NCBI RefSeq assembly: GCF_000380165.1
Contig: NZ_KB904680.1
Location: 124,001 to 188,000, forward strand
Length of the DNA stretch: 64,000 nucleotides
Reading direction: 5' to 3'
Source of the DNA: Wenjunlia vitaminophila DSM 41686
GTDB taxonomy: Bacteria > Actinomycetota > Actinomycetes > Streptomycetales > Streptomycetaceae
Shown: piece after piece, positions 1-64,000 of the stretch
How the letters are laid out: each line of letters opens with the position of its first letter
Position numbering within the stretch: position 1 is the first letter of the stretch
Made by a program: the position numbers and the translations under genes
Notes under the pieces: generated by a model
Databases searched by the model: none
What the model was told of the DNA's origin: nothing
What the model saw: the letters and a program-made list of their open reading frames with translations, nothing else

Positions 1-2
1 AG

Positions 3-3000
3 CACTCGACGGTCACACCGGTCCTGCTCTGCCAGGTTGAGCTCGGTCTGCGGCTGCTGGAGGTTCTCGACGACGCCCGGCCTGCCAACGGCGTCTGGAC
101 CCTCCTCGGAGGCTATCCCTTCGCCCGGGCGCTGGGCATCGCGCCGACCGCGTCCGAACGTCTGGCCCTGGCCGCCGCCCGGCACCTGCTGTGGCCCATG
201 CGGCGTCGCCGGGTGTGGGAGCAGTGCTTGGAGACCTACCTGGGGCTCCCGGAGCGGCTGAGGGGGTACCGCGTGCCCGCGGCCGGCGGTCCGGCGCGTC
301 GGGTTGATCCGCCGGTTGCCTCCCACCGCTTCGCCGTCTACGACGCCGCCCTCGGTGACCTGCCCCCCTTCATCCGCAAGCCGCTCCCCCAGGCCGGGGC
401 TGGTTCCTACCGCTTCCTGGACCGGCAGCGGCACGCCTCCGTGCGCATTCCCGACGACGTCGTCCTCCCCCCGGCCGACGGCCACGACCTCGTCGCCGGA
501 CGACCCGACCCGTCCAGCCCTCTCGACGTGCCGCGCGCCGAGCTCGCCAAGACCGCCAGGTGGATGGACGCGGAAGAGGAACGGCGCGGGCTGCCACGAG
601 GCCACTGGCGACGCCGGCTCGAGGAGCTCCGCCTCCAGAGGCGCACGGACGACGGCATCTCGTTCACGAACACCGACCACCTCCGTCTGGACCAGTTGAC
701 GCACCTGGTCGGCATGGTTGGCGCTGGCAAGTCCACTCTGATGACCCTGGTGGCCGTGTGGGCGCACCGTAGGGGCCTGCGGACCACCCTGGTGGTGGGT
801 GACGTCGCCGAGCAACTGTTCCTGACCGAGCTGTTCCGGGGGCTCGGCCTGACCGTCGCCCTCGTTCAGGGCGGCAGCACCCGCGAGCAGCACACTCAGC
901 GACTGCACCGCCGGCTCGCCGCCCGCGGGGAACGCTCCCTGCTCCGACAGACGAGCAAGGCGTTCGACCACCTCAGCACCGCCTGCCCGTTGGACGCCCT
1001 ACGGGGCCTCGACAGCGCCACGTCGCTGCGGTACGTGGACGCGCCGTGTGGCGGCCTTCACCCGGTCCGGCACGCCGCGACGCCTACGTCGCAAACCTAC
1101 CCGCTGTTCAGCGAGCTCGAACGGCTCCGTGCCAGACGAGACGGACCAGGCTCACACCGCACTCCCCCGGTGGAGGCCCACCCCTTGGAGGCGGACTCCG
1201 GAGAGCTCCGTGACCCCCACTCCTGTCCACTGTGGAGCGCCTGCCCCCGGCATCGGGCGACGCGCGAACTGGCCGACGCGCTGATCTGGGTGGCGAACCC
1301 GGCCAGCCTGGTCCAGACCGCCGTACCTCGGCAGATGAACGCCGAGCGCCTGCGCTACCTGGAACTCGCCTGCCTGCGCAGCAACATCGTGATCGTCGAT
1401 GAGGCGGACCGGGTCCAGATGCAGCTCGACCAGATCTTCGCCCCGTCCGCGACGCTGGTGAGGAAGGGACCGGAGTCCTGGTTGGACCGGCTCCAGACCC
1501 GCGAGATCGCCGAGCTGTCCCGACAGGGTCGCCTGCCCCTGTCCGAGCGGGACGTGGAACGCTGGTCCGCCGCTCTCGATGTGGTCAGCTCGGCGACCAA
1601 CCGGCTCTACGCCATGTTGATCCGCAGCAAGGAACTACGGGACTGGGCCCAGATCGACTACTTCAGTGCCTGGACGCTCCAGGAGCGCCTGCTTCAGGAG
1701 TGGTACCCCTCGCCGGAGCCGGTGAGCGAAGAGATGGTCGAGGAAGAGGTGGGGCTCTACGACGACGAGGACGACACCATGCCCCCGGACCGGGGGACGC
1801 CCGTGTCTCGGGACCCGTGCGCGGCACGCCGAGAAGAGATCAACCGACTGCTCGACGGCTTCCGGGACGACCCGCTGGGTGACCGGGGTCCCCGTGACCC
1901 CACCACCGACGCTCTCACCCGTCTAGCCCACGACCTGCTGCACACCCTGAACGAGAGCAACTCCCGAGAGCGCGTCCGCAACGTGCTCGACGGCTTCCTG
2001 ACGGGCGCGCCCGGTCCCGACCCACAAGCCGCACCCACACCGCCCACCGGGCGCGGAGCTCGTCCGACGCACCCGCGTCTGGGGGAGGCATGGCGCGAAC
2101 GGGCCGCGCACCGCCTGGAGTTCATGATCATCGTGGCCGTGCTGCACCATCGGCTCAACCGGGTCATCTACCTGTGGCCACAGGTGGAGGCGGCTCTGCG
2201 CCTCGATACCGGTGACAACGACCTGGCCCGTCGTCCACCGCTGGACTACGCACCGGTGGTGCCCGAAGCACCGATGGGCAACGTGCTCGGTTTCCAGTAC
2301 CTGCTCGACGACCGTGAGAAGAGGGACTCCGCCAGCGGCCTGCGTACCGGGACCCTGCGCTTCTTCCGCTGCGCCGGAGTCGGCCGCGAGCTGCTCCTCT
2401 CCCTCCCCCAGCTGGGTGCCGACCCGGGACGCGGACGGCCTGGACCGAACGTGCTGTTGATGTCGGGTACGAGCTGGGCGGGTACCTCGACCCGAGCCCA
2501 CGTCCTGGCGCCGGTCTCGGTGGTGTTGCAACCCCAGGAGGAAGCGGTACGGGCCGTTCGCGACACAGAGATCCGCACCTTGTTCCTCTACGACGACGAA
2601 GGACGTCCTATCCGGCTGTCCGGTCAGGACCTCGACGACCGGCCCGATGTCCTGCGCCTGATGATCACGAAGTTGGCCCGCCCCGGCCGCGGCGGCAACA
2701 CGAGCCCGCTGCAACGGGAACTCGCGCAGATCCCGGACGACCGCAGGCGACGGGCACTGCTCCTGGTCGGCAGCTACCGGGAGGCCGGCGACGCCGCCGA
2801 TCTGCTCAACGAGATCCCGCGCTGGCGCGGTCACGTTCGGGTGCTCGCCGCGGACGACGCCGAACTGGGGCAGACAATCGACGGCACGCCCACGGCGCCT
2901 GGCCGCAATGGCCAGGCCGGAGTTGTGCGGCGCGGCGACCTGGCCTCGTTCGCCCATGACGATGAGGCCGAACTGCTGGTGGCACCGCTCCTTGCGATCG

Positions 3001-3668
3001 AGCGTGGTCACAACATCCTCACCGTTCCCCGGCGGCCCGGCGAGAAACCAGTTGCCGCCTTCGGCACTGTTCTCTTCCTCGTCAGGCCGCATCCACGCCC
3101 CGACGACCTCACCCTCGCTGTCTTCGCCATCAACGACTGGGCGACGCGGTTCGTCCGCGACCACCCCGGACTCACCGAGGGGACCTTCAGCGAGCTGATC
3201 GACAAGGCGGGAGACCTCGACACAGCCGGTCAGGCCTTCCGCGCCACCGCACGCCGAGTGTGGCGACACCTGCTGTGCCGTCCGTACATCTACTCAGCTC
3301 TGTCCGACAACGAGAAGAGGTCGTTCGCCTGGGACCAGCTCGTTACCATCTGGCAGGTCATCGGGCGTCTGGTGCGTGGGGGGGTACCGGCTCGGGTCGT
3401 CATGGTGGACGCCGCCTTCGCGCCCGCGCTCGCCCTGCGGCAAGCCCCCGGGGGGCCGGCGGCCGGCCGAGCGCGTTGGCTCCGGGACCAGGGACTGCTG
3501 TTCCGGCTGCGTGAAGTCCTCGCACCGTACTTCGCGGCCGACGCGGCACCCGGGCTGTTCCCGGATCCGGCCGACCCGGCCCTGGTGCGCATGCTCTACC
3601 AGCCGCTGTACGAGGCATTGCTCGAACTCGACACCCACCCCGACCAGCCACGGTTCGGAGTGTCCTGA
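3..3668 (+). CDS. DinG-like Fe-S superfamily 2 helicase of a pPIWI-RE three-gene island (5' partial)
   Basis: The frame is open from the left edge, so the true start is upstream; the ATG at 198 is internal. About 1,220 residues are visible. A Walker A (GMVGAGKST, nt 709-735) is followed by four cysteine codons at 984, 1047, 1224 and 1242, the last two spaced C-x5-C. Walker B with a DEAD-type motif (IVIVDEAD) lies near 1388-1411, and a C-terminal motif VI-like QVIGRLVRGG near 3351-3380. Cysteines between motifs I and II are the arrangement of DinG/XPD Fe-S helicases. The next gene, 49 nt downstream, is a pPIWI-RE protein; this family pair is known from the three-gene island defined by Burroughs and colleagues, whose third member is a REase-fold nuclease. 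That gene is not visible and should lie left of the window. Inferred role: ATP-dependent unwinding of nucleic acid in an anti-mobile-element response. Confidence 0.85.
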   Translation, partial: HSTVTPVLLCQVELGLRLLEVLDDARPANGVWTLLGGYPFARALGIAPTASERLALAAARHLLWPMRRRRVWEQCLETYLGLPERLRGYRVPAAGGPARRVDPPVASHRFAVYDAALGDLPPFIRKPLPQAGAGSYRFLDRQRHASVRIPDDVVLPPADGHDLVAGRPDPSSPLDVPRAELAKTARWMDAEEERRGLPRGHWRRRLEELRLQRRTDDGISFTNTDHLRLDQLTHLVGMVGAGKSTLMTLVAVWAHRRGLRTTLVVGDVAEQLFLTELFRGLGLTVALVQGGSTREQHTQRLHRRLAARGERSLLRQTSKAFDHLSTACPLDALRGLDSATSLRYVDAPCGGLHPVRHAATPTSQTYPLFSELERLRARRDGPGSHRTPPVEAHPLEADSGELRDPHSCPLWSACPRHRATRELADALIWVANPASLVQTAVPRQMNAERLRYLELACLRSNIVIVDEADRVQMQLDQIFAPSATLVRKGPESWLDRLQTREIAELSRQGRLPLSERDVERWSAALDVVSSATNRLYAMLIRSKELRDWAQIDYFSAWTLQERLLQEWYPSPEPVSEEMVEEEVGLYDDEDDTMPPDRGTPVSRDPCAARREEINRLLDGFRDDPLGDRGPRDPTTDALTRLAHDLLHTLNESNSRERVRNVLDGFLTGAPGPDPQAAPTPPTGRGARPTHPRLGEAWRERAAHRLEFMIIVAVLHHRLNRVIYLWPQVEAALRLDTGDNDLARRPPLDYAPVVPEAPMGNVLGFQYLLDDREKRDSASGLRTGTLRFFRCAGVGRELLLSLPQLGADPGRGRPGPNVLLMSGTSWAGTSTRAHVLAPVSVVLQPQEEAVRAVRDTEIRTLFLYDDEGRPIRLSGQDLDDRPDVLRLMITKLARPGRGGNTSPLQRELAQIPDDRRRRALLLVGSYREAGDAADLLNEIPRWRGHVRVLAADDAELGQTIDGTPTAPGRNGQAGVVRRGDLASFAHDDEAELLVAPLLAIERGHNILTVPRRPGEKPVAAFGTVLFLVRPHPRPDDLTLAVFAINDWATRFVRDHPGLTEGTFSELIDKAGDLDTAGQAFRATARRVWRHLLCRPYIYSALSDNEKRSFAWDQLVTIWQVIGRLVRGGVPARVVMVDAAFAPALALRQAPGGPAAGRARWLRDQGLLFRLREVLAPYFAADAAPGLFPDPADPALVRMLYQPLYEALLELDTHPDQPRFGVS

Positions 3669-3717
3669 GCTCTCGCGGACCACCGCCGACCGGAACCCGA
3701 CACCACACGGAGTGCCC

Positions 3718-6700
3718 ATGCCCACCTACGGATCGATCCGCCGCGCCGCGTACGTCCTCGACAGCGACGCACCTCCCTGGACCGTCAACTACTTCGCCAT
3801 GGCGTATCCCGAGCACTGGGACGCCGATCTGCTCGAGCTGTGCAACCTCGGACGGGGCGGCAAGGAACCGCTGAGGAGCGTGCCCACCCGTCGCCTGGAC
3901 GGGGTGCTTCAGACCCTGGCGCCCGACCTCGTGGTCCGGCCCCGTTCCCGTCCCAAGATCGGTGAGGAAACGGCCCCTGAGCAGGACTTCTGGCTGTATG
4001 TCCCCGACAACGTGCCGCACCCGCTTCCGGAACGCACCATGAGGCAACTCATTGACGCCTGGCTCCGTACCCTCGCTCCCCGAAGCGCACACGACGAGCC
4101 GGGTTATCGTTCCCTGTTGCTCCGAACCAGTGAACAGCTTGCGGCAAGCACGCCCGAGTGGCAGGTGGTCGAGGGAGTGGATCTCTTGCAGGCCCCGCCC
4201 ACCCCCGGGGAGACAGCCGCACCCACGGCCCGGCAGTTCCAGCTCGCCACCGACGCGTTGGCCCGCCGCATCATGGCCCTTGAGCCCTACGAGTTCGACG
4301 GCGGCTCGCTGCTGTTCCGAGCGGTGCCACGTGGCCCTCGCGAGCAGGGCGCCGAGCTCATGTCTCAGCCCCTGCGCCGCACCATCAAGCGGCGCGAGTG
4401 GTGGTTCTCCGTGGTGTTGAACATCTCCCTGCACACCGTCCCGTTCGATGGTCGCCCTAGGCTGCACCTGCACTGGGGAGTGCGTCGTTGGGCGACTCAC
4501 CCGCGGAGTGACACCGGGCGTCTCAACCTTCCGTACGACCGCGCGACATCTGTTTACCTTCGGCCGACGATCCCCTGGCTGGTCGGCGCCCCACACAGTG
4601 ACCGGTATGCCCTGGCCCGACTGGTCCGTGACCGCGCCCGGGACGGCTTCGAATGGTTGCACAACGACCCGGCCGGCATCCTGCACCACCTGAACCTGCG
4701 GGGACGCTTCCCCTGCCCGGACGAGCTCCTCCAAGACCCCCAGGCATGGATCGGCGACGGACCCGGAGTGGGTGCTGCTGTCGTCCACAGCAACCACATG
4801 GGCACCCATGAGGTCGGTATCGGGTTCATGCCCCACCAGCGATCCCAGCTCACCGCTTGGGCGGAGAAGGCACTGCCGGAGGGAGTGGTGCGGGTACCCG
4901 ACCTGGTGCGTCGGGGCAGCGGGAAGGCGCCACCGGTCAACAAGCGCAGCAAACCCCGGGACGACGAGGCCAAGGTGACGGAGGTGAGCCGCGCCAGCCA
5001 GGCGCGACGCTCCGCCCTCGCCGTTATGACCCGCGTCACTCGGGGTGCTGCCGTTCCTGATGGCGAGCTTCCTGTCGTGGAGGTCCGACTGCTCTGGCAG
5101 ACCGCGTCTGTGCGTAGGGCCGCCATCGCCGCCTTCGCGGAGATCCTCGGTCTCGACGGATCTGGCTTCCCCGAAGGGGCCAACATCTGTGATCGATCGT
5201 TTGACGACGCACGTCCCGGCACCCCGGTCATCCTTCAGTGGCACACTCCGGAAGTCGTCCTGCGTCTGCGGTGCATCCCGCTCATCGAGGGGATCGGGGA
5301 CCGACTCCGCCTTGACCCCACAGTCCGCGGTCGAGGCAGGCGGCTCGCCGAAGCCGTCACCACCCGTCGCCAGGAGACCCGGTCCTACCTCAAGGCCGAC
5401 GGCGCCGAGCCGTCGCTTCCCTCCTTGGCCCTGGTGGAGATCGCACACAGCGCGATGTTCCGCCCGTCTGACACCGACCCGAAGTTCGCCCTTCGCCTCG
5501 GTTGTGCGGACGCTGGCGCACTCACCCAGTTCGTGGCAACCCCGTCCACCGACCGGCGGATCAACAACGAGAACAGCCTCGATCACCGGGTTCTCAACGC
5601 CTGGCAGGATGGCCTACGACAGCTCGGCGTGCGGACCCTGCCCCAGCACACACTCCGAGGAGAACTGCCCGACGGCTTGCAGTACGCAGCTCTGTGGATG
5701 GTCAAGCGACGCAAGGACGGGCCCACCAGGCTGCCCAAGCACCTGCCCGTGGCGGTCCTGGTCACCCCCATTCCCGGAGTCGAGGGGCTCGCTGCGGTGC
5801 GCGGCTGGGACGACGACGCGCGCGAGTGGGTCCCCTACCCCACCTTTCTGCTGCGCCTGGTGAAGCAGGCCGAGATCAGCCCCGATGCCTACACCGAGTT
5901 CGCCAACGAGAACGGCCTCAGCGAACCCGCCAACGGACAGGCGGCGCCCACAACCCGCATCACGTCCCGACAGTGGCGGGCCAACCTTGCGGAACAACGC
6001 CGCCAGACCGCCAACTTCCTCCAGCGTGTGCTGCACTCGCTGCATGGTCAGCCCACCGCACTGATCACCCATGCGCAGAACAGCCGCCACCACTGGCCCT
6101 GGCTCCAGGACGGGGCAGTTGTCCGTGACCTGTTGAGGCTCGGCCACGCACCGGCGAGCCGGCTCAATGACGAACTTCGTCTGATCCGCGTTCGAGGAAT
6201 TGCTGGGAGGGAAACCCCCCAGTGGTGGGGAATCGGCGACCCAGGAAAACCCAACGGGCAGCCAGCCGGCTTCTGGGCTCTCCCTGCGGAAGAAGCCGAC
6301 AGCCGGCCAGCGTTCAAACGCGTCTTCTACAGCACCACCAGCCGTCCAGGCACCCAACCCATCTCCCCTTCTCTCGACCGCCTCGCTGTCCGAGTCACCG
6401 CGTCAGGAAAACTCACCTCCCAGGTGGGCACCAACGCCTGGAACCCGGCGCTCGTGGAGATCGCTGTCCTTGGCTGCCATCCCGACGGCGGCCAAGGCAT
6501 CAATGGAGATAGCCCGGAGGCGTTCGCCATGGCCATGCACCAGCTTCGACAGGCACCCGACTACGCCGACGACCTTTCCCTTCCACTCCCTCTCCACTTG
6601 GCTGGACTCGCTCAGGCTTACGTACTGCCGATGTTCAGTGACGACGAGAAGGTGCCTGAAGACAAGCAACCGACGATCCCGTCCGAAACGTCGGATGCCT

Positions 6701-6795
6701 CGGCGAGCGATCTAGACCCTGATCTGACGGAAGTGGCTTCCCCAGCTGAGGGCCACGAGCCAGGATCGCTGGAGCAGCTTTCCCTGTTTGAGTAG
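3718..6795 (+). CDS. pPIWI-RE family protein (prokaryotic Argonaute/PIWI-like)
   Basis: This 1,025-residue protein starts at ATG 3718. The N-terminal half matches the pPIWI_RE_X (DUF3962) pattern as I recall it, beginning around YVLDSDAPPWTVNYFAMAYP. The C-terminal part is the RNase H/PIWI-like module: a tryptophan-rich stretch near residue 785 (HHWPWLQDG), a basic segment RLIRVRGIAGRETPQWW near residue 820, and NPALVEI near residue 908. The family is named for a conserved arginine and glutamate, and I place them in the last two segments. A further conserved block, LPLPLHLA, follows, and the tail after residue 970 is acidic and probably disordered. In the family the PIWI module is proposed to bind RNA or R-loops while partners unwind and cut. 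Whether this copy cleaves nucleic acid cannot be read from the sequence. It is co-directional with the helicase and probably co-transcribed. Confidence 0.88.
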   Translation: MPTYGSIRRAAYVLDSDAPPWTVNYFAMAYPEHWDADLLELCNLGRGGKEPLRSVPTRRLDGVLQTLAPDLVVRPRSRPKIGEETAPEQDFWLYVPDNVPHPLPERTMRQLIDAWLRTLAPRSAHDEPGYRSLLLRTSEQLAASTPEWQVVEGVDLLQAPPTPGETAAPTARQFQLATDALARRIMALEPYEFDGGSLLFRAVPRGPREQGAELMSQPLRRTIKRREWWFSVVLNISLHTVPFDGRPRLHLHWGVRRWATHPRSDTGRLNLPYDRATSVYLRPTIPWLVGAPHSDRYALARLVRDRARDGFEWLHNDPAGILHHLNLRGRFPCPDELLQDPQAWIGDGPGVGAAVVHSNHMGTHEVGIGFMPHQRSQLTAWAEKALPEGVVRVPDLVRRGSGKAPPVNKRSKPRDDEAKVTEVSRASQARRSALAVMTRVTRGAAVPDGELPVVEVRLLWQTASVRRAAIAAFAEILGLDGSGFPEGANICDRSFDDARPGTPVILQWHTPEVVLRLRCIPLIEGIGDRLRLDPTVRGRGRRLAEAVTTRRQETRSYLKADGAEPSLPSLALVEIAHSAMFRPSDTDPKFALRLGCADAGALTQFVATPSTDRRINNENSLDHRVLNAWQDGLRQLGVRTLPQHTLRGELPDGLQYAALWMVKRRKDGPTRLPKHLPVAVLVTPIPGVEGLAAVRGWDDDAREWVPYPTFLLRLVKQAEISPDAYTEFANENGLSEPANGQAAPTTRITSRQWRANLAEQRRQTANFLQRVLHSLHGQPTALITHAQNSRHHWPWLQDGAVVRDLLRLGHAPASRLNDELRLIRVRGIAGRETPQWWGIGDPGKPNGQPAGFWALPAEEADSRPAFKRVFYSTTSRPGTQPISPSLDRLAVRVTASGKLTSQVGTNAWNPALVEIAVLGCHPDGGQGINGDSPEAFAMAMHQLRQAPDYADDLSLPLPLHLAGLAQAYVLPMFSDDEKVPEDKQPTIPSETSDASASDLDPDLTEVASPAEGHEPGSLEQLSLFE

Positions 6796-7036
6796 TTGCA
6801 GCCCATCTCGGCCTGCCATGCTCTACCAAGGCGAAAAGTGCGATCTGCTGTCATATAGCGTGTGAAAGATGACTACCCATCCTGTGAGCGGAATTTACGC
6901 CCTCGGCGGTGTTGCTGCCGTCGGGTGTGTACACCGTACTTGCCTGGATGGGGTGTGGATCGTCGAGCCGTCGGCGTCGGCCCCGGGCCGGAATCTGACC
7001 GCAGCACCGTGACAGCCGTCGCGAGCCCCGCGACGA

Positions 7037-7438
7037 TCAGGGCGCGCCGGCGAGGCGGTCGGTCGTCTCCGGCACCAGCCAGTAGTACACCCAGGTGCCG
7101 CGGCATTCGCAGTCGATGAGCCCGGCCTGGCACAGCAGCTCCATGTGGTGGGAGATTGTCGGCTGGGAGAGCTCGAAGGCCGGGGTGAGGTCACACACGC
7201 AGACCTCGCCGCCGGCCGGTGAGGCGAACAGTGACAGCAGCCGCAGCCGCAGCCGGACCAGGGCATCCAGGGCCTTGAAGACCCTGGGTAGTTCCTCGGC
7301 CTTGTCCTCAGCCAGCGGTGCGGTCAGCAGCCTCGGGCAGCAGGCGTCTGGCCCGTCCTGCTCGAGCACCGGTAGCCCGTGTTTCGATATTTCTCTATGT
7401 TGACATCCTCGATCCAGCACACATTCCTGCATCGACAT
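7037..7438 (-). CDS. ArsR/SmtB-family metalloregulator, possibly decayed (native start lost)
   Basis: A winged-helix ArsR repressor frame of 133 codons. The metal-binding motif EVCVCDL and the recognition-helix region LSQPTISHHMELL are present, and WVYYWL closes the wing as in actinobacterial arsenic regulators. Relatives usually begin MSKxxLPVLE. Here that position reads ATA-TCG-AAA-CAC (ISKHGLPVLE), so the ATG is replaced by ATA, which does not start translation. The frame only remains open because it runs back into the region that should hold the operator. FKALDALVRLRLRLLS also differs from the usual FKALADPVRLRLLS, as though small indels have been compensated. The divergent cadI copy is clearly broken, so this gene is probably inactive or mis-started, although no internal stop is seen. 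Confidence 0.6.
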   Translation of the reverse strand: MSMQECVLDRGCQHREISKHGLPVLEQDGPDACCPRLLTAPLAEDKAEELPRVFKALDALVRLRLRLLSLFASPAGGEVCVCDLTPAFELSQPTISHHMELLCQAGLIDCECRGTWVYYWLVPETTDRLAGAP

Positions 7439-7467
7439 TCGCGGTTACAGACTGACGGGAGTCCGTC

Positions 7468-7878
7468 AAGTCCCGTTTCCAATGCGCCCTGTCATCGCCG
7501 GTATGGAAGGCTCATTCGCCCTCCTGTTTCAAGTTGTTCGGCGCCAAACCCACCAAGCGACGCGAGGGCTACGCCAACTTCGCCATCGCCGACCCCCGCT
7601 GAAGCTCGTCCTGCTCGAGGGCGTGCCGGACCAGGAGACCCGTCTGGACCACCTGGGGGTTCGAGATACAGAGCACCGCCTTGGTGAACGCCGCCACCGG
7701 CCAGCTCAAGGCGTCCGACCTGCATGTTCGAGGAGAACGACACCTCGTGCTGCTACGCGCGCCAGGACAAGGTGTGGGTCCACGGGCCGGGCGGGGAGCC
7801 CTGGGAGGTGTACGTGGTCAAGGCCGACGCCGTCACCCTCGGCACGCCGAGGGTGCACCCGACGCCTGCTGCGGCTGA
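7468..7878 (+). pseudogene. cadI/arsI-type glyoxalase-fold arsenic/cadmium-induced protein, degraded
   Basis: Translated pieces in different plus-strand frames reassemble a CadI/ArsI-like vicinal oxygen chelate protein. They include KLFGAKPTKRREGYANFAIA near 7530-7600, LKLVLLEG near 7601, then a poorly matching middle, and ENDTSCCYARQDKVWVHGPG near 7733 followed by GEPWEVYVVKADAV. The characteristic C-terminal double cysteine before the stop is in yet another frame at 7876-7878. At the start, AAG replaces ATG (7468) ahead of a recognisable SRxQ/CAL remnant. Several frameshifts and a missing start make a functional product impossible. It is divergent from the arsR relic, the usual arrangement of an arsenic-resistance locus; no arsenite efflux or reductase gene remains nearby. 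Confidence 0.75.
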
Positions 7879-7972
7879 CCGCTCACGATTCGCGGCGGCC
7901 AGCCGGCCATGAACGGTGGGGAACGCGGGCCGACCACCGGTTCGACGACGGGTCGGCGGCGACCGCCGAACA

Positions 7973-8680
7973 TCATCCCTCCGCCCTCGCCCCGGCCGCG
8001 AGGGCGCGGGCGCGCACGGCGGCGACCAGGCCGTCGGCGTCGTCCGCGTGGAAACGCAGCTCGGCGATCCGGGCCGAGCGGCGATGCGGCAGGGCCACGT
8101 CGAGCGGTCGGCGCAGGACGACCTCCACGGTGCACTGCCCGGCGACGGGCACGTACAAGGTGGTGCCGTCGAGCTGACAGGACCCTCCGCCGTGGCTGCT
8201 CAGGGCACGCCTGACCGTACCCACGGCGTCCCAGGGAACGTGGACGTCGCAGCCCAGGGCCGACCGGACACGGAGTCCGGACGTCTGGACGACGTGCGGG
8301 TGGACGGTGATCGCGCCGATCATGCCGAAGCCCCAGGCCACCCCCCAGAAACCCACGGCCAGGAGCCCGGTCCGCAGCGCCGGCCAGGGCAGCAGCAGGT
8401 GCAGCGCGACGACCTCGCCCGCCGACAGCACGAGGATGACCACCGTGACCAGCATCTGCGGCGCCCGGTAGGCGAACGCCGTGCCGTCCGCGGGGACGTT
8501 CGGGCGGTGCGCCACCCAGCGGGCGAGGCTGCGCCACATCCAGACCTCGTACCACAGGGCCCGGTGGGCACCCCGATGGGTCAGGGCAGCCAATCTCCTG
8601 CCCGGCCCGGCACCGTTGACGGGCTGGGCGGGGTCCGGCGGGGCGCTCCGGGGGGCCTCGTTCTCCGGGTGCTTGTTCAC
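7973..8680 (-). CDS. Two-helix membrane protein with a C-terminal PH-like domain, unknown function
   Basis: The start is GTG 8680, chosen because GGAGGGG lies just upstream, giving 235 residues; the frame stays open further upstream, but that part is low-complexity arginine/proline. Residues about 60-115 hold two hydrophobic segments (LVTVVILVLSAGEVVALHLL and TGLLAVGFWGVAWGFGMIGA) ahead of a beta-rich cytoplasmic region (VPWDAVGTVRRAL, TLYVPVAG, VEVVLRRPLDVALP) typical of small bacterial PH-like domains. Its promoter region is shared with the divergent TetR gene at 8959 and carries a pair of palindromes, so it is the likely regulated target of that repressor. I do not recognise a specific family and infer no biochemical role. 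Confidence 0.6.
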   Translation of the reverse strand: MNKHPENEAPRSAPPDPAQPVNGAGPGRRLAALTHRGAHRALWYEVWMWRSLARWVAHRPNVPADGTAFAYRAPQMLVTVVILVLSAGEVVALHLLLPWPALRTGLLAVGFWGVAWGFGMIGAITVHPHVVQTSGLRVRSALGCDVHVPWDAVGTVRRALSSHGGGSCQLDGTTLYVPVAGQCTVEVVLRRPLDVALPHRRSARIAELRFHADDADGLVAAVRARALAAGARAEG

Positions 8681-8886
8681 CGGTCCCCTCCGGGCCGCGC
8701 GGCGATCCACGGAGTAGGGGACGCCGTTCTGACGGAGCGGCAACCGGGGGCGGGCTCGGCGTGTCGTCGGCCGAACGGTGCGGGCGTCGTCCCGACGGGC
8801 ATGGGCGAGGTCCCTTCTCGGGGTGGGTGGGGGCCGCGGTGGAAGCGGACCCGGCACGGGGCCGGGAGCGGCCCGACCGGATCCTT

Positions 8887-8945
8887 TACATTGCAGTCGC
8901 ATTGTAAAACCCTGTCAGGGGAAGTGTCAATGCGACTGCAATGTG
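8887..8945. promoter_or_regulatory. Twin TetR-type operators in the divergent intergenic region
   Basis: Two copies of one 17-base element lie in opposite orientation: acattgcagtcgcattg at 8888-8904 and its exact reverse complement at 8928-8944. Each copy is also an imperfect palindrome of form TACAnTGCnnnnGCAnTGTA or close to it. The elements lie between the divergent membrane-protein gene and the TetR gene, 15 bases before the TetR start codon. TetR repressors usually bind palindromes of about this size at their own divergent promoter, so autoregulation plus control of the membrane protein is the likely role. Confidence 0.72.
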
Positions 8946-8958
8946 AAAGCATGGCGGA

Positions 8959-9615
8959 ATGCCCAAGAGAGTGGATCACCACGCGCGGCGCGCGGAGATC
9001 GCCCGCGCCCTGATGCGGGTCGCCGCGGACCGGGGCCTGGAGGCCGTGAGCCTGCGTCACGTGGCACAGGAGGCCGGGGTCTCCTCCGGAATGGTGCAGC
9101 ACTACTTCCGCACCAAGGACGAGATGATGACGTTCGCGATGGAGGTGGTGAGCGCCAACGTCCAGTCCCGCGTCGCAGCCGCCCAGGACCCGGCCACGCC
9201 CACGTCGCCGGGGGCGCTGGTCCGCGCGCTGCTGGTCCAGTTGCTCCCTCTGGACGAGCCCCGGCGCGCGGACGGACGCCTCGCCCTGGCTTTCTACGCT
9301 TACGCTGCGGTGCGGCCCGCCATGGCTGAGAAGGTGCGTCAGGACACCGCGTTGCTCCATGACTTCGTCACCGTCCAGGTCCGCGCGGCACAGGCAGCGG
9401 GCGACGCGCCCGCGGACCTCGATCCGCCCCAGGCCGCGGTCGAGCTCCTGGCCCTGGTGGAAGGGCTCGGCGTCCAGCTCCTCGGCGGCCACTACCCGCC
9501 CCAGGTGGCTCTGGACACGTTCCACGCCCATCTGCGGCGCCTGTTCGGTCCCTCACTGGAAGGGGGCCCCGATCCCGCCGGGGCGGGCAGCGCGCCGACC
9601 GCTGCTGGAACCTGA
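8959..9615 (+). CDS. TetR/AcrR-family transcriptional repressor
   Basis: A protein of 218 residues. The N-terminal helix-turn-helix spans residues about 8-55, with the diagnostic EAVSLRHVAQEAGVSSGMVQ followed by HYFRTKDEMM. The remainder is a helical ligand-binding domain of the TetR_C_6/BetI-like type, ending in a disordered glycine/alanine-rich tail. The ATG at 8959 follows a weak GGCGGA. It is divergent from the PH-like membrane protein, with twin palindromic operators between them. A strong inverted repeat just downstream should end transcription. The inducer cannot be predicted. Confidence 0.85.
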   Translation: MPKRVDHHARRAEIARALMRVAADRGLEAVSLRHVAQEAGVSSGMVQHYFRTKDEMMTFAMEVVSANVQSRVAAAQDPATPTSPGALVRALLVQLLPLDEPRRADGRLALAFYAYAAVRPAMAEKVRQDTALLHDFVTVQVRAAQAAGDAPADLDPPQAAVELLALVEGLGVQLLGGHYPPQVALDTFHAHLRRLFGPSLEGGPDPAGAGSAPTAAGT

Positions 9616-9660
9616 CCGCCCCGGTCCACCACCGCTGAGCGGGGTGGGGCGACGCCCGAC

Positions 9661-9702
9661 CGGCGGTCCCGTCCTCTCCCCCGCGGGAGGACGGGACCGC
9701 CG
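9661..9702. terminator. Bidirectional terminator between convergent genes
   Basis: A perfect 16-bp inverted repeat (arms 9661-9676 and 9687-9702, loop of 10) lies between the convergent TetR gene and the secreted-protein gene. There is no U tract, as is usual for actinomycete terminators. Confidence 0.7.
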
Positions 9703-9763
9703 TCGTGGCGGTGGGCCGATCAGTCGGGTGGGACGCCGTGCCGTGGGACGCCACCTGCCCGGC

Positions 9764-10210
9764 TCACCAGATCTCGTGCCAGCCGGAGCCGCACCTGTCG
9801 AGGTAGTACTTGCCCGAGGCCCCCTTGTGCCCGACGCACTCCTGGACCCTGATGCTGCGGACAGAGCGGGCGAAGCTGTAGCCGCCCGCCGAACCGAGCG
9901 CCTTGGAGCTGCCGGTCACGTCGAACTCGTAACGCTTGCCACCGTCCGCGTACCTCGCGGAGATCTGGAGGATCGCCACCTTGCCGTCGGTCCTGGTGTC
10001 CTTCAGGGTGCCGGTGAGCTGCACCCGGCCGTCGTTGCGGGTGTAGACCTTCCCCGAGGCGTGGGCGCCGGCGACGTCGGAGCTGTAGCCCCTGGCCGTC
10101 CAGCCGCTCTGCGCCGAGGCGGTGGTGGCGGTGGCCGGCGCGGCGGCGGCGAGGCCCCCGCCCAGGACAGCACCGGCGACCAGCAGGGCCACACGCTTGC
10201 GAGCGTTCAT
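9764..10210 (-). CDS. Small secreted protein of unknown function
   Basis: The start ATG 10210 follows AAGGGAAGG and gives 148 residues; the upstream extension of the open frame lacks a signal sequence and is rejected. The first 31 residues form a Sec signal peptide (MNARKRVALLVAGAVLGGGL, then AAAAPATATTASA). The mature part of about 117 residues has two cysteines (VQECVGH and DRCGSGW) that could form one disulfide, and a strand-rich middle (RVQLTGTLKDTRTDGKVAIL). This resembles the many short exported beta-sandwich proteins of Streptomyces, but I do not recognise the family. It is divergent from the XRE gene pair across a 335-base intergenic region with palindromes. Confidence 0.65.
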   Translation of the reverse strand: MNARKRVALLVAGAVLGGGLAAAAPATATTASAQSGWTARGYSSDVAGAHASGKVYTRNDGRVQLTGTLKDTRTDGKVAILQISARYADGGKRYEFDVTGSSKALGSAGGYSFARSVRSIRVQECVGHKGASGKYYLDRCGSGWHEIW

Positions 10211-10335
10211 GTTTCTCGACCTTCCCTTCGTTGTGATGGGGCGGCGCGGGGTGGACCGCGCCGCCCGGCTTGCACCACCGAGAGTGCAGGCCAATCCCGG
10301 CCCCGCGACAGCGACCGCGACCAACTGACGGCTTT

Positions 10336-10375
10336 GTGGGACGTCCCACCCCCTGACCTGCTGGGACGTCACCCA
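10336..10375. promoter_or_regulatory. Paired GGGACGTC palindromes in the 10211-10545 divergent region
   Basis: The 335-base gap between the secreted protein and the XRE pair holds a perfect 14-base palindrome gtgggacgtcccac at 10336-10349 and a second imperfect copy tgggacgtcaccca at 10362-10375. Their centres are 26 bases apart, roughly two and a half helical turns. No gene was found in this gap. The natural candidates for binding are the two XRE proteins encoded immediately to the right; this is an inference. Confidence 0.5.
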
Positions 10376-10545
10376 CGACGGCGTACCGGCGGGACGCGCG
10401 GGGACCCGGAGCAGCGGACGGCGCCTGACCGGAAGTCACACCGTGACGCCCGTCTCCGTGAACCACCGGCGTGAAAGCGGCGTGTCGAAACCACAGGGGA
10501 GGCGGATACTGGGCCTCGAGGCTCTCAACGCGTGTGGGGTGGAAC

Positions 10546-11292
10546 ATGTCGCGTTGGAAGGAATTACCTGACGCGCTCGACGAACAGGGACGGCAGCTCG
10601 TCATCCAGCTCCGCCGGTTGAAGGACCACAGCGGGCTGAGCCTGGCGTCGCTGGAGACCAAGACCGGTTACAGCCGCTCCTCCTGGGAGCGCTACCTCAA
10701 CGGGAAGGCGCTGCCGCCGCGGCCGGCGGTGGAGGAGCTGGCGCGTGTGGTCGGCGTCGAACCGACCCGGCTCCTGGCGCTCCGCGAGGTGGCCGAGGAG
10801 ACGTGGCGGAGCGAACCCGCGGCGCGGGACGACCCGCCGCCGGCGCCCAGGAGCCCTCGCCCGGCGGTGCTGGTGGGCCTCCTGACAGCGGCGGTGCTCG
10901 GGGCCCTACTCGTCGGGCTGATGGTCCTGGCACCCTGGGAGGACGAGGGGAACGACGACAGGGCCGCCCCGGGGCCCGGTTCCAGCGTGACCGCCTCCCC
11001 CGGCGGCGCCTTCGTCTACAAGCCGGGCAAGACCTACCCCTGCACGGTCAAGCGGTACGACGGGCAGTTGTACGCGGGCTACAGCACCACCGTCACCGCC
11101 GTGCTCTCCCAGCCGGGGTGGGACGTCGTGGAAGCCCAGTGCCTGCTGACGGAGAAGGGTTTCGACCCTGGTGGCGCGGACGGCGTGTACGGGGAGAACA
11201 CCACGCGAGCCGTCAAGCGGCTCCAGGAGAAGGCCGGCCTGGGCAAGGACGGCATCGTCGGTCCGCGGACCTGGCGAGTGCTGCGCGGGTGA
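10546..11292 (+). CDS. XRE-family membrane-anchored protein with C-terminal peptidoglycan-binding domain
   Basis: A protein of 248 residues; ATG 10546 follows GGGGTGG. A cytoplasmic XRE helix-turn-helix occupies residues about 18-80 (SLASLETKTGYSRSSWERYL then NGKALPPRPAVEELARVVGV). A single membrane helix lies around residues 105-130 (AVLVGLLTAAVLGALLVGLM). The external part ends in a PG_binding_1 fold (LLTEKGFDPGGADGVYGENT followed by TRAVKRLQEKAGL, then GIVGPRTWRVL). The layout suggests an envelope sensor whose DNA-binding end faces the cytoplasm, or a tethered regulator. It overlaps the next gene by 4 bases (GTGA), and the two HTH regions are near-identical. Confidence 0.8.
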   Translation: MSRWKELPDALDEQGRQLVIQLRRLKDHSGLSLASLETKTGYSRSSWERYLNGKALPPRPAVEELARVVGVEPTRLLALREVAEETWRSEPAARDDPPPAPRSPRPAVLVGLLTAAVLGALLVGLMVLAPWEDEGNDDRAAPGPGSSVTASPGGAFVYKPGKTYPCTVKRYDGQLYAGYSTTVTAVLSQPGWDVVEAQCLLTEKGFDPGGADGVYGENTTRAVKRLQEKAGLGKDGIVGPRTWRVLRG

Positions 11293-12173
11293 ACGGTGTC
11301 GCGACGGGTACCACCGCGCCCGCCTGCGCCCGCCTGGCCCGGGAGTTGCGCGAGCTGCGGGCGCGCACGGGGTTGAGCATGGCGGCGCTGGCCAGGCGCA
11401 CCGCGTACAGCAAGTCGTCCTGGGAGCGCTACCTCAACGGGAAGGCGTTGCCTCCGCGCCGGGCCGTCGAGACGCTGTGCGCGGTGGCCGGTGAGCCGCC
11501 GGGGCGCCTGGTGGCGCTGTGGGAGCTGGCCGATCTGGAGTGGAGCGGGCGTGCCCGGAGCACGGGCCGCCGCGGAGCCGGCGGCACGGTGGAGCCGTCG
11601 GACGGTGACAGGCCCGGCGGCGGGTCCCGTGGCGGTGGCACGTCAACGGACCGCGCCGGACCAGGCCCGGAAGGCGTCGGGCATCGGGCCAGGCGGTGGA
11701 AGTTGGCCCTGGTCGCCGGGGTCAGCGCGGTCGGGGTCACGGTGGGGGCGGTGGTGTGGCTGACGGCCTCCCCGGGCGCGGAGCCCGGGGGGAGGGCCTC
11801 GGACACCGCGTCGGCCGCCCCCGGGTGTCGAGGGCCGGGGTGCGAGGGCAGGGACCCCGCGTTCATGGGCTGTGGCCTGCCGGGGCAGGTCCGGTCGCTC
11901 GGCCCGCCGCACCGCACCTCCACCGGGGCACGGTTGGAGATCAGGTACAGCACGGAGTGCGACGCGGCGTGGGCACGGGTGTGGGACTCGCGCGTCGGGG
12001 ACTCCCTGGAGGTGTCGATTCCGGGCAGCAGGCCGCATCGGGCCGAGGTCGCCGACCGGTACGACGCGGAGGGCTACCTCTTCACGCCCATGGTGAACGG
12101 CAGGGGCCTGCCCGGGCTGCGGGTCTGCTTCGAGCCGGCGGGCGGCGGGGAGCGGGAGTGCTTCGCTCGCTGA
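11289..12173 (+). CDS. XRE-family membrane-anchored protein with C-terminal DUF2690-type domain
   Basis: The GTG at 11289 overlaps the previous stop, giving 294 residues. Residues about 10-75 form an XRE helix-turn-helix (AYSKSSWERYLNGKALPPRR) sharing almost its whole recognition region with the upstream paralogue. A long glycine/arginine-rich linker precedes a single membrane helix near residues 137-160 (LALVAGVSAVGVTVGAVVWL). The exported part starts with CRGPGCEGRDPAFMGCG and contains further cysteines, the pattern of DUF2690 domains, which are common in Streptomyces XRE proteins. Translational coupling to the peptidoglycan-binding paralogue suggests two sensors sharing one DNA target. The ligand is unknown. 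Confidence 0.75.
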   Translation: MNGVATGTTAPACARLARELRELRARTGLSMAALARRTAYSKSSWERYLNGKALPPRRAVETLCAVAGEPPGRLVALWELADLEWSGRARSTGRRGAGGTVEPSDGDRPGGGSRGGGTSTDRAGPGPEGVGHRARRWKLALVAGVSAVGVTVGAVVWLTASPGAEPGGRASDTASAAPGCRGPGCEGRDPAFMGCGLPGQVRSLGPPHRTSTGARLEIRYSTECDAAWARVWDSRVGDSLEVSIPGSRPHRAEVADRYDAEGYLFTPMVNGRGLPGLRVCFEPAGGGERECFAR

Positions 12174-12237
12174 CGAGGTGACGCGGCGTCATCGATACCC
12201 GTTGCGGCGGGGCAGGGCCCCCGAGAGAACGGGTGGG

Positions 12238-12588
12238 TCAGCGGAACTCGTGCACCACACGGATCTCCCCGACGATGTGGGCGTTGAACGCGTCGAGTTC
12301 CTCCGCGGGGACCCACAGTTCGAGGATGGTCTCGCCGCCGGCCTGACGCACGGGGTAACGGGACAGGAACGCCGACTCCACCTCGAACCGGGTGACGAAG
12401 CCGGCACCGTCGCGCGGGACGTTCCAGTCGCGGGCGATGCGGATCGCGTAGTCCTCGTTGAGCACCGGGTAGAAGATCGGCTGCTCCGGAAGGCGGGGCG
12501 GCCAGGCCCGCCAGTGGAGTTCACGGACCAGGGCGAGCTCCTCCGGCCCGATGGGACGCCACAGGGTGGTCGTTGGTGTTGTGGCCAC
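12238..12588 (-). CDS. Conserved small actinomycete protein (often named ADP-ribosylation/crystallin J1)
   Basis: The start GTG 12588 follows AGGAGC and gives 116 residues; the frame upstream is unlikely to be coding. The segments LWRPIGPEELALVRELHWRA, PIFYPVLNEDYAIRIARDWN and ILELWVPAEELDAFNAHIVG, with the terminal VVHEF, are those of a widespread Streptomyces protein whose common database name has no experimental basis known to me. It has no signal peptide or membrane helix and is probably a cytoplasmic single-domain protein. It is isolated from its neighbours, which are the XRE pair and a truncated gene. Confidence 0.7.
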   Translation of the reverse strand: MATTPTTTLWRPIGPEELALVRELHWRAWPPRLPEQPIFYPVLNEDYAIRIARDWNVPRDGAGFVTRFEVESAFLSRYPVRQAGGETILELWVPAEELDAFNAHIVGEIRVVHEFR

Positions 12589-12780
12589 GGGGCGCTCCTG
12601 GGAGACGGGTTGGGAGGGGCTAGTGGTACACCAAGGTGCTGTGAGGGCGTGTACCAGCCGCGCCCCCAAGCACAACGACGGCCAACCCACTCCATCGGAG
12701 ACCACCCGGCCACACTCGCTAGACCGCGAAAAAGCCGGGTGGATAACGTGGCGGAACGCTGTGCTATGCCCTCGGTATTA

Positions 12781-13620
12781 TCACCTCTCGGTGAACCTCG
12801 AGCGAGCCGGACTCACCATACCCGAGGTACACTCCGCCTCCGGGCCCCTTCGCAGCACCCGGACCAGGTACGCTGGACGGTTCACAGATTGCCGATACAT
12901 CCCCATAATCCGCGGCAGGTACCGGGGCAGCAGGGCGTCAAGCCGGCTGAACGCGGAACGTCCGCCCCATGTGGCAGTGACCAGCACCAGGGGTTCGTCG
13001 AGGTCAAGCCCGAGAGCTGCCCGATACCTCTCCCGGAGCCGAAGGCTCACCGCGATCCGGTCATAGGAGGGGTCACCCACGACTTCCGCCACCGGTAACG
13101 CCTCCGGGCACCACCGACGCAGCGCCTTCAGGTCCTCGCGGTGCGGGAGGGCCACCGCCCGGGGCACCACCACCCCGTTCCACGTGAGGTACTCACGCCC
13201 GGTGACCCCGGAGGGCTCCCTGACCCCGTCGCGCCTCGCACCCGAGACCCTCTTCAACGACATGTGACCAGCACCGTGCGGAAGCCTCACCAGTGGCCCG
13301 CGGATCTGCTCCATTCCGCGAGAACCGGCAGCCGGGGCCAGGTCGAACTCCGTCCGCACGGCCTCCTGCCACGGCAGCAGCGTCACTCCCAGGCGCTGGA
13401 GCACCTCCCGCGCCCCGCTGTTGAACGGGTGCGGCGCGATGGTGAAGGCGACCCCGATCCGCAGATCGGACTCCAACAGCGTCACCAGGTCAAGGAGCCG
13501 GCTCGCGTACACGGCCGTGTGTGCCACCACCGGAACTCTCTTGCGCGGAGTCAGCGTGTGCCAACCCCGGCTCTCACCTCCGTCCTCGGACTTCTCCTTC
13601 AGCACGGTGTGATCAGGCAT
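12781..13620 (-). pseudogene. C-terminally truncated conserved actinomycete protein (nucleotide-sugar-transferase-like fold)
   Basis: The ATG at 13620 follows GGGGGGAAG. The reading frame then gives a coherent start (VPVVAHTAVYASRLLDLVTL, IGVAFTIAPHPFNSG, PLVRLPHGAGHMSLKR, ALPVAEVVGDPSYDRI, LVLVTATWGGRSAFSRLDAL) of a Streptomyces family that, as I remember it, is about 400-450 residues long and often mislabelled translation initiation factor 2. After LLPRYLPR the sequence becomes unrelated (about 45 residues ending at 12781), just where the family continues into its conserved nucleotide-binding half. I read this as a truncated, probably inactive gene. It lies next to other decayed genes (lysG, lysE). 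Confidence 0.6.
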
Positions 13621-13809
13621 GCTTCCCCCCCGAAGCTCGTTGTGCTCGAGGACACTGACCGGCCCTCGCTTCCAACCGCATGCCCGACGAGGTACGTGAG
13701 GGACTTGCGCACCCCTTGGCCATTCCTTGCGGTGCAGCTCAGGGTGATGAAAAACGTCCGGAAAAGATGCCGACCACCCGACCGGAAAGTCGAGGAAGCC
13801 GCATCGATC

Positions 13810-13958
13810 GGCCGGCGACCAGTGCCGGGGCCGGCACGTCCAGCTTCCACTGCTCCCAGTACAGGGACACGTCCGCCCGCCGTCCCGGCGCCACCTCCAC
13901 CAGGGCTCAGGAGCACAGCAGCGGTTCGGCGTGCGGCTCCGGTACCAGCCCTCAGCCA
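13810..13958 (-). pseudogene. lysG/argP-type LysR regulator, C-terminal remnant
   Basis: On the minus strand one frame reads LVPEPHAEPLLCS, then a stop, then ALVEVAPGRRADVSLYWEQW followed by KLDVPAPALVAG. This is the C-terminal effector-domain end of LysG/ArgP regulators, which control the lysine/arginine exporter LysE. The DNA-binding domain and most of the effector domain are missing and a TGA interrupts what is left. It abuts the lysE remnant on the opposite strand, so a deletion probably removed the N-termini of both divergent genes. Confidence 0.65.
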
Positions 13959-13962
13959 GGCC

Positions 13963-14466
13963 GGCGGCCACGGCGTCCTGGCGGTTGTCGCCATCTGCGC
14001 CGCGTCCGACGCGGTCCGCAACTCCCCCGGGATGGCCGGGCTCAGCGCCGTGGTCACCGCTTGGCCCGCGGTTCTGACCGCGGTCGGCGTGGCCGGCGGC
14101 GGCTCCCTGATCTGCCACGGCGCCCTGGCCACCCGCCGCATGCTGCGCCCCGCCGCCGGTCAGGCACTGACGACGGACGGCGCCCCCGTGGGCTCAGTCC
14201 GCACCGCGGTGCTCACCTGCCTGGCGCTGGCCTGGCTCAACCCACACGTCTACCTGGACACCGTGCTGCTGCTGGGCTCGATCGCCGCCGACCGCGGCTC
14301 CCCGCGCTGGGCCTTCGGCCTCGGCGCGATGCTGGCCAACCTGGCGTGGTTCGTCAGCCTGGGCTACGGCACCCGGCTCCTCAGCGGCGTCCTGTCCCGC
14401 CCCGTCGCGTGGCGGGCGCTGGACACCCTGGTCGCGGTCACCATGCCCGCGATGGCGGCATGCTGA
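13963..14466 (+). pseudogene. lysE-type amino-acid exporter, truncated
   Basis: The frame from 13963 gives HGVLAVVAICAASDAVRNSP, LAWLNPHVYLDTVLLLGSIA and RALDTLVAVTMPAM, the middle and C-terminal helices of a LysE/ArgO exporter of about 200 residues. The first transmembrane helix and start codon are missing: upstream codons belong to the inverted lysG remnant. The C-terminus stops early as MPAMAAC. Helix 2 carries helix-breaking changes (RNSPGMAGL where family members are hydrophobic). It is probably non-functional. Confidence 0.65.
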
Positions 14467-14630
14467 TCATCCGCACCCTTCGCCCCCCGCCTCTGGCGGC
14501 CGGGCGTGGGCAGGAGGTGGAGAACACCGCCGCTTGTATTGACATGTTCCTGAAAGAAGCCTTCTCCTGGACTCGTCCAGACCCACGCCTCATCCACTGG
14601 CCGCCCCTCCGTGCGGCCGGAGAGGGAGTC

Positions 14631-16151
14631 ATGTCCGTACTGAGAAGGCCACTGGCGCTGGCAGCGGCCCTGTTCAGCCTCCCGCTGATCGCGGTCCCGC
14701 TGTCCACCTCCGCGTCAGCGGCCGCATCCTCGCCTCCCGCGAAGCAGACAACGTTGTCAAAGACCAAGGCTGACACCACCAGCGCCCTCGCGGCCATCTG
14801 CAACATCCAATGCGACGCTTATGATCCGGCCCTCGCCAAGGACGACCGGGTCCCGACCACCGCCACCGTCAACGGCCGCGTCCTGCGGCTGCACATCAGC
14901 GACGGCGACGCGATGGGCTACGCGTCCATCGACAACGGCGCCGGCGGGGACGAGGTGTGGCTCGACCGCTCCTTCGACGGCGGCAAGACCTGGACCGGTG
15001 GCAGCAAGCTCGGCGACACCTACACCCCGTCCGGCCGCACCGGTTGGCGGACCATGATGTACAACGTGGACGACTGGAACACCGCCGGCGTCGGCGCCCT
15101 GCGCGCCTGCGGCAAGGCCGGCGACCGCCCGGAGATCGCCTGCACCCCGTGGGCCCGGTCCAACTGGAACGCCTGGAGCCGCAGCACCGCCGCGGCCACC
15201 GCGCTGATGATGTCCTGGAACCGCGACAACGGAAAGTTCGACGGCAACGGCTGGTGGAGCGGGGCGAACGCCCTGACCGCCGTCATCGACAACATCAAGA
15301 CCAGCGGGATGCCGAGCTACAAGTACGCCATCTCCCGCACCTACGACCTCAACATCAACGCCCAGCAGGGCCAGTTCCGCAACGACTACCTGGACGACAC
15401 CGGGTGGTGGGGCCTTGCCTGGGTCGCGGCGTACGACGCCACCGGCGACAGCAGGTACCTCAACACGGCACGCGCCGACGCCGACCACATGTACCGCTAC
15501 TGGACGACCAAGTGCGGCGGCGGCGTCCAGTGGCACCAGACCAACGCCTACAAGAACGCCATCACCAACGAGCTGTTCCTCCACCTCAACGCCGCCCTGC
15601 ACAACCGCATCCCGGGGGACACCGAGTACTTGCGGCGGGCCACCACGGAGTGGACCTGGTTCAAGAACAGCGGGATGATCAACTCCTCGAACCTGATCAA
15701 CGACGGCCTCAACGGTGACACCTGCGCCAACAACGGCCAGCCGACCTGGACCTACAACCAGGGCGTGATCCTGGGAGGGCTCACCGAGCTCTACCGGGCC
15801 ACCGGCGACACCAGCCTGCTGACCACCGCCCGCACCCTGGCCAACGCCTCCACCACCGCCTCCGGCATCCACCAGGACGGCATCCTGCGGGACCCCAGCG
15901 AGCCCAGCACCTGCGGGGACGACGGCGCCTCGTTCAAGGGGCCCTACATCCGTGGCCTCGGCATCCTCAACGCCCAGCTCGGTGACCACCCGTACAGCGC
16001 CTACATCGACCGGCAGGCCGACGCCGCGTACACCAGGGACCGCAACGCGCTCCACCAGTACGGACGGCACTGGTACGGGCCGATGAACGGCACCGCCCAC
16101 GACTGCCAGCACAGCGCGCTGAGCCTGTTCAACGCGGCCGAGATGAACTGA
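14631..16151 (+). CDS. Secreted GH76 family alpha-1,6-mannanase
   Basis: A protein of 506 residues; ATG 14631 follows GGAGAGGGAG. A Sec signal peptide (residues 1-32, LALAAALFSLPLIAVPLSTS then ASAAA) precedes an (alpha/alpha)6 GH76 domain. The paired aspartates of the family catalytic site are in NDYLDDTGWWGLAWVAAYDA near residues 246-265, and GVILGGLTELYRATGDTSLL is a typical later helix pair. The central region is rich in W and N, as expected of a glycan-binding groove. GH76 enzymes cut alpha-1,6-mannan backbones such as those of yeast walls or actinobacterial lipomannan. The next gene is another exported glycosidase. Confidence 0.88.
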   Translation: MSVLRRPLALAAALFSLPLIAVPLSTSASAAASSPPAKQTTLSKTKADTTSALAAICNIQCDAYDPALAKDDRVPTTATVNGRVLRLHISDGDAMGYASIDNGAGGDEVWLDRSFDGGKTWTGGSKLGDTYTPSGRTGWRTMMYNVDDWNTAGVGALRACGKAGDRPEIACTPWARSNWNAWSRSTAAATALMMSWNRDNGKFDGNGWWSGANALTAVIDNIKTSGMPSYKYAISRTYDLNINAQQGQFRNDYLDDTGWWGLAWVAAYDATGDSRYLNTARADADHMYRYWTTKCGGGVQWHQTNAYKNAITNELFLHLNAALHNRIPGDTEYLRRATTEWTWFKNSGMINSSNLINDGLNGDTCANNGQPTWTYNQGVILGGLTELYRATGDTSLLTTARTLANASTTASGIHQDGILRDPSEPSTCGDDGASFKGPYIRGLGILNAQLGDHPYSAYIDRQADAAYTRDRNALHQYGRHWYGPMNGTAHDCQHSALSLFNAAEMN

Positions 16152-16207
16152 CCGACTGGTGGCAACGTTGTCATAGATCACGACAGCGCGGGCGCAATAC
16201 GCACCGG

Positions 16208-16243
16208 CCCCGGCCGGGCGTCCCCCGGGGCGCCGGGCCGGGA
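16208..16243. terminator. Probable terminator after the GH76 gene
   Basis: An imperfect GC-rich inverted repeat (ccggccgggcg against cgccgggccgg) lies 57 bases after the GH76 stop. The rest of the 361-base gap up to 16512 holds only the LacI-type operator pair. Confidence 0.4.
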
Positions 16244-16386
16244 CCCCGCCGTCCGAGGGCACACCCCGGGCCCACGACCACCTGAGCCAAGGGGTTCCAC
16301 GGCGCCAGAGCGGGCGCGGGCACGCCTCTCCCGCAGCGCTCCCCAGCGGCCACCAACTTTGCGCGAGAACCCTTGACGGTGGTGTT

Positions 16387-16425
16387 CAAACCGATTTAGA
16401 TAAGCCAGCCTTCTAACCGGTTTAG
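16387..16425. promoter_or_regulatory. Two LacI-family-type operators upstream of the six-hairpin glycosidase
   Basis: Two related elements, caaaccgatttag (16387-16399) and ctaaccggtttag (16413-16425), start 26 bases apart. The second is a near-perfect palindrome with a central CCGG, the hallmark of LacI/GalR-family operators. They lie 88-126 bases before the start codon at 16513. A sugar-responsive LacI repressor is therefore the likely regulator; the only lacI sequence in the window is a broken fragment near 21213-21448. Confidence 0.6.
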
Positions 16426-16512
16426 CGCTTCCCGTGCGCCGGAACCCCCGGTGCGTCGGTTCACCTCCGTCCCGGCATCACCGCAGGTCGAAACACCAAC
16501 AGGAGATCCCTT

Positions 16513-19500
16513 ATGACGATCAGTAGACGGACCCTGCTGGCCGCGGTGTCCACCACGGTGGGTCTCGCGGCCACCGGCGCCCTGACGCCCGTCGCCCGGG
16601 CGGCCCGCCGGTCGGCGGCCCCGCCCACCGCGGCCGAGCTGGCCCAGAGCGGCGCGGACCAGCAGCGCTGGCTCTCGGTGCCCGAGTCCCGCATCGTGGT
16701 CAACCCGTTCGACTTCGGCGGCAACGGCACCGAGCTCGAGCAGAACTCGGGGCCGGAACTCCCGCTGTCGGTCGGCTACTACGCCCACGACCGGGCGGCG
16801 CGGATCACCGACCTGCTCACGGTGTTCCGGGCCAACGGCGACCGCCCCAGTTGGACGCCCCCGGAGACCACGCTCACCGAGGACTTCTCCTCGGTGGACG
16901 ACTGGAGCCCCGCCGGCGTGGCCGCGGACTCCAGCACCACCCCGGGGCTCACCACGCTGACCGTGACGGCCGACCAGGGCTATGGGCACATCGCGCGCCG
17001 GATCACCGTGGACCTCGAGCGGACCCCGATGGTCAGCGTCACCGTCCCGGCCACCACCGGCACGTGGTCGCTGAAGGTCAACGACGGCACCCTCACCGAC
17101 GACCTGAAGCTCCAGGCCGACACCGGCTCCACCGGCAGCTTCACCTACGACCTGAGGGCCATCAGCGGCTGGTCGGGGACGAAGGAGGTGGAGTTGCGGG
17201 TGTTCGCGGTGGGCCTCGGGAAATCGGTGACCCTGGACTCGCTGACCGTCCACGCCGTGCCGGCCTTCCCGGACGCCGACGAGACCGTGGCCGTCGCCGA
17301 CGAGTTCGACTCGACCGCCCCGTGGTCGTCGAGCAGCAACGGCACCACCATCACGTCCAACGGGGCGCAGGCCACGGTGACCCTGCCGGGCTCCGGATTC
17401 GGGTACGTCGGCCGGCAGGTGACCGTGGACGTCACCGCCGCGCCGGTGCTCTCGGTGCGGGTCCTGGCCACGACGGGCGCCTGGGCGCTGAAGATCAACA
17501 CGGGCGGCGGAGCGGACGTCGCCACGCTCCAGCCGGACACCTCCGCCACCGGGACGTTCTCCTACGACCTGGCGGGGGCCACCGGCTGGAGCGGGACCAG
17601 GACGTTCACGCTGAAGCTGTACCAGATCGGCGGTTCGGCCTCGGGCACCAGCACGACGTTCGACCGGCTCTCCATCCACTCCGGGGCTCCCTGGGCGCAG
17701 CCGGCGACGCAGTTCGAGCACGTGTGGCACCCGGGGGCCCTGGACTTCCAGGCCAGCTACCCGGCGGGCACGGCCAGCGGCTTCGACGTCTTCCACGACG
17801 AGGACGCGGTCACCCGGGTGGTGCGGGCGAAGGGACTGGAGGGTGACGGCGCGGGGAAGTTGCTGCTCGCCGGGGCGTGCCGCGGGACGGTGCGGTACGA
17901 CGCCGGCACCCGGGTGGTGACGGTCTCGTCCCAGCACTACACCTACGCCGTCGCCCTCCCGCGGGGGGCCGCGGTCTCGTTCCACGCCTCACTGGCCGGC
18001 CTGGTCTTCGGTGCCGCGGGAACCGAGGCCCCGACGGAACGCACCGGCTGCTGGGCCGCGGCGCTCCCGGGGACGGGGGACCACGCCGTCGGCGTCGGGT
18101 TCGCGGTGGACGGTGACGCGGCCGCTGCCGCCGCGGCCACCGAACGCGCCGGGGCCGCCTGCGACGTCGCGGGAGCGACGGCCGACCGCGCGTCGTGGAC
18201 CACCTACTGGGACGACTACCTGACGCGGGTCCCGGCAGTGCAGGACTTCTCGGTCCACACGGTCGATCCGGTGGGGGTCACCGCGGAACAGGTGCGGCTC
18301 CAGTACTACCGGGCCTTCCTCCAACTCGAGCAGAACCTGCTGCCCGCCACTCCGGAGACCGGCAACATGTACGTGCAGGTCGCCACGGGCAAGGCGTCGA
18401 TGTGGGTGAGCGGGTCCCCGGGCACCAGGGCGGTGGCGAGCTGGGACGCCCTGCTGGGGATGCAGGTCCAGGTGCACGTGAACCCGGAGGCCGCCTGGGG
18501 GTCGTTCGTCGGCATGATGGCCCTGGTGGAGGCGGACGGGAAGCTCGGGGGTGAGTCCCTGCCGTCCCGCAAGGCGCAGACGGCCTGGATCCTCTACCAG
18601 GCCACCGGGGACAGGGCGCGGCTGGAGGAGGTGTACGGCCCGCTCGCCCGTCACCTGCGGTGGGAGCAGCAGAACATGCGGTGGATCTACGGGTCGCACG
18701 ACTTCCCGGACGAGCGCGACGCGGAGTTCGTGATCTCCCTGATCATCGACTTCGACTACGCCGTGCTGATCGCCCAGGAACTCGGCCTGCGGGACGAGGT
18801 GCCGGGCTGGACGGACCTGCGGCAGCGCACGCTCAGCGACTACCGGGGATGGTTCTTCCCCGGTCCTGGCGTCACCCTGCAGAAGACGTTCCTGGAGCAC
18901 AGCCATCCGGACGAGGTGGGGCTGACCATGTACGTCGCCACCGGGCTGCACATCGAGGGGTTGCCGAGCGCTCCGCTCGAGGAACTGAAGAAGCGTTTCC
19001 TTAACGACTACCGCCCCGACGAGCAGTTCGCGGGACTCGCCGGTGAGGCCATCAAGGCACCGGACGCCCAGTACATGACGTACGGGCTGCTGGACCGCGG
19101 GATGGTCCAGGAGGCCGACGCCCTGATCAACGCGCTCACCCGGGACATGGTGCGCAGCGGCTGGTTCGCCGAGGTGTACCGGCAGTCGGGGTCGCTCACC
19201 CAGACCCCGACGGCCGATGGGGTGCGGCCGTCCCTGTTCGGCATCGCCAACCTCATCGACAACGTCTGGATCACCAACGGGTACCGCCTGGACCGCGGCA
19301 CACCGGCGTTCATCCGGATGCCGGGCGCAACCGGAGGGGTCAGCGGCCTGACGTACCGGGGGAAGTCCCTCGACGTGGACATCAAGGGCTCGGTGATCCG
19401 GCTCGGGGGCGAGGCCGCCGGGCTGCCCGGCACCTGCCGGGTCCTCGACGCCCCGGTGGGGGTGACGCTCGACTGGAGCAGCGCCTGCGGGGGACGGTAG
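16513..19500 (+). CDS. Tat-exported six-hairpin glycoside hydrolase (GH63/MGH1-like) with tandem N-terminal beta-sandwich modules
   Basis: A protein of 995 residues. The start MTISRRTLLAAVSTTVGLAA followed by TGALTPVARA is a twin-arginine signal (RR at 5-6). Residues about 120-250 and 260-395 are two copies of one module: both contain a GYGHIARRITVDL-type or GYVGRQVTVDV-type segment, a TGxWxLKxN strand and an SGWSGT or TGWSGT strand, so they arose by tandem duplication and may bind glycans. The C-terminal 590 residues form a six-hairpin glycosidase (FLQLEQNLLPATPETGNMYV, then SWDALLGMQVQVHVNPEAAW and DFPDERDAEFVISLIIDFDY). The tryptophan- and acid-rich helices resemble GH63 and related trehalase-like enzymes. 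With the GH76 mannanase next door it probably trims mannan-type or related oligosaccharides. The exact substrate is uncertain. Confidence 0.78.
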   Translation: MTISRRTLLAAVSTTVGLAATGALTPVARAARRSAAPPTAAELAQSGADQQRWLSVPESRIVVNPFDFGGNGTELEQNSGPELPLSVGYYAHDRAARITDLLTVFRANGDRPSWTPPETTLTEDFSSVDDWSPAGVAADSSTTPGLTTLTVTADQGYGHIARRITVDLERTPMVSVTVPATTGTWSLKVNDGTLTDDLKLQADTGSTGSFTYDLRAISGWSGTKEVELRVFAVGLGKSVTLDSLTVHAVPAFPDADETVAVADEFDSTAPWSSSSNGTTITSNGAQATVTLPGSGFGYVGRQVTVDVTAAPVLSVRVLATTGAWALKINTGGGADVATLQPDTSATGTFSYDLAGATGWSGTRTFTLKLYQIGGSASGTSTTFDRLSIHSGAPWAQPATQFEHVWHPGALDFQASYPAGTASGFDVFHDEDAVTRVVRAKGLEGDGAGKLLLAGACRGTVRYDAGTRVVTVSSQHYTYAVALPRGAAVSFHASLAGLVFGAAGTEAPTERTGCWAAALPGTGDHAVGVGFAVDGDAAAAAAATERAGAACDVAGATADRASWTTYWDDYLTRVPAVQDFSVHTVDPVGVTAEQVRLQYYRAFLQLEQNLLPATPETGNMYVQVATGKASMWVSGSPGTRAVASWDALLGMQVQVHVNPEAAWGSFVGMMALVEADGKLGGESLPSRKAQTAWILYQATGDRARLEEVYGPLARHLRWEQQNMRWIYGSHDFPDERDAEFVISLIIDFDYAVLIAQELGLRDEVPGWTDLRQRTLSDYRGWFFPGPGVTLQKTFLEHSHPDEVGLTMYVATGLHIEGLPSAPLEELKKRFLNDYRPDEQFAGLAGEAIKAPDAQYMTYGLLDRGMVQEADALINALTRDMVRSGWFAEVYRQSGSLTQTPTADGVRPSLFGIANLIDNVWITNGYRLDRGTPAFIRMPGATGGVSGLTYRGKSLDVDIKGSVIRLGGEAAGLPGTCRVLDAPVGVTLDWSSACGGR

Positions 19501-19524
19501 CCGTCGGCACGCCCGCGGTGTGAG

Positions 19525-19573
19525 GCCCGACCCCCGTGACGTCAAGCACCCGGTGACGTCGCGGGGGCCGGGC
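19525..19573. terminator. Terminator between convergent glycosidase and methyltransferase genes
   Basis: Arms 19525-19543 and 19555-19573 pair over 19 positions with two mismatches that can form G-U pairs in one transcript. It lies 25 bases after the glycosidase stop. Confidence 0.6.
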
Positions 19574-19627
19574 GTTGCCGGTGGCGGTCCGTGCCCGAGG
19601 GGCCGGGCGCGGCACGGGGAACCGGTG

Positions 19628-20440
19628 TCAGGGCACGCGGCAGAGCACCTCCCCGCACAGGACGCTGAACCAGCCGTCCTGGTGCGCACCCCACTCGCGC
19701 CAACCAGCCGCGATCTGCCGGAGCTCCTCCACGGTGGCGTACCCGCCCTCAACCGCTGTGCGCGCGTAGGAGGACGCCACCGTCCGGTCCGCCCACAGGC
19801 CCGCCCACCAGGAGCGGTCCTCGGGTGAGGCGTAGCACCAGGTGGACGACGACGAGGTGATGTCAGTGAAGCCCGCCTGCCGCGCCCAGTCGTGCAGCCG
19901 GCGTCCGGCGTCCGGCTCGCCGCCGCTGCCACGGGCGACACGGCTGTACAGCTCCCGCCAGTCATCCATCGCCGGGACGTTCGGGTACCAGAGCATCCCG
20001 CCGAAGTCCGCGTCCCTGACTGCCACGACCCCGCCCGGCCTGCACACGCGCCGCATCTCGCGCAGTGCCCGTACCGGGTCGCCGAGGTGTTGCAGGACCT
20101 GGTGGGCGTGCACCACGCAGAACGTGTCGTCGGGGTGGTCCAGCGTGTAGACGTCCGCGGTCGCGAACCGGACGTTCGTCAGGCCGCGTCGGCCCGCCAG
20201 GTCCCTGGCCTGTTCCACGATGGCGGGTTCGTTGTCGATCCCGGTGACCTCGCCCTGCGGTACGCGTTCGGCCAGGTCCACGGTGATCGTGCCGGGGCCG
20301 CAGCCCACGTCCAGGACGCGCATGTGCGGCCGGAGCTCACCGAGCAGGTACGCGGCGGAGTTCGTCGCGGTGCGCCAGCGGTGGGAGCGCAGGACGGACT
20401 CGTGGTGGCCGTGGAGGTACCGGGCTGTCTCGTTCCCCAT
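19628..20440 (-). CDS. Class I SAM-dependent methyltransferase (methyltransf_11/25 type)
   Basis: A protein of 270 residues. Motif I is VLDVGCGPGTITVDLAERVP (residues about 41-60), followed by the acidic motif II position GEVTGIDNEPAIVEQA. Motif III-IV is FCVVHAHQVLQHLGDPVRAL, and CRPGGVVAVRDADFGGM matches the post-IV loop. The C-terminal 100 residues (YSRVARGSGGEPDAGRRLHD, then DRSWWAGLWADRTVASSYA) match actinobacterial enzymes loosely annotated as ubiquinone-type methyltransferases. The substrate cannot be inferred. No Shine-Dalgarno sequence is evident before ATG 20440, and an AT-rich promoter lies about 20 bases upstream, so translation may be nearly leaderless. Confidence 0.85.
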   Translation of the reverse strand: MGNETARYLHGHHESVLRSHRWRTATNSAAYLLGELRPHMRVLDVGCGPGTITVDLAERVPQGEVTGIDNEPAIVEQARDLAGRRGLTNVRFATADVYTLDHPDDTFCVVHAHQVLQHLGDPVRALREMRRVCRPGGVVAVRDADFGGMLWYPNVPAMDDWRELYSRVARGSGGEPDAGRRLHDWARQAGFTDITSSSSTWCYASPEDRSWWAGLWADRTVASSYARTAVEGGYATVEELRQIAAGWREWGAHQDGWFSVLCGEVLCRVP

Positions 20441-20459
20441 GGGGGGAGCATAAGAGCGT

Positions 20460-20486
20460 CTTATATATTGGGCAAACTTGTATCAA
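20460..20486 (-). promoter_or_regulatory. Candidate promoter of the methyltransferase gene
   Basis: An unusually AT-rich island for this genome. On the minus strand it gives TTGATA (20481-20486) and TATATAAG (20460-20467), with somewhat short spacing. The predicted start point is only about 10 bases before the ATG at 20440. Confidence 0.35.
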
Positions 20487-20639
20487 TATTCGGCCGGGCG
20501 TGGGGTCCGGGGTGCTCTGGGAACGCCGGCCGGCCCGATTCCGCACGGGAGTCGCGCGGCGCCGGGCCGGGGGCCGGGACGGCGGGGTCGCCCACGTGGC
20601 GGTCACGTCGTGGGATGTCGGTGCGTGCCAGCAGGGCCA

Positions 20640-21212
20640 CTCCGATGCGTGCGTCGGCCGTGCCGTGCAAGAGGCAAGTCCTCCCCTCGACCTCTCTGGG
20701 CGATGAAGGCGGGACAGGAGTCGAACCAGGACTGGTGGAACTCGTTGCTCGGCGTGTGCCGGATCGCGGCTTTGCTGGCATTCGGAGCGGACGATCTTCC
20801 GCACCGCACCCAACACCTCGTCGTAGGTGGCGAGGCGGGGTGCTCGGGATCGAGGCCGGTCTTCCGGAGGACCTCCTTGTTGTGGAGGAGCACCACCGGA
20901 TTGCTCTTCCTCGGCACCAGGTAGTACCTGCCGTCCGCGGAACGGTACTGCTTGGCGAGCGAGCCGCTGCGTCCCTCAATGCGCCGCTTCCCCTCCGGGA
21001 AGTCGTCATCGAGCGGGACCAGCCCTTCTACTTCTCGAACTGTGGGACCGACGCCGGCGCGATGTTCAACGTCAGGCTGGCGGTACCGCCGGCGACGATG
21101 GGGGCACTGATCACCTCCTCGGGGCTTTGCCCGCGGGGATGTTGTGCGCGGTGACCTTCTGGTCAGGGTGGAGCCACAGCACCGTGGTGGACGAGTTCAC
21201 CGAGGTGCAGGG
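20640..21212 (-). pseudogene. Sugar ABC transporter substrate-binding protein, internal fragment with frameshifts
   Basis: Minus-strand pieces in successive frames read SAPIVAGGTASLTLNIAPAS, then LAKQYRSADGRYYLVPRKSN and PVVLLHNKEVLRKTGLDPEH, then VLGAVRKIVRSE, then PSNEFHQSWFD. Together these are the interior of an extracellular sugar-binding protein (LYNKExFKKAGLD and SNEFYQSWFD are recurrent in that family). No signal peptide, start codon or C-terminus is present. The upstream boundary is fused directly to a lacI fragment. Confidence 0.6.
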
Positions 21213-21448
21213 ACCCCGGCAATGAACGCCGGGAAGAACGGGTCGGTGCCGATGAGCCCGAGCTCGCGGCTGAGCACCAGGCCGATCGCCCCCGCCTTGC
21301 CCAGCGACAGCGCCCTTGCCGGGCGGCTTGGCATCCAGCCCGGTTCCTCGGCCGCCGCCAGGACGCGCGCCTCGGTGGCCTCGGCGAGACCGGGCCGGTC
21401 GTTGAGCGCGAAGGAGACAGAACTCCGGGAGGCGCCGGCCAACCGGAC
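21213..21448 (-). pseudogene. LacI-family regulator, N-terminal fragment
   Basis: The minus strand reads RLAGASRSSVSFALNDRPGL and ATEARVLAAAEEPGWMPSRP, then ALSLGKAGAIGLVLSRELGL and FFPAFIAGV. This is the second helix of a LacI DNA-binding domain, the hinge and the beginning of the ligand-binding domain. The first residues of the protein and everything after about residue 85 are missing. It is joined to a fragment of a sugar-binding protein gene, so an internal deletion of the two-gene region is likely. The right boundary lies 16 bases from the isocitrate dehydrogenase terminator. Confidence 0.65.
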
Positions 21449-21463
21449 CCCCGCCCGCCCGCG

Positions 21464-21516
21464 CGACCACGGCGCCCCCCGCCGCCCGGTCGGGCCGGCG
21501 GGGGGCGCCGTGGTCG
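21464..21516 (-). terminator. Strong terminator of the isocitrate dehydrogenase gene
   Basis: A perfect 21-bp inverted repeat (arms 21464-21484 and 21496-21516, loop of 11) starts 6 bases after the stop of the isocitrate dehydrogenase gene. Confidence 0.8.
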
Positions 21517-21521
21517 TGACG

Positions 21522-23741
<2,220 letters not shown>

Positions 23742-23771
23742 CGGATACTCCGCTTCACTTCTGCAACATTG

Positions 23772-23795
23772 CTCGACATCAAGATATCTCGAGAT
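23772..23795. promoter_or_regulatory. MarR/TamR-like operator candidate in the icd-photolyase divergent region
   Basis: The 328 bases 23742-24069 hold two overlapping palindromes in an AT-richer patch: ctcgacatcaag (23772-23783) and atctcgagat (23786-23795). The first fits the CTYGAnnTCRAG type of site bound by MarR proteins such as TamR, described in Streptomyces coelicolor as controlling aconitase and isocitrate dehydrogenase genes. The assignment is by resemblance only. Apart from a 15-bp repeat, nothing else was recognised in this gap. Confidence 0.4.
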
Positions 23796-23845
23796 CGGCT
23801 TCCCGTTCGAGGCGGTCCGGTGCCGGTATGGCCTTCCGCTCCCCG

Positions 23846-23875
23846 GCGACGCGGTCCCGGGCGACGCGGTCCCGG
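23846..23875. repeat. 15-bp tandem repeat, two copies
   Basis: gcgacgcggtcccgg occurs twice without interruption in the non-coding stretch between icd and the photolyase gene. Confidence 0.7.
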
Positions 23876-24069
23876 GGCCGGCTCCCTGCGGCCGACACGG
23901 TGACCCGTCGGGGGTCGGGTTCCCGGGTCCACCGTCCACTGCGGGAAGACTGGGACGTCAGGAGGCCGTGAGCGCGGGAAGGGCGGGGCGCCGGACGGGT
24001 GACGGTGCCGCGCCGCACCGGCCCGCCTGTCCGCACAACCGTGTTCTCAACCGTGCCGGGAGTGGCGTC

Positions 24070-25440
24070 ATGGGTGTCTCGGTCGTCCTGTTCACCTCCA
24101 ACCTCCGGCTGCACGACAACCCGCCGCTGCACTCCGCAGCCCGGACGGCCGACGCGGTGGTGCCGTTGTTCGTCCGGGACCCCGCGATCGGCTCGGCCGG
24201 GTTCGACGCGCCCAACCGGCGGGCGTTCCTCGCCGACTGCCTCGCCGACCTCGATGCCGGCCTGCGCGAACGCGGAGCGCGCCTCGTCGTCCGCTCCGGG
24301 GACGTCACCGAGCAGGTGTGCGCGGTGGCGGCCGGGGTGGACGCGGACCAGGTCCACGTGGCGGCCGGGGTCAGCGGCTACGCACGGCGACGGGAGGAGC
24401 GGCTGCGGGCGGCCCTGGAAGCGGAGCGCCGACGGCTGTGCGTCCACGACGCGGTCGTCACCGCGGTGGCCCCGGGGGAGATCACTCCCGGGGGCGGCGA
24501 CCACTTCGCGGTCTTCACCCCCTACCTGCGCCACTGGCTGGGGGTGCCGATGCGCGGGCCGCTGGGCGCGCCCCGCCGGCTGCGGGTGCCGGACGGCGTC
24601 CGCTCCGAGCCGCTGCCCTCCCGGGCGGAGGTGTCCGGCCTCTCCCCCGGGCTCGCGGCGGGTGGCGAGAGCGAGGGGCGCAGGCGGTTCGCCAGGTGGC
24701 GCCGCGACCGGATGGCGGCGTACCACGAGCACCACGACGACCTCGCGGGCGACGCCACCTCCCGCCTCTCCCCGCACCTGCACTTCGGGACCCTGTCCCC
24801 GGTCGAACTCGTGCACCGCTCCCGCGACGGCGGCCCCGGCGCCGACGCGTTCGTCCGGCAGCTCGCCTGGCGCGACTTCCACCACCAGGTGCTGGCGGCG
24901 CGCCCCCAGTCGTCGTGGTCCGACTACCGCACGCACCACGACCGCTGGCGCACCCCGAGGTCGGCGGCGCGGGAGGTCGAGGCGTGGCGAGCGGGCCGCA
25001 CGGGCTACCCGGTGGTGGACGCGGCGATGCGGCAGCTCCAGCACGAGGGCTGGATGCACAACCGCGGCCGGCTGCTCACCGCGAGCTTCCTGGCCAAGAC
25101 CCTGTACGTGGACTGGCGGGTCGGCGCCCGGCACTTCCTGGACCTGCTGGTGGACGGGGACATCCCCAACAACCAGCTCAACTGGCAGTGGGTGGCCGGT
25201 ACCGGCACGGACACCCGTCCCAACCGCGTGCTCAACCCGGTCGTCCAGGGCCGGCGCTACGACCCGCACGGGGAGTACGTGCGGCGCTGGGTGCCCGAAC
25301 TCCAGGGGTTGCACGGCTCGCTGGTGCACGAGCCGTGGCGGCTGCCCCCCGCGGAACGGGCGGGGTACGACTACCCCGGACCGATCGTGGACCTCACCGA
25401 GGGCGTGGCCCGTTTCCGCCGGTCCCGCGGCAAGGAGTGA
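24070..25440 (+). CDS. phr: Deoxyribodipyrimidine (cyclobutane dimer) photolyase
   Basis: A protein of 456 residues from ATG 24070. The N-terminal antenna-binding Rossmann domain starts VSVVLFTSNLRLHDNPPLHS. The C-terminal FAD domain shows RLSPHLHFGTLSPVELVHRS, FVRQLAWRDFHHQVL, GYPVVDAAMRQLQHEGWMHN and the FAD/DNA-binding tail LDGDIPNNQLNWQW-like LVDGDIPNNQLNWQWVAGTG. These motifs and spacing match class I photolyases. It repairs UV-induced pyrimidine dimers using blue light. It is divergent from icd and ends at a strong bidirectional terminator. Confidence 0.93.
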   Translation: MGVSVVLFTSNLRLHDNPPLHSAARTADAVVPLFVRDPAIGSAGFDAPNRRAFLADCLADLDAGLRERGARLVVRSGDVTEQVCAVAAGVDADQVHVAAGVSGYARRREERLRAALEAERRRLCVHDAVVTAVAPGEITPGGGDHFAVFTPYLRHWLGVPMRGPLGAPRRLRVPDGVRSEPLPSRAEVSGLSPGLAAGGESEGRRRFARWRRDRMAAYHEHHDDLAGDATSRLSPHLHFGTLSPVELVHRSRDGGPGADAFVRQLAWRDFHHQVLAARPQSSWSDYRTHHDRWRTPRSAAREVEAWRAGRTGYPVVDAAMRQLQHEGWMHNRGRLLTASFLAKTLYVDWRVGARHFLDLLVDGDIPNNQLNWQWVAGTGTDTRPNRVLNPVVQGRRYDPHGEYVRRWVPELQGLHGSLVHEPWRLPPAERAGYDYPGPIVDLTEGVARFRRSRGKE

Positions 25441-25457
25441 ACGCCGCCGAACGGCCC

Positions 25458-25497
25458 CGCGCCCGCCGGGGCGCGGCCCAGCGCCCCGGCGGGCGCG
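25458..25497. terminator. Bidirectional terminator between photolyase and enolase-superfamily genes
   Basis: A perfect 16-bp inverted repeat (25458-25473 and 25482-25497, loop of 8) in the 78-base space between convergent genes. Confidence 0.8.
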
Positions 25498-25518
25498 AGG
25501 GGCGCACGGGGGCGCGGC

Positions 25519-26631
25519 TCAGCGCAGCCGGTGACGTTCCACCCGGTCCGCCGCCAGGGTCAGGCCGTGGCCGGGGCGCGTCCGGTCGGGGCGGAGCAAC
25601 CCGCCGGGTTCCGGGGTGAGGACGCCGTCGAACAGCATCCGTTCGACGCGCACGTGGTCGTGGAAGTACTCCAGGTGCCGCAGGTGCCACACCGCGGTGC
25701 AGACGTGGGCGCTGATCTGCGGGGCGCAGTGCGCGGACAGGTCCACGCCGTGGGCGTCGCACAGGGCGGCGGTCCGCAGGAAGCCGGAGACGCCGCCGCA
25801 GCGGGTGACGTCGGCCTGGAGGCAGTCCACCGCCCCGGCGTCCAGCATCCGCCGGAAGTAGGGAAGCTGGAAGCCGTACTCACCGGCGGCGATGTCCAGG
25901 CCGGCGGGCCCCCGGTCCCGCAGCAGCCGCAGCCCCGCCAGGTCGTCCGAGCTGACCGGCTCCTCCAGCCAGGTCACGCCGTGCTCGTCGCGGAGCCGCC
26001 CGGCCCAGTCCAGGGCCTGCTTGCGGTGGTAGGCACCGTTGGCGTCCACGTACAGCTCGACGTCGTCGCCGATCGCCGCGCGGGCCGCCCGCAGGCGACC
26101 GTGGTCGGCCCCGGGGTCCCGGCCGACCTTGATCTTCACGCGGGGGACGCCCTGCTCCACCCACCCGGTGAGCTGGTCGGCGAGCTCCCGGTGGTCGTAG
26201 GAGGTGAACCCGCCGCTACCGTAGATCGGGGTCGCGTCGTGGACCGCGTCCAGCGCGGTGACCAGCGGGACGCCCAGCAGCCGCGCCTTGAGGTCCCACA
26301 GGGCGATGTCCACCGCGGACACCGCCATGGCCGCCTGTCCCGGCAGGCCCTGGTTGCGGCAGGCACGGAGCATCGCCGTCCAGGCCCGGCCCGGTCGCAG
26401 GGCGTCCTTCCCTGTCACCACGCCGGCCAGTTCCCCGTCCACCAGGTCGGCGGCGGCCGTGCTGGCGTACGTCCAGCCGAGGCCCACGCACCCGCCGGCG
26501 TGCGCCTGGACCACGACGACCGTGGTGGAGTCCCAGGCCAGGGTGCCGTCGGACTCCGGCAGGTCGGTGGGGATGCGCCAGGCGCCGGTGCGCACCGCGT
26601 CCAGCGGGACCGTCGTGTCCGTCACGTCCAT
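25519..26631 (-). CDS. Enolase superfamily enzyme (mandelate racemase/muconate lactonizing type)
   Basis: A protein of 370 residues from ATG 26631. The N-terminal capping domain is followed by a TIM barrel with the superfamily catalytic set: KxK in VPRVKIKVGRD, metal ligands in ELYVDANGAY, VTWLEEPVSSDD and LDIAAGEYGFQ, then the Asp of CLQADVTRCGGVSGFLR and the His of SAHCAPQISAHVC. The second lysine plus the Asp-His region is compatible with sugar-acid dehydratases or racemases, but the specific reaction cannot be named. It stands alone; no transporter or sugar-acid gene neighbours it. Confidence 0.82.
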   Translation of the reverse strand: MDVTDTTVPLDAVRTGAWRIPTDLPESDGTLAWDSTTVVVVQAHAGGCVGLGWTYASTAAADLVDGELAGVVTGKDALRPGRAWTAMLRACRNQGLPGQAAMAVSAVDIALWDLKARLLGVPLVTALDAVHDATPIYGSGGFTSYDHRELADQLTGWVEQGVPRVKIKVGRDPGADHGRLRAARAAIGDDVELYVDANGAYHRKQALDWAGRLRDEHGVTWLEEPVSSDDLAGLRLLRDRGPAGLDIAAGEYGFQLPYFRRMLDAGAVDCLQADVTRCGGVSGFLRTAALCDAHGVDLSAHCAPQISAHVCTAVWHLRHLEYFHDHVRVERMLFDGVLTPEPGGLLRPDRTRPGHGLTLAADRVERHRLR

Positions 26632-26953
26632 GCCGTTCCTTCCCGGTGGTGACCCTCCGTCGTCCCGGCCGCACCGCTGCGTCCGCCCGGCCCACGGCGC
26701 GTTCCGCCCGGTCCGAGGGCGCGTCCGCACGGCGTCGCACGGTGCCTGGCGGGACCTGGGGCCGGGGTTTCCGCCGGTGGGCGCCGGCAAACGGGGAGCG
26801 GGGCGCTTTCACCCGCTGCTGACGGGTCGCCGGGCGTCGTCAGGTGTTCGGTTTCAGGTCAACCACCGGGCGGGAAGGGGTCACCAGCCTGCTGCCGAAC
26901 GGCCGTGGACTAGCCGTGACCGAAACGATCCAGCCGATCCGGAAGGACCAGCG
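26632..26953. other. Intergenic region without a recognisable gene
   Basis: These 322 bases separate the divergent enolase-superfamily and DUF6454 genes. They should contain both promoters. I saw no convincing palindromes, RNA structure or small open frame. Confidence 0.6.
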
Positions 26954-27916
26954 ATGAGACGCACCATCGGATCCCGCACCGCCGTACTCGCCGGCGTGCT
27001 CCTGGCGGTGGCCGCCGTGGCCGCGACGGCCGTCCCCGCCGCGGGCGGGGCACCCACCTCCGGGGACGAACCCCTGGCCAGGGCGGTGACCCAGCTCGAC
27101 CGGGCGACGCGGTGGACCCTGGCAGAACGGATCAGGCTGGACTTCCCGACCCACCACCCGCAGGGCCTCACCCGGGTCGGGGACCGGCTGTTCCTGTCCA
27201 GCGTGGAGGTGATCGAGCCGCCGGTGAAGTACCCCGAGCCGGTGGACGGCCACGACCGGTCACCGGGCAGGGGCCGCGGCCACGTCTTCGTCCTCGACCT
27301 GGAGGGCCGCCTGCTCCAGGACATCGTCCTCGGCGAGGGCCACGCCTACCACCCCGGTGGCATCGACTCCGACGGCACGTCGCTGTGGGTGCCGGTCGCG
27401 GAGTACCGGCAGTACAGCGCGTCGATCATCTACCGCATCGACCTGCGCACCCTGACGGCGCACCGGGAGTTCGAGGTCCCCGACCACGTCGGCGGCATCG
27501 TCCCCGACCCCAGGACGGGAAAGCTGCACGGGGTGACCTGGGGGTCGCGCGAGTTCTACACCTGGTCCCGCAGCGGCAGGCAACTGGAGCACACCCGCAA
27601 CCCCAGCCACTTCGTGGACTACCAGGACTGCGCCTACACCGAGCGTGGGCTGATGCTGTGCACGGGCGTCACCAACTTCCGCAGCGCGAGCGGCGCCGCG
27701 TTCGAACTCGGCGGCATCGCCCTGCTCGACCTGGCGACCAGGTCCGTGCGGCACGAGGTCCCGATCCAGCTCTGGTCCTCCGCCGGGCACGTCGCCACCC
27801 GCAACCCGGTGCACCTCGAGACCGACGGCGGCACCCTGCGGATGTGGGCGGCCCCGGACGACGGTGAGGAGGTGTCCGGCACCGAACTGCTGGTCTACCA
27901 GGCCGTGGTCGGCTGA
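26954..27916 (+). CDS. Secreted DUF6454 family protein
   Basis: A protein of 320 residues; ATG 26954 follows AAGGACCAG. A Sec signal peptide covers residues 1-34 (AVLAGVLLAVAAVAATAVPA). The mature protein contains DFPTHHPQGLTRVGDRLFLS, SLWVPVAEYRQYSASIIYRI and NPSHFVDYQDCAYTERGLML, a beta-propeller-like repeat pattern found in DUF6454 proteins. Conserved histidines (THHPQG, GEGHAYHPGG) and the HFVDYQDC segment suggest a metal or substrate pocket on one face. No biochemical function is known to me. A hairpin terminator follows 36 bases after the stop. Confidence 0.72.
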   Translation: MRRTIGSRTAVLAGVLLAVAAVAATAVPAAGGAPTSGDEPLARAVTQLDRATRWTLAERIRLDFPTHHPQGLTRVGDRLFLSSVEVIEPPVKYPEPVDGHDRSPGRGRGHVFVLDLEGRLLQDIVLGEGHAYHPGGIDSDGTSLWVPVAEYRQYSASIIYRIDLRTLTAHREFEVPDHVGGIVPDPRTGKLHGVTWGSREFYTWSRSGRQLEHTRNPSHFVDYQDCAYTERGLMLCTGVTNFRSASGAAFELGGIALLDLATRSVRHEVPIQLWSSAGHVATRNPVHLETDGGTLRMWAAPDDGEEVSGTELLVYQAVVG

Positions 27917-27952
27917 GGCCGGGGTGGGGGGCGACCGGCCCGGCGGCCCCGA

Positions 27953-27973
27953 CCCGGCGGCCGGGCCGCCGGG
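27953..27973. terminator. Terminator between convergent DUF6454 and lipoprotein genes
   Basis: A perfect 9-bp stem with a 3-base loop: cccggcggc, cgg, gccgccggg. Confidence 0.65.
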
Positions 27974-27974
27974 C

Positions 27975-28010
27975 GGAGCAGCAGGAGGGGCAGGAGCAGC
28001 AGGAGGGGCG
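27975..28010. repeat. 18-bp tandem repeat, two copies
   Basis: The unit ggagcagcaggaggggca (the last base differs in copy 2) follows the hairpin directly in the convergent intergenic region. Confidence 0.7.
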
Positions 28011-28063
28011 GGGACGGGCGCCCCGTCGCCGCTGGCACCCGCCCGCCTGTGCGGGCAGAACGC

Positions 28064-28954
28064 CTAGGACTGGCCGGCGCCGCCCATCATCTCGCTCATG
28101 TCCAGGGTCTCCGCGGCCGGCGGGGCCTCGACCACGACCGGCTTGTTCATCTCGAGGAAGGTGATGGTGACGTCCATCGGGCCCTCCTTGGCGTCGGCCC
28201 GGGTGCGGAACTGCTTGGTGTGTCCGCTCTCGTCGATCCACATGTCCATGGTGAGGACGTCCACGCCGAGCTTCTCGTACTCCTCGAGCTTGCTCTCCCG
28301 GCGCTCACGGACCTCGGCGTCCTGGCCGTCCAGGCTCTTCCGGAGGGCGTCCATGGTGATCGTGCCGGTGTAGTGGGTGGTCTTCACCCCGTCAACCCTC
28401 TCCGCGCCGACCTCCTTCACGTCGTCGGCCTCGGTCATGAAGTTGGACTCCTCGGCCGGGTTCTCGTTCGTCTGGCCGCCCAGCTCGTCCAGCGGGTTCT
28501 GGCCGCCCGCCTCCTCCATGGCGGCCATGTCGAACTTCAGCCACTGCGCGCCCGTCTCGCTGGCGGCCTCCTCGCCGCCGCTCATGTACATCGCGCCGTC
28601 GACGAGCCGTATCTCGACCTCGCCGCTGCCCTCCGTCGTCCCGTCGTCCACCTTCATCTTCATCTGCATGGCCGGGGGGTCCATGGCCATCGAGGACTGG
28701 CCCTCGAGGGTCCCGGTGCCCGGGACCTCGCCGCTCATCCGGAAGGTCAACGAGGTGATCTGCTCGTTGTGCTGCGCGGCCTTCTTGATGGCCGCCGCGG
28801 GCGCCACCGCCGCCGGCCGGGGAGCCGAACTCCGGGTCGCGGAGTCCCTGGGCTTGGACTCGGACTCGGAGGAGGAGTCCGAGCAGGAGGCAGCGCCGAA
28901 CAGCGCGGCAGCCAGCAGGACACCAGTGACACTGGCTCGGGCGTGCGGTTTCAC
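28064..28954 (-). CDS. Exported lipoprotein, LppX/LolA-like fold predicted
   Basis: The GTG at 28954 follows GGAGAG, giving 296 residues. A lipobox is present at residues 18-24 (LFGAASC), followed by a serine/acidic tether. The mature part shows the alternating strands of LppX/LprG-type lipid carriers: ITSLTFRMSGEVPGTGTLEG, MQMKMKVDDGTTEGSGEVEI, VDGVKTTHYTGTITMDALRK and LDVDVLTMDMWIDE-like GVDVLTMDMWIDESGHTKQF. It is unusually rich in methionine. It is likely anchored to the outer face of the membrane. Ligand unknown; LolA-like folds commonly bind lipids. Confidence 0.75.
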   Translation of the reverse strand: MKPHARASVTGVLLAAALFGAASCSDSSSESESKPRDSATRSSAPRPAAVAPAAAIKKAAQHNEQITSLTFRMSGEVPGTGTLEGQSSMAMDPPAMQMKMKVDDGTTEGSGEVEIRLVDGAMYMSGGEEAASETGAQWLKFDMAAMEEAGGQNPLDELGGQTNENPAEESNFMTEADDVKEVGAERVDGVKTTHYTGTITMDALRKSLDGQDAEVRERRESKLEEYEKLGVDVLTMDMWIDESGHTKQFRTRADAKEGPMDVTITFLEMNKPVVVEAPPAAETLDMSEMMGGAGQS

Positions 28955-29246
28955 GGCTCTCTCCAATGGAACGTACGAGCGATATTGGGCGGGATGCGAC
29001 AGTACTCCACGGCGGCCCCCTCCTGGACCGGGGGCCGGTCCCCGGGTGCCGTGCGCCCGTCCTCGAAGGATCGTCCGACTCCGGCCGTTACGGCTCGGCC
29101 CAGGACTCGTTGCTGGGGGTAGGTCCACTCATCCGTTCGAAGCGAGAAGGTATGACGCACACTCAACAGCGACCGGCGCCGAGGAGCCGGGCACACCGAC
29201 GACGGTTCCGCGGCGCCACCCACGAGGGCGTCCGGGGAGGCGCCCG

Positions 29247-29792
29247 GTGACCTCGATCCACACGGTGCCGTCGCCCGCCGACGGCGACACCGTCCACCCG
29301 GGCCCGGACCCGGACCTCGCGCGGTACCTGGCCCGGCACCCGGCGCCCGCGGCGGCCGTCGACGCCCTGATCCGCGACGAGCAGGGCCGCCTGCTGATCG
29401 TCGATCCCTCGTACAAGGCGGGCTGGGACGTGCCGGGCGGCATGCTCGACGACGAGGAGCTGCACGTCGGTCTCTGCCGGGAGCTGGAGGAGGAACTCCA
29501 GGTCAGCAACGTCCGCGTCGGCCGGCTGCTCGCCGTGGACAGCATCCCCCGGAGCGTCTACGGCCGCTCGCTGATCGCCTGTGTCTTCGCGGTGCGCCTC
29601 GCGGAGCCCGTGGCGGCGGAGCACCTGGTCCTGCAGGCGGACGAGATCCGTGCCGCCGCCTACCTCCCCGAGGCCGAGGCGCTGGCCCGCCTGCCGGGCG
29701 GGCTGCGCCGCCGTGTCGCCGCGGCGGTGGACGCCGAACGCGGCGCCCACACCGCCTACCTCTGCGACGGGCGCCCGCTGAACGCCGGCTGA
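29247..29792 (+). CDS. Nudix hydrolase
   Basis: A protein of 181 residues from GTG 29247, preceded by GGGGAGG. The Nudix box GGMLDDEELHVGLCRELEEE lies near residues 70-90; it fits Gx5Ex7REUxEE, with the last glycine replaced by Gln (ELQV). The catalytic glutamates are intact, so hydrolysis of a nucleoside diphosphate derivative is expected. The substrate is not predictable. It converges on the hydrogenase operon end (hypE stops at 29845). Confidence 0.85.
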   Translation: MTSIHTVPSPADGDTVHPGPDPDLARYLARHPAPAAAVDALIRDEQGRLLIVDPSYKAGWDVPGGMLDDEELHVGLCRELEEELQVSNVRVGRLLAVDSIPRSVYGRSLIACVFAVRLAEPVAAEHLVLQADEIRAAAYLPEAEALARLPGGLRRRVAAAVDAERGAHTAYLCDGRPLNAG

Positions 29793-29844
29793 CCACGCCG
29801 GGCCCACCGGGGCCGCCGGCCACGCGGCCCCCACCGGCGCCCCC

Positions 29845-30885
29845 TCAGCAGATGCGCGGCAGTTGCTCCCCCAGCGGCAGGTCCACGATCCGGCGGGCCC
29901 CCACCAGGGTGCGCAGGACGACCCGCCCCGGGGGCCCCTCGGTCACCTCCCCGATGCGGACCGCGTGCGCGCCCTCGGGCAGCGAACGCATCAGCCGCAG
30001 GGCCCGCGCCGCGGAGTCCCGGCCGACGAAGGCGACCAGGCAGCCCTCGTTGGCCACGTGCAGGGGGTCGAGGCCCAGGAGGTCGCAGGCGGCGGCCACC
30101 GGCGCCGGGACGGGGAGGACCCGTTCGTCGATCTCCACCTGGACCCGTGAGTCGCGGGCGATCTCGTTGAGGGAGGCGGCCAGACCGCCCCGGGTGGGAT
30201 CGCGCAGGGCGTGGACGTCCGCCCCCAGCGGGGCGAGCTCCCGGACCAGGCGGTGCAGCGGTCGGGTGTCGGAGACGACGTCGGAGACGAACCCGAGGTT
30301 CTCCCGCACGCTGAGCACCGCCGTGCCGTGTGCGCCGATGGGACCGCTGAGCAGGACGGCGTCACCGGGGCGGGCGTGGGCCGCGGACGGGCTCAGGCCG
30401 GCGACCCGGCGGCCGACGCCGGTGGTGGTGATGAACAGCTTGTCGGCCTGCCCACGGTTGACGACCTTGGTGTCGCCGGCCACCACCGGGACCCCGGCGT
30501 CCCGGGCCGCCGCGCCGAGCGAGGCCAGCACCGCCCCGAGCTCGGAGAGCCGCAGCCCCTCCTCCACGACCAGCGCGACGGTCAGGGCCAACGGCTGGGC
30601 CCCGCGCATCGCGAGGTCGTTGACGGTGCCGTGGACGGCCAGGGCGCCGATGTCACCGCCCGGGAAGAACAGCGGACTGACCACGAACCCGTCCGTCGTC
30701 AGCACCAGGCCGTCGTCCCCCGGCAGGACCGCGGCGTCCTCCAGCGGGCCCGTCGCCGTGGTGCTTCCGGGGGTGAGCGCGGGCAGCACCAGGGTGTCCA
30801 GGAGCTCGGCGGACAGCCTCCCCCCGGCCCCGTGGCCGAGCAGCACCCGGTCGTCCTCCACGTGCGGCAGCGGGCACCCGATCAC
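29845..30885 (-). CDS. hypE: [NiFe]-hydrogenase maturation protein HypE
   Basis: A protein of 346 residues; GTG 30885 overlaps the hypD stop (GTGA). AIRS/PurM-like domains carry [15 protein letters not shown] near the start, [12 protein letters not shown] and [20 protein letters not shown]. The protein ends in PRIC, the C-terminal cysteine that receives a carbamoyl group from HypF and is dehydrated to thiocyanate, the source of the Fe cyanide ligands of the active site. It is the last gene of the operon. Confidence 0.95.
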
Positions 30886-31991
30886 ACCGGGCTCCCGGTG
30901 GCGGCGGCCGTGCGGCCAGCGGCGTGGAAGGCGGCGCAGGTGCCCTCCGACGACACCATGGGCGCGCCGAGCGGGGTGCGCGGGGTGCAGCGCGTCCCGT
31001 ACGCCGAGCAGTCGGTGGGCAGTCGGGTGCCGGTGAGGATGGCGCCGGCGATGCAGTCCGGGTGCTCCCGGGGGCGCAGGGCGCCGACGTCGTACCGCAG
31101 CGCGGCGTCGAACCCGGCGAACTCCTCGGCCAGCCGCAGCCCGCTCGACGGCAACGGGCCGAGCCCCCGCCACACCTGGTCGGCGACGCGGAAGACCCGG
31201 CTCACGGCGGTCTGCGCCTCGGTGTTCCCCTCCCGGCGGACGGCGCGGGCGTACTGGTTCTCGACCTCTGCGCGGCCCTGTTCGAGTTGGCGCACCGCCA
31301 TGTGGATGCCCTCCAGGAGGTCCAGGGGTTCGAAGCCGGTGACGACGATCGGCACGCGGTACCGGCGGGCGATCGGTTCGTAGGCGGTCCAGCCCATCAC
31401 CGCGCAGACGTGCCCGGCCGCGAGGAACGCCTGGACCCCGCAGTCGGGGGACTCCAGCAGCGTCGTCATCGCCGGTGGCACCAGGACGTGGCTGACCAGC
31501 AGGCTGAAGTTGCGCAGCCCCAGGCGGGAGGCGTGCAGCACGGCCATGGCGTTGGCCGGTGCGGTGGTCTCGAAGCCGACGGCGAGGAACACCACCTCGC
31601 GGTCGGGCTCCGCCCTGGCGATCTCCACCGCGTCCATCGGCGAGTAGACCACCCGCACGTCGGCACCGCGGGCCCGGGCCGAGAGCAGGTCGGTGGAGGA
31701 ACCGGGGACGCGCAGCATGTCGCCGAAGCTGGTGAACACCACCCCCGGTCGGGCGGCGATGTCCATGGCCCGGTCGAGGGTCTCCAGCGGGGTCACGCAC
31801 ACCGGGCAGCCGGGGCCGTGCACCATGCGGATGCCGGCCGGCAGCAGCTCGTCGATGCCCTGGCGGACCAGGGTGTGGGTCTGGCCGCCGCACACCTCCA
31901 TGATCTGCCAGGGCCGGGTGGCGATGGCCGCCGTCCTGGCCAGCAGTCGCCGGGCGAGGACGGGGTCCCGGTACTCGTCGGGGATGCGCAC
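30882..31991 (-). CDS. hypD: [NiFe]-hydrogenase maturation protein HypD
   Basis: A protein of 369 residues. The motifs [33 protein letters not shown] and [16 protein letters not shown] are those of the HypC-HypD scaffold on which Fe(CN)2CO is assembled, and C-terminal cysteines that can hold the [4Fe-4S] cluster follow ([21 protein letters not shown]). It sits between the large-subunit and hypE genes. The gap from the large-subunit stop to this start is 18 bases, the only clear break in a chain of overlaps. Confidence 0.95.
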
Positions 31992-32009
31992 CGATGGTTC
32001 CTTCCGGTC

Positions 32010-33380
32010 TTAGTGACGTTCCACGGTGAGGTCGAGGAAGTGGGCCGAGCAGGAGATGCACGGGTCGTGGTTGCGGATGGCGCGCTCGCAGAGGTGACGG
32101 AGCTGTTCGTCGTCGGGCTCCGGGCCGGTGTCCATGCGGGACTGCGCCACCCGCCGCAGGTGTTCCTCGATGGCCGCCTGGTTCTGGGCCGTCGGCGGGA
32201 TGAGGCTGGCCTCGGTGACGGTGCCATCGGCGTCCAGGTCGTACCGGTGGTAGAGCAGGCCCCGGGGTGCCTCGGTCGCCCCGTGCCCCCTGCCGGGGCG
32301 CGCCGGCACCGGCACGGCGGGGGCCGGCGGGGGTTCGTAGGCGTCGATGACCCGCAGGGCCTCGTCGATCGCGTAGACCACCTCCACGGCGCGCACCAGG
32401 ATGCTGCGGAACGGGTTGCGGCAGACGGTGCCGGCGCGGGGGTCGCCGAGTCCGCCGGCGAGGGCCGCCTCGACGGCGAGCGGGGAGAGCCAGCGCCCGC
32501 TGACGGCGTAGCGGGCGAGGGGGCCGGTCAGGTGGCGGTGGCCGTCGAGCGAGGAGTACAGCGCTGTGGAGTGGGGGAGCTGGCGTTCGACGACGTGGCG
32601 TTCGAAATCGCGGACGGGGAAGGTGCTGGTGGGCAGTGCCCGGGTGCTGGAGGCGGGGAGCCGGGCCGAACGGGGTGCGGGCATCACGGTGGGCGTGCCG
32701 GCCTCGATGGCGTAGCGACCGGGTTCGGCCAGGGCCAGGAGGTGGTCGTCGCAGCCGGCGTCGGGGAAGTCGAAACCCGCCGCCCAGGTGACGGTGTGCA
32801 GGGCGTCGTCCAGGGCCCGGCGCAGCCGCTCGGCGAGGGGGGCGAGCTCGGCGCGGGTGGGGGTGCGGTGGAAGCCGCCGAGCTGGACGTTGACCGGGTG
32901 GATCGAGCGCCCGCCGAGCAGCGCCACGATGGCGTTCCCGGCCTGTTTGACCCGCAGTCCGCGTTCGACGTCGGCGCGGTGGTCCCGGGCCATGGTGATC
33001 GCGTCCGGGTAGCCGAGGAAGTCGGGGGCGTGCAGCAGGTGGATGTGGAGGGTCTGGCTCTCGATCCACTCCCCGCAGTACAGCAGCCGGCGCAGCGCGG
33101 CGAGCTGGCCGGTGACCGCGACCTCGCAGGCGTCCTCCACCGCCCGGCAGGCGCTGAGCTGGTACGCCACCGGGCAGATCCCGCACACCCGTGAGGTGAT
33201 GTCCGGGGGTTCGCGGTGGGTGCGGCCGCGCAGGAACGCCTCGAAGAACCGCGGCGGCTCGTAGATGCGCAGCCGTGCCTCGGTGACCCGCCCCTGTTCG
33301 ACCCGCAGCCGCAGTTCGCCCTCCCCCTCGACGCGGGACAGGGCGCCGACGTGGACCGTCCGGGTACCTCGGTGGGTCAC
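32010..33380 (-). CDS. [NiFe] hydrogenase large (alpha) subunit, group 3b-like
   Basis: A protein of 456 residues; GTG 33380 overlaps the small-subunit stop. Both active-site motifs are intact: L1 [20 protein letters not shown] near residue 60 and L2 DPCISCSAH near the end, with the nickel-binding cysteine pairs. Nine residues (FLDLTVERH) follow the histidine and would be removed by the endopeptidase encoded at 39342. The length and L1/L2 forms agree with soluble bidirectional NADP-linked group 3b enzymes (sulfhydrogenase alpha). The partner subunits beta, gamma and delta are all in the same operon. There is no Tat signal or membrane anchor, so it is cytoplasmic. Confidence 0.9.
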
Positions 33381-34255
33381 TCGTCCTCCCACCGGTGTCG
33401 CGGTGCGGCACCGTCCTGTCCTGGTCCGGGCTCCCCGGTCGCGTCCCGTTGCCCGGCCTCCGGCGGCCGTTCGGCCTCCGCGAGTGCCGAGGAGGCCGCG
33501 GCGAACTCGGGGGCGGCCGTGTTGAAGGTGCGCAGCACCCGGACCACGTCGAGTCCTGACATGCCGTCCCGGCGCAGGAGGGGGACGAACGCCGGGAGGT
33601 TGGTGGAGCCCGAGGGGCCGAAGCAGCCGTAGCACCCCCGCCCGTAGGCGGGGCAGAGCGCGCCGCACCCGTCGTGGGTGACCGGCCCCAGGCACGGGAC
33701 GCCCTTGGCTACCGGCAGGCAGACCGTGCCGCGCCGCTTGCAGGGGAAGCAGACGCTGTGGTCGGAGATGTCGGGGCGCCGGCCGGCGAGGTGGGCGGTG
33801 ATCACCTCGAGGAGCTGTCCGCGGTCGACGGGGCAGCCGCGCAGCTCGAAGTCCACCGGCACGTTCAGGGAGATCGCCGTGGAGTCGGCGAGGGTCTCGA
33901 CGTACTCGGGGCTGGCGTAGACGGCGGCGCGGAACTCCGCGACGTCGGCGAAGTTCCGCAGCGCCTGGATGCCCCCGGCGGTGGCGCACGCGCCGATGGT
34001 GACGAGGTACCGGGAGACGTCCCTGATGTGCCTGATCCGTTCGGCGTCCGCGGGGGTGGTGATGGAACCGTCCACCAGGGACAGGTCGTAGGGGCCGGGT
34101 CCCGCGGCGCTCGTCGCCTCCAGGAAGTACGAGATCCGCACCTGGTCGGCGAGCGGGAGCAGCTCGTCCTCGCAGTCCAGGAGCGTCAACTGGCAGCCGT
34201 CGCAGGAGGCGAACTTCCACACGGCCATCGTCGGTCGTCGGTCCACGCCGCTCAC
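33377..34255 (-). CDS. [NiFe] hydrogenase small (delta) subunit, group 3b-like
   Basis: The GTG at 34255 overlaps the gamma-subunit stop by 4 bases, giving 292 residues (ATG 34228 is an alternative). The proximal-cluster motif [14 protein letters not shown] is at residues about 16-29 and GACATAGG near 100. A cysteine-rich segment near residues 175-220 ([27 protein letters not shown]) supplies the other [4Fe-4S] clusters. It has no signal peptide, consistent with a cytoplasmic enzyme. It passes electrons between the NiFe site and the Fe-S/flavin subunits. The C-terminal 40 residues are disordered. Confidence 0.9.
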
Positions 34256-35061
34256 AGCTCCCTCACGGCCAGGAGCGCCTCGGCGCGGTCCCAGGCGACC
34301 ACCGGGCCGTCCCGGCACAGCAGCAGGGGGCCGAGCTGGCACTGGCCGCAGTGCCCGGTGCCGCAGCGCATGGTGCGTTCCAGGGAGAGGAAGACCCGGG
34401 AGGCGGGGACGCCGCGGTGGACCAGGTCCCGGGCGGTGGCCCGCATCATCACCTCGGGGCCGCACAGGTACGCCGTCGTGTTCCGCGGCTGGTACGGCAC
34501 GCGGTCGAGGAGGGTGGTCACCACGCCGACGTTCCCGGTCCACCCCGGTTCCGGCCGGTCCACGGTGACCGCCACCGGCGCCCGTTGGGCCCAGGTGTCG
34601 CACTGGTCCCGGTAGAGCAGGTCGGCGGGGGTGCGGGCGCCGACGACCAGGGCGACGCCGCGGTGGTCCCGCGGTTCGTCGAGCGCGCGCAGCAGCAACG
34701 GCCGCAACGGGGCGAGGCCCACGCCGCCCGCCACGAGCAGCAGGTCGCCTCCCCTGGCCGCGGCCAGGTCCCAGGGGGTGCCGAAGGGGCCGCGGACCCC
34801 CACGTGGTGTCCGGGGCGCAGCCCGGCCAGCGCCGAGGTGACCGGGCCGACGGCGCGCACGGTGTGCGTCAGGCCGGTCCCGGACGGGGTGGTGCCGCTG
34901 AGGGACAGCGGGACCTCGCCGCGGGGGAAGGCGTAGACCATCGCGAACTGGCCGGGCCGGAACGCCGGCAGTGGGTCGCCGACCGGCTCGAGGGTGAGGG
35001 TGACGGTGTCGGCGGTCTCGCGGTCCCGCCCGACGACCTGGTAGGGCTGGGGGACGTTCAC
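34252..35061 (-). CDS. Hydrogenase gamma subunit, FAD/NAD(P)-binding diaphorase
   Basis: A protein of 269 residues; GTG 35061 overlaps the previous stop. A ferredoxin-reductase fold is visible: a flavin-binding barrel ([20 protein letters not shown]), an NAD(P) domain ([35 protein letters not shown]) and a C-terminal [2Fe-2S] motif ([19 protein letters not shown]). This is the sulfhydrogenase/dihydroorotate dehydrogenase B electron-transfer type. It couples H2 oxidation to NAD(P)+ reduction or the reverse. Confidence 0.9.
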
Positions 35062-35513
35062 CGGCCGCCTCCGCGGGGCGGCCCGTAGAGGTCGAGCAGC
35101 CGGGCCCGGGCGCCCCTGAGCCGGCGCCCGATGACGGAGCCGACGGCGCAGGTGAGCGCGTGTCCGAAGTCGGGGTCGCGGGCGCAGCGGTCCCGCACGG
35201 CCGCGGCGTCGAACTGGCGGGCGGTGACGGGGCTGAGGGTGCGGGCGCCGAGGTGCCAGCGGTACGGCGGGAACAGCCACGACCAGCCCACCAGGTCGCC
35301 GGGGCCCAGGGTCTCGACGATCGGCGGTGACTGCCCGGGGACGTGCACGTCCAACGCGACGGAGCCCTCCTCCGCGATCCAGAACCGCTCCGCCAGCTCC
35401 CCCTCGTCGAAGATCCGGGCGCCGCTGGGGAAGCGCACCGTTTCGGCGAGTGCCAGGAGCTGGCCGCGCTGCGGCTCGGTGAGGCCGGTCAGGAAGCCGG
35501 CGCTGGTCGTCAC
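35058..35513 (-). CDS. Stand-alone cyclic-nucleotide-binding-like (CRP/FNR effector) domain protein
   Basis: A protein of 151 residues with overlaps at both ends. It contains one cNMP-binding beta barrel ([40 protein letters not shown]) but no helix-turn-helix, so it is not a transcription factor. The phosphate-binding cassette reads [14 protein letters not shown] rather than the GExALL/RAA form of true cAMP binders, so the ligand may differ. I recall genes of this type in other actinobacterial group 3b hydrogenase operons; that suggests a regulatory or structural subunit of the complex. The function is unproven. Confidence 0.75.
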
Positions 35514-36664
35514 GACGCCCCGGCCCCTTCCGCGTCCCGGCCCGAGGCCTCCGCGTGCAGGGCGTGCGCCTCCTCGGTGATGTCGATGGCGACGGGACAC
35601 CACACGATGCACCGGCCGCAGCCCACGCAGCCCGAGCTGCCGAACTGGTCGTGCCAGGTGCCGATCTTGTGGGTGAGCCACTGGCGGTACCTGCTCAGGC
35701 CGCTGCGCCGCACCGTCCCGCCGTGCATGTGGGTGAAGTCCAGGTCGTAGCAGACGTCCCAGCGCCGCCACCGCTCGGCGTGCTCCCCGGTGAGGTCGGT
35801 GACGTCCTCGGTGGTGGTGCAGTAGCAGGTCGGGCAGACCATGGTGCAGTTGCCGCAGGTGAGGCAGCGTGCGGCGACGTCGTTCCAGCGCTCGGCCTCG
35901 AGGGTGTCGCGCATCAGGTCCCGCAGGTCCACCGGGGGCATGGTCCGCCCCATGCGCCCGGCGGCCCGGGTGACGGCCTCCTCGGCCCGGGCGACGGTGG
36001 TGGGGTCGGCGGGCCGCACGGGGAGTTCCGCCAGGACCTCGGCCCCCGCCTCGCTGCCGGCGCGCACCCAGAACCGGTGGCCCCGTTCGTCGTCCACCTC
36101 GGTCAACGCCAGGTCGTGGCCCCCGTGCACAGCCGGTCCCGTGCCCATGGAGACGCAGAAGCAGGTGGCTCCGGGCTCGACGCACTCCACCACCACCAGG
36201 AACGCCCCGGTGCGCCTGCGCCGGTACGCCTCGTCCCGGTGCGGGCCGCCGACCAGCACCCGGTCCTGCACCGCGATGGCGCTCAGGTCACAGGGGCGGA
36301 CACCCAGGAAGGCGTACGCCGGTGGCCGGTCCACCTCCTCGCGCACCGTCAGGGTGCCGTCGGGGCCGCGGTCGGCGGTCCACTGCCGCACCCGCTCCGG
36401 GTGCAGGTACTTCTTCCAGGACTGCGGACCGGCGCTGTGCGCGAACGCCATCCGGTCCGACCTGCGACGCAACCGGTAGCGTCCGGCCTCCACCTCCACG
36501 CCCCAGCCGAACGGCAGCTCACTGGCCGACGTCAGTTCCGCCAGCACGATCGCGTCGTCACGCACCGTCGGTCCCACCACGGTGCGCCCGCGCCGGACCA
36601 GCGCCTGGCGCAGCGCCTCCAGGCCGTCCGGTCCCATCACGGCCTGCCGCGTCGGCTCCGTCAT
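35510..36664 (-). CDS. Hydrogenase beta subunit, 4Fe-4S dicluster protein
   Basis: A protein of 384 residues; the ATG overlaps the hypC stop (ATGA) and the stop overlaps the next GTG. The N-terminal two thirds (AFLGVRPCDLSAIAVQDRVL, ATCFCVSMGTGP) match the sulfhydrogenase beta/anaerobic sulfite reductase A family. Two C-x2-C-x2-C-x3-C ferredoxin motifs follow: CLTCGNCTMVCP near residue 265 and CVGCGRCIVWCP near residue 345. It links the gamma flavoprotein to the delta-alpha hydrogenase core. Confidence 0.88.
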   Translation of the reverse strand: MTEPTRQAVMGPDGLEALRQALVRRGRTVVGPTVRDDAIVLAELTSASELPFGWGVEVEAGRYRLRRRSDRMAFAHSAGPQSWKKYLHPERVRQWTADRGPDGTLTVREEVDRPPAYAFLGVRPCDLSAIAVQDRVLVGGPHRDEAYRRRRTGAFLVVVECVEPGATCFCVSMGTGPAVHGGHDLALTEVDDERGHRFWVRAGSEAGAEVLAELPVRPADPTTVARAEEAVTRAAGRMGRTMPPVDLRDLMRDTLEAERWNDVAARCLTCGNCTMVCPTCYCTTTEDVTDLTGEHAERWRRWDVCYDLDFTHMHGGTVRRSGLSRYRQWLTHKIGTWHDQFGSSGCVGCGRCIVWCPVAIDITEEAHALHAEASGRDAEGAGAS

Positions 36665-36978
36665 GGCCGGCCCGCCCCCCGTCGGGGTTGTGCGGGTCCC
36701 TCGTGTGCCCGCTGGTCCGACGGCGGCAGCGGCTCGCCGAGCTCGCCCTCCACCACGTCTCCCATCGCGCGCAGCACCTCGAGGGTGCGCCGGGCCTCGG
36801 CCTCGTGCACCGTGGTGATGGCGAAGCCGACGTGGACGATCACGTAGTCACCGCTGGCCGCCGTGGGCGTGTACGTGAGGCACGCCTCACGGCGCAGCCC
36901 GCCGAAGTCGATCGTTCCCATGCGCAGGCCCTCGTCCTGGTGGACGTCGATCACGCGCCCCGGGATGCCCAGGCACAC
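36661..36978 (-). CDS. hypC: [NiFe]-hydrogenase maturation chaperone HypC
   Basis: A protein of 105 residues from GTG 36978. It begins MCLGIPGRV, with the essential Cys2 that holds the Fe(CN)2CO unit, and contains GDYVIVHVGFAITTVHEAEA, as in all HypC/HupF proteins. About 25 extra C-terminal residues are proline/arginine-rich. It abuts hypF and overlaps the beta-subunit gene. Confidence 0.95.
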   Translation of the reverse strand: MCLGIPGRVIDVHQDEGLRMGTIDFGGLRREACLTYTPTAASGDYVIVHVGFAITTVHEAEARRTLEVLRAMGDVVEGELGEPLPPSDQRAHEGPAQPRRGAGRP

Positions 36979-39345
36979 TTACGGTGTCTCCCTTCCCAGG
37001 CGGGCGGCGGCCACCGCGGCCTGCCCGAAGCTGACGCCCCCGTCGTTGGGCGGCACCGCGCGCCCGACCAGCACCCGCAGTCCGGCTCCCCGCAGCCGCC
37101 CGCTGACCTCGTCGAGCAGGCGGAGGTTCTGGAAGCAGCCCCCGGACAGGCACACCGGGCCCGGGGCGCCCTCGGCCACGGCGCGCTCAACGAGACCGGC
37201 CGTGGCCAGGGCGACGGCCGAGTGGAACGCCGCGGCCAGGCACGGCACGGGGACGCCGTCCGCGGACCCGCGCAGCAGGGCGGTGAGGGTGGGCAGCGGG
37301 TCGTACACCCACACGCCGTCAGCCGCCCGCACCAGCCGCCAGGGCAGCGGCTCGGGACGCAGGTCGCCGGCGGCGGCCTCCAACGCGACCGCCGCCTGTC
37401 CCTCGTAGCTGACGCGGTGCCGCAGCCCGAGGATGCTGGCGGCGGCGTCGAACAGCCGCCCGGCGCTGGACGCCCGGGGGCAGTTCACCCCGCGCTCGAC
37501 CACCTCCCGCACCGCGCGGGCCTCCCCGTCACCGAGGCCCGACGCGTAGGCGTCCACCAACGCCGGGTCAGCGGCGGGCGAGCCCAGGTCCTCGGCGCCG
37601 AGGAGGTACCCGAGCGCCATCCGGCCCGGTGCCCGGACGGCCGCGGCCCCTCCGGGCAGCGGAGCCGTGGCGAACCGGCCCGCCCTGCGGTACCCGGCGA
37701 GGTCGCACACCAGGACCTCCCCACCCCACAGGGTGCCGTCGTCGCCGAACCCGAGACCGTCCAGGGCGACCCCCACGAACGGCCCGGGGAGGCCGTGTTC
37801 CGCGGCGCAGGCCGCGACGTGGGCGTGGTGGTGCTGCACCGCGACGCGGCGCCCTGCGGGCCAGCGCGCCGCCCACTGCGTGGACAGGTAGCCGGGGTGC
37901 AGGTCGTGCACCACGACCTGTGGGTCGATCCGGCAGAGCCGGGAGAGCTGCCCGTACGCCCGTTCGAAGGCGTCCGCGGTGCCCGCGTCCTGGAGGTCCC
38001 CGAGGTGCGGCCCGATCACCGCCCTGTCCCCCGACACCAGGGTGAACGTGTGCTTGAGCTGCGCCCCCACCGCGACCAGCGGTACCGGGCTGGGCAGCGG
38101 CAGCCGCAAGGGGGCCGGAGCGTACCCCCGGGCGCGGCGGACGGTGAGGACGCCCCGGTCGGTGGCGCACACCACCGAGTCGTCACACCGGCTGTGGATC
38201 GCCCGGTCGTGTCCGAGGAAGCCGTCCGCCACGGGCCCGAGGCGTTCCCTGGCCTCCGCGTCGTCGATGACGATCGGCTCCCCCGCGAGGTTGCCGCTGG
38301 TGCACACCAGGGGGCGGCCCACGTCCCGCGAGAGCAGGTGGTGCAGCGGGCTCGCCGGCAGCAGGACGCCGACGCGTCCGGTGCCCGGGTGGACGCCCGC
38401 GGCGACCCCCGAGGACCGCCCGCGCGCCGGCACCAGCGTGACCGGGCGGGCGGCGGAGGCGAGCAGGGCCCGCTCCGCGTCCCCGAGACGGGCCAGCCTC
38501 AGCGCCGCGTCCAGGTCCGGCACCAGCACCGCGAACGGCTTGTCCGGACGCCGCTTGCGGCGCCGCAGCCCGGCCACCGCGCGGTCGCTGGTGGCGTCGC
38601 ACACCAACTGGTAGCCCCCGACCCCCTTGACCGCGACCACCGCCCCGTCGATCAGGGCCCGCACCGCGGCGCGCAGGGCCTCCTCGCCCCCGCGGGTCGA
38701 GGCCGGCGACCACCAGGACAACCGGGGCCCGCAGTCAGGGCACGCCAGCGGCTCCGCGTGGAAACGCCGGTCCTGCGGGTCCGCGTACTGGGCCGCGCAC
38801 GCCGCGCACAGCGGGAAGTCCCGCATCGTGGTGCGTTCCCGGTCGTACGGCAGGTCGGTGATGACGGTGGCGCGCGGACCGCACGCGGTGCAGTTGGTGA
38901 ACGGGTAACGGTGCCTGCGGTCCGCGGGGTCGAAGAGCTCGCGCAGGCACTCGGCGCACACGGCCGCGTCCACCGGGACCTCGCGGACCGACGGCTCCCC
39001 GGCCCCGACGCTGTCCAGCACCGCGAACCCCGAGCCGGGAACCACCGCCCCGGGGTCGAGCTGACCCACCGTGACCTCGGCGACCACCGCGAGCGGCGGG
39101 GCCTGGTCCCGACAGCGGGCGACGAACTCCCGGAGGCCACCGGGGGTTCCGGCCGCGGCGGCGAGGACGTGCCCGTCCACGTTGCGCACCCAGCCGTCCA
39201 GGCCCAGCGCGGTGGCGGTGCGGTACACGAAGGGTCGGAAGCCCACCCCCTGCACGGTGCCGGAGACCTCGACCCGCCACGCCTCCCTGCCCCCGACCGC
39301 CGCCCTGTCGCCCGCCACGCCCGTCGCCGCGGCCGCCCCGGTCAC
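36979..39345 (-). CDS. hypF: Carbamoyltransferase HypF
   Basis: A protein of 788 residues with the complete domain series: acylphosphatase (VSGTVQGVGFRPFVYRTATA, residues about 27-46), two zinc fingers (CAECLRELF to FTNCTACGP, CAACAAQYA to ACPDCGP, about 125-205), a YrdC-like domain (about 220-400) and a Kae1/TobZ-like carbamoyltransferase (HHHAHVAACAAEHGL near 508, LSGGCFQN near 735). It makes the carbamoyl group passed to HypE Cys. GTG 39345 overlaps the protease stop. Confidence 0.95.
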   Translation of the reverse strand: MTGAAAATGVAGDRAAVGGREAWRVEVSGTVQGVGFRPFVYRTATALGLDGWVRNVDGHVLAAAAGTPGGLREFVARCRDQAPPLAVVAEVTVGQLDPGAVVPGSGFAVLDSVGAGEPSVREVPVDAAVCAECLRELFDPADRRHRYPFTNCTACGPRATVITDLPYDRERTTMRDFPLCAACAAQYADPQDRRFHAEPLACPDCGPRLSWWSPASTRGGEEALRAAVRALIDGAVVAVKGVGGYQLVCDATSDRAVAGLRRRKRRPDKPFAVLVPDLDAALRLARLGDAERALLASAARPVTLVPARGRSSGVAAGVHPGTGRVGVLLPASPLHHLLSRDVGRPLVCTSGNLAGEPIVIDDAEARERLGPVADGFLGHDRAIHSRCDDSVVCATDRGVLTVRRARGYAPAPLRLPLPSPVPLVAVGAQLKHTFTLVSGDRAVIGPHLGDLQDAGTADAFERAYGQLSRLCRIDPQVVVHDLHPGYLSTQWAARWPAGRRVAVQHHHAHVAACAAEHGLPGPFVGVALDGLGFGDDGTLWGGEVLVCDLAGYRRAGRFATAPLPGGAAAVRAPGRMALGYLLGAEDLGSPAADPALVDAYASGLGDGEARAVREVVERGVNCPRASSAGRLFDAAASILGLRHRVSYEGQAAVALEAAAGDLRPEPLPWRLVRAADGVWVYDPLPTLTALLRGSADGVPVPCLAAAFHSAVALATAGLVERAVAEGAPGPVCLSGGCFQNLRLLDEVSGRLRGAGLRVLVGRAVPPNDGGVSFGQAAVAAARLGRETP

Positions 39346-39935
39346 CCCCGCCGCCCCGCCCCGCTGCCGGCGACGCCGCCGGCGACGCCATCCGCGATGT
39401 CGTCCGCGAGGTCGTCCGCCTCCGCACGGCCCCGTGCGGAGGCGCGCTCCGCCGCGCGGTGGCGCAGGATCTCCTGCCTGACGCGTTCCGCCAGCGGCGC
39501 CACCGCCGCACGCACCGGCGCGGACAGACCGGTGCCGAGGGACGAGTCCGCGCCCTCCACCGCGAACACCACCAGGCGCGGCGGCAGGTGGCCGAGGACC
39601 CGGGCGAGCTCCACGGCCTCACCGAGCCCCAACCCGTGCGAACTCGCCGACGCGGACGCCCGCAGCTCACCCCCGGTGACCTCCAGCCGGTGCACCCGTC
39701 CGGGACACCCGGGGTGCGCGTGCGCGGCATCGACGACGACGCACAGGGCCGCGCCCCGCCACGTCCCGATCAGCCGGCCCGGGTCGCCGTCGGACACCGT
39801 CAGGACCACCCCGTCCAGCGAGGAGGTCCGCTCGGCGAGTTCGGCCAGGCGCCCGACCACCGCCCAGCCCACGCCGTCGTCCCGCCTGAACTCGTTGCCC
39901 ACGCCGACGACCACCGTCCGGCCGTTCCCGCTCAT
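39342..39935 (-). CDS. Hydrogenase maturation endopeptidase (HyaD/HycI family)
   Basis: ATG 39935 follows GGAGAGC, giving 197 residues. The nickel-sensing residues of the M52 family are visible: VVVGVGNEFRRDDGVGWAVV near the start (the acidic ligand in FRRDDG), VVVDAAHAHPG near 75 and ASSHGLGLGEAV near 103 (His). It removes the short C-terminal tail of the large subunit once nickel is inserted. The C-terminal 30 residues are low-complexity. Confidence 0.9.
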   Translation of the reverse strand: MSGNGRTVVVGVGNEFRRDDGVGWAVVGRLAELAERTSSLDGVVLTVSDGDPGRLIGTWRGAALCVVVDAAHAHPGCPGRVHRLEVTGGELRASASASSHGLGLGEAVELARVLGHLPPRLVVFAVEGADSSLGTGLSAPVRAAVAPLAERVRQEILRHRAAERASARGRAEADDLADDIADGVAGGVAGSGAGRRG

Positions 39936-40043
39936 GCTCTCCGTCCGCCGACGCCGCCCTTCCCCGTGCACCGGCCAGTCTCGTCCGGCCGCCCGGCGGC
40001 GCCCGACCGACGCGCCCCGCAGTCATCCGTTCGGCCGGAGGCG

Positions 40044-40088
40044 CGGGACCCGCGGGAGCGGGACCCGCGGGAGCGGGACCCGCGGGTG
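40044..40088. repeat. 15-bp tandem repeat, three copies
   Basis: cgggacccgcgggag occurs three times head to tail (the last copy has t for a) between the acyl-CoA synthetase fusion and the protease gene. Each unit contains the palindrome cccgcggg, so the transcript could form alternative hairpins. It is the longest non-coding spacer inside the operon (190 bases). Confidence 0.75.
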
Positions 40089-40125
40089 CGCCGCGGGCGG
40101 CGGGGCCGGCGGACGACGGCTCCCG

Positions 40126-42825
40126 TCACCTCAGCCGGCGCAGGAACGGGTCGAAGCGGCGGGCCGGCTGGAGCCTGATCCGCACGTCGAGCGTGACGAC
40201 GCCGTCCGGCCGGGCCACCACCGGGTTGAGGTCCGCCTCGGCGAGCTGCGGCAGGTCCGCCGCCATCCGGGACAGCCGCAGCAGCAGTTGCTCGAGCCCC
40301 GCCACGTCGACGGGCTCCCCACCGCGGTGGCCGAACAGCAGCGGCGCGCAGCGCGGCTCGGTCAGCAGCCCGTAGACGTCGCTGTCGGTGAGCGGTGCCA
40401 GGCGCGCCACGTGGTCGCCGATCACCTCCGTGGCCGTGCCGCCGAGCCCGAAGAGCACCAGGGGGCCGAACACCTCGTCCTGGACCACGCCGGCGAACAG
40501 TTCCGTGCCGCGCCTGGCCATGGGCTGGACCAGGACCCCGGTCATCCCGTCCCCGAACCGGGAGGCCAGTTCCTGGTAGCCGGCGCGCACCTGGGCCCCG
40601 CCCACCAGGTCGAGCAGGACCGCGCCCCGCTCGCTCTTGTGCAGCAGCCCCGGCCCGTACGCCTTGAGCACGGCCCGGCCGTCGCGTGCCGTGAGCCGTT
40701 CGGCCGCGTCCGCGGCGGCGTCCGCGTCCCCCACCCAGGCCCACGGCACCTGCGGAACGCCGTAGCGGTCGAGCAGGTCCGCGCACTGCGGCGGGTCGAG
40801 CCACCCGCCGTCGGGGTGCGCGGCGAGGAACGCGTCGACGAGCTCGGCCGCCCCCTCGGTGTCGACGCCGGCCAGCTCGGGGACGATGCCGGCCGGGCGG
40901 GCACGCCAGCGGGCGTACGCGGCGGCGTGGGCCAGCGCCCGGGCGGCCGACTGGGGGTCGGCGAACGCCGGGATGGGACGGCCCTCCCCCGGCGTCAGCA
41001 GGCGCACGCCCTCGGGCTGGTGGGGAAGGACCGCCACCAGGGTGCAGGGCAGCTCGCCGCAGCAGGTGGTCAGTCCCCGGACCAGGTCCTCCCCCGTCGC
41101 CTCGCCCAGCGCCGTGGGGACCAGGCTGACCACCACCGCGTCCACGGCGTGGTGCCGGCACAGCCGCTCCACGCAGGCCGTCAGCGAGGACTCCCGCACG
41201 GCGGGCGAGGTGTCGATGGGGTTGGTCACCACCGCGCTCCCCGGCAGGTCCTCGCGCAACGCGGTGACCAGCTCCGCGGGGAGCTCGGGCACGGACAGGC
41301 CCGCCTCGACGCAGGCGTCCGCCGCCAGCACGCCGGACCCGCCGGCGTTGGAGACGATGGCCACCGAGGTCCCCGCAGGCAACGGCTGGGTGTGCAGCGT
41401 CGCCGCCGCGTCCAGCAGTTCGGCGATGCTGCGGGTCGCGACGACGCCGGCCTGGGTGAACAGGGCCCTGCGGGTCACCGTGCGGGTGGCGGCCGCCGCG
41501 GTGTGCGAGGCGGCGGCCCGCCGGCCGGGCTGGGAACGGCCGGCGTCCACGGTGAGCACCGGCATCCGCCGTCCGACGCGGCGGGCGGTGCGGGAGAAGG
41601 CCCGGGGGTTCCCGAACGACTCCAGGTGCAGCACGGCCAGGTCGGTGCACCCGTCGCTCTCCCACCACTGGAGCATGTCGTTGCCGCTGACGTCGTACTT
41701 GTCGCCCAGCGAGGCGAAACTGGACACCCCGATGCCCAGCCGGGACAGCCCCTCGAGCAGCGCGATCCCCACCCCTCCGGACTGCACCGCGACGCCCGCC
41801 CTGCCCGGCAGGGGCTGCTGCGGCGCGAAGCTGGCGTTGAGCCGCGCCCGCTGCTCGGTGTTGGCCAGACCCAGGCAGTTGGGGCCCACCAGCCGCATCC
41901 CGTGGTCCCGGCAGGCGGCCAGCAGCTCGGCGCCCTGCTCAGGGGTGAACCCGGCGGTGAGCACGGCCAGCGTGCGCACCCCGGCACGCCCGCACTCCCG
42001 GGCCACGCCCGCGGCCCGGTCGGCGGGCACGGTCACCACGGCCAGGTCAGGGACGTGCGGCAGGTCACCGACCTTCGGGTACGTCGGCAGGTGCTCCAGC
42101 AGGTGGGCGTGCGGGTTCACGACGTACAGCAGTCCCGGGTAGCCGGCGCGCCGCAGGTTCTTCAGCACCGCGCGCCCCACGGAGGTCGGTTTGCGTCCGG
42201 CGCCGACCACGGCGACGCACCTCGGGCGCAGCAGGTGCTCCATGCTGGCGACGTCCGCCCGGCGGGCCCGGTCGTCCACCGCGTCGAGGTACCGCCCCTG
42301 CTCGTCGCGCAGCCACACGGTGCACCGCACCTCGCCGCCCTCGTAGCGGCGGGACACGGGCAGGCCGAGGTCGGCGAAGACCTTCAGCATGGCCTGGTTG
42401 TCGGCGAGGGTGTCCGCGGTCAGCGCCGTCAGCCCCGCCTCGCGGGCGGCGTGCACCAGGTGCTCCACGAGCAGCGTCCCGACGCCCCGGTGGTGCCACC
42501 GCTCGGCCACGGCCACGCCCAGCTCCGCCACGTCCGCCTCGTCGTCGCCGCCCACGTACTCGGCGACCCCGACGACCTGGTCCTCCGCGCCCGCGAGCAG
42601 CGCCTGGTAGCCACGCCTGGCAGGCCCGAACACCCTCTCGACCGCCTGCTCCGCGGATTCCCGGCTCACCCCGAAGAAACGCCCCCGCAGGCTCTCCCGT
42701 GACATCTCCTCGTACATCCGGCGCACTGCCCCGGCGTCCTGCGGGCACGGCGGGCGCAGCCACACCGTGGTGCCGTCGGCCAGCAGCGCGTGGTCCTCCC
42801 GCGGGAGGCGTTCGGCCTGGGTCAT
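40126..42825 (-). CDS. GNAT-acetyltransferase/ADP-forming acyl-CoA synthetase fusion (Pat-like protein acetyltransferase)
   Basis: A protein of 899 residues. Residues about 15-175 are a GNAT domain (VAERWHHRGVGTLLVEHLVH is the acetyl-CoA loop). Next come a CoA-binding Rossmann domain (CVAVVGAGRKPTSVGRAVLK, about 205-225), a ligase-CoA domain with a histidine in AASHTAAAA at the usual phospho-His position, and an ATP-grasp domain (HKSERGAVLLDLVGGAQV, EADLNPVVARPDGVV at the end). In bacteria, proteins with these parts are lysine acetyltransferases that control acetyl-CoA synthetase or related metabolism. The GNAT-first order is the less studied variant. It heads the hydrogenase operon; a functional link is an inference from gene order. 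Confidence 0.82.
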   Translation of the reverse strand: MTQAERLPREDHALLADGTTVWLRPPCPQDAGAVRRMYEEMSRESLRGRFFGVSRESAEQAVERVFGPARRGYQALLAGAEDQVVGVAEYVGGDDEADVAELGVAVAERWHHRGVGTLLVEHLVHAAREAGLTALTADTLADNQAMLKVFADLGLPVSRRYEGGEVRCTVWLRDEQGRYLDAVDDRARRADVASMEHLLRPRCVAVVGAGRKPTSVGRAVLKNLRRAGYPGLLYVVNPHAHLLEHLPTYPKVGDLPHVPDLAVVTVPADRAAGVARECGRAGVRTLAVLTAGFTPEQGAELLAACRDHGMRLVGPNCLGLANTEQRARLNASFAPQQPLPGRAGVAVQSGGVGIALLEGLSRLGIGVSSFASLGDKYDVSGNDMLQWWESDGCTDLAVLHLESFGNPRAFSRTARRVGRRMPVLTVDAGRSQPGRRAAASHTAAAATRTVTRRALFTQAGVVATRSIAELLDAAATLHTQPLPAGTSVAIVSNAGGSGVLAADACVEAGLSVPELPAELVTALREDLPGSAVVTNPIDTSPAVRESSLTACVERLCRHHAVDAVVVSLVPTALGEATGEDLVRGLTTCCGELPCTLVAVLPHQPEGVRLLTPGEGRPIPAFADPQSAARALAHAAAYARWRARPAGIVPELAGVDTEGAAELVDAFLAAHPDGGWLDPPQCADLLDRYGVPQVPWAWVGDADAAADAAERLTARDGRAVLKAYGPGLLHKSERGAVLLDLVGGAQVRAGYQELASRFGDGMTGVLVQPMARRGTELFAGVVQDEVFGPLVLFGLGGTATEVIGDHVARLAPLTDSDVYGLLTEPRCAPLLFGHRGGEPVDVAGLEQLLLRLSRMAADLPQLAEADLNPVVARPDGVVTLDVRIRLQPARRFDPFLRRLR

Positions 42826-43030
42826 GCCTGATCACCGAGTTTCCCTGGAGACGCGTCGGACCTCCAGCGTCCAGCGCCCCGGCCGGCACGTCCGCCCCCG
42901 TGGTCCACCCGGACGAAAAACAGCACTGAACGGCTGACGTCCCGGCCACCCGGGGACGAGTCGGCGTACGGGAACCCCCATGCGGTCGCCACGGACCGTG
43001 CCACCCGGTGACGGGGCCGGGTGGCACGGG

Positions 43031-43072
43031 GCCGCCGGGCGGCGGGGACGTGCTCCCCCGCCGCCCGGCGGC
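43031..43072. terminator. Terminator of the secreted-protease operon
   Basis: A perfect 17-bp inverted repeat (43031-43047 and 43056-43072, loop of 8) lies 30 bases after the subtilisin stop, on the way to the hydrogenase operon promoter region. The 277-base gap 42826-43102 shows nothing else convincing. Confidence 0.8.
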
Positions 43073-43102
43073 TGTCTCGACTTCGGTGGGTCAGGTGGTG
43101 GG

Positions 43103-45670
43103 TCAGGTGGTGGGGGTGGGGGTGCAGGTGCGGTCGCCGATGAAGGCGTTGTCGACGGCCCACCAGCCGGAGTTCTGACCGCGGTAGTGCAGGCGGTACC
43201 TCACGGTCGTCCGGTCGGCGGCCTGGGGGACGGCGACGACCTGGTTGGCGGTGCCGGCCTCGGCGGCGTAGCCGTGGGCGGACCAGACGGTCTCCCAGGT
43301 CCTGCCGCCGTCGAGGCTGAGGTCGACGGAGGTGGTGGAGTTGACGGCGGGTTCGAGGTGCTGGCCGAAGTCGATGGTGGCCTCGGTGCGGCCGGTCATG
43401 TCGTAGGTGGGGCTGGTGAGGTAGGTGTCCTGGAGGTACCCCTTGCCGGAGTTGCGGGAGTCAACGATGGCGAAGGAGCCGTCGCCGCCGGTGTGGTTGC
43501 CCCGCTCCCCGGGGTCGGTGAACTGCCAGCCGGGCTGGTAGCGGTAGTTGGGGATCTCCGGGTCCACGTTGGTGACGGTCCAGCCGCGCGGAGCCTTGGC
43601 CTGGGAGAACGTCTCGGTGGTGCCGTCGCGGGTGACCTGGTACCCGCGGGCGGTGCACTCCAGCGCCACGGTCAGGCCCACGTCGAGGCTCCGGCCGGTG
43701 GTGCCGAGGGTCAGGGTGCGGGTGGTCGGGTCGTAGCCGGGTTCGGTGGCGGTGTAGGTGAGGGTGTAGGCGGTGTCGGGGAGCAGCGGCAGGGTGTAGG
43801 CGCCGGTGGAGGGGTCGGTGGTGGCCGACCACCGGTGGCCCCTGCCGTCGTCGGCGACGACCTTCGCGGCCAGGCCCCAGCCCTGCCCCGAGCCGTCGGT
43901 GACCTTCCCGGTGACGTCCACCCGCTGGGTCGGGTTCAGGGCCGGGCTGTGGGTGAGGGCCTGGTCCTTGGTGAGGGTGAGCGCGGTGGTGTCGGTGACG
44001 TAGCCGAACGCGGACGCGGACACCTGGTAGTCGCCGGCGACCAGCCGCAGCGTGTACGTGCCGTTGGCCGGCACGGTGAACCTGCGGTTGACCGGCCCGG
44101 TGACGGAGACCTCGGCGCCGGGCAGGGGCTGACCGGTGTCGGCGTCCGTGACGGTGCCCGACAGCGTGGCGGTGCCGGCGACACCGACGTTCACCAGCGC
44201 GAGGGCGTCCAACCGGCCCTCGCCGTAGACGTTGTTGTTGGCCGCGGTTCCGCCGCAGGTGGTGTCGTCGGTGTCGATCGCGGACAGGTCCAGCAGGTCA
44301 CGGGTGGCCTGGATGTCGTGGGCGTACTCCGGCCGGGCCGACCACAGCAGCGCGACCGCGCCGGCGGTGTGCGGGGCCGCCATCGACGTCCCGGACATGA
44401 GCTGGTAGCCGTTGCCGGGCGCCGCCGAGCGGATGTTCACCCCGGGCGCGGAGATGTCCGGCTTGACCGTCCCGTCCTGGCCGGGACCCCGGCTGGAGAA
44501 CGAGGCGATGGTGTTGTCGCTGTCGTAGGCGCCGACCGAGTAGTTGAGGGTGCGGCTGCCCGGTGTGCCGGAGGTCCTGCAGGCGGGGCCCTCGTTCCCG
44601 TTCGACCAGATCCCCATGATCCCCGAGGCCGCCCAGGCCTCCTGGACGTCCTCGAACAGTGGCTCGTCGGACGGGTTCACGCTGCCCCACGAGTTGTTGA
44701 CGATGTCGGGGCGCCTGGCCGGGTCCGGGTTCTGCCCGTTGGCGTCGGTGGGCGCGAGCATCCACTGCGACGCGGCCAGCAGATCGACGTCGGAGCAGGT
44801 GGCGCAGCCGTTCGCGGTGATCCACCGCACCCCGGGGGCCACCCCGATCTGGTTGCCGGCGCCGTCGTCCCCGGCCATGGTGCCCATGGTGTGGGTGCCG
44901 TGGCCGTTCTTGTCACACGGCCCCGCGCCCTTCTCGCACGCGCCGGAGGTGTCGAACCAGTTGTAGTCGTGGGTGAAGGTGCCGTCGCCGTTGTTGCCCC
45001 GGTACTGCCGCACCAGCGCCGGGTGGTCGAACTGCACCCCGGTGTCGATGTTGGCGATGACCACGCCCTCACCGCTGCGCCCGGTCTGCGCCCAGACGTC
45101 GTCGGCGTTGATGTTGGCCACGCCCCACTCCAGGCCGCCCGCGGCGGCCGAAGCGGGCTCGGACTCCACCGGCTCGGGCGGGGCGTACGTCCTGGACACC
45201 CGCACCTCGGCGACGTCGGCGCGGGCGGCCAGCGTCCGCACCACGGACTCCGGCGCGTCCTGCACGAACACCGCATTGGTCACCCAGAACGACCTGGTGC
45301 GCAGGCCCTCGGCCCTGAGCAGCGAGCGCACCGGGGCCTGGGAGTCGGCGGCGGTGGCCTTCAGGTCGGCGACGACCTCCCGGCCCCGGGCGGTGTCGTC
45401 GGTGAGCCGCCGCGCGGACGTGAGGTCGGTGTCCTCGACGAGGCGCACCCACACGTCAGCGGTCTCGGCGGTGGCGTAGGCGGCGGCCAACTCCGGGGCC
45501 ACCTTCGGTTCCGCCCGGGCCGACGTGGCCGGTCCGGCGGCCGAGGGCGCCCCGTCCTTCGGGGCGTCCCCGCCGGTCTGGGCCATCGCCGGCGCCAGGG
45601 CCCCGGCGACCAGCGCCAACGTGCACGCCGCCACCGAGGCCAGCCCGGCGGTGGAACGAGGAGTCCGCAT
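43103..45670 (-). CDS. Secreted subtilisin-like S8 serine protease with carboxypeptidase-regulatory-like modules
   Basis: ATG 45670 has GGAGGG at good spacing (the in-frame GTG 45676 overlaps the previous stop and is an alternative), giving 855 residues. A Sec signal (residues 1-30) and a prodomain (to about 175) precede the S8 domain with an intact triad: Asp in VVIANIDTGVQFDHPAL, His in KNGHGTHTMGTMAGD and Ser in SGTSMAAPHTAGAVALL; NNSWGS holds the oxyanion Asn. After the catalytic domain (to about 505) come two Ig-like/CarboxypepD_reg modules (SGTVTDADTGQPLPGAEVSV, TGKVTDGSGQGWGLAAKVVA) and a jelly-roll C-terminal region. It is the only catalytically complete protease of its operon. Confidence 0.9.
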   Translation of the reverse strand: MRTPRSTAGLASVAACTLALVAGALAPAMAQTGGDAPKDGAPSAAGPATSARAEPKVAPELAAAYATAETADVWVRLVEDTDLTSARRLTDDTARGREVVADLKATAADSQAPVRSLLRAEGLRTRSFWVTNAVFVQDAPESVVRTLAARADVAEVRVSRTYAPPEPVESEPASAAAGGLEWGVANINADDVWAQTGRSGEGVVIANIDTGVQFDHPALVRQYRGNNGDGTFTHDYNWFDTSGACEKGAGPCDKNGHGTHTMGTMAGDDGAGNQIGVAPGVRWITANGCATCSDVDLLAASQWMLAPTDANGQNPDPARRPDIVNNSWGSVNPSDEPLFEDVQEAWAASGIMGIWSNGNEGPACRTSGTPGSRTLNYSVGAYDSDNTIASFSSRGPGQDGTVKPDISAPGVNIRSAAPGNGYQLMSGTSMAAPHTAGAVALLWSARPEYAHDIQATRDLLDLSAIDTDDTTCGGTAANNNVYGEGRLDALALVNVGVAGTATLSGTVTDADTGQPLPGAEVSVTGPVNRRFTVPANGTYTLRLVAGDYQVSASAFGYVTDTTALTLTKDQALTHSPALNPTQRVDVTGKVTDGSGQGWGLAAKVVADDGRGHRWSATTDPSTGAYTLPLLPDTAYTLTYTATEPGYDPTTRTLTLGTTGRSLDVGLTVALECTARGYQVTRDGTTETFSQAKAPRGWTVTNVDPEIPNYRYQPGWQFTDPGERGNHTGGDGSFAIVDSRNSGKGYLQDTYLTSPTYDMTGRTEATIDFGQHLEPAVNSTTSVDLSLDGGRTWETVWSAHGYAAEAGTANQVVAVPQAADRTTVRYRLHYRGQNSGWWAVDNAFIGDRTCTPTPTT

Positions 45671-45672
45671 GG

Positions 45673-46914
45673 TCACTTCCCTCCACAGGTCAGGTGGGCC
45701 AGCAGTTGGCCACTGCGGACCTGGGGCATCGGGACCGGTCCGTTCGGGGGCTCGATCGTCGCGGCCTCACCCACGGCCCACACCTCGTTCGGGCCGGCTC
45801 CTTCGATGGCCACGTAGTCGTAGATGTACTCGCTCGGCTGGGCACCCTGCGGCTTGACCTCGGTCCATGCCGTGCCGTCCCAGTGCGCCACCATCACCTG
45901 GGTGTACGAGGGGGCGACCACCGCCCAGACGTCGTCGGTGCCCGCGACGTACACGTCACGCACGTACGAGGCGTCGAACTGGCCCCGGGGAACGTCCGGG
46001 ACGGCGTCCCACCGCTCGCCGTCCCAGCGGGTCAGCACGGGCTTCCACGTGGTCGGGTCCAGGGGGCTGCCGGTCATCCCGCCCAGCCAGACGTCGCCGG
46101 CGCCGTCCACGTCGATCGTGAAGACCTGCGCCGTGGCCAGTTCCTCGGGCAGCGTCACCCGCTGCCACGCCGTGCCGTCGTAGCGCAGGACCAGGGCCTG
46201 CGCGTTGCCTTCGGCGTCCCGACCGGAGCCCGCGGCCCAGACGTCGGTGGCGGAGACCGCCGCCACCTTCTGCAGGTACGCGTACCGCGTGCCGGCCGCG
46301 GGCTGGTCCACGACCGTCCACCGGGTGCCGTCCCAGTGCTCGATCAGGGCCCCGGACGAGCCCACGTTGCCGACCGCCCAGGCGTCGTCGGGTGCCACCG
46401 AGGCGACACCGGCCAGTTCGGCGCCGCCCTCCGCCGGCCTGGGCGACACCGCGCCGGGCACCAGCGTCCACCGGGTGCCGTCCCAGCGGGCCAGTGGGTT
46501 TGCCATGTTCAGTCCCATGGTGGGGATGTCACCGGAGACCATGGCCCAGCCGCTGCTCGGGGAGTCGTAGGACATGCCGGTGGTGCGGAAGAAGCCCTGG
46601 TCGATGCCGACGGGTCCGGGTATCTGGGCGTCGTCCTCCCGCAGGGCGGTGCCGTCCCAGGTGAGGGTGCGGCTCCCGCCGCCCTGCCGGTTCTCGGCGA
46701 AGACGACGTCGTTCTTGCCGTGCACGGTGACGGCGCTGATCTTGGCGTCGGTCTGGACCGGCGCCTGTTCGACGGTCCAGGTGGGGGTGCAGGCCCGTGG
46801 GGCGGCCCCGGCCGCGGGGGTGCCCGTGGTGAGGACGGTGGTCAGCAGGGCCGCGGTGCCCAGGGCGACCGCGCCCCGGCGGAGCCGTCCGCGTGGACGA
46901 GTGGGTGTGTTCAT
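45673..46914 (-). CDS. Secreted beta-propeller protein
   Basis: A protein of 413 residues with a signal peptide of about 37 residues (RGAVALGTAALLTTVLTTGT). At least five repeats of the form WDGTxW...V, DDVWAVG recur (LIEHWDGTRWTVV, PDDAWAVGNVG, VLRYDGTAWQRV, VLTRWDGERWDAVPD, DDVWAVVAPS, AHWDGTAWTEV, NEVWAVGEA). This repeat builds a kelch-like or Sialidase-type propeller and is common in actinomycete surface proteins that bind polymers or proteins. Two cysteines (RACTP and LTCGGK) can tie the ends of the propeller together. It has 4-9-base junctions with its neighbours, so it is co-translated with the protease genes. Confidence 0.75.
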   Translation of the reverse strand: MNTPTRPRGRLRRGAVALGTAALLTTVLTTGTPAAGAAPRACTPTWTVEQAPVQTDAKISAVTVHGKNDVVFAENRQGGGSRTLTWDGTALREDDAQIPGPVGIDQGFFRTTGMSYDSPSSGWAMVSGDIPTMGLNMANPLARWDGTRWTLVPGAVSPRPAEGGAELAGVASVAPDDAWAVGNVGSSGALIEHWDGTRWTVVDQPAAGTRYAYLQKVAAVSATDVWAAGSGRDAEGNAQALVLRYDGTAWQRVTLPEELATAQVFTIDVDGAGDVWLGGMTGSPLDPTTWKPVLTRWDGERWDAVPDVPRGQFDASYVRDVYVAGTDDVWAVVAPSYTQVMVAHWDGTAWTEVKPQGAQPSEYIYDYVAIEGAGPNEVWAVGEAATIEPPNGPVPMPQVRSGQLLAHLTCGGK

Positions 46915-46923
46915 GCCGGTCTC

Positions 46924-48168
46924 CTAGAAGGCGCCGGTGCCGTTGGGGGTGCCCATGCCGCTGGGCCCGTCGTAGCCGCGGGTCGCGGTGCAGAGCTTGT
47001 CTCCGCCGCAGGCGCCGTTCGCGCCGGCGGTGATGTCGAACAGGTACTGGGCGTTCTTGTACGGGCGCTGCGCGGCGGGGGTGGTGGTGTCGGTGCCGGC
47101 CAGGCCGTACACGCCGGCGACGAACGAGGACGACACCGGGGTGCCGACGACGTTGCTCCAGCCGCCCAGGTTGCTGCTGTAGATCCGCACCGGTGTGCTG
47201 TAGGCGCCGACGGCGGCGACGTCGGCGACGGTGCGGCGGTCCCCGCAGGCGTCCTTCCGCTGCCAGGACGCCTTCTTCTCGTAGAGCGAGCAGCCCGAGC
47301 CGGTCGACGACCAGGCGCGCTCCGCCCAGCCCCGGGCGCTGCCCGGGTCCGCGAACAGCTCGGTGGCGCCGACCGCGACCACGGAGTTGTAGGCCGAGGG
47401 CATGAGCTGCCGGCCGTCGGTGTTGAAGCCCTGCCCGGCCTGGGCGGTGATCGCCACACCGGGGTGGTCGAAGGACTTCGCGTACGCCGACTGGCCCTCG
47501 AACTCGTAGTAGGCCCACATCACGGTGACCGCGTCGGCGCCCTGGTCCACGGCCTGGTCGACCGCGGCGGCCATGCTCTGCGGGGTCTCGTCGTCGGCCT
47601 CGACCAGCAGCAGGTCGCAGTTCGGGCAGGCGGCGGACGCCATCTGCAGGCCGACGGCGCCGTGCGCCTGCCAGTTGGGGTTGGCCGGCGGGAGGGTCTC
47701 CCCGCCGCGTTGGTTGACCTTGCGGAAGCAGCCGCGCTCCGCGCCGCACTCCGAAAGACCGCTGCCCTCCCGGTAGGCGGCCAGGTCGAAGGCGGCGCTG
47801 GTGTTGTCGTAGGGGACGACGACGGCGATGGTCTGCCCGCCGCCGAGCCAGTCCGAGCGCAGGTTGTACGCGTCCTGCAACTCCGCCGCCGTCAGCCCGC
47901 CACCGACGGTGTTCGGGCCGACCGACGTGCCGTCGTCGTCGGTGACGACGGAGAGCAGGCACAGCGCCTCGCCGGTGTCCCGCGGACAGGCCGGGCGGGT
48001 GGTGGCGCCGTCGGAGCCCTGGGGCGCCGTGGCCGCCCCCCGGGGGCTGTTCGCCGAGCCGGGGGTGGCGAGGGCGGTGAGGACGGTGACCAGCGACACC
48101 GCCGCCACCGCCACGGTGCGGCGCAGGCGTCTGCCCGGCCGGGTCTGTTCTTCCTGCCGTGAACGCAT
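46924..48168 (-). CDS. Secreted sedolisin-like (S53) protein lacking the catalytic residues
   Basis: A protein of 414 residues with a signal peptide (about 1-40). The fold is that of the short actinomycete S53/S8 family: LTAAELQDAYNL, TIAVVVPYDNTSAAFDLAAY, ASAACPNCDLLLVEA, HPGVAITAQAGQGF, NSVVAVGATELF. However, the catalytic Glu/Asp helix, normally GEAALDVDM, reads HGAVGLQM, so both acids are gone. The nucleophile motif GTS reads GTPVSSSFVAGVYGLAG, so Ser is replaced by Pro. The protein should be proteolytically inactive while keeping the binding groove. It lies between the protease-domain-less protein and the propeller in one operon. Confidence 0.8.
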   Translation of the reverse strand: MRSRQEEQTRPGRRLRRTVAVAAVSLVTVLTALATPGSANSPRGAATAPQGSDGATTRPACPRDTGEALCLLSVVTDDDGTSVGPNTVGGGLTAAELQDAYNLRSDWLGGGQTIAVVVPYDNTSAAFDLAAYREGSGLSECGAERGCFRKVNQRGGETLPPANPNWQAHGAVGLQMASAACPNCDLLLVEADDETPQSMAAAVDQAVDQGADAVTVMWAYYEFEGQSAYAKSFDHPGVAITAQAGQGFNTDGRQLMPSAYNSVVAVGATELFADPGSARGWAERAWSSTGSGCSLYEKKASWQRKDACGDRRTVADVAAVGAYSTPVRIYSSNLGGWSNVVGTPVSSSFVAGVYGLAGTDTTTPAAQRPYKNAQYLFDITAGANGACGGDKLCTATRGYDGPSGMGTPNGTGAF

Positions 48169-48184
48169 CTGGGTCTCCTGGCGG

Positions 48185-50704
48185 TCAGCCGGCGAGCCGG
48201 TACGCGCGGATGTTCGTCTGGGTGACGGCGTTGCCGTCGGTGTCCTCGGCGGTCACCCGCAGCGACACCCACCGGTTCGCGTCGGAGTACTCCGGGTGCG
48301 TGACCGACGCGGTGAGCGCACCGTCGGCCCGGCGTTGCGCCGCCTTCGGCGCCGACCAGGTCCGGCCGTCGTCGTAGGACACCTCGACGGTGCCGGTCAC
48401 GCCCTCCGGGGCGGCCTGGTGCTGCTGGTGCGACACCCGGAACGCGACGTCGAGGTCCGTGCCGGCGGCGGCGCGTCCGTTGACGTCCAGGGCCAGGTCG
48501 TAGTGGACGAACAGCAGCGGCAGGAACGAGCAGGACACCGCGGGGTCCCAGCAGACGGCCCGATCGGGGAGCGACGCCGCCGGGTCGGTCGGCGAGGAAC
48601 GGAACGTCCAGTCGGTGGTGTTCTTCGACTCCGGGGTGCCGGGGTCCGCTGCGCTCACGGTCAGGCGGTAGTCCGCCGGGCCGGGCACCAGGGGCAGCGC
48701 CAGCGGCGAGGGCCGCAGGTCGCTGATGGCGGTCCCGCTGTCGTAGGCCAACGCGCCGTCGCGGTAGAACCGCACCGCCGTGTCCGGGGCGTAGGCCGCG
48801 GCGTGCAGCGGGTCGGAGTCCCCGACGAGGTTGGCGTAGACCATGCCCAGGTCACCCTGGCGGCAGGCCAGGCAGGCCTGGAGCAGCGGGTCGCTGAGAC
48901 TCGGCGTCGGCGACATGCTCAGGCCGTAGCTGGGAAGCTGCGCGTAGGGGGCCGTGGCGCTCGGCACGTCCGGGCCCTTGTTCCACACCTCCTCGATGAC
49001 CTGCCCGGGGCGGACCTTGCGGCGCGGGCTGAGGATGGCCTCGCCCGCGTTCGGAAGCACCTGGGTCTGCCAGACCACCTGCTCCGGCCGGGTGGAGTAC
49101 AGGTAGTCGGTGCGCGGGCCCGCCGCCGGGTTGAGGCCGAGCCCCCAGGTGTCCAACGTCCACGGCAGTTGCACCAGGTTGAGCCGGTGCTGCGGCGCGC
49201 CGGGCTCCGTCCCGTCGACCGGTGTGTTGTACAGCTCCGACCTGACCGTGGTGAGGTCCGCCACCTTGACGGTGTACGTCAACGAGGCGGGAATCCCGCC
49301 CTCCTCCGGGAAGACCAACTGGTACGTCGGGGCGTCGCCGATCGGGTCCTCCAGCCCCTCGCTCAGGGCCGTGGTCCCGACGAAGTCGAACTCCCCCTTG
49401 GTCACCGGGCTGGTCGGCGTCGCGAACAGGCCACGGTTGCCGTTGTACGGCTCGGAGCTCAGCCCCATGTTGAACCGGCCGAGCAGGGCCGACAGCCACT
49501 CGGGGGTGACGCCGGAGACGTCGCCCCTGACGCCGGTGCGCAGGAACCCGATGAACTCGCTGCGGACCATGTCCCGGTCGGCGCCGTTGTCCAGGCCCAC
49601 CCGGTACGGCACGGCCCGCCGGGCGTCCAGCGTCACCGTGGTGTCCCTGGTGACCTTCACCTCCGGCTCGACCACCAGCGCCGCCCGGCTCGACAGGTCG
49701 TCGGCCGGCCCGGTGAACACGCTGGCCATCAGGGAGTACGTGCCCTCGGGCACGACGAACGACTTGGTGCCCTCGCTGCCGGGGAAGGCCAGGCCGACGT
49801 TGGCCAGCCGCCCGTCGTCGACGTTCTGCACGAAGCCGACCATCACCCCGGGGTTGCCGTCCCGGTCGATGCCGTTCACGGTCAGGGTGCGGTACCGCAG
49901 GCCCTTGGCCGACGTCTCCGACGCGGCGGTGGTGGCCGCCATCGGGTCGGCGGGCAGCTTCGGGGCGCCGGACGGGACGGCCAGGCCGATCCGGTCCACC
50001 CCGGGCAGGGCACCGACCGTGGCGTCGTGGGTCGCGGCGGTACGCCAGCGGCTGGCCAACAGCCGGCCCAGGCCCGCGGCGTCCTTCTTGGTCACCGTGG
50101 CTCTCACCCGGTCCGCGCCGGTGGTGGTGGTGACACGGGTGCCGGGCAGCGCCTCGGCGGTGGCCCGGCTCGCCTCGACGGTGACCGGCAGGCCGCTGGT
50201 GTGCCGGTCGTCCAGCTCCGCCCGCACCAGATAGCCGACGTTGAACAACCGGGCGTCCAGCGTGGACCCCAGGTACGGCACCGCCTCCGCCGGCACCACG
50301 TAGGTGTCCCCGGCGAACGTGAAGTGGGTGAACGTGCCCCCGGCCCGGTCCTCGCGCCCGGCCCGCGGCGCCGGGGTGGCGCTCTGGCTGCCGTCGGCCG
50401 CCACGCTCACCAGGAACCGGTCACCGGTCAGCAGCGTGACGGTGGTGGACGTGACCACCGGCGGCTCGGCGTCCTCGGCGGTGGCCGGCTGGCCGGCGGG
50501 GGCAGCGCCCGGGACGACCGGGGCCGCGGGCGTGTGGGCCGCCGCGGCGGTGGCCGGGGGGTCGGCCGTCGGGGAGACCGCGGCGGCGCCGGCCAGGCCG
50601 GCGCCCGCGGTGAGGGTGACGACGACGCCGATCACGCCGACCCGGGGCGGGCGCAGCCGGGGACGTGTTCGGGTCAATGCCGCGATCACGCGGAATCTCG
50701 ACAC
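48185..50704 (-). CDS. Secreted protein with subtilase accessory domains but no protease domain
   Basis: GTG 50704 follows CTGGAGGAACTC, giving 839 residues with a signal peptide of about 45 (VGVIGVVVTLTAGAGLAGAA). Residues about 85-245 resemble the propeptide region of large Streptomyces subtilases (TTVTLLTGDRFLVSVAADGS, FAGDTYVVPAEAVPYLGSTL, DARLFNVGYLVRAELDDRHT). At the point where the Asp-His-Ser domain should begin, a short linker leads straight into the family's C-terminal accessory region (LRYRTLTVNGIDRDGNPGVM, SFVVPEGTYSLMASVFTG, TRDTTVTLDARRAVPYRVGL). The rest is beta-rich and ends in a domain with VEVSYDDGRTWSAP. No catalytic motif exists. It may act as an inhibitor, chaperone or binding partner for the operon's active subtilisin. 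Confidence 0.72.
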   Translation of the reverse strand: MSRFRVIAALTRTRPRLRPPRVGVIGVVVTLTAGAGLAGAAAVSPTADPPATAAAAHTPAAPVVPGAAPAGQPATAEDAEPPVVTSTTVTLLTGDRFLVSVAADGSQSATPAPRAGREDRAGGTFTHFTFAGDTYVVPAEAVPYLGSTLDARLFNVGYLVRAELDDRHTSGLPVTVEASRATAEALPGTRVTTTTGADRVRATVTKKDAAGLGRLLASRWRTAATHDATVGALPGVDRIGLAVPSGAPKLPADPMAATTAASETSAKGLRYRTLTVNGIDRDGNPGVMVGFVQNVDDGRLANVGLAFPGSEGTKSFVVPEGTYSLMASVFTGPADDLSSRAALVVEPEVKVTRDTTVTLDARRAVPYRVGLDNGADRDMVRSEFIGFLRTGVRGDVSGVTPEWLSALLGRFNMGLSSEPYNGNRGLFATPTSPVTKGEFDFVGTTALSEGLEDPIGDAPTYQLVFPEEGGIPASLTYTVKVADLTTVRSELYNTPVDGTEPGAPQHRLNLVQLPWTLDTWGLGLNPAAGPRTDYLYSTRPEQVVWQTQVLPNAGEAILSPRRKVRPGQVIEEVWNKGPDVPSATAPYAQLPSYGLSMSPTPSLSDPLLQACLACRQGDLGMVYANLVGDSDPLHAAAYAPDTAVRFYRDGALAYDSGTAISDLRPSPLALPLVPGPADYRLTVSAADPGTPESKNTTDWTFRSSPTDPAASLPDRAVCWDPAVSCSFLPLLFVHYDLALDVNGRAAAGTDLDVAFRVSHQQHQAAPEGVTGTVEVSYDDGRTWSAPKAAQRRADGALTASVTHPEYSDANRWVSLRVTAEDTDGNAVTQTNIRAYRLAG

Positions 50705-50819
50705 GAGTTCCTCCAGTCGGTGGAAGTCGGTGGAAGTCGGTGGAAGGGGAGAGGGGGAGCGGCGCGCCCGGGCCCGCCGGGGCGGGCCGCCGGGGGCGAG
50801 GGGCCCGGGGCGTGGCGCG

Positions 50820-51032
50820 TCAGAGCAGCTCGAAGCCCTCGGGTGGAGGGGAGGGAGCGGGTGGCTGCGGCTCCGCGTCGCCGGACGCCGGGTCGGTTGA
50901 CGCCCCGCCGGGCCCCGGGGTGGGGCCGGCTGCCGGCGGTGGGGCGTTCTCGTCCTCCGGCGGGGGCTCCGATCCCGTGCCCCGTGGTGGGGCGGTGTGA
51001 CGATCGCCTGGTGGCGGTGCGGTGTCGGACAT
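50820..51032 (-). CDS. Proline-rich 70-residue peptide, precursor-like
   Basis: ATG 51032 follows GGAGGG at 8 bases. The product is almost entirely Pro, Gly, Ala, Glu, Asp and Thr (MSDTAPPPGDRHTAPPRGTG ... PPPEGFELL), with no signal peptide, cysteine or tryptophan. The only hydrophobic part is the C-terminal GFELL. It lies 61 bases after the LAL regulator stop and 115 bases before the 839-residue exported protein. A disordered leader with a short distinct C-terminus fits a peptide precursor or a small disordered partner; both are guesses. Because of the strong SD and position I regard it as real, but compositional bias could mimic an open frame here. Confidence 0.5.
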   Translation of the reverse strand: MSDTAPPPGDRHTAPPRGTGSEPPPEDENAPPPAAGPTPGPGGASTDPASGDAEPQPPAPSPPPEGFELL

Positions 51033-51093
51033 GACCGCAACCCTCCGCTCGGGAGGCACCCCCGGGTATGGGGAGAGGGGTAAGCAGAATTGC

Positions 51094-54033
51094 TTACCGC
51101 TCGCCCCCGGACGGCCCGAAGCTACGCATATACACGCTCAGTTCCACGCGTGAGCGCAGGTCAAGGCGGTGCAGTATGGCGCTGAGGTGCTTGTCGACGG
51201 TGCGGGTCGAAAGGAAGAGACGGCGGGCGATCTCACGGTTGGTCAGGCCCGCGGCGGCGAGCTCGGCCACCTCCCGCTGCCGGGGGGTCAACGCGGCCTC
51301 GGGGCCCGTCGCCGCGTCGCCGGCCCGCTCCTCCTCCGGCCCGGGGCGCCTGGCCACCGTCGGCCGCAGCCCGTTGCGGCGGGCCAGCCGGGCCGCCCGG
51401 TCGACGTCCCACCGCGCCCCCAGCCGCGTGTACCCGTCGATGGCCCCGAGCAGTGCCGCCCCGGCGCCGGCGTCCCCCGCGGCGAACAGGCACCGCGCCG
51501 TGTGCTCCGTGGCCTGCGCCGCCTCGTACCCGAGCCCCAGCGCCCGGAACCCCTCGGCCGCGGCGGTCAGGTGCCGGGCGGCGGCCCCGCCGTCCTGACC
51601 GGCGGCCAGCAGACCACGGGCGTGGTCCAGGGTGGGGGCGATCAGCGGGAGGTCGAGGCCGACGAGGTGACGCTCGTACCTGGCCACGGTCGCCTGCGCG
51701 GCGCTCCGGTGGCCGGCCTGGAGCAGCGCCTCGACCAGCGCGGGCAGGGCGCAGACCCCCACCGCCCACAGCTCCTGGTCCTCCCAGTCGGCGATGTCGG
51801 CGGCGCACTCGTCGAGCACCGCGGCGCTCGCCCGCCGCGCCACCGCGAGCCGCAGCAGGGCGGTGACCACCATCGGCATGAGCGAGACCAGACCGCCTTC
51901 CCGGATCCGGCGCACCACGTCGCGGAAGAGGTCCCCGGCGTGGTCCAGCTCCCCCGTCGCCAGCATCAGGCAGGCCCAGGCCGCGTCCACGGCGCCCCGG
52001 TCCGCCGGGCGCTGGATCATCTCCCCGTGCAGGAACGCGAACTCCTCCGCCAGGCCGTCCCAGGAGCCGGTGCGGAACCGGGCCGCGGCGGCGTACGCGC
52101 GGGCGCAGATCTCGGGGAACCCCCCGGCGTCCAGCGCGACGGCACCGTCCAGCGCGGCCTCGAGGAACCGGTCACCCGCCTCGCCCCGCCCCACCTGGTG
52201 GGCGGCGAGCCCCACCGAGTAGTACGCGCTGATCTCACTGCGCTGCCGGGGGCGGCCGTCGGTCTCCGCGGTGATCCGGTCGGTGAGTTCCACCCACCGG
52301 GGGTCGCCCCGCCACACGTACGCCATCGCCACCTTGCCGAGCAGGAACATCCGCAACGTGCGGTCCCCGCCCTCCGGGTAGGTGCGCAACGCCCGCTGGA
52401 GCCACCGGTCCTGCTCGGCCCACGGGAGCCCGGGACGGCCGTACCAGCCCAGCGCGACCATCGCCCAGGCCGCCAACTGCGGCTGCTGCTCCAGGTGCTC
52501 CACGGCCTCCGCGAGGAGCCGGTACCGGTCCGCCCGGTCCGACATCGGCCCCTTCAGGTCCTGGTGCATCGCCAGCAGGAACAGCAGCTCACCGCGGACC
52601 GCGGGGGTCGGGTCGTCCTCGAGCACCGCCGTCAACAGGTCCGCCACGTCGGGCAGGTGCAGCATCCGGGACGCGTCCCAGCCCAGCCGGACCGTCAGCC
52701 GCTCGCGGTGCCCGGCGGACAGCGGGGCGTGGCGCAGCACGTCCTGGAGGAGCCGTGCGGCCTCCGCGTGGTCGCCCAGCGCCCTGGCCTGGTCCGCGGC
52801 CCGCTCCGCGGCGTCCACCCACTGCGCGGTGCGGCCGGCCTCCCGCAGGTGGTGCGCCATCCGCCCCAGCGGCACCGGGGTGACCTCACGCAGCGCGTCG
52901 GCGGCCCGGGCGTGCAGGTGCGCCCGCCGGCTCGCGCCGATCTGGTCGTGGATCGCCTGGGCGGCGAGCACGTGCCGGAACGCGACCCCCTGGTCCCGCT
53001 CCAGCAGCAGACCGGACTCCAACGCCTCGTCCAGCCCGTCCGCCGCCTCCGCCTCGGTGAGTCCGCAGACGTCGGCGAGCAGCCCCGGCCGGGCCGTGGT
53101 CTGGAGCACCGCCGCGGCCTCGAGCAGCGCCCGCGCCGGCTCCGACAGCCGGGCCGCGCGTTCCCGCACCGGGTACCGCACGCCGGCGGGGACCTCGAGC
53201 TGCTCCAGCGCCCGACGCACCCAGCCGCCCTCCCACGGGATCAACTCCCCGCGCACCCTCAGCAGGGCCAGCAGTTCCTGGACGGCCAGCGGCAGCCCGG
53301 CGCTGCGTTCCCGCACGTGCTCGGCGAACGCCTCGGACACCGCGTCCGTCCCCAGGATCACGCCCACCAGGTCCCGGGTCTTCGCCGCGTCCAACGGCTC
53401 CAGGGCGAGGTGGTCCCTGGTCACCGCGTCCGGCAGCCGGGTGGCGAGCGCCTGCACGTCGGGGCTGGTCTCGTCCCCGCGGTAGGTCAGCACGACGGAC
53501 AGCCCGACCGGGGCTCGGGACAGCAGGTAGCCGAGGAACTCCACGGTCTGCTCGTCCGCCCAGTGCAGGTCCTCCATCACCAGCACCACCGGGCCGAGCG
53601 CGGCCAGGACCTCCCGCAGCCCGCGGAACAGCCGGTGCCGCTCCGCCGCTCGGTCGTCCAACGGTTCCGGGGCCGGCGGCAGCACGTCGCCCAGCTCCGG
53701 GAGCAGCCCCCGCAGCGCCCCCGCCACCGGGCTCAACGCCGCCCCTTCCGCGAACGCGTGGCCGGTGTCGCGCAGCGCGTCCACCACCGGGCCCAGCGGG
53801 AACGGCTCCCGGATGCGGGCGCAGGCTCCGGTGAGCACCCGCCGCCCGGCCAACTCCGGGTGCCCGGCCAGCTCCGCCACCAGACGGGACTTGCCGATCC
53901 CCGGCTCGCCCTCGACCACGGCCAGCGCCGGGGCGTGACCGACCGTGGCCACCAGCCGGGCCAACTCCGCGCCCCGGCCGACCAACGTGTGGGAGACCAC
54001 CCGGCCAGCAGGTGGCGGGCCCTGTGTGCTCAT
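51094..54033 (-). CDS. LAL-type LuxR family transcriptional regulator
   Basis: A protein of 979 residues. An N-terminal STAND/AAA ATPase domain carries Walker A VVEGEPGIGKSRLVAELAG (residues about 38-56), Walker B VVLVMEDLHWADEQ near 157 and DRDLAL-type sensor regions. A long helical TPR-like region covers about 350-880. The C-terminus is a LuxR/GerE HTH (ALTPRQREVAELAAAGLTNR, IARRLFLSTRTVDKHLSAIL). LAL regulators need ATP and usually activate an adjacent operon. The gene is the first of a minus-strand run with the peptide and exported-protein genes, so autoregulation with its targets is likely. Confidence 0.9.
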   Translation of the reverse strand: MSTQGPPPAGRVVSHTLVGRGAELARLVATVGHAPALAVVEGEPGIGKSRLVAELAGHPELAGRRVLTGACARIREPFPLGPVVDALRDTGHAFAEGAALSPVAGALRGLLPELGDVLPPAPEPLDDRAAERHRLFRGLREVLAALGPVVLVMEDLHWADEQTVEFLGYLLSRAPVGLSVVLTYRGDETSPDVQALATRLPDAVTRDHLALEPLDAAKTRDLVGVILGTDAVSEAFAEHVRERSAGLPLAVQELLALLRVRGELIPWEGGWVRRALEQLEVPAGVRYPVRERAARLSEPARALLEAAAVLQTTARPGLLADVCGLTEAEAADGLDEALESGLLLERDQGVAFRHVLAAQAIHDQIGASRRAHLHARAADALREVTPVPLGRMAHHLREAGRTAQWVDAAERAADQARALGDHAEAARLLQDVLRHAPLSAGHRERLTVRLGWDASRMLHLPDVADLLTAVLEDDPTPAVRGELLFLLAMHQDLKGPMSDRADRYRLLAEAVEHLEQQPQLAAWAMVALGWYGRPGLPWAEQDRWLQRALRTYPEGGDRTLRMFLLGKVAMAYVWRGDPRWVELTDRITAETDGRPRQRSEISAYYSVGLAAHQVGRGEAGDRFLEAALDGAVALDAGGFPEICARAYAAAARFRTGSWDGLAEEFAFLHGEMIQRPADRGAVDAAWACLMLATGELDHAGDLFRDVVRRIREGGLVSLMPMVVTALLRLAVARRASAAVLDECAADIADWEDQELWAVGVCALPALVEALLQAGHRSAAQATVARYERHLVGLDLPLIAPTLDHARGLLAAGQDGGAAARHLTAAAEGFRALGLGYEAAQATEHTARCLFAAGDAGAGAALLGAIDGYTRLGARWDVDRAARLARRNGLRPTVARRPGPEEERAGDAATGPEAALTPRQREVAELAAAGLTNREIARRLFLSTRTVDKHLSAILHRLDLRSRVELSVYMRSFGPSGGER

Positions 54034-54099
54034 CTGCCCGTGGCCCCCTGCCGTGCCGTGATCGCCGGCTCATTGAAAGCCGGCCTTGTCGGGCATGTC

Positions 54100-54127
54100 A
54101 ACCGTTCCCGCACGTGGCGGAACCGTT
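54100..54127. promoter_or_regulatory. AACCGTT repeat pair upstream of the LAL regulator
   Basis: aaccgtt occurs at 54100-54106 and again at 54121-54127, a direct repeat exactly 21 bases apart (two helical turns). With flanking bases it also forms an inverted repeat, aaccgttcc against ggaaccgtt, with one mismatch. It lies about 70-95 bases upstream of the LAL start, a plausible activator site. Confidence 0.35.
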
Positions 54128-54254
54128 GGTACCGCCACCCGCGGGGAGTCCCCGAGGGGCCCGCCGGAGAAGCGCGCGGAGCCGTGAGCGGGACGACGGG
54201 GGCCAGTACCGGGGGCGGGAGGGGGTGCGCGGGTGGGCTCGTGCTCCGCGGTGG

Positions 54255-55229
54255 TCAGGCGCCGGGTCCGGTGCCGGTGTCCGCCCTCCGGGTCCGTGCG
54301 CGGAAGGTGCGGCGGTAGGTGTCGGGGGGCACGCCGACCGTGCGGTTGAAGTGCCGACGCAGCGTCGTGGCGGTGCCCATGCCGGTGGCCGCCGCGATGG
54401 TCTCGACGCTGTCGTCGGTCTTCTCCAGCAGTTCCTGGGCGTGGCGGATCCGCTGCGTCAGCAGCCACTGCAGGGGGGTGGTGCCGGTGGCCGCCCTGAA
54501 GTGGCGGCCCAGGTGGCGCGAGCTCATCCGTGCCTGACGGGCCAGGTCCTCCACGGTCAGCGGCTGGTCGAGGCGTTCGACGACCCAGGGGAGCAGGGCG
54601 GCGAGCGGGTGGTCGTCCTGGGCGGGCACCGGCGTGGGAACGAACTGGGCCTGGCCGCCGGCCCGGTGGGGCGGTACGACCAGGCGGCGGGCGGCGGCGT
54701 TGGCGACCGACGAGCCGTGGTCGAGGCGGATGAGGTGCAGGCACAGGTCCATCGCGGCGGCCTTGCCGGCGGAGGTGAGCACGCTGCCGTTGTCCACGTA
54801 GAGCACGTCGGGGTGGACCTCCACCCGGGGGTAGCGGGTGGCCAGGGCCTCGGTGTGCGCCCAGTGCGTGGTGGCGCCTCTCCCGTCCAGGAGGCCGGCT
54901 GCGGCCAGCACGAAGGCGCCCGTGCAGAGGGAGACCACGCGCGCGCCTGCCTCGTGGGCCGCACGCACCGCGTCGACCAGGTCGGCGGGTGGGTCCCGGT
55001 CGATGTCGGCCCAACTCGGGACGATCACGGTGTCGGCGTGCTGGAGCCGGTCGAGCCCGGCGTCGGGTTCCAGCCGGAAACGGCCAACCCGCACGGCGGC
55101 CGGTCCGCAGGCGGTGACGTCGTACCAGGGAACCGTCACTCCGTCCGGGGCGGTACCGAAGACCTCGTACGCCAGGGACAACTCGAACTGCATCATTCCG
55201 TCGACGACGGCCACCGCGACAGTACCCAT
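54255..55229 (-). CDS. GlxA-family AraC-type transcriptional regulator
   Basis: A protein of 324 residues from ATG 55229. The N-terminal DJ-1/PfpI (glutamine amidotransferase-like) domain shows VAVAVVDGMMQFELSLAYEV and the elbow RVVSLCTGAFVLAAAGLLDG (residues about 100-119). The C-terminal AraC double HTH covers about 225-310 (LTVEDLARQARMSSRHLGRH, SVETIAAATGMGTATTLRRH). It is divergent from the saccharopine-dehydrogenase-like gene, with 99 bases between start codons, so it probably controls it. Confidence 0.9.
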   Translation of the reverse strand: MGTVAVAVVDGMMQFELSLAYEVFGTAPDGVTVPWYDVTACGPAAVRVGRFRLEPDAGLDRLQHADTVIVPSWADIDRDPPADLVDAVRAAHEAGARVVSLCTGAFVLAAAGLLDGRGATTHWAHTEALATRYPRVEVHPDVLYVDNGSVLTSAGKAAAMDLCLHLIRLDHGSSVANAAARRLVVPPHRAGGQAQFVPTPVPAQDDHPLAALLPWVVERLDQPLTVEDLARQARMSSRHLGRHFRAATGTTPLQWLLTQRIRHAQELLEKTDDSVETIAAATGMGTATTLRRHFNRTVGVPPDTYRRTFRARTRRADTGTGPGA

Positions 55230-55328
55230 GTCCGGAATTGTATGAGGCGCGTCGTTACGGACACTCGTGGAGGGCGCCCTCCCCCACCACGATGGTCGGA
55301 GTGGATCACTCGAGCACAGGAGAGCGCA

Positions 55329-56603
55329 ATGGGATCGGGGCAGACGGTGGCGGTGTTCGGCGCGTACGGGCACACCGGGCGGTTCGTGGTGGCGGAGCTG
55401 CGGGAGCGCGGGTTCGTCCCGGTTCTCTCCGGCCGCGACGCCGACAGGCTGCGGGCGTTGGCGGAGTCCCACCCCGGGCTGGAGGCCCGGCCGGCGTCGG
55501 TCGGTGATCCCGCCTCGCTCGACCGTGCCCTGGCCGGGGCGGCGGCGGTGATCAACTGCGCAGGGCCCTTCGCCGTGACCGCCGCCCCGGTGATCGAGGC
55601 GGCTCTGCGGGCCGGGATCGCGTACGTCGACGTGGCGGCCGAGGTCGAGGCCAACGTGGACACGTTCACGCACTACCAGGACCGCGCCCGCGCCGCGGGA
55701 GTCGTGATCGTCCCCGCGATGGCCTTCTTCGGCGGCCTCGGCGACCTGTTGGCCACGGCGGCGATGGGAGACTGGACGGCGGCCGACGAGGCCCACGTCG
55801 CCTACGGGTTGAGCGGTTGGCGGCCCACGGGCGGGACCCGGGCGTCCGGCGTGGTCTCCCGACAGCGGCGAGGCGGCGCCCGGGTCGTGTACAGGAACGG
55901 CCGGCTGGACCACCGCCGGGACGAGGCGACGACCCTCCTGTGGCCCTTCCCCGAGCCGCTGGGCACCCGGCCGGTCATCGGGGAGTACACGATGGCCGAT
56001 GTGGTCACCATCCCCAGCCACCTGTCCGTCCCCGAAGTCCGCACCTACATGACGACCGAGGCCGCCAGGGACGTGGCGGCCCCGGACACACCGGCTCCGG
56101 GCACCGTCGACGAGCGCGGTCGGTCCGCGCAGACCTTCCTCGTTGACGTCGTCGTGCGCTCCGGCGGCATCGAACGGCGCGCCGTGGCCCGCGGCCAGGA
56201 CATCTACGCCGTCACCGCGCCGCTCGCGGTGGAAGCGGTCCACCGCGTCACCACCGGACGGACCAGGGCGGTGGGCGTCGCCTCCGCCGGCGAGGTCTTC
56301 GACGCGCCCGACTTCCTCCGCGCGCTGTCCTCACACATCTCCCTGGAACTGCCTCCGCGGCGCGGGGACCGCCCAGGGGTCCGCAGCGGGCGGGCCGTCC
56401 ACGCCGCGCGCCGCGCCGCCGTGGTCCCGGCGAGCGCCTCCACCGCCCCCGCGCGGACGCACACGGCGCCCACAGCCGACCGACCACTGGCGGTCACCGA
56501 GGAGCAGCCCCGCCCACGGCGCGGCGGCACACCCGGGGGCGGGGCCGACGGCCCGCGGGGGCGGGGTTCGCGGATGGCCTGCGGCGCGGAACGTGATTGG
56601 TGA
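55329..56603 (+). CDS. Saccharopine-dehydrogenase-like NAD(P)-binding reductase with C-terminal extension
   Basis: A protein of 424 residues; ATG 55329 follows AGGAGAG. The Rossmann start VAVFGAYGHTGRFVVAELRE, the NCAGPF loop (AVINCAGPFAVTAAPVIEAA) and YVDVAAEVEAN identify the trans-acting enoyl reductase/saccharopine dehydrogenase-like family, which I expect to be about 350 residues. The homologous part ends near SHISLELPP (residue about 340). The remaining 80 or so residues are arginine/proline/glycine-rich and look like read-through into the promoter region of the next gene, whose start lies 9 bases after this stop. A lost stop or frameshift is likely. The substrate is unknown. Confidence 0.75.
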   Translation: MGSGQTVAVFGAYGHTGRFVVAELRERGFVPVLSGRDADRLRALAESHPGLEARPASVGDPASLDRALAGAAAVINCAGPFAVTAAPVIEAALRAGIAYVDVAAEVEANVDTFTHYQDRARAAGVVIVPAMAFFGGLGDLLATAAMGDWTAADEAHVAYGLSGWRPTGGTRASGVVSRQRRGGARVVYRNGRLDHRRDEATTLLWPFPEPLGTRPVIGEYTMADVVTIPSHLSVPEVRTYMTTEAARDVAAPDTPAPGTVDERGRSAQTFLVDVVVRSGGIERRAVARGQDIYAVTAPLAVEAVHRVTTGRTRAVGVASAGEVFDAPDFLRALSSHISLELPPRRGDRPGVRSGRAVHAARRAAVVPASASTAPARTHTAPTADRPLAVTEEQPRPRRGGTPGGGADGPRGRGSRMACGAERDW

Positions 56604-56612
56604 CAATGTGGC

Positions 56613-58991
56613 ATGCTCATCCGTCGTCTCAGCTACGTACTGGGCCAGGAGCCGGCCACCGGGGTCACCCGCCTGCTTCCCGTGCTGGAAGGGGCGGAGG
56701 GGACCGCGGCGCCCGACGAGTTGTCGGAACGGGTGGAACGCCTGGTGCTCCTCACCCACCGGGAACCGCGGGTGGGTGCGGACCTCCCGGTCGGGACGCT
56801 CAGTTTCAGCAGGTTCCCCGACGGCAGTGGGCTGCTGTGCAACGTCCGCGCGGGTGGCGCGCCCGGCTCCGAGGGGGCCTGCCGGGTCGAGGCGGTGCAC
56901 CTCGCCCCCGGCTCCGCGGAGCTCGAGCGCCTGTGGCCCATCGACACCTGGCACTCGCCCTCGTGGGAGGCCGCCGCCGGATCGGGGGGAGCCGGGGACG
57001 CCCTGCTTCCGGGTGCCCGTTTCACCCAGGAGCTGCTGGTGCGCTTCGTCGGTGAGCGCTCCGCGCGCGTCGCCCCGTTCCTCGCCGACGTGCGTCGGCT
57101 GTTCGAGGACCCCGCGGGGCGGCAGGTCGTCGTCGCGGAGCGCGACCCGGAGACCGTGGCGCTGTGGATCGCGCTGGCCTGCGCCTCGTTGCCGGACGAG
57201 CACGCCCGGGCGCTGACCTTCGTCATCCGGACCACGAGCCCGGCCCGCGCCCCCCAGCAGGTCGTGGGGATCGGACCGGAGGCGGACTTCGACCGGTCCG
57301 ACCCGGTGGTGCTCGAGCACCTGTACCGGGTGCACGACGGCCTCGGCGGTCCCGGGAGCCCGGCGCGCACCGACCCGTGGTCCGAGTTGACGGCCTGGCT
57401 GTGGCTGGCCGGTGTCCAGCCCCGCTCGCACGCCGGCACCCGGCCGTCGGCGGACCCGTTCGCGTTGGCCCCGTTGGTGGCCGCCGCGCTGCGCACCGGT
57501 GCGCTGCTGGAGACCGACCCCGCTCCGTTGACCGACGACACGGTGCGGGCCATGGTGCCCGTCCTCGCGGCGTCGGCGGGTCAGCCGGGACTGGTGCCGG
57601 GCGACGACGACCACCTGGTGCGGGTCTGCCGGAGGCTGGGCCGCGGCCGTGCCCCCGACGTGGTCGAGCCGCTGGCGCTGGCCGTCGCCAGGGCCTGGCT
57701 GGGGGCCGTCCTGGACGGCACGGTCCCTCCGGAACCCGACGTGACCGGGGAGCTCCCGCTCGGCGCCGGGGCGCGGCGGGCGCTGCGGGAGGACTTCGGC
57801 CTGCGGCTCGAGGAGGACCTGCGGCGCCGGCTCCGTGGTCCGGTCAGCGACTGGGCCGGTCCCCTCCGCCTGGCGTTCACCCTGGGGTCCGGCACCGGCC
57901 GGGTCGTCGAGGACGCCGTCGAGGGGCTGGTGCGGGCCCTGTTGTCGTCTCCCGAGGAGGGGGCCTCCGCCGAGGCCGCGGCTGTGCTCGAGCACGTCGC
58001 CCATCCCGAGCTGACCGGCAGGGTGCTGGGCCGGCTGGGCGCGGAGGCGACGGGCTGGAGACTGGGCAACCTGCGGGCGCTGGCCGCTTCGCCGCAGGGG
58101 CACTGGCTGTTGCGCGACGCCGATGACGCGCCGCTCGTCCTCCGGCTGACCTGGGCCGCGGCCGGGTACGGCGGACCGCCGCACGGTCTTGGCGGTGGCG
58201 AGTTGTGGGAGAAGCTCAGCGAGACGCTGCCCGGCGGCACGGTGCCGGACGCCGACACCCTGGTGGCGATGTGGCGCCTCGTGTGGGACAACGGCCGTCC
58301 GGCGAACGCCGACGTGCCCGCGGTGGTCCGGGTCGGTACGCCCCGCCTGATCGTCGAGGCGAAGCTGGCGAACCGCCTCCTGCCGTGGCTGGTCGCCCCC
58401 GAGCAGGTCTCCCCGGAACTCGTCGGTTTCGCCCGGGCCGTCCTGCACGGTGCGCTGCTGGGGTCCCGGGAGCGGGCCACGGCGCAACTGCTGGTGCTCT
58501 GCGCCGACACGATGTCCGGCACGGTCCCGCTGGCCGCGGCCGTGGAGCGGGTCGGAGTGCTGCGGGCTCTGGCCGAGCCGCTCTCCGAGCCGCTGTGGCG
58601 GGGTGTGGCCGCGCGGCTCGCCGTCGGCCTCGCCAGGGCGGAGCCGTCGGAGGTGAGCCAGCTCCGCGTGGTCCGTTTCCTGGCCACCGCCGACCGCGCG
58701 CTGCTGCGGGAGTACCGGTCGGCGGTGCTGTCCCACTACCTCCAGGGGGCCACGACCGGCGCGTTGGCACAGTGCCCGCGTGATGTCGCCCGCCTGTTCT
58801 ACGCCTGGTCGCTGCGGATGGACGGGGCCACCGACACGTGGCAGCAGGTGACCCTGGAGCTCCGCCGCGACGTCCTCGGCGCGGCCCTCGGGCGGATGGG
58901 CGACCAGGAGCTGCGGGAGGTGCCCGCCCATCTGCCCCGGACGGACGAGAAGTGGCAGCAGGCCTGGCAGCAGTGGCTCCGGGACACCTGA
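56613..58991 (+). CDS. GTPase-associated protein 1 (GAP1)-related protein
   Basis: A protein of 792 residues. Residues 1-130 (LIRRLSYVLGQEPATGVTRL, FSRFPDGSGLLCNVRAGGAP, LWPIDTWHSPSWEA) form the GAP1-N2-like domain. The middle (VVVAERDPETVALWIALACA, SLPDEHARALTFVIRTTSPA, QVVGIGPEADFDRSD, about 165-240) is the GAP1-M-type helical region. The rest is a long alpha-helical repeat solenoid to the C-terminus (GAP1-C). GAP1 proteins were defined by Kaur and co-workers in NTP-dependent conflict systems, where they accompany TRAFAC-type GTPases and effectors. A TerY-P triad follows 198 bases downstream on the same strand. No GTPase gene is visible in the window. Confidence 0.8.
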   Translation: MLIRRLSYVLGQEPATGVTRLLPVLEGAEGTAAPDELSERVERLVLLTHREPRVGADLPVGTLSFSRFPDGSGLLCNVRAGGAPGSEGACRVEAVHLAPGSAELERLWPIDTWHSPSWEAAAGSGGAGDALLPGARFTQELLVRFVGERSARVAPFLADVRRLFEDPAGRQVVVAERDPETVALWIALACASLPDEHARALTFVIRTTSPARAPQQVVGIGPEADFDRSDPVVLEHLYRVHDGLGGPGSPARTDPWSELTAWLWLAGVQPRSHAGTRPSADPFALAPLVAAALRTGALLETDPAPLTDDTVRAMVPVLAASAGQPGLVPGDDDHLVRVCRRLGRGRAPDVVEPLALAVARAWLGAVLDGTVPPEPDVTGELPLGAGARRALREDFGLRLEEDLRRRLRGPVSDWAGPLRLAFTLGSGTGRVVEDAVEGLVRALLSSPEEGASAEAAAVLEHVAHPELTGRVLGRLGAEATGWRLGNLRALAASPQGHWLLRDADDAPLVLRLTWAAAGYGGPPHGLGGGELWEKLSETLPGGTVPDADTLVAMWRLVWDNGRPANADVPAVVRVGTPRLIVEAKLANRLLPWLVAPEQVSPELVGFARAVLHGALLGSRERATAQLLVLCADTMSGTVPLAAAVERVGVLRALAEPLSEPLWRGVAARLAVGLARAEPSEVSQLRVVRFLATADRALLREYRSAVLSHYLQGATTGALAQCPRDVARLFYAWSLRMDGATDTWQQVTLELRRDVLGAALGRMGDQELREVPAHLPRTDEKWQQAWQQWLRDT

Positions 58992-59189
58992 GCCGGAGGT
59001 CCTTCGAGGGACACCGGGCGTCCCGGGGCCGGTGTCGCCGGGCAGGTTCCGGACGGGCGGGGAACCTGCGCGTTCGGTCCTCATTGCTGACGCCAACTCA
59101 GTTACGCTGCATGCACACTCGGTTTCAACCGGTGCGACCACTGTGGAGTCCCGGGTGCGGGGGAAACCGTCACGGGGGAGAGGACCAGC

Positions 59190-59885
59190 GTGAACGACAC
59201 CTTTGACGTTCCCGGCGGGGAGATGGCCAACCGTCCGGCACACTTCATCTGGCTGCTCGACTGTTCGGGCTCCATGAGTGTCAACGGCAAGATCGGCGAG
59301 TTGAACTTCGCCATCCGGGAGGCCATACCCGAGATGCAGCAGGCGGCGCTGTCCAACCCCGCCGCCTCGTTGCTCGTCCGGGCCGTCACCTTCGCCAGCG
59401 GCGCGAACTGGCACATCGGGGAGGCGACCCCGGTGGACCGGTTCACCTGGGAGGACGTCCACACCTACGGCGCCACCGACATGGGGGCCGCGTTCCGCCT
59501 GGCGGCGTCCGCGCTGCAGACCCCGCCGATGCCGCTGCGCGCCCTTCCGCCGGTGCTCGCGCTGGTCTCCGACGGCCAGCCCACCGACGACTGGCGCTCC
59601 GGCCTGCGCGCCATCGACGACACCCCGTGGGGCAAGCGCGCGGTGCGGGTGGCGGTCGCCATCGGGGACGACGCGGACAAGCGCATGCTGAAGGAGTTCC
59701 TCGCCAATCCCGAGCTCGAGCCGTTGTTGGCGAAGAACCCGCGGCAGCTCGCCGCCGCCATCCGGTGGATGTCCACGGCGGTGGTGAAGGAGGCCTCCGC
59801 GCCGAAGGTGGAGGACGCCAGGCCCGGTCCCGTGCTGCCGACGCTGCCGCTGGACAAGCACAACCCCGGCGAAGACATCTGGTGA
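59190..59885 (+). CDS. TerY-type von Willebrand factor A domain protein
   Basis: A protein of 231 residues from GTG 59190. The MIDAS metal site is complete: WLLDCSGSMS (D24, S26, S28), the threonine in YGATDMG (about 94) and the aspartate in LVSDGQPTDDW (about 127). The helical tail NPRQLAAAIRWMSTAVVKEA is typical of TerY. TerY-like vWA proteins form the first element of the TerY-P triad (vWA, PP2C, kinase) defined by Anantharaman, Iyer and Aravind, in which phosphorylation by the kinase is reversed by the phosphatase. The stop overlaps the next start (GTGA). Confidence 0.88.
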   Translation: MNDTFDVPGGEMANRPAHFIWLLDCSGSMSVNGKIGELNFAIREAIPEMQQAALSNPAASLLVRAVTFASGANWHIGEATPVDRFTWEDVHTYGATDMGAAFRLAASALQTPPMPLRALPPVLALVSDGQPTDDWRSGLRAIDDTPWGKRAVRVAVAIGDDADKRMLKEFLANPELEPLLAKNPRQLAAAIRWMSTAVVKEASAPKVEDARPGPVLPTLPLDKHNPGEDIW

Positions 59886-62122
59886 CCACCCGCACCACAC
59901 CGGCAGGGACGTGGCACCTGCTCAGCGGCGCCGTCAAGGGGATCGGGAAGAGGTACAGCCAGGACCACGGTGCGGCGCTCGCCGTGGCCGGGGGCCGCGC
60001 CGTCGTGCTGGCCGTGGCCGACGGGCACGGTTCCGCCCCGCACTTCCGCAGCGACCTCGGTGCCCGTTGGGCCGTCGAGGAGTTCACCGCCTGCGCCGAG
60101 GCCTTCGCCTCCGCGGCGGTCCAGCACGGCGACGACGCGACGCGCCTGCCCTGGCTGCGCGCCGAGGCCCGTGCCCTCCCCCGGCAGTTCACCCACCGTT
60201 GGCGGCAGCGGGCCCTCCTGCACGACTGCAACTCGCCGGCGCACGGCGAGCCGCCCCGGCGGCGCACGGACGGCGACTCCCCCGACCTCACCGCCTACGG
60301 CAGCACCCTCGTCGGCGCGGTCCTCACCCCGGGTCTCGTGGTGTGTTGGCAGCTCGGGGACGGTGACGTCGTCCTGGTCCCCGAGGGCGGCACCCCGGGT
60401 ACGCCGCTGTTCACCGGGCCCGAGATGGGGGACGAGACGGAGTCGCTGTGCCGTCCCGAGGCGTGGCGCGCGACGCGGCTCCACTGGCAACCGCTCACCG
60501 GGGACGACGCCCCCTGCGACGTCCTGCTGTCCACCGACGGACTGTCCAAGAGCTTCACCGACCACCAGGGGTTCCTGGACTTCGTCACCGGCGTGCGGAA
60601 CCGCGCCGTGGAGCAGGGGCTGCCGGTGGTGCGTGCCCAGCTCGGCAACTGGCTGGCCAGGGCGGCGGCCCACTCCGGTGACGACACCACGCTGGTCGGG
60701 GCGCTGGTGGACAGCGCCCCCCACCCGCACCGCAACGATGACACGCGATCCACCCAATCCAGGAGAGACAGCATGGTGAACGGCATGCTCGCGGCCGGGC
60801 AGACCTTGGTGACGGAGGAGGGGGAGAAGGTCACGGTCGCCGAGCTGTTCGGCTCGGGTGGTCAGGGAGAGGTCTACCGGGTGCGCACCCGCAACGGCGA
60901 CCGGGCCGCGAAGTGGTACTACCCGCAACTGGCGGACACCCGGCAGCGGCGCATCCTCGACGGCCTGATCGACCGGGGGTGGGCCGACGACCGCTTCCTG
61001 TGGCCGCGTTCCATCGTGACGTCCCCCGACTCCCGGGTGCCGGGGTTCGGCTACCTGATGGACGTGCGTCCCGATCGCTTCCACGGCCTGCCCGAGCTGT
61101 TCCGACGCGATCCGTCGGTGTCGGCCACCACCGTGCGCACGTTGGTCACCGCCGCCTTGCACACCGTCGAGGCGTACCGGACGCTGCACTCCAGGGGCAT
61201 CGCCTACCGCGACATCAACTGGGGCAACGTCTTCTTCGACCCGGCCACCGGTGACGTGTTGATCTGCGACAACGACAACGCGGTGGTGGAGGGCGAGGAC
61301 GCCGGGGTGGCGGGCACGATGGACTTCATGGCACCTGAGCTGGTGCGGCAGGAACAGGGGGTGCAGCCGGGCATCCAGACCGACCTGCACTCACTGGCGG
61401 TGCTGCTGTTCCTGCTGTTGATGAACCACCACCCGCTGGACGGCGCCCTGGCCCTGGGCATCCGGTGCATGGACGAGCCCGCCAAGCGCAAGCTGTACGG
61501 CACCGACCCGGTGTTCGTCTACGACCCGGCCGACGCCCGCAACCGGCCGGTGCCCGGTGAGCAGCCGACGGTCATCGCGACCTGGAGGGCGCTGCCGAAG
61601 ATCCTCCAGGACCTCTTCGTCGCGACCTTCACCCGGGGGCTGCGGAACCCCGGCTCGCGGGTGCGTGAGTCGCAGTGGCGGGACGCGCTGAGCCGGGTCC
61701 TGGACGCCGTCACCGTCTGCCGCTCCTGCGGCCGGCAGAACATGACCGAACCGGACGGGCCGGCTCCGCAGTGCTGGAAGTGCGGCCGCACGCTGGTGCT
61801 GCCCCCGCTCCTGACGGTGACCACCGGAACGGGGACGCTGCGCACCCACCGCGGTATCCGGCTCGAACCCCACGCGCGGGTGTACGCGCACCACCTCGCC
61901 CACGACCCCGACCGGCACGACTTCACCGCCGTGGTGGGCGAGGTGACCGAGCACCCCCGGCAGCCCGGCCGGTTCGGGCTCACCAACCGCACGGCCAGCG
62001 CCTGGACGGTGCGGCGCGACGACGGCAAGGTCCAGGACGTGCTGCCCGGGAGGACGGTCGGCCTGCGGGCGGGGCTGCTGCTGGAGTTCGGCGGCGGCAC
62101 GGAGGCCGTGGTCCGCGACTGA
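59882..62122 (+). CDS. PP2C phosphatase and TerY-P protein kinase in one uninterrupted reading frame
   Basis: GTG 59882 overlaps the TerY stop. Residues 1-290 are a PP2C phosphatase (YSQDHGAAL, VLAVADGHGSAPHFRSDLGA, LLSTDGLSKSF, SGDDTTLVGAL). No stop codon follows: the frame continues through a short linker (PHPHRNDDTRSTQSRRDS) into a protein kinase. The kinase has a glycine loop FGSGGQGEVYRV, Lys in RAAKWYY, catalytic Asp in YRDINWGN (Tyr and Asn replace the usual His and Lys), DND instead of DFG, and MAPEL. A zinc ribbon (CRSCGRQN, CWKCGRTL) and a beta-rich C-terminal domain follow. In TerY-P triads phosphatase and kinase are normally separate genes. The ORF allows a 746-residue fusion, but a good internal start at 60773 may also give a free kinase. 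Confidence 0.72.
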   Translation: MTTRTTPAGTWHLLSGAVKGIGKRYSQDHGAALAVAGGRAVVLAVADGHGSAPHFRSDLGARWAVEEFTACAEAFASAAVQHGDDATRLPWLRAEARALPRQFTHRWRQRALLHDCNSPAHGEPPRRRTDGDSPDLTAYGSTLVGAVLTPGLVVCWQLGDGDVVLVPEGGTPGTPLFTGPEMGDETESLCRPEAWRATRLHWQPLTGDDAPCDVLLSTDGLSKSFTDHQGFLDFVTGVRNRAVEQGLPVVRAQLGNWLARAAAHSGDDTTLVGALVDSAPHPHRNDDTRSTQSRRDSMVNGMLAAGQTLVTEEGEKVTVAELFGSGGQGEVYRVRTRNGDRAAKWYYPQLADTRQRRILDGLIDRGWADDRFLWPRSIVTSPDSRVPGFGYLMDVRPDRFHGLPELFRRDPSVSATTVRTLVTAALHTVEAYRTLHSRGIAYRDINWGNVFFDPATGDVLICDNDNAVVEGEDAGVAGTMDFMAPELVRQEQGVQPGIQTDLHSLAVLLFLLLMNHHPLDGALALGIRCMDEPAKRKLYGTDPVFVYDPADARNRPVPGEQPTVIATWRALPKILQDLFVATFTRGLRNPGSRVRESQWRDALSRVLDAVTVCRSCGRQNMTEPDGPAPQCWKCGRTLVLPPLLTVTTGTGTLRTHRGIRLEPHARVYAHHLAHDPDRHDFTAVVGEVTEHPRQPGRFGLTNRTASAWTVRRDDGKVQDVLPGRTVGLRAGLLLEFGGGTEAVVRD
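60773..62122 (+). CDS. TerY-P protein kinase with zinc ribbon (internal translation start)
   Basis: This is the C-terminal part of the 59882-62122 frame, listed separately because AGGAGAG at 60761-60767 stands 5 bases before ATG 60773, the position where kinase relatives start (MVNGMLAAGQTLVTEEGEKV). If used, the product has 449 residues: kinase domain about 10-305, zinc ribbon about 315-345 (two CxxC pairs) and a C-terminal beta domain that resembles FHA/SH3-like folds only loosely. Whether the cell makes the fusion, the free kinase or both cannot be decided from the sequence. Confidence 0.5.
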   Translation: MVNGMLAAGQTLVTEEGEKVTVAELFGSGGQGEVYRVRTRNGDRAAKWYYPQLADTRQRRILDGLIDRGWADDRFLWPRSIVTSPDSRVPGFGYLMDVRPDRFHGLPELFRRDPSVSATTVRTLVTAALHTVEAYRTLHSRGIAYRDINWGNVFFDPATGDVLICDNDNAVVEGEDAGVAGTMDFMAPELVRQEQGVQPGIQTDLHSLAVLLFLLLMNHHPLDGALALGIRCMDEPAKRKLYGTDPVFVYDPADARNRPVPGEQPTVIATWRALPKILQDLFVATFTRGLRNPGSRVRESQWRDALSRVLDAVTVCRSCGRQNMTEPDGPAPQCWKCGRTLVLPPLLTVTTGTGTLRTHRGIRLEPHARVYAHHLAHDPDRHDFTAVVGEVTEHPRQPGRFGLTNRTASAWTVRRDDGKVQDVLPGRTVGLRAGLLLEFGGGTEAVVRD

Positions 62123-62143
62123 CGGCGCGCCCCTGATGTGACG

Positions 62144-64000
62144 TCAGGTGCGCCACAGCGCCCGCCAGCGCCGCCACCAGGGCCACCACGGTCGGGACGG
62201 CGCGGCGGGCAGCACCGCGTGCGCCGCCCCCGTCGCCACCACCACCGCGTCGGGGCGGGGCAGCGGCGTGACCGTGACCCGCCACTCGCCATCGGACACC
62301 GGTATCTCCACCCGTCGCTCCGTGCGGTAGCGGCTGCGCGGCACCCGCATGCGCTCCGGTCCGCCGCCCACCGGTTCCCATTCGACGAGCACCAGCACGG
62401 CCGGGTCCGGCCAGTCGAACGTGACCAGGGCGCGGTCCCGGACGGCCGGGTGGGTCCGTCCCGGGCGGTGCACGGTGAGGTTCCGCACCGTGCCGGGGTG
62501 CTCGATGACGACGCTCGGCCCGGACACCGCGCGGTCGCCCAGCACGCTCACCGCGGTCGCCCGCACCCGGGTGCCCGGTGGGGGCGCCAGCTCCGCCGAG
62601 GCCCCGCCGGTCCGGGGCAGCCGCCCGACCAGCTCCGAGACGTCCTCGCCCGGCCGCACCGGCCAACTCGTCCAGGGCACCACCCGTCCCTGGCCGCGGG
62701 CCGGCGGTCGGCACTCGACCCGCACCGGCCCCGCCGCGTCGCCGTGCCGCACGGTCAGCCCCTCGACCGGCGACGGCCACAGGTGCGCCGCCGCGGTGAC
62801 CCGCCGGCCGGCCGACCACACCAGCTCGCCGTCCGGCCCCGGGTACCCACAGGAGACCTCGTAGTGGTACGTCCCGGGTGGCAGGGGCCGGTCGGTGAGC
62901 CCGTCGCGGTGGCAGGGCACCGGTTCGCCGGGGTGCTCGGGGTCGCCGTTCCGGCGCACCGCCCTGATGTCGGCGGCCGAGGGGTCGGCCCGCCAGCGCA
63001 GGCGCACCCCTTCGGGCACGGACTCCGCGCGGGCGTCGGCGACCTCCGGGGTCAGCACGACGGGGGCGGTGACGCGGGGCGTCCCCGCGATCCGGCCCCG
63101 GCGCACCGGGAGCACGGCGTACCGCAGCGGCTGCCCCACCGGAACGTCGCTGTCGAGGACGGCGGTCGCGGTGTCGCCCAGCGGCACCTCGACCGCCTCG
63201 TCGGTTGCCTCCCCGGGGATGCGCACCACCTGGTACCCCACACGGGGCCGCCGCTGCGGGGCGGCTTCCCGGTCGGCCCAGGTCAGGCGCACCGCCCGCC
63301 CGTCGTCCTCGACGACCACCGCGGGTGCCGGGGTGCGGTGCGGCCCGTCGGCGACCCGGACGGCGGCGCGGAGCAGGCCGGCGCGGGCCCGCGGGTCGTC
63401 GGGCGCCTGCCGGGCGGCCCTGAGCCAGGTCGCGGCCGCGGCGCGCGGGTCGGCGTCGCGTTCCCGCCGCAGGGCGTCGCCCATCAGGCGGTCCGCCTCG
63501 GCACCGCTGGCACGCAGGTCGGCGAGGAGGCCGGCGAGCCGGTGGTCCGCGGGCGCGGCGGGCAGGTCAACGGCGACCCGCAGGGCCTCGCGCAGCCGGG
63601 GGCCCGGCCAGATCTCGTTGATCGTCTCTGCGGCCGTGCGGGCGGGGCCGGCGGCGGGGAAGTCCGCGGCCACGGCCGCCGCCAGGGGGCCGGCCTCCGT
63701 GCTGTGCACGCCCAGCGCCGTGGCCGACGTCCCGGTGGGGCCGCCGGGGCCGTCCAGCAGGCGGCAGCCGAGCTGCCACAGCACCAGGCGGCGCAGCCCC
63801 ATCGGATCGTCGCGCAGCAGCGTCTCCAGGGTGTCCGCGAGGTCGGCGGCGGTCTCGCCGCGCGGGTCGGCCGAGGCGCCCCAGCGGTCACGGACCCGTT
63901 GGACGTACTCCAGGTCCACCCGCCGCCAGAGGGTTCCCCGGCCGGGGAACCACAGACCGTCCAGGACGCGGAAGCCCTCGTCCGCCTGGCCGGGGGACGG
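62144..64000 (-). CDS. Fibronectin-III-like repeat protein associated with the GAP1/TerY-P cluster (5' partial)
   Basis: The frame is open to the right edge; the 27 codons before GTG 63919 (GFRVLDGLWFPGRGTLWRRV) look like real protein, so the start lies outside the window. The visible 619 residues comprise a helical N-terminal part to about 225 (LEYVQRVRDRW, MGLRRLVLWQLGCRLL, RDADPRAAAATWLRAARQAP) and then three to four Fn3-like beta-sandwich units (AVRLTWADREA, GVRLRWRADPSA, VRNLTVHRPG, ALVTFDWPDPAVLVLVEWEP). The C-terminus is Trp/Arg-rich (SRPWWPWWRRWRALWRT). It is convergent with the kinase gene, with 21 bases between stops. I do not recognise a named family. The adapter-like repeats and position suggest a partner or target of the kinase. 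Confidence 0.65.
   Translation of the reverse strand, partial: PSPGQADEGFRVLDGLWFPGRGTLWRRVDLEYVQRVRDRWGASADPRGETAADLADTLETLLRDDPMGLRRLVLWQLGCRLLDGPGGPTGTSATALGVHSTEAGPLAAAVAADFPAAGPARTAAETINEIWPGPRLREALRVAVDLPAAPADHRLAGLLADLRASGAEADRLMGDALRRERDADPRAAAATWLRAARQAPDDPRARAGLLRAAVRVADGPHRTPAPAVVVEDDGRAVRLTWADREAAPQRRPRVGYQVVRIPGEATDEAVEVPLGDTATAVLDSDVPVGQPLRYAVLPVRRGRIAGTPRVTAPVVLTPEVADARAESVPEGVRLRWRADPSAADIRAVRRNGDPEHPGEPVPCHRDGLTDRPLPPGTYHYEVSCGYPGPDGELVWSAGRRVTAAAHLWPSPVEGLTVRHGDAAGPVRVECRPPARGQGRVVPWTSWPVRPGEDVSELVGRLPRTGGASAELAPPPGTRVRATAVSVLGDRAVSGPSVVIEHPGTVRNLTVHRPGRTHPAVRDRALVTFDWPDPAVLVLVEWEPVGGGPERMRVPRSRYRTERRVEIPVSDGEWRVTVTPLPRPDAVVVATGAAHAVLPAAPSRPWWPWWRRWRALWRT

Follow-up and report, generated by a model that had tools for sequence, protein, structure and literature searches.

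In the clostridial Csp system of germination proteases, which comprises CspB, CspA and CspC, non-catalytic protease-like partners control one active subtilisin-like protease (PMC6199464, PMC4619724, PMC12880746). The locus described here is similar in that it encodes one active subtilisin-like protease together with non-catalytic protease-like proteins, for which a controlling role is proposed. However, the Csp pseudoproteases are subtilisin-like, whereas the dead enzyme of our locus is like the sedolisins of family S53. The operon lacks the subtilisin-like pseudoprotease standing beside an active one that marks the Csp type; by analogy of mechanism the Csp system is its nearest counterpart, and the operon is not a member of it. 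We know of no Csp counterpart of four further proteins encoded here, namely a LAL-type regulator, a companion protein predicted to be secreted, a putative beta-propeller and a small acidic peptide.

Three other kinds of protein or gene arrangement can be compared with the locus. The dead enzyme (hereafter the pseudo-sedolisin) can be aligned, as can its live relatives, with the catalytic domain of the sedolisin kumamolisin, but the catalytic Glu, Asp, oxyanion Asp and Ser are missing from the operon form and no prodomain was found in it. In large actinobacterial subtilases (>900 aa), segments resembling the companion flank the S8 domain, whereas the companion has no S8 domain at all. The third arrangement, which we met in other genomes, is a pair of genes for a companion and a live sedolisin; the order is the same and the proteins are homologous, but there the sedolisin is intact, and the stretches examined hold neither a subtilisin nor a propeller. 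No description of such two-gene pairs, of a sedolisin pseudoprotease or of this operon was found among the open-access papers searched (PMC11593635 included).

The stretch of DNA that we analyzed (the window) is 64,000 nucleotides long. Six genes lie on its minus strand from position 54033 down to 43103, in the order LAL regulator, small acidic proline-rich open reading frame (ORF), companion, sedolisin-like protein, putative propeller and subtilisin. The earlier note on this DNA had listed the same composition, which was borne out by our analysis, with the reservation that the propeller is putative. It had also given spacings of 9, 4 and 16 bases among the last four genes, and these are correct: in gene order, the first two gaps measure 16 nt and 9 nt, and the last two genes overlap by 4 nt. 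The genes of the operon are probably transcribed jointly. The gene calls were made with our own codon-usage caller; some of its starts are wrong, and several long intergenic gaps probably arise from such starts.

The regulator (51094..54033, minus strand; 979 aa) has an AAA_16 ATPase domain (PF13191, E 7.1e-22) and a C-terminal LuxR helix-turn-helix (PF00196, E 7.7e-16). It thus shows what characterizes a LAL protein, that is, a length of about 900-1000 aa, an N-terminal ATPase and a C-terminal LuxR helix-turn-helix. The small ORF (50820..51032, minus strand) encodes 70 aa ending in GFELL, and no signal peptide was seen in it. Judged by eye, the N-termini of the four proteins that follow are basic and then hydrophobic; they look like Sec-type signals, and we take all four proteins as predicted to be secreted.

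The sedolisin-like protein (46924..48168, minus strand; 414 aa) has lost every catalytic residue. Compared with its live relatives, it has His in place of Glu, Gly in place of Asp and Pro in place of Ser, and the oxyanion Asp is absent too; that Glu, Asp and Ser are all replaced had been claimed from the sequence alone. Its relation to family S53 was seen with a profile built from the window protein and nine relatives, which matched kumamolisin (PDB 1t1e, E 5.3e-26) over the catalytic domain only; the catalytic columns of the live relatives coincide with the Glu, Asp and Asp of kumamolisin. The 1t1e chain carries Ala at the site of the catalytic Ser, which we take to be an engineered change. 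The window protein by itself matched no S53 structure in the PDB, and its Pfam matches were all sub-threshold; its identity to the companion-linked live relatives was 36.5-45.5% among the matches listed. It is homologous to the S53 catalytic domain; the catalytic residues are missing, and the large N-terminal prodomain of the family was not found. The part of the kumamolisin chain that aligns starts at residue 183, and the Pfam prodomain gave no match in the window protein (E 0.1) or in three relatives (E 0.01). One possibility is that the companion acts in trans as the prodomain that folds a prodomain-less sedolisin. We keep this as a possibility only, because at least L044 and L046, two sedolisins that no companion precedes, likewise start close to the catalytic domain. 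An AlphaFold model of the pseudo-sedolisin, built on an alignment of 10 rows, was poor (pLDDT 41.5) and was set aside.

The companion (48185..50704, minus strand) is predicted to be a secreted protein of 839 aa. The mechanical ORF begins at TTG 51040, and GTG 50704, which stands behind GGAGG, is the better start. It is homologous only to the non-catalytic regions that flank the protease domain of large subtilases. Of 71 S8-bearing relatives (>900 aa) examined, 60 have companion-like segments both before and after the S8 domain, and no S8 catalytic domain is found in the companion. No Pfam match was obtained for it or for two other companions, and a genome scan with the window companion as the single query gave no match. 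The structural model is weak (pLDDT 65, pTM 0.55) and mostly beta-strand. With this model, Foldseek returned beta-sandwich matches only (best E 1e-7, TM 0.11), and the best VIA match was Z 8.8 over 99 residues (SleC), the next being at most 8.0, near the level that the tool calls common. We claim no fold for the companion on such a model, and the comparison hardly bears on the residues before about 265. The distribution given below suggests that the companions are an unannotated family of predicted secreted proteins tied to sedolisins in several bacterial families.

The putative propeller (45673..46914, minus strand) was recognized by eye from a recurring pattern, DxWAVG...WDGTxW, and the name is an inference because its Pfam matches fall below the curated cut-offs. 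The last gene (43103..45676, minus strand, starting at GTG; alternative ATG at 45670) encodes a complete subtilisin. Its Peptidase_S8 domain (PF00082, E 7.8e-43) contains the Asp, His, Asn and Ser of the S8 family; the protein is also extended at the N-terminus, carries two CarboxypepD_reg stretches and has a C-terminal region that weakly resembles choice-of-anchor J, under the cut-off.

The full order of the six genes was found in 11 genomes including that of the window. The other ten operons belong to six members of the Actinomadura genus group, to Nonomuraea gerenzanensis and to three more genomes (L247-L249). A scan with a companion alignment gave, among the matches listed, Actinomadura harenae (L155) and A. 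rupiterrae (L159), which have all the genes in the same order; their identity to the window proteins is about 50% for the LAL regulator, about 52% for the companion, 56-57% for the sedolisin, 43-44% for the propeller and 63-64% for the subtilisin. In the Actinomadura genus group, at least six of the 65 genomes searched have the companion type that goes with a subtilisin (L155, L159 and L236-L239), and in all six the operon is present. The Nonomuraea operon (L240) lies on an 11.85-Mb record and came from a search of a plasmid collection, in which 13 records matched and two were examined. At least six genomes have a companion in a sample of 150 from the family of Actinomadura, which contributed five new loci: three with the full order and two (L250 and L251) without a subtilisin. 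Among 148 genomes sampled across the class, the S8-type companion was found in the window's own genome only, which is a lower bound, and in six others the matches, at 1e-31 to 1e-34, fell in longer frames; one other genome of the window's genus gave no match at the thresholds used. The distribution of the operon is patchy. Since the first 6-16 candidates per genome were scored in these searches, all the presence counts are lower bounds.

A LAL match stands at the same position in every one of the 11 operons (in L238 only a 513-aa piece was called), and propeller matches with 30-44% identity do so likewise. The gaps among the last four genes range from -4 to 85 nt, apart from one of 144 nt whose start was probably miscalled. 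The subtilisin keeps its Asp, His, Asn and Ser in all 11. At the sedolisin Glu site, His is found in nine operons, Tyr in one and Asn in one, and the Asp site has Gly in ten operons and Ala in the remaining one. None of the 11 retains the oxyanion Asp, which is either replaced or deleted, and Ser is changed to Pro in 11 of 11.

The earlier note had set beforehand that an order kept in no relative would count against its reading, and the same order stands in ten further genomes. The arrangement in the window is therefore not due to chance, and for the same reason the proposal of a regulated, multi-part extracellular system is well supported; the functions that the note suggested for it (inhibition, targeting or peptide maturation) are candidates. 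Because the loss of the catalytic residues is common to all 11 genomes, their return on resequencing, also raised at the time, is very unlikely. A sequencing error or a pseudogene as the source of the dead sedolisin is ruled out by the same loss in 11 of 11 genomes, all of them free of stops in this gene.

A profile search of 101 genomes of the window's family found a companion in at least 18, one of them the window's own, and a single-sequence search found one in 9 of 10 genomes of one genus that belongs to another family of the same order. We read all 24 non-window loci of the window's family, which include loci of Actinacidiphila yanglinensis and three Streptacidiphilus species, and 41 of the 46 places in that other genus (its listing has 47 rows, one of which is the second piece of the same gene). 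With the window included, 58 of 66 companions have a sedolisin as one of the two genes called next, in the same orientation, and five pairs overlap by 4 nt. No sedolisin was called downstream of the other eight; in two of these (L071 and L074) the gene calls show sedolisin remnants of 51 and 74 aa, which we excluded from the catalytic count, and in L084 the companion is followed by a propeller-like gene and no sedolisin. All 24 sedolisins of the window's family keep their catalytic residues, as do 32 of 33 in the other, the exception (L101) being unreadable at the oxyanion site. A tblastn search (E 1e-5) of the stretches examined around 57 pairs, which in five cases reach less than 2 kb past the sedolisin, gave no match to an S8 domain or a propeller. 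The distances among companions and among their sedolisins are correlated (r 0.82; best of 2,000 permutations, 0.40), as would also be expected from linkage by itself.

Within the window's family, seven of the 24 pairs have a LAL gene, a small ORF or both upstream. In the clade of L140-L143, a small ORF ending in GYEPL or GYEPV precedes the pair, with a LAL gene as well in three of the four; in L132, L134 and L135 a LAL gene is upstream and a small ORF is not clear. L250 has a LAL gene, a small ORF ending in GYEPL, a companion, a sedolisin and a propeller, and L251 has a companion, a sedolisin and a propeller, with no LAL gene called upstream in the stretch. Both sedolisins are live, with Glu, Asp, Asp and Ser in place, and tblastn found no S8 domain in the 17.0 kb of L250 or the 16.5 kb of L251.

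We then compared 32 companion and sedolisin pairs in midpoint-rooted trees, using all 13 that bear a propeller and 19 chosen from the 57 others. The 11 operons form one side of a branch in both trees, with support of 99/97 for the companion and 100/100 for the sedolisin; in both, L250 adjoins this branch and L251 comes next. The window groups with the Nonomuraea-type operons in the sedolisin tree (100/95) and weakly so in the companion tree (86/63), and a transfer of the operon into the window's lineage from the Nonomuraea-type group is possible on this basis. Earlier trees that lacked the other S8 operons had placed the window proteins on long branches by L140-L143, and the fuller trees supersede that placement. 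As to direction, a course from the pair, through addition of the propeller, to a subtilisin with a dead sedolisin is inferred because all the other relatives that we read have live sedolisins; the roots are midpoint roots only. The 11 operons are one clade and represent one event, so the association of subtilisin and dead sedolisin in 11 of 11 does not amount to 11 independent tests. The catalytic swap is a single evolutionary event, and the repeated observation is that both proteins have been retained ever since.

Companions are usually accompanied by live sedolisins, and the dead sedolisins occur in the subtilisin-bearing clade; this distribution indicates a catalytic displacement. We think, with a probability of roughly 0.55, that the operon encodes a secreted protease system, conserved and regulated, whose catalytic function shifted from the sedolisin to the subtilisin, and that the dead sedolisin was kept as a non-catalytic partner. 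The older core would consist of a subtilase-derived companion without S8, followed by an active sedolisin without a prodomain. In one lineage a propeller gene would have come to stand after the sedolisin; next, a complete subtilisin would have been added, and the sedolisin of that lineage would have lost its catalytic residues and yet stayed. Sedolisins favour acid conditions, and the swap may have followed a move from acid to neutral habitats. The subtilisin is the sole predicted cutter of the set in the window. The companion probably binds the sedolisin, live or dead, and the companion, pseudo-sedolisin and propeller may serve the subtilisin as partners in docking, in presenting or choosing the substrate, or in restraint. 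The set would be switched on by the LAL regulator, possibly in concert with the small acidic peptide. A bolder form of this proposal, which we offer tentatively and would not bet on, is that all four secreted proteins form one extracellular complex whose active subunit was swapped between families, with the old enzyme retained as a subunit for structure or sensing, Pro being fixed at its nucleophile position, and with the LAL regulator tuned by a conserved microprotein.

If catalytic displacement is the correct reading, the locus would be a rare case of such a change that can be traced within an operon. It would also provide a pseudoenzyme of the sedolisin type that is marked by an unvarying Pro in place of Ser, as well as a conserved small peptide encoded next to LAL regulators. 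The pseudo-sedolisin, the companion family and the small peptide would each allow a direct test of why dead proteases are kept.

The retention of the pseudo-sedolisin can also be considered in terms of binding. Eight of the ten cysteines of the window protein are present in all 32 sedolisins compared (11 dead and 21 live), and the remaining two occur in 11 and 10 of the dead forms and in 19 live forms each (30/32 and 29/32). These retained cysteines and the invariant change of Ser to Pro would suit a binding protein, and so might the mostly beta-strand companion of the weak model. The companion and pseudo-sedolisin could then be an inhibitor or shield that binds and restrains the operon's own subtilisin until it is in place, or that acts on foreign proteases. 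We consider this unlikely: the companion pairs with live sedolisins and hence did not originate as a dead enzyme's partner, and the subtilisin's own N-terminal extension, judged by its position, may already be a propeptide.

We estimated dN/dS values by the NG86 method; all of them are rough at this high GC. In four comparisons within the Actinomadura group the values were 0.65, 0.43, 0.44 and 0.34 for the pseudo-sedolisin and 0.45, 0.41, 0.38 and 0.43 for the subtilisin, and those of the companion ranged from 0.44 to 0.57, those of the propeller from 0.48 to 0.75 and those of the LAL regulator from 0.25 to 0.30. Comparing the window with L155 and L238, we obtained 0.65 and 0.86 for the pseudo-sedolisin and 0.52 and 0.59 for the subtilisin. 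The pseudo-sedolisin, with its open frame and largely retained cysteines, looks to be under constraint, somewhat less than the active enzyme, because its values exceed those of the subtilisin in three of the four Actinomadura comparisons and in both window comparisons. This looser constraint, with values up to 0.86 against the window, would also fit an ordinary protein-scavenging operon of co-regulated secreted proteins, in which the sedolisin became redundant after the subtilisin arrived and is slowly decaying. The loss of the sedolisin residues does coincide with the presence of S8, and related sedolisins are common (41 of 61 genomes searched, with a maximum of 23 in one genome). However, the reading frame is open in 11 of 11, with no stop or frameshift, Ser is changed to the identical Pro throughout, the place in the operon is kept, and the dN/dS values are similar to those of the companion. 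We therefore judge slow decay to be quite improbable.

A small ORF rich in Asp, Glu and Pro, chosen by eye among the small ORFs, lies between the LAL gene and the secreted genes in 11 of 11 operons. Its C-terminus is partly conserved (GFELL in the window, GYEPL in L250 and some pairs, HEPL in L247-L249 and in Nonomuraea). A W-V-[DNK]-A motif marks the ORF of the six Actinomadura-group operons, and in three of them (L155, L159 and L236) the stop behind this motif is lost. That this peptide is a substrate which the subtilisin cuts extracellularly, guided by the pseudo-enzymes, would account for its constant position and its partly conserved end, but such peptide maturation is highly improbable, for the peptide shows no signal sequence, the operon's called genes include no exporter or modifying enzyme, the Actinomadura-group end is of another type (WVDA) with the stop lost in half of the cases, and a place beside LAL genes suits a regulatory role better.

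The small ORF adjoins the LAL gene in all 11 operons and also in L141-L143 and L250, the exception being L140. Because of this closeness to LAL genes, we suggest that its product may be a regulatory partner of the LAL protein. Two elements were noted that might be connected with regulation. An inverted repeat with 17-nt arms (88% complementary) set 4 nt apart spans the end of the LAL gene (51070..51107) and is a possible operator or attenuator. The motif AATGGGTGAT, picked by eye, occurs upstream with at most one mismatch in 9 of the 11 operons; at that tolerance it is absent from the window, L239, L250, L132 and L141-L143, and we dropped it as an operator of the window's operon, which does not have it. 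Candidate sites at which the LAL protein may bind upstream of the secreted genes are the inverted repeat and, in nine other operons, this motif.

The C-terminal halves of two sedolisin fusion proteins, located at positions 9394-13398 of L042 (a locus of genome G019) and at positions 947-5077 of L043 (a locus of genome G021), resemble that of the window subtilisin, with 36-37% identity over about 430 amino acids. In the L042 fusion, the Glu, Asp, Asp and Ser residues are all retained. Judged from these sequences, the same accessory domains are found on both protease families, the sedolisins and the subtilisin.

The sedolisins are greatly expanded in the genus g19 (members among genomes G038-G051), reaching 23 matches per genome, and matches to the companion number up to 8 per genome in the same genus.

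In five loci (L107, L123, L124, L126 and L127), a divergent gene of about 870-900 amino acids lies beside the companion-sedolisin pair, and by eye its product looks like a helix-turn-helix regulator. L107 comes from another family of the same order, and it was placed inside the pairs of the window family in both the companion tree and the sedolisin tree. Because of this nesting, the trees suggest that the pair was transferred together with its regulator.

The sequence AATGGGTGAT, with at most one mismatch, was found 5' of the companion gene in the loci of Actinomadura harenae (L155), A. rupiterrae (L159), the Actinomadura group (L236-L238) and Nonomuraea gerenzanensis (L240), and in three further full operons (L247-L249). 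A site one mismatch off AATGGGTGAT is also present in L134 and L135, which are companion-sedolisin pairs with a LAL regulator, and no site within one mismatch occurs in the window. AATGGGTGAT is possibly an operator for the LAL regulator.

At positions 5529-8824 of L084, a propeller-like gene, 32% identical to that of the window, comes after the companion, with no sedolisin between them. In N. gerenzanensis, a second propeller-like gene (28% identical to that of the window) lies directly upstream of the LAL gene (L240, 1954-2985).

For residues 267-435 of the window companion, a weak model found its top structural match in clostridial SleC, over the N-terminal part of that protein (Z 8.8, 99 residues, 14% identity). 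SleC is the substrate of the Csp protease. The likeness of this weak model to SleC probably reflects a common beta arrangement.

Elsewhere in the window, the translations indicate a putative [NiFe] hydrogenase with hyp-type maturation genes (29845-39935), and the products of three adjacent genes (59190-63919) resemble, by eye, a von Willebrand A-type protein, a phosphatase of the PP2C type and a kinase-like protein.
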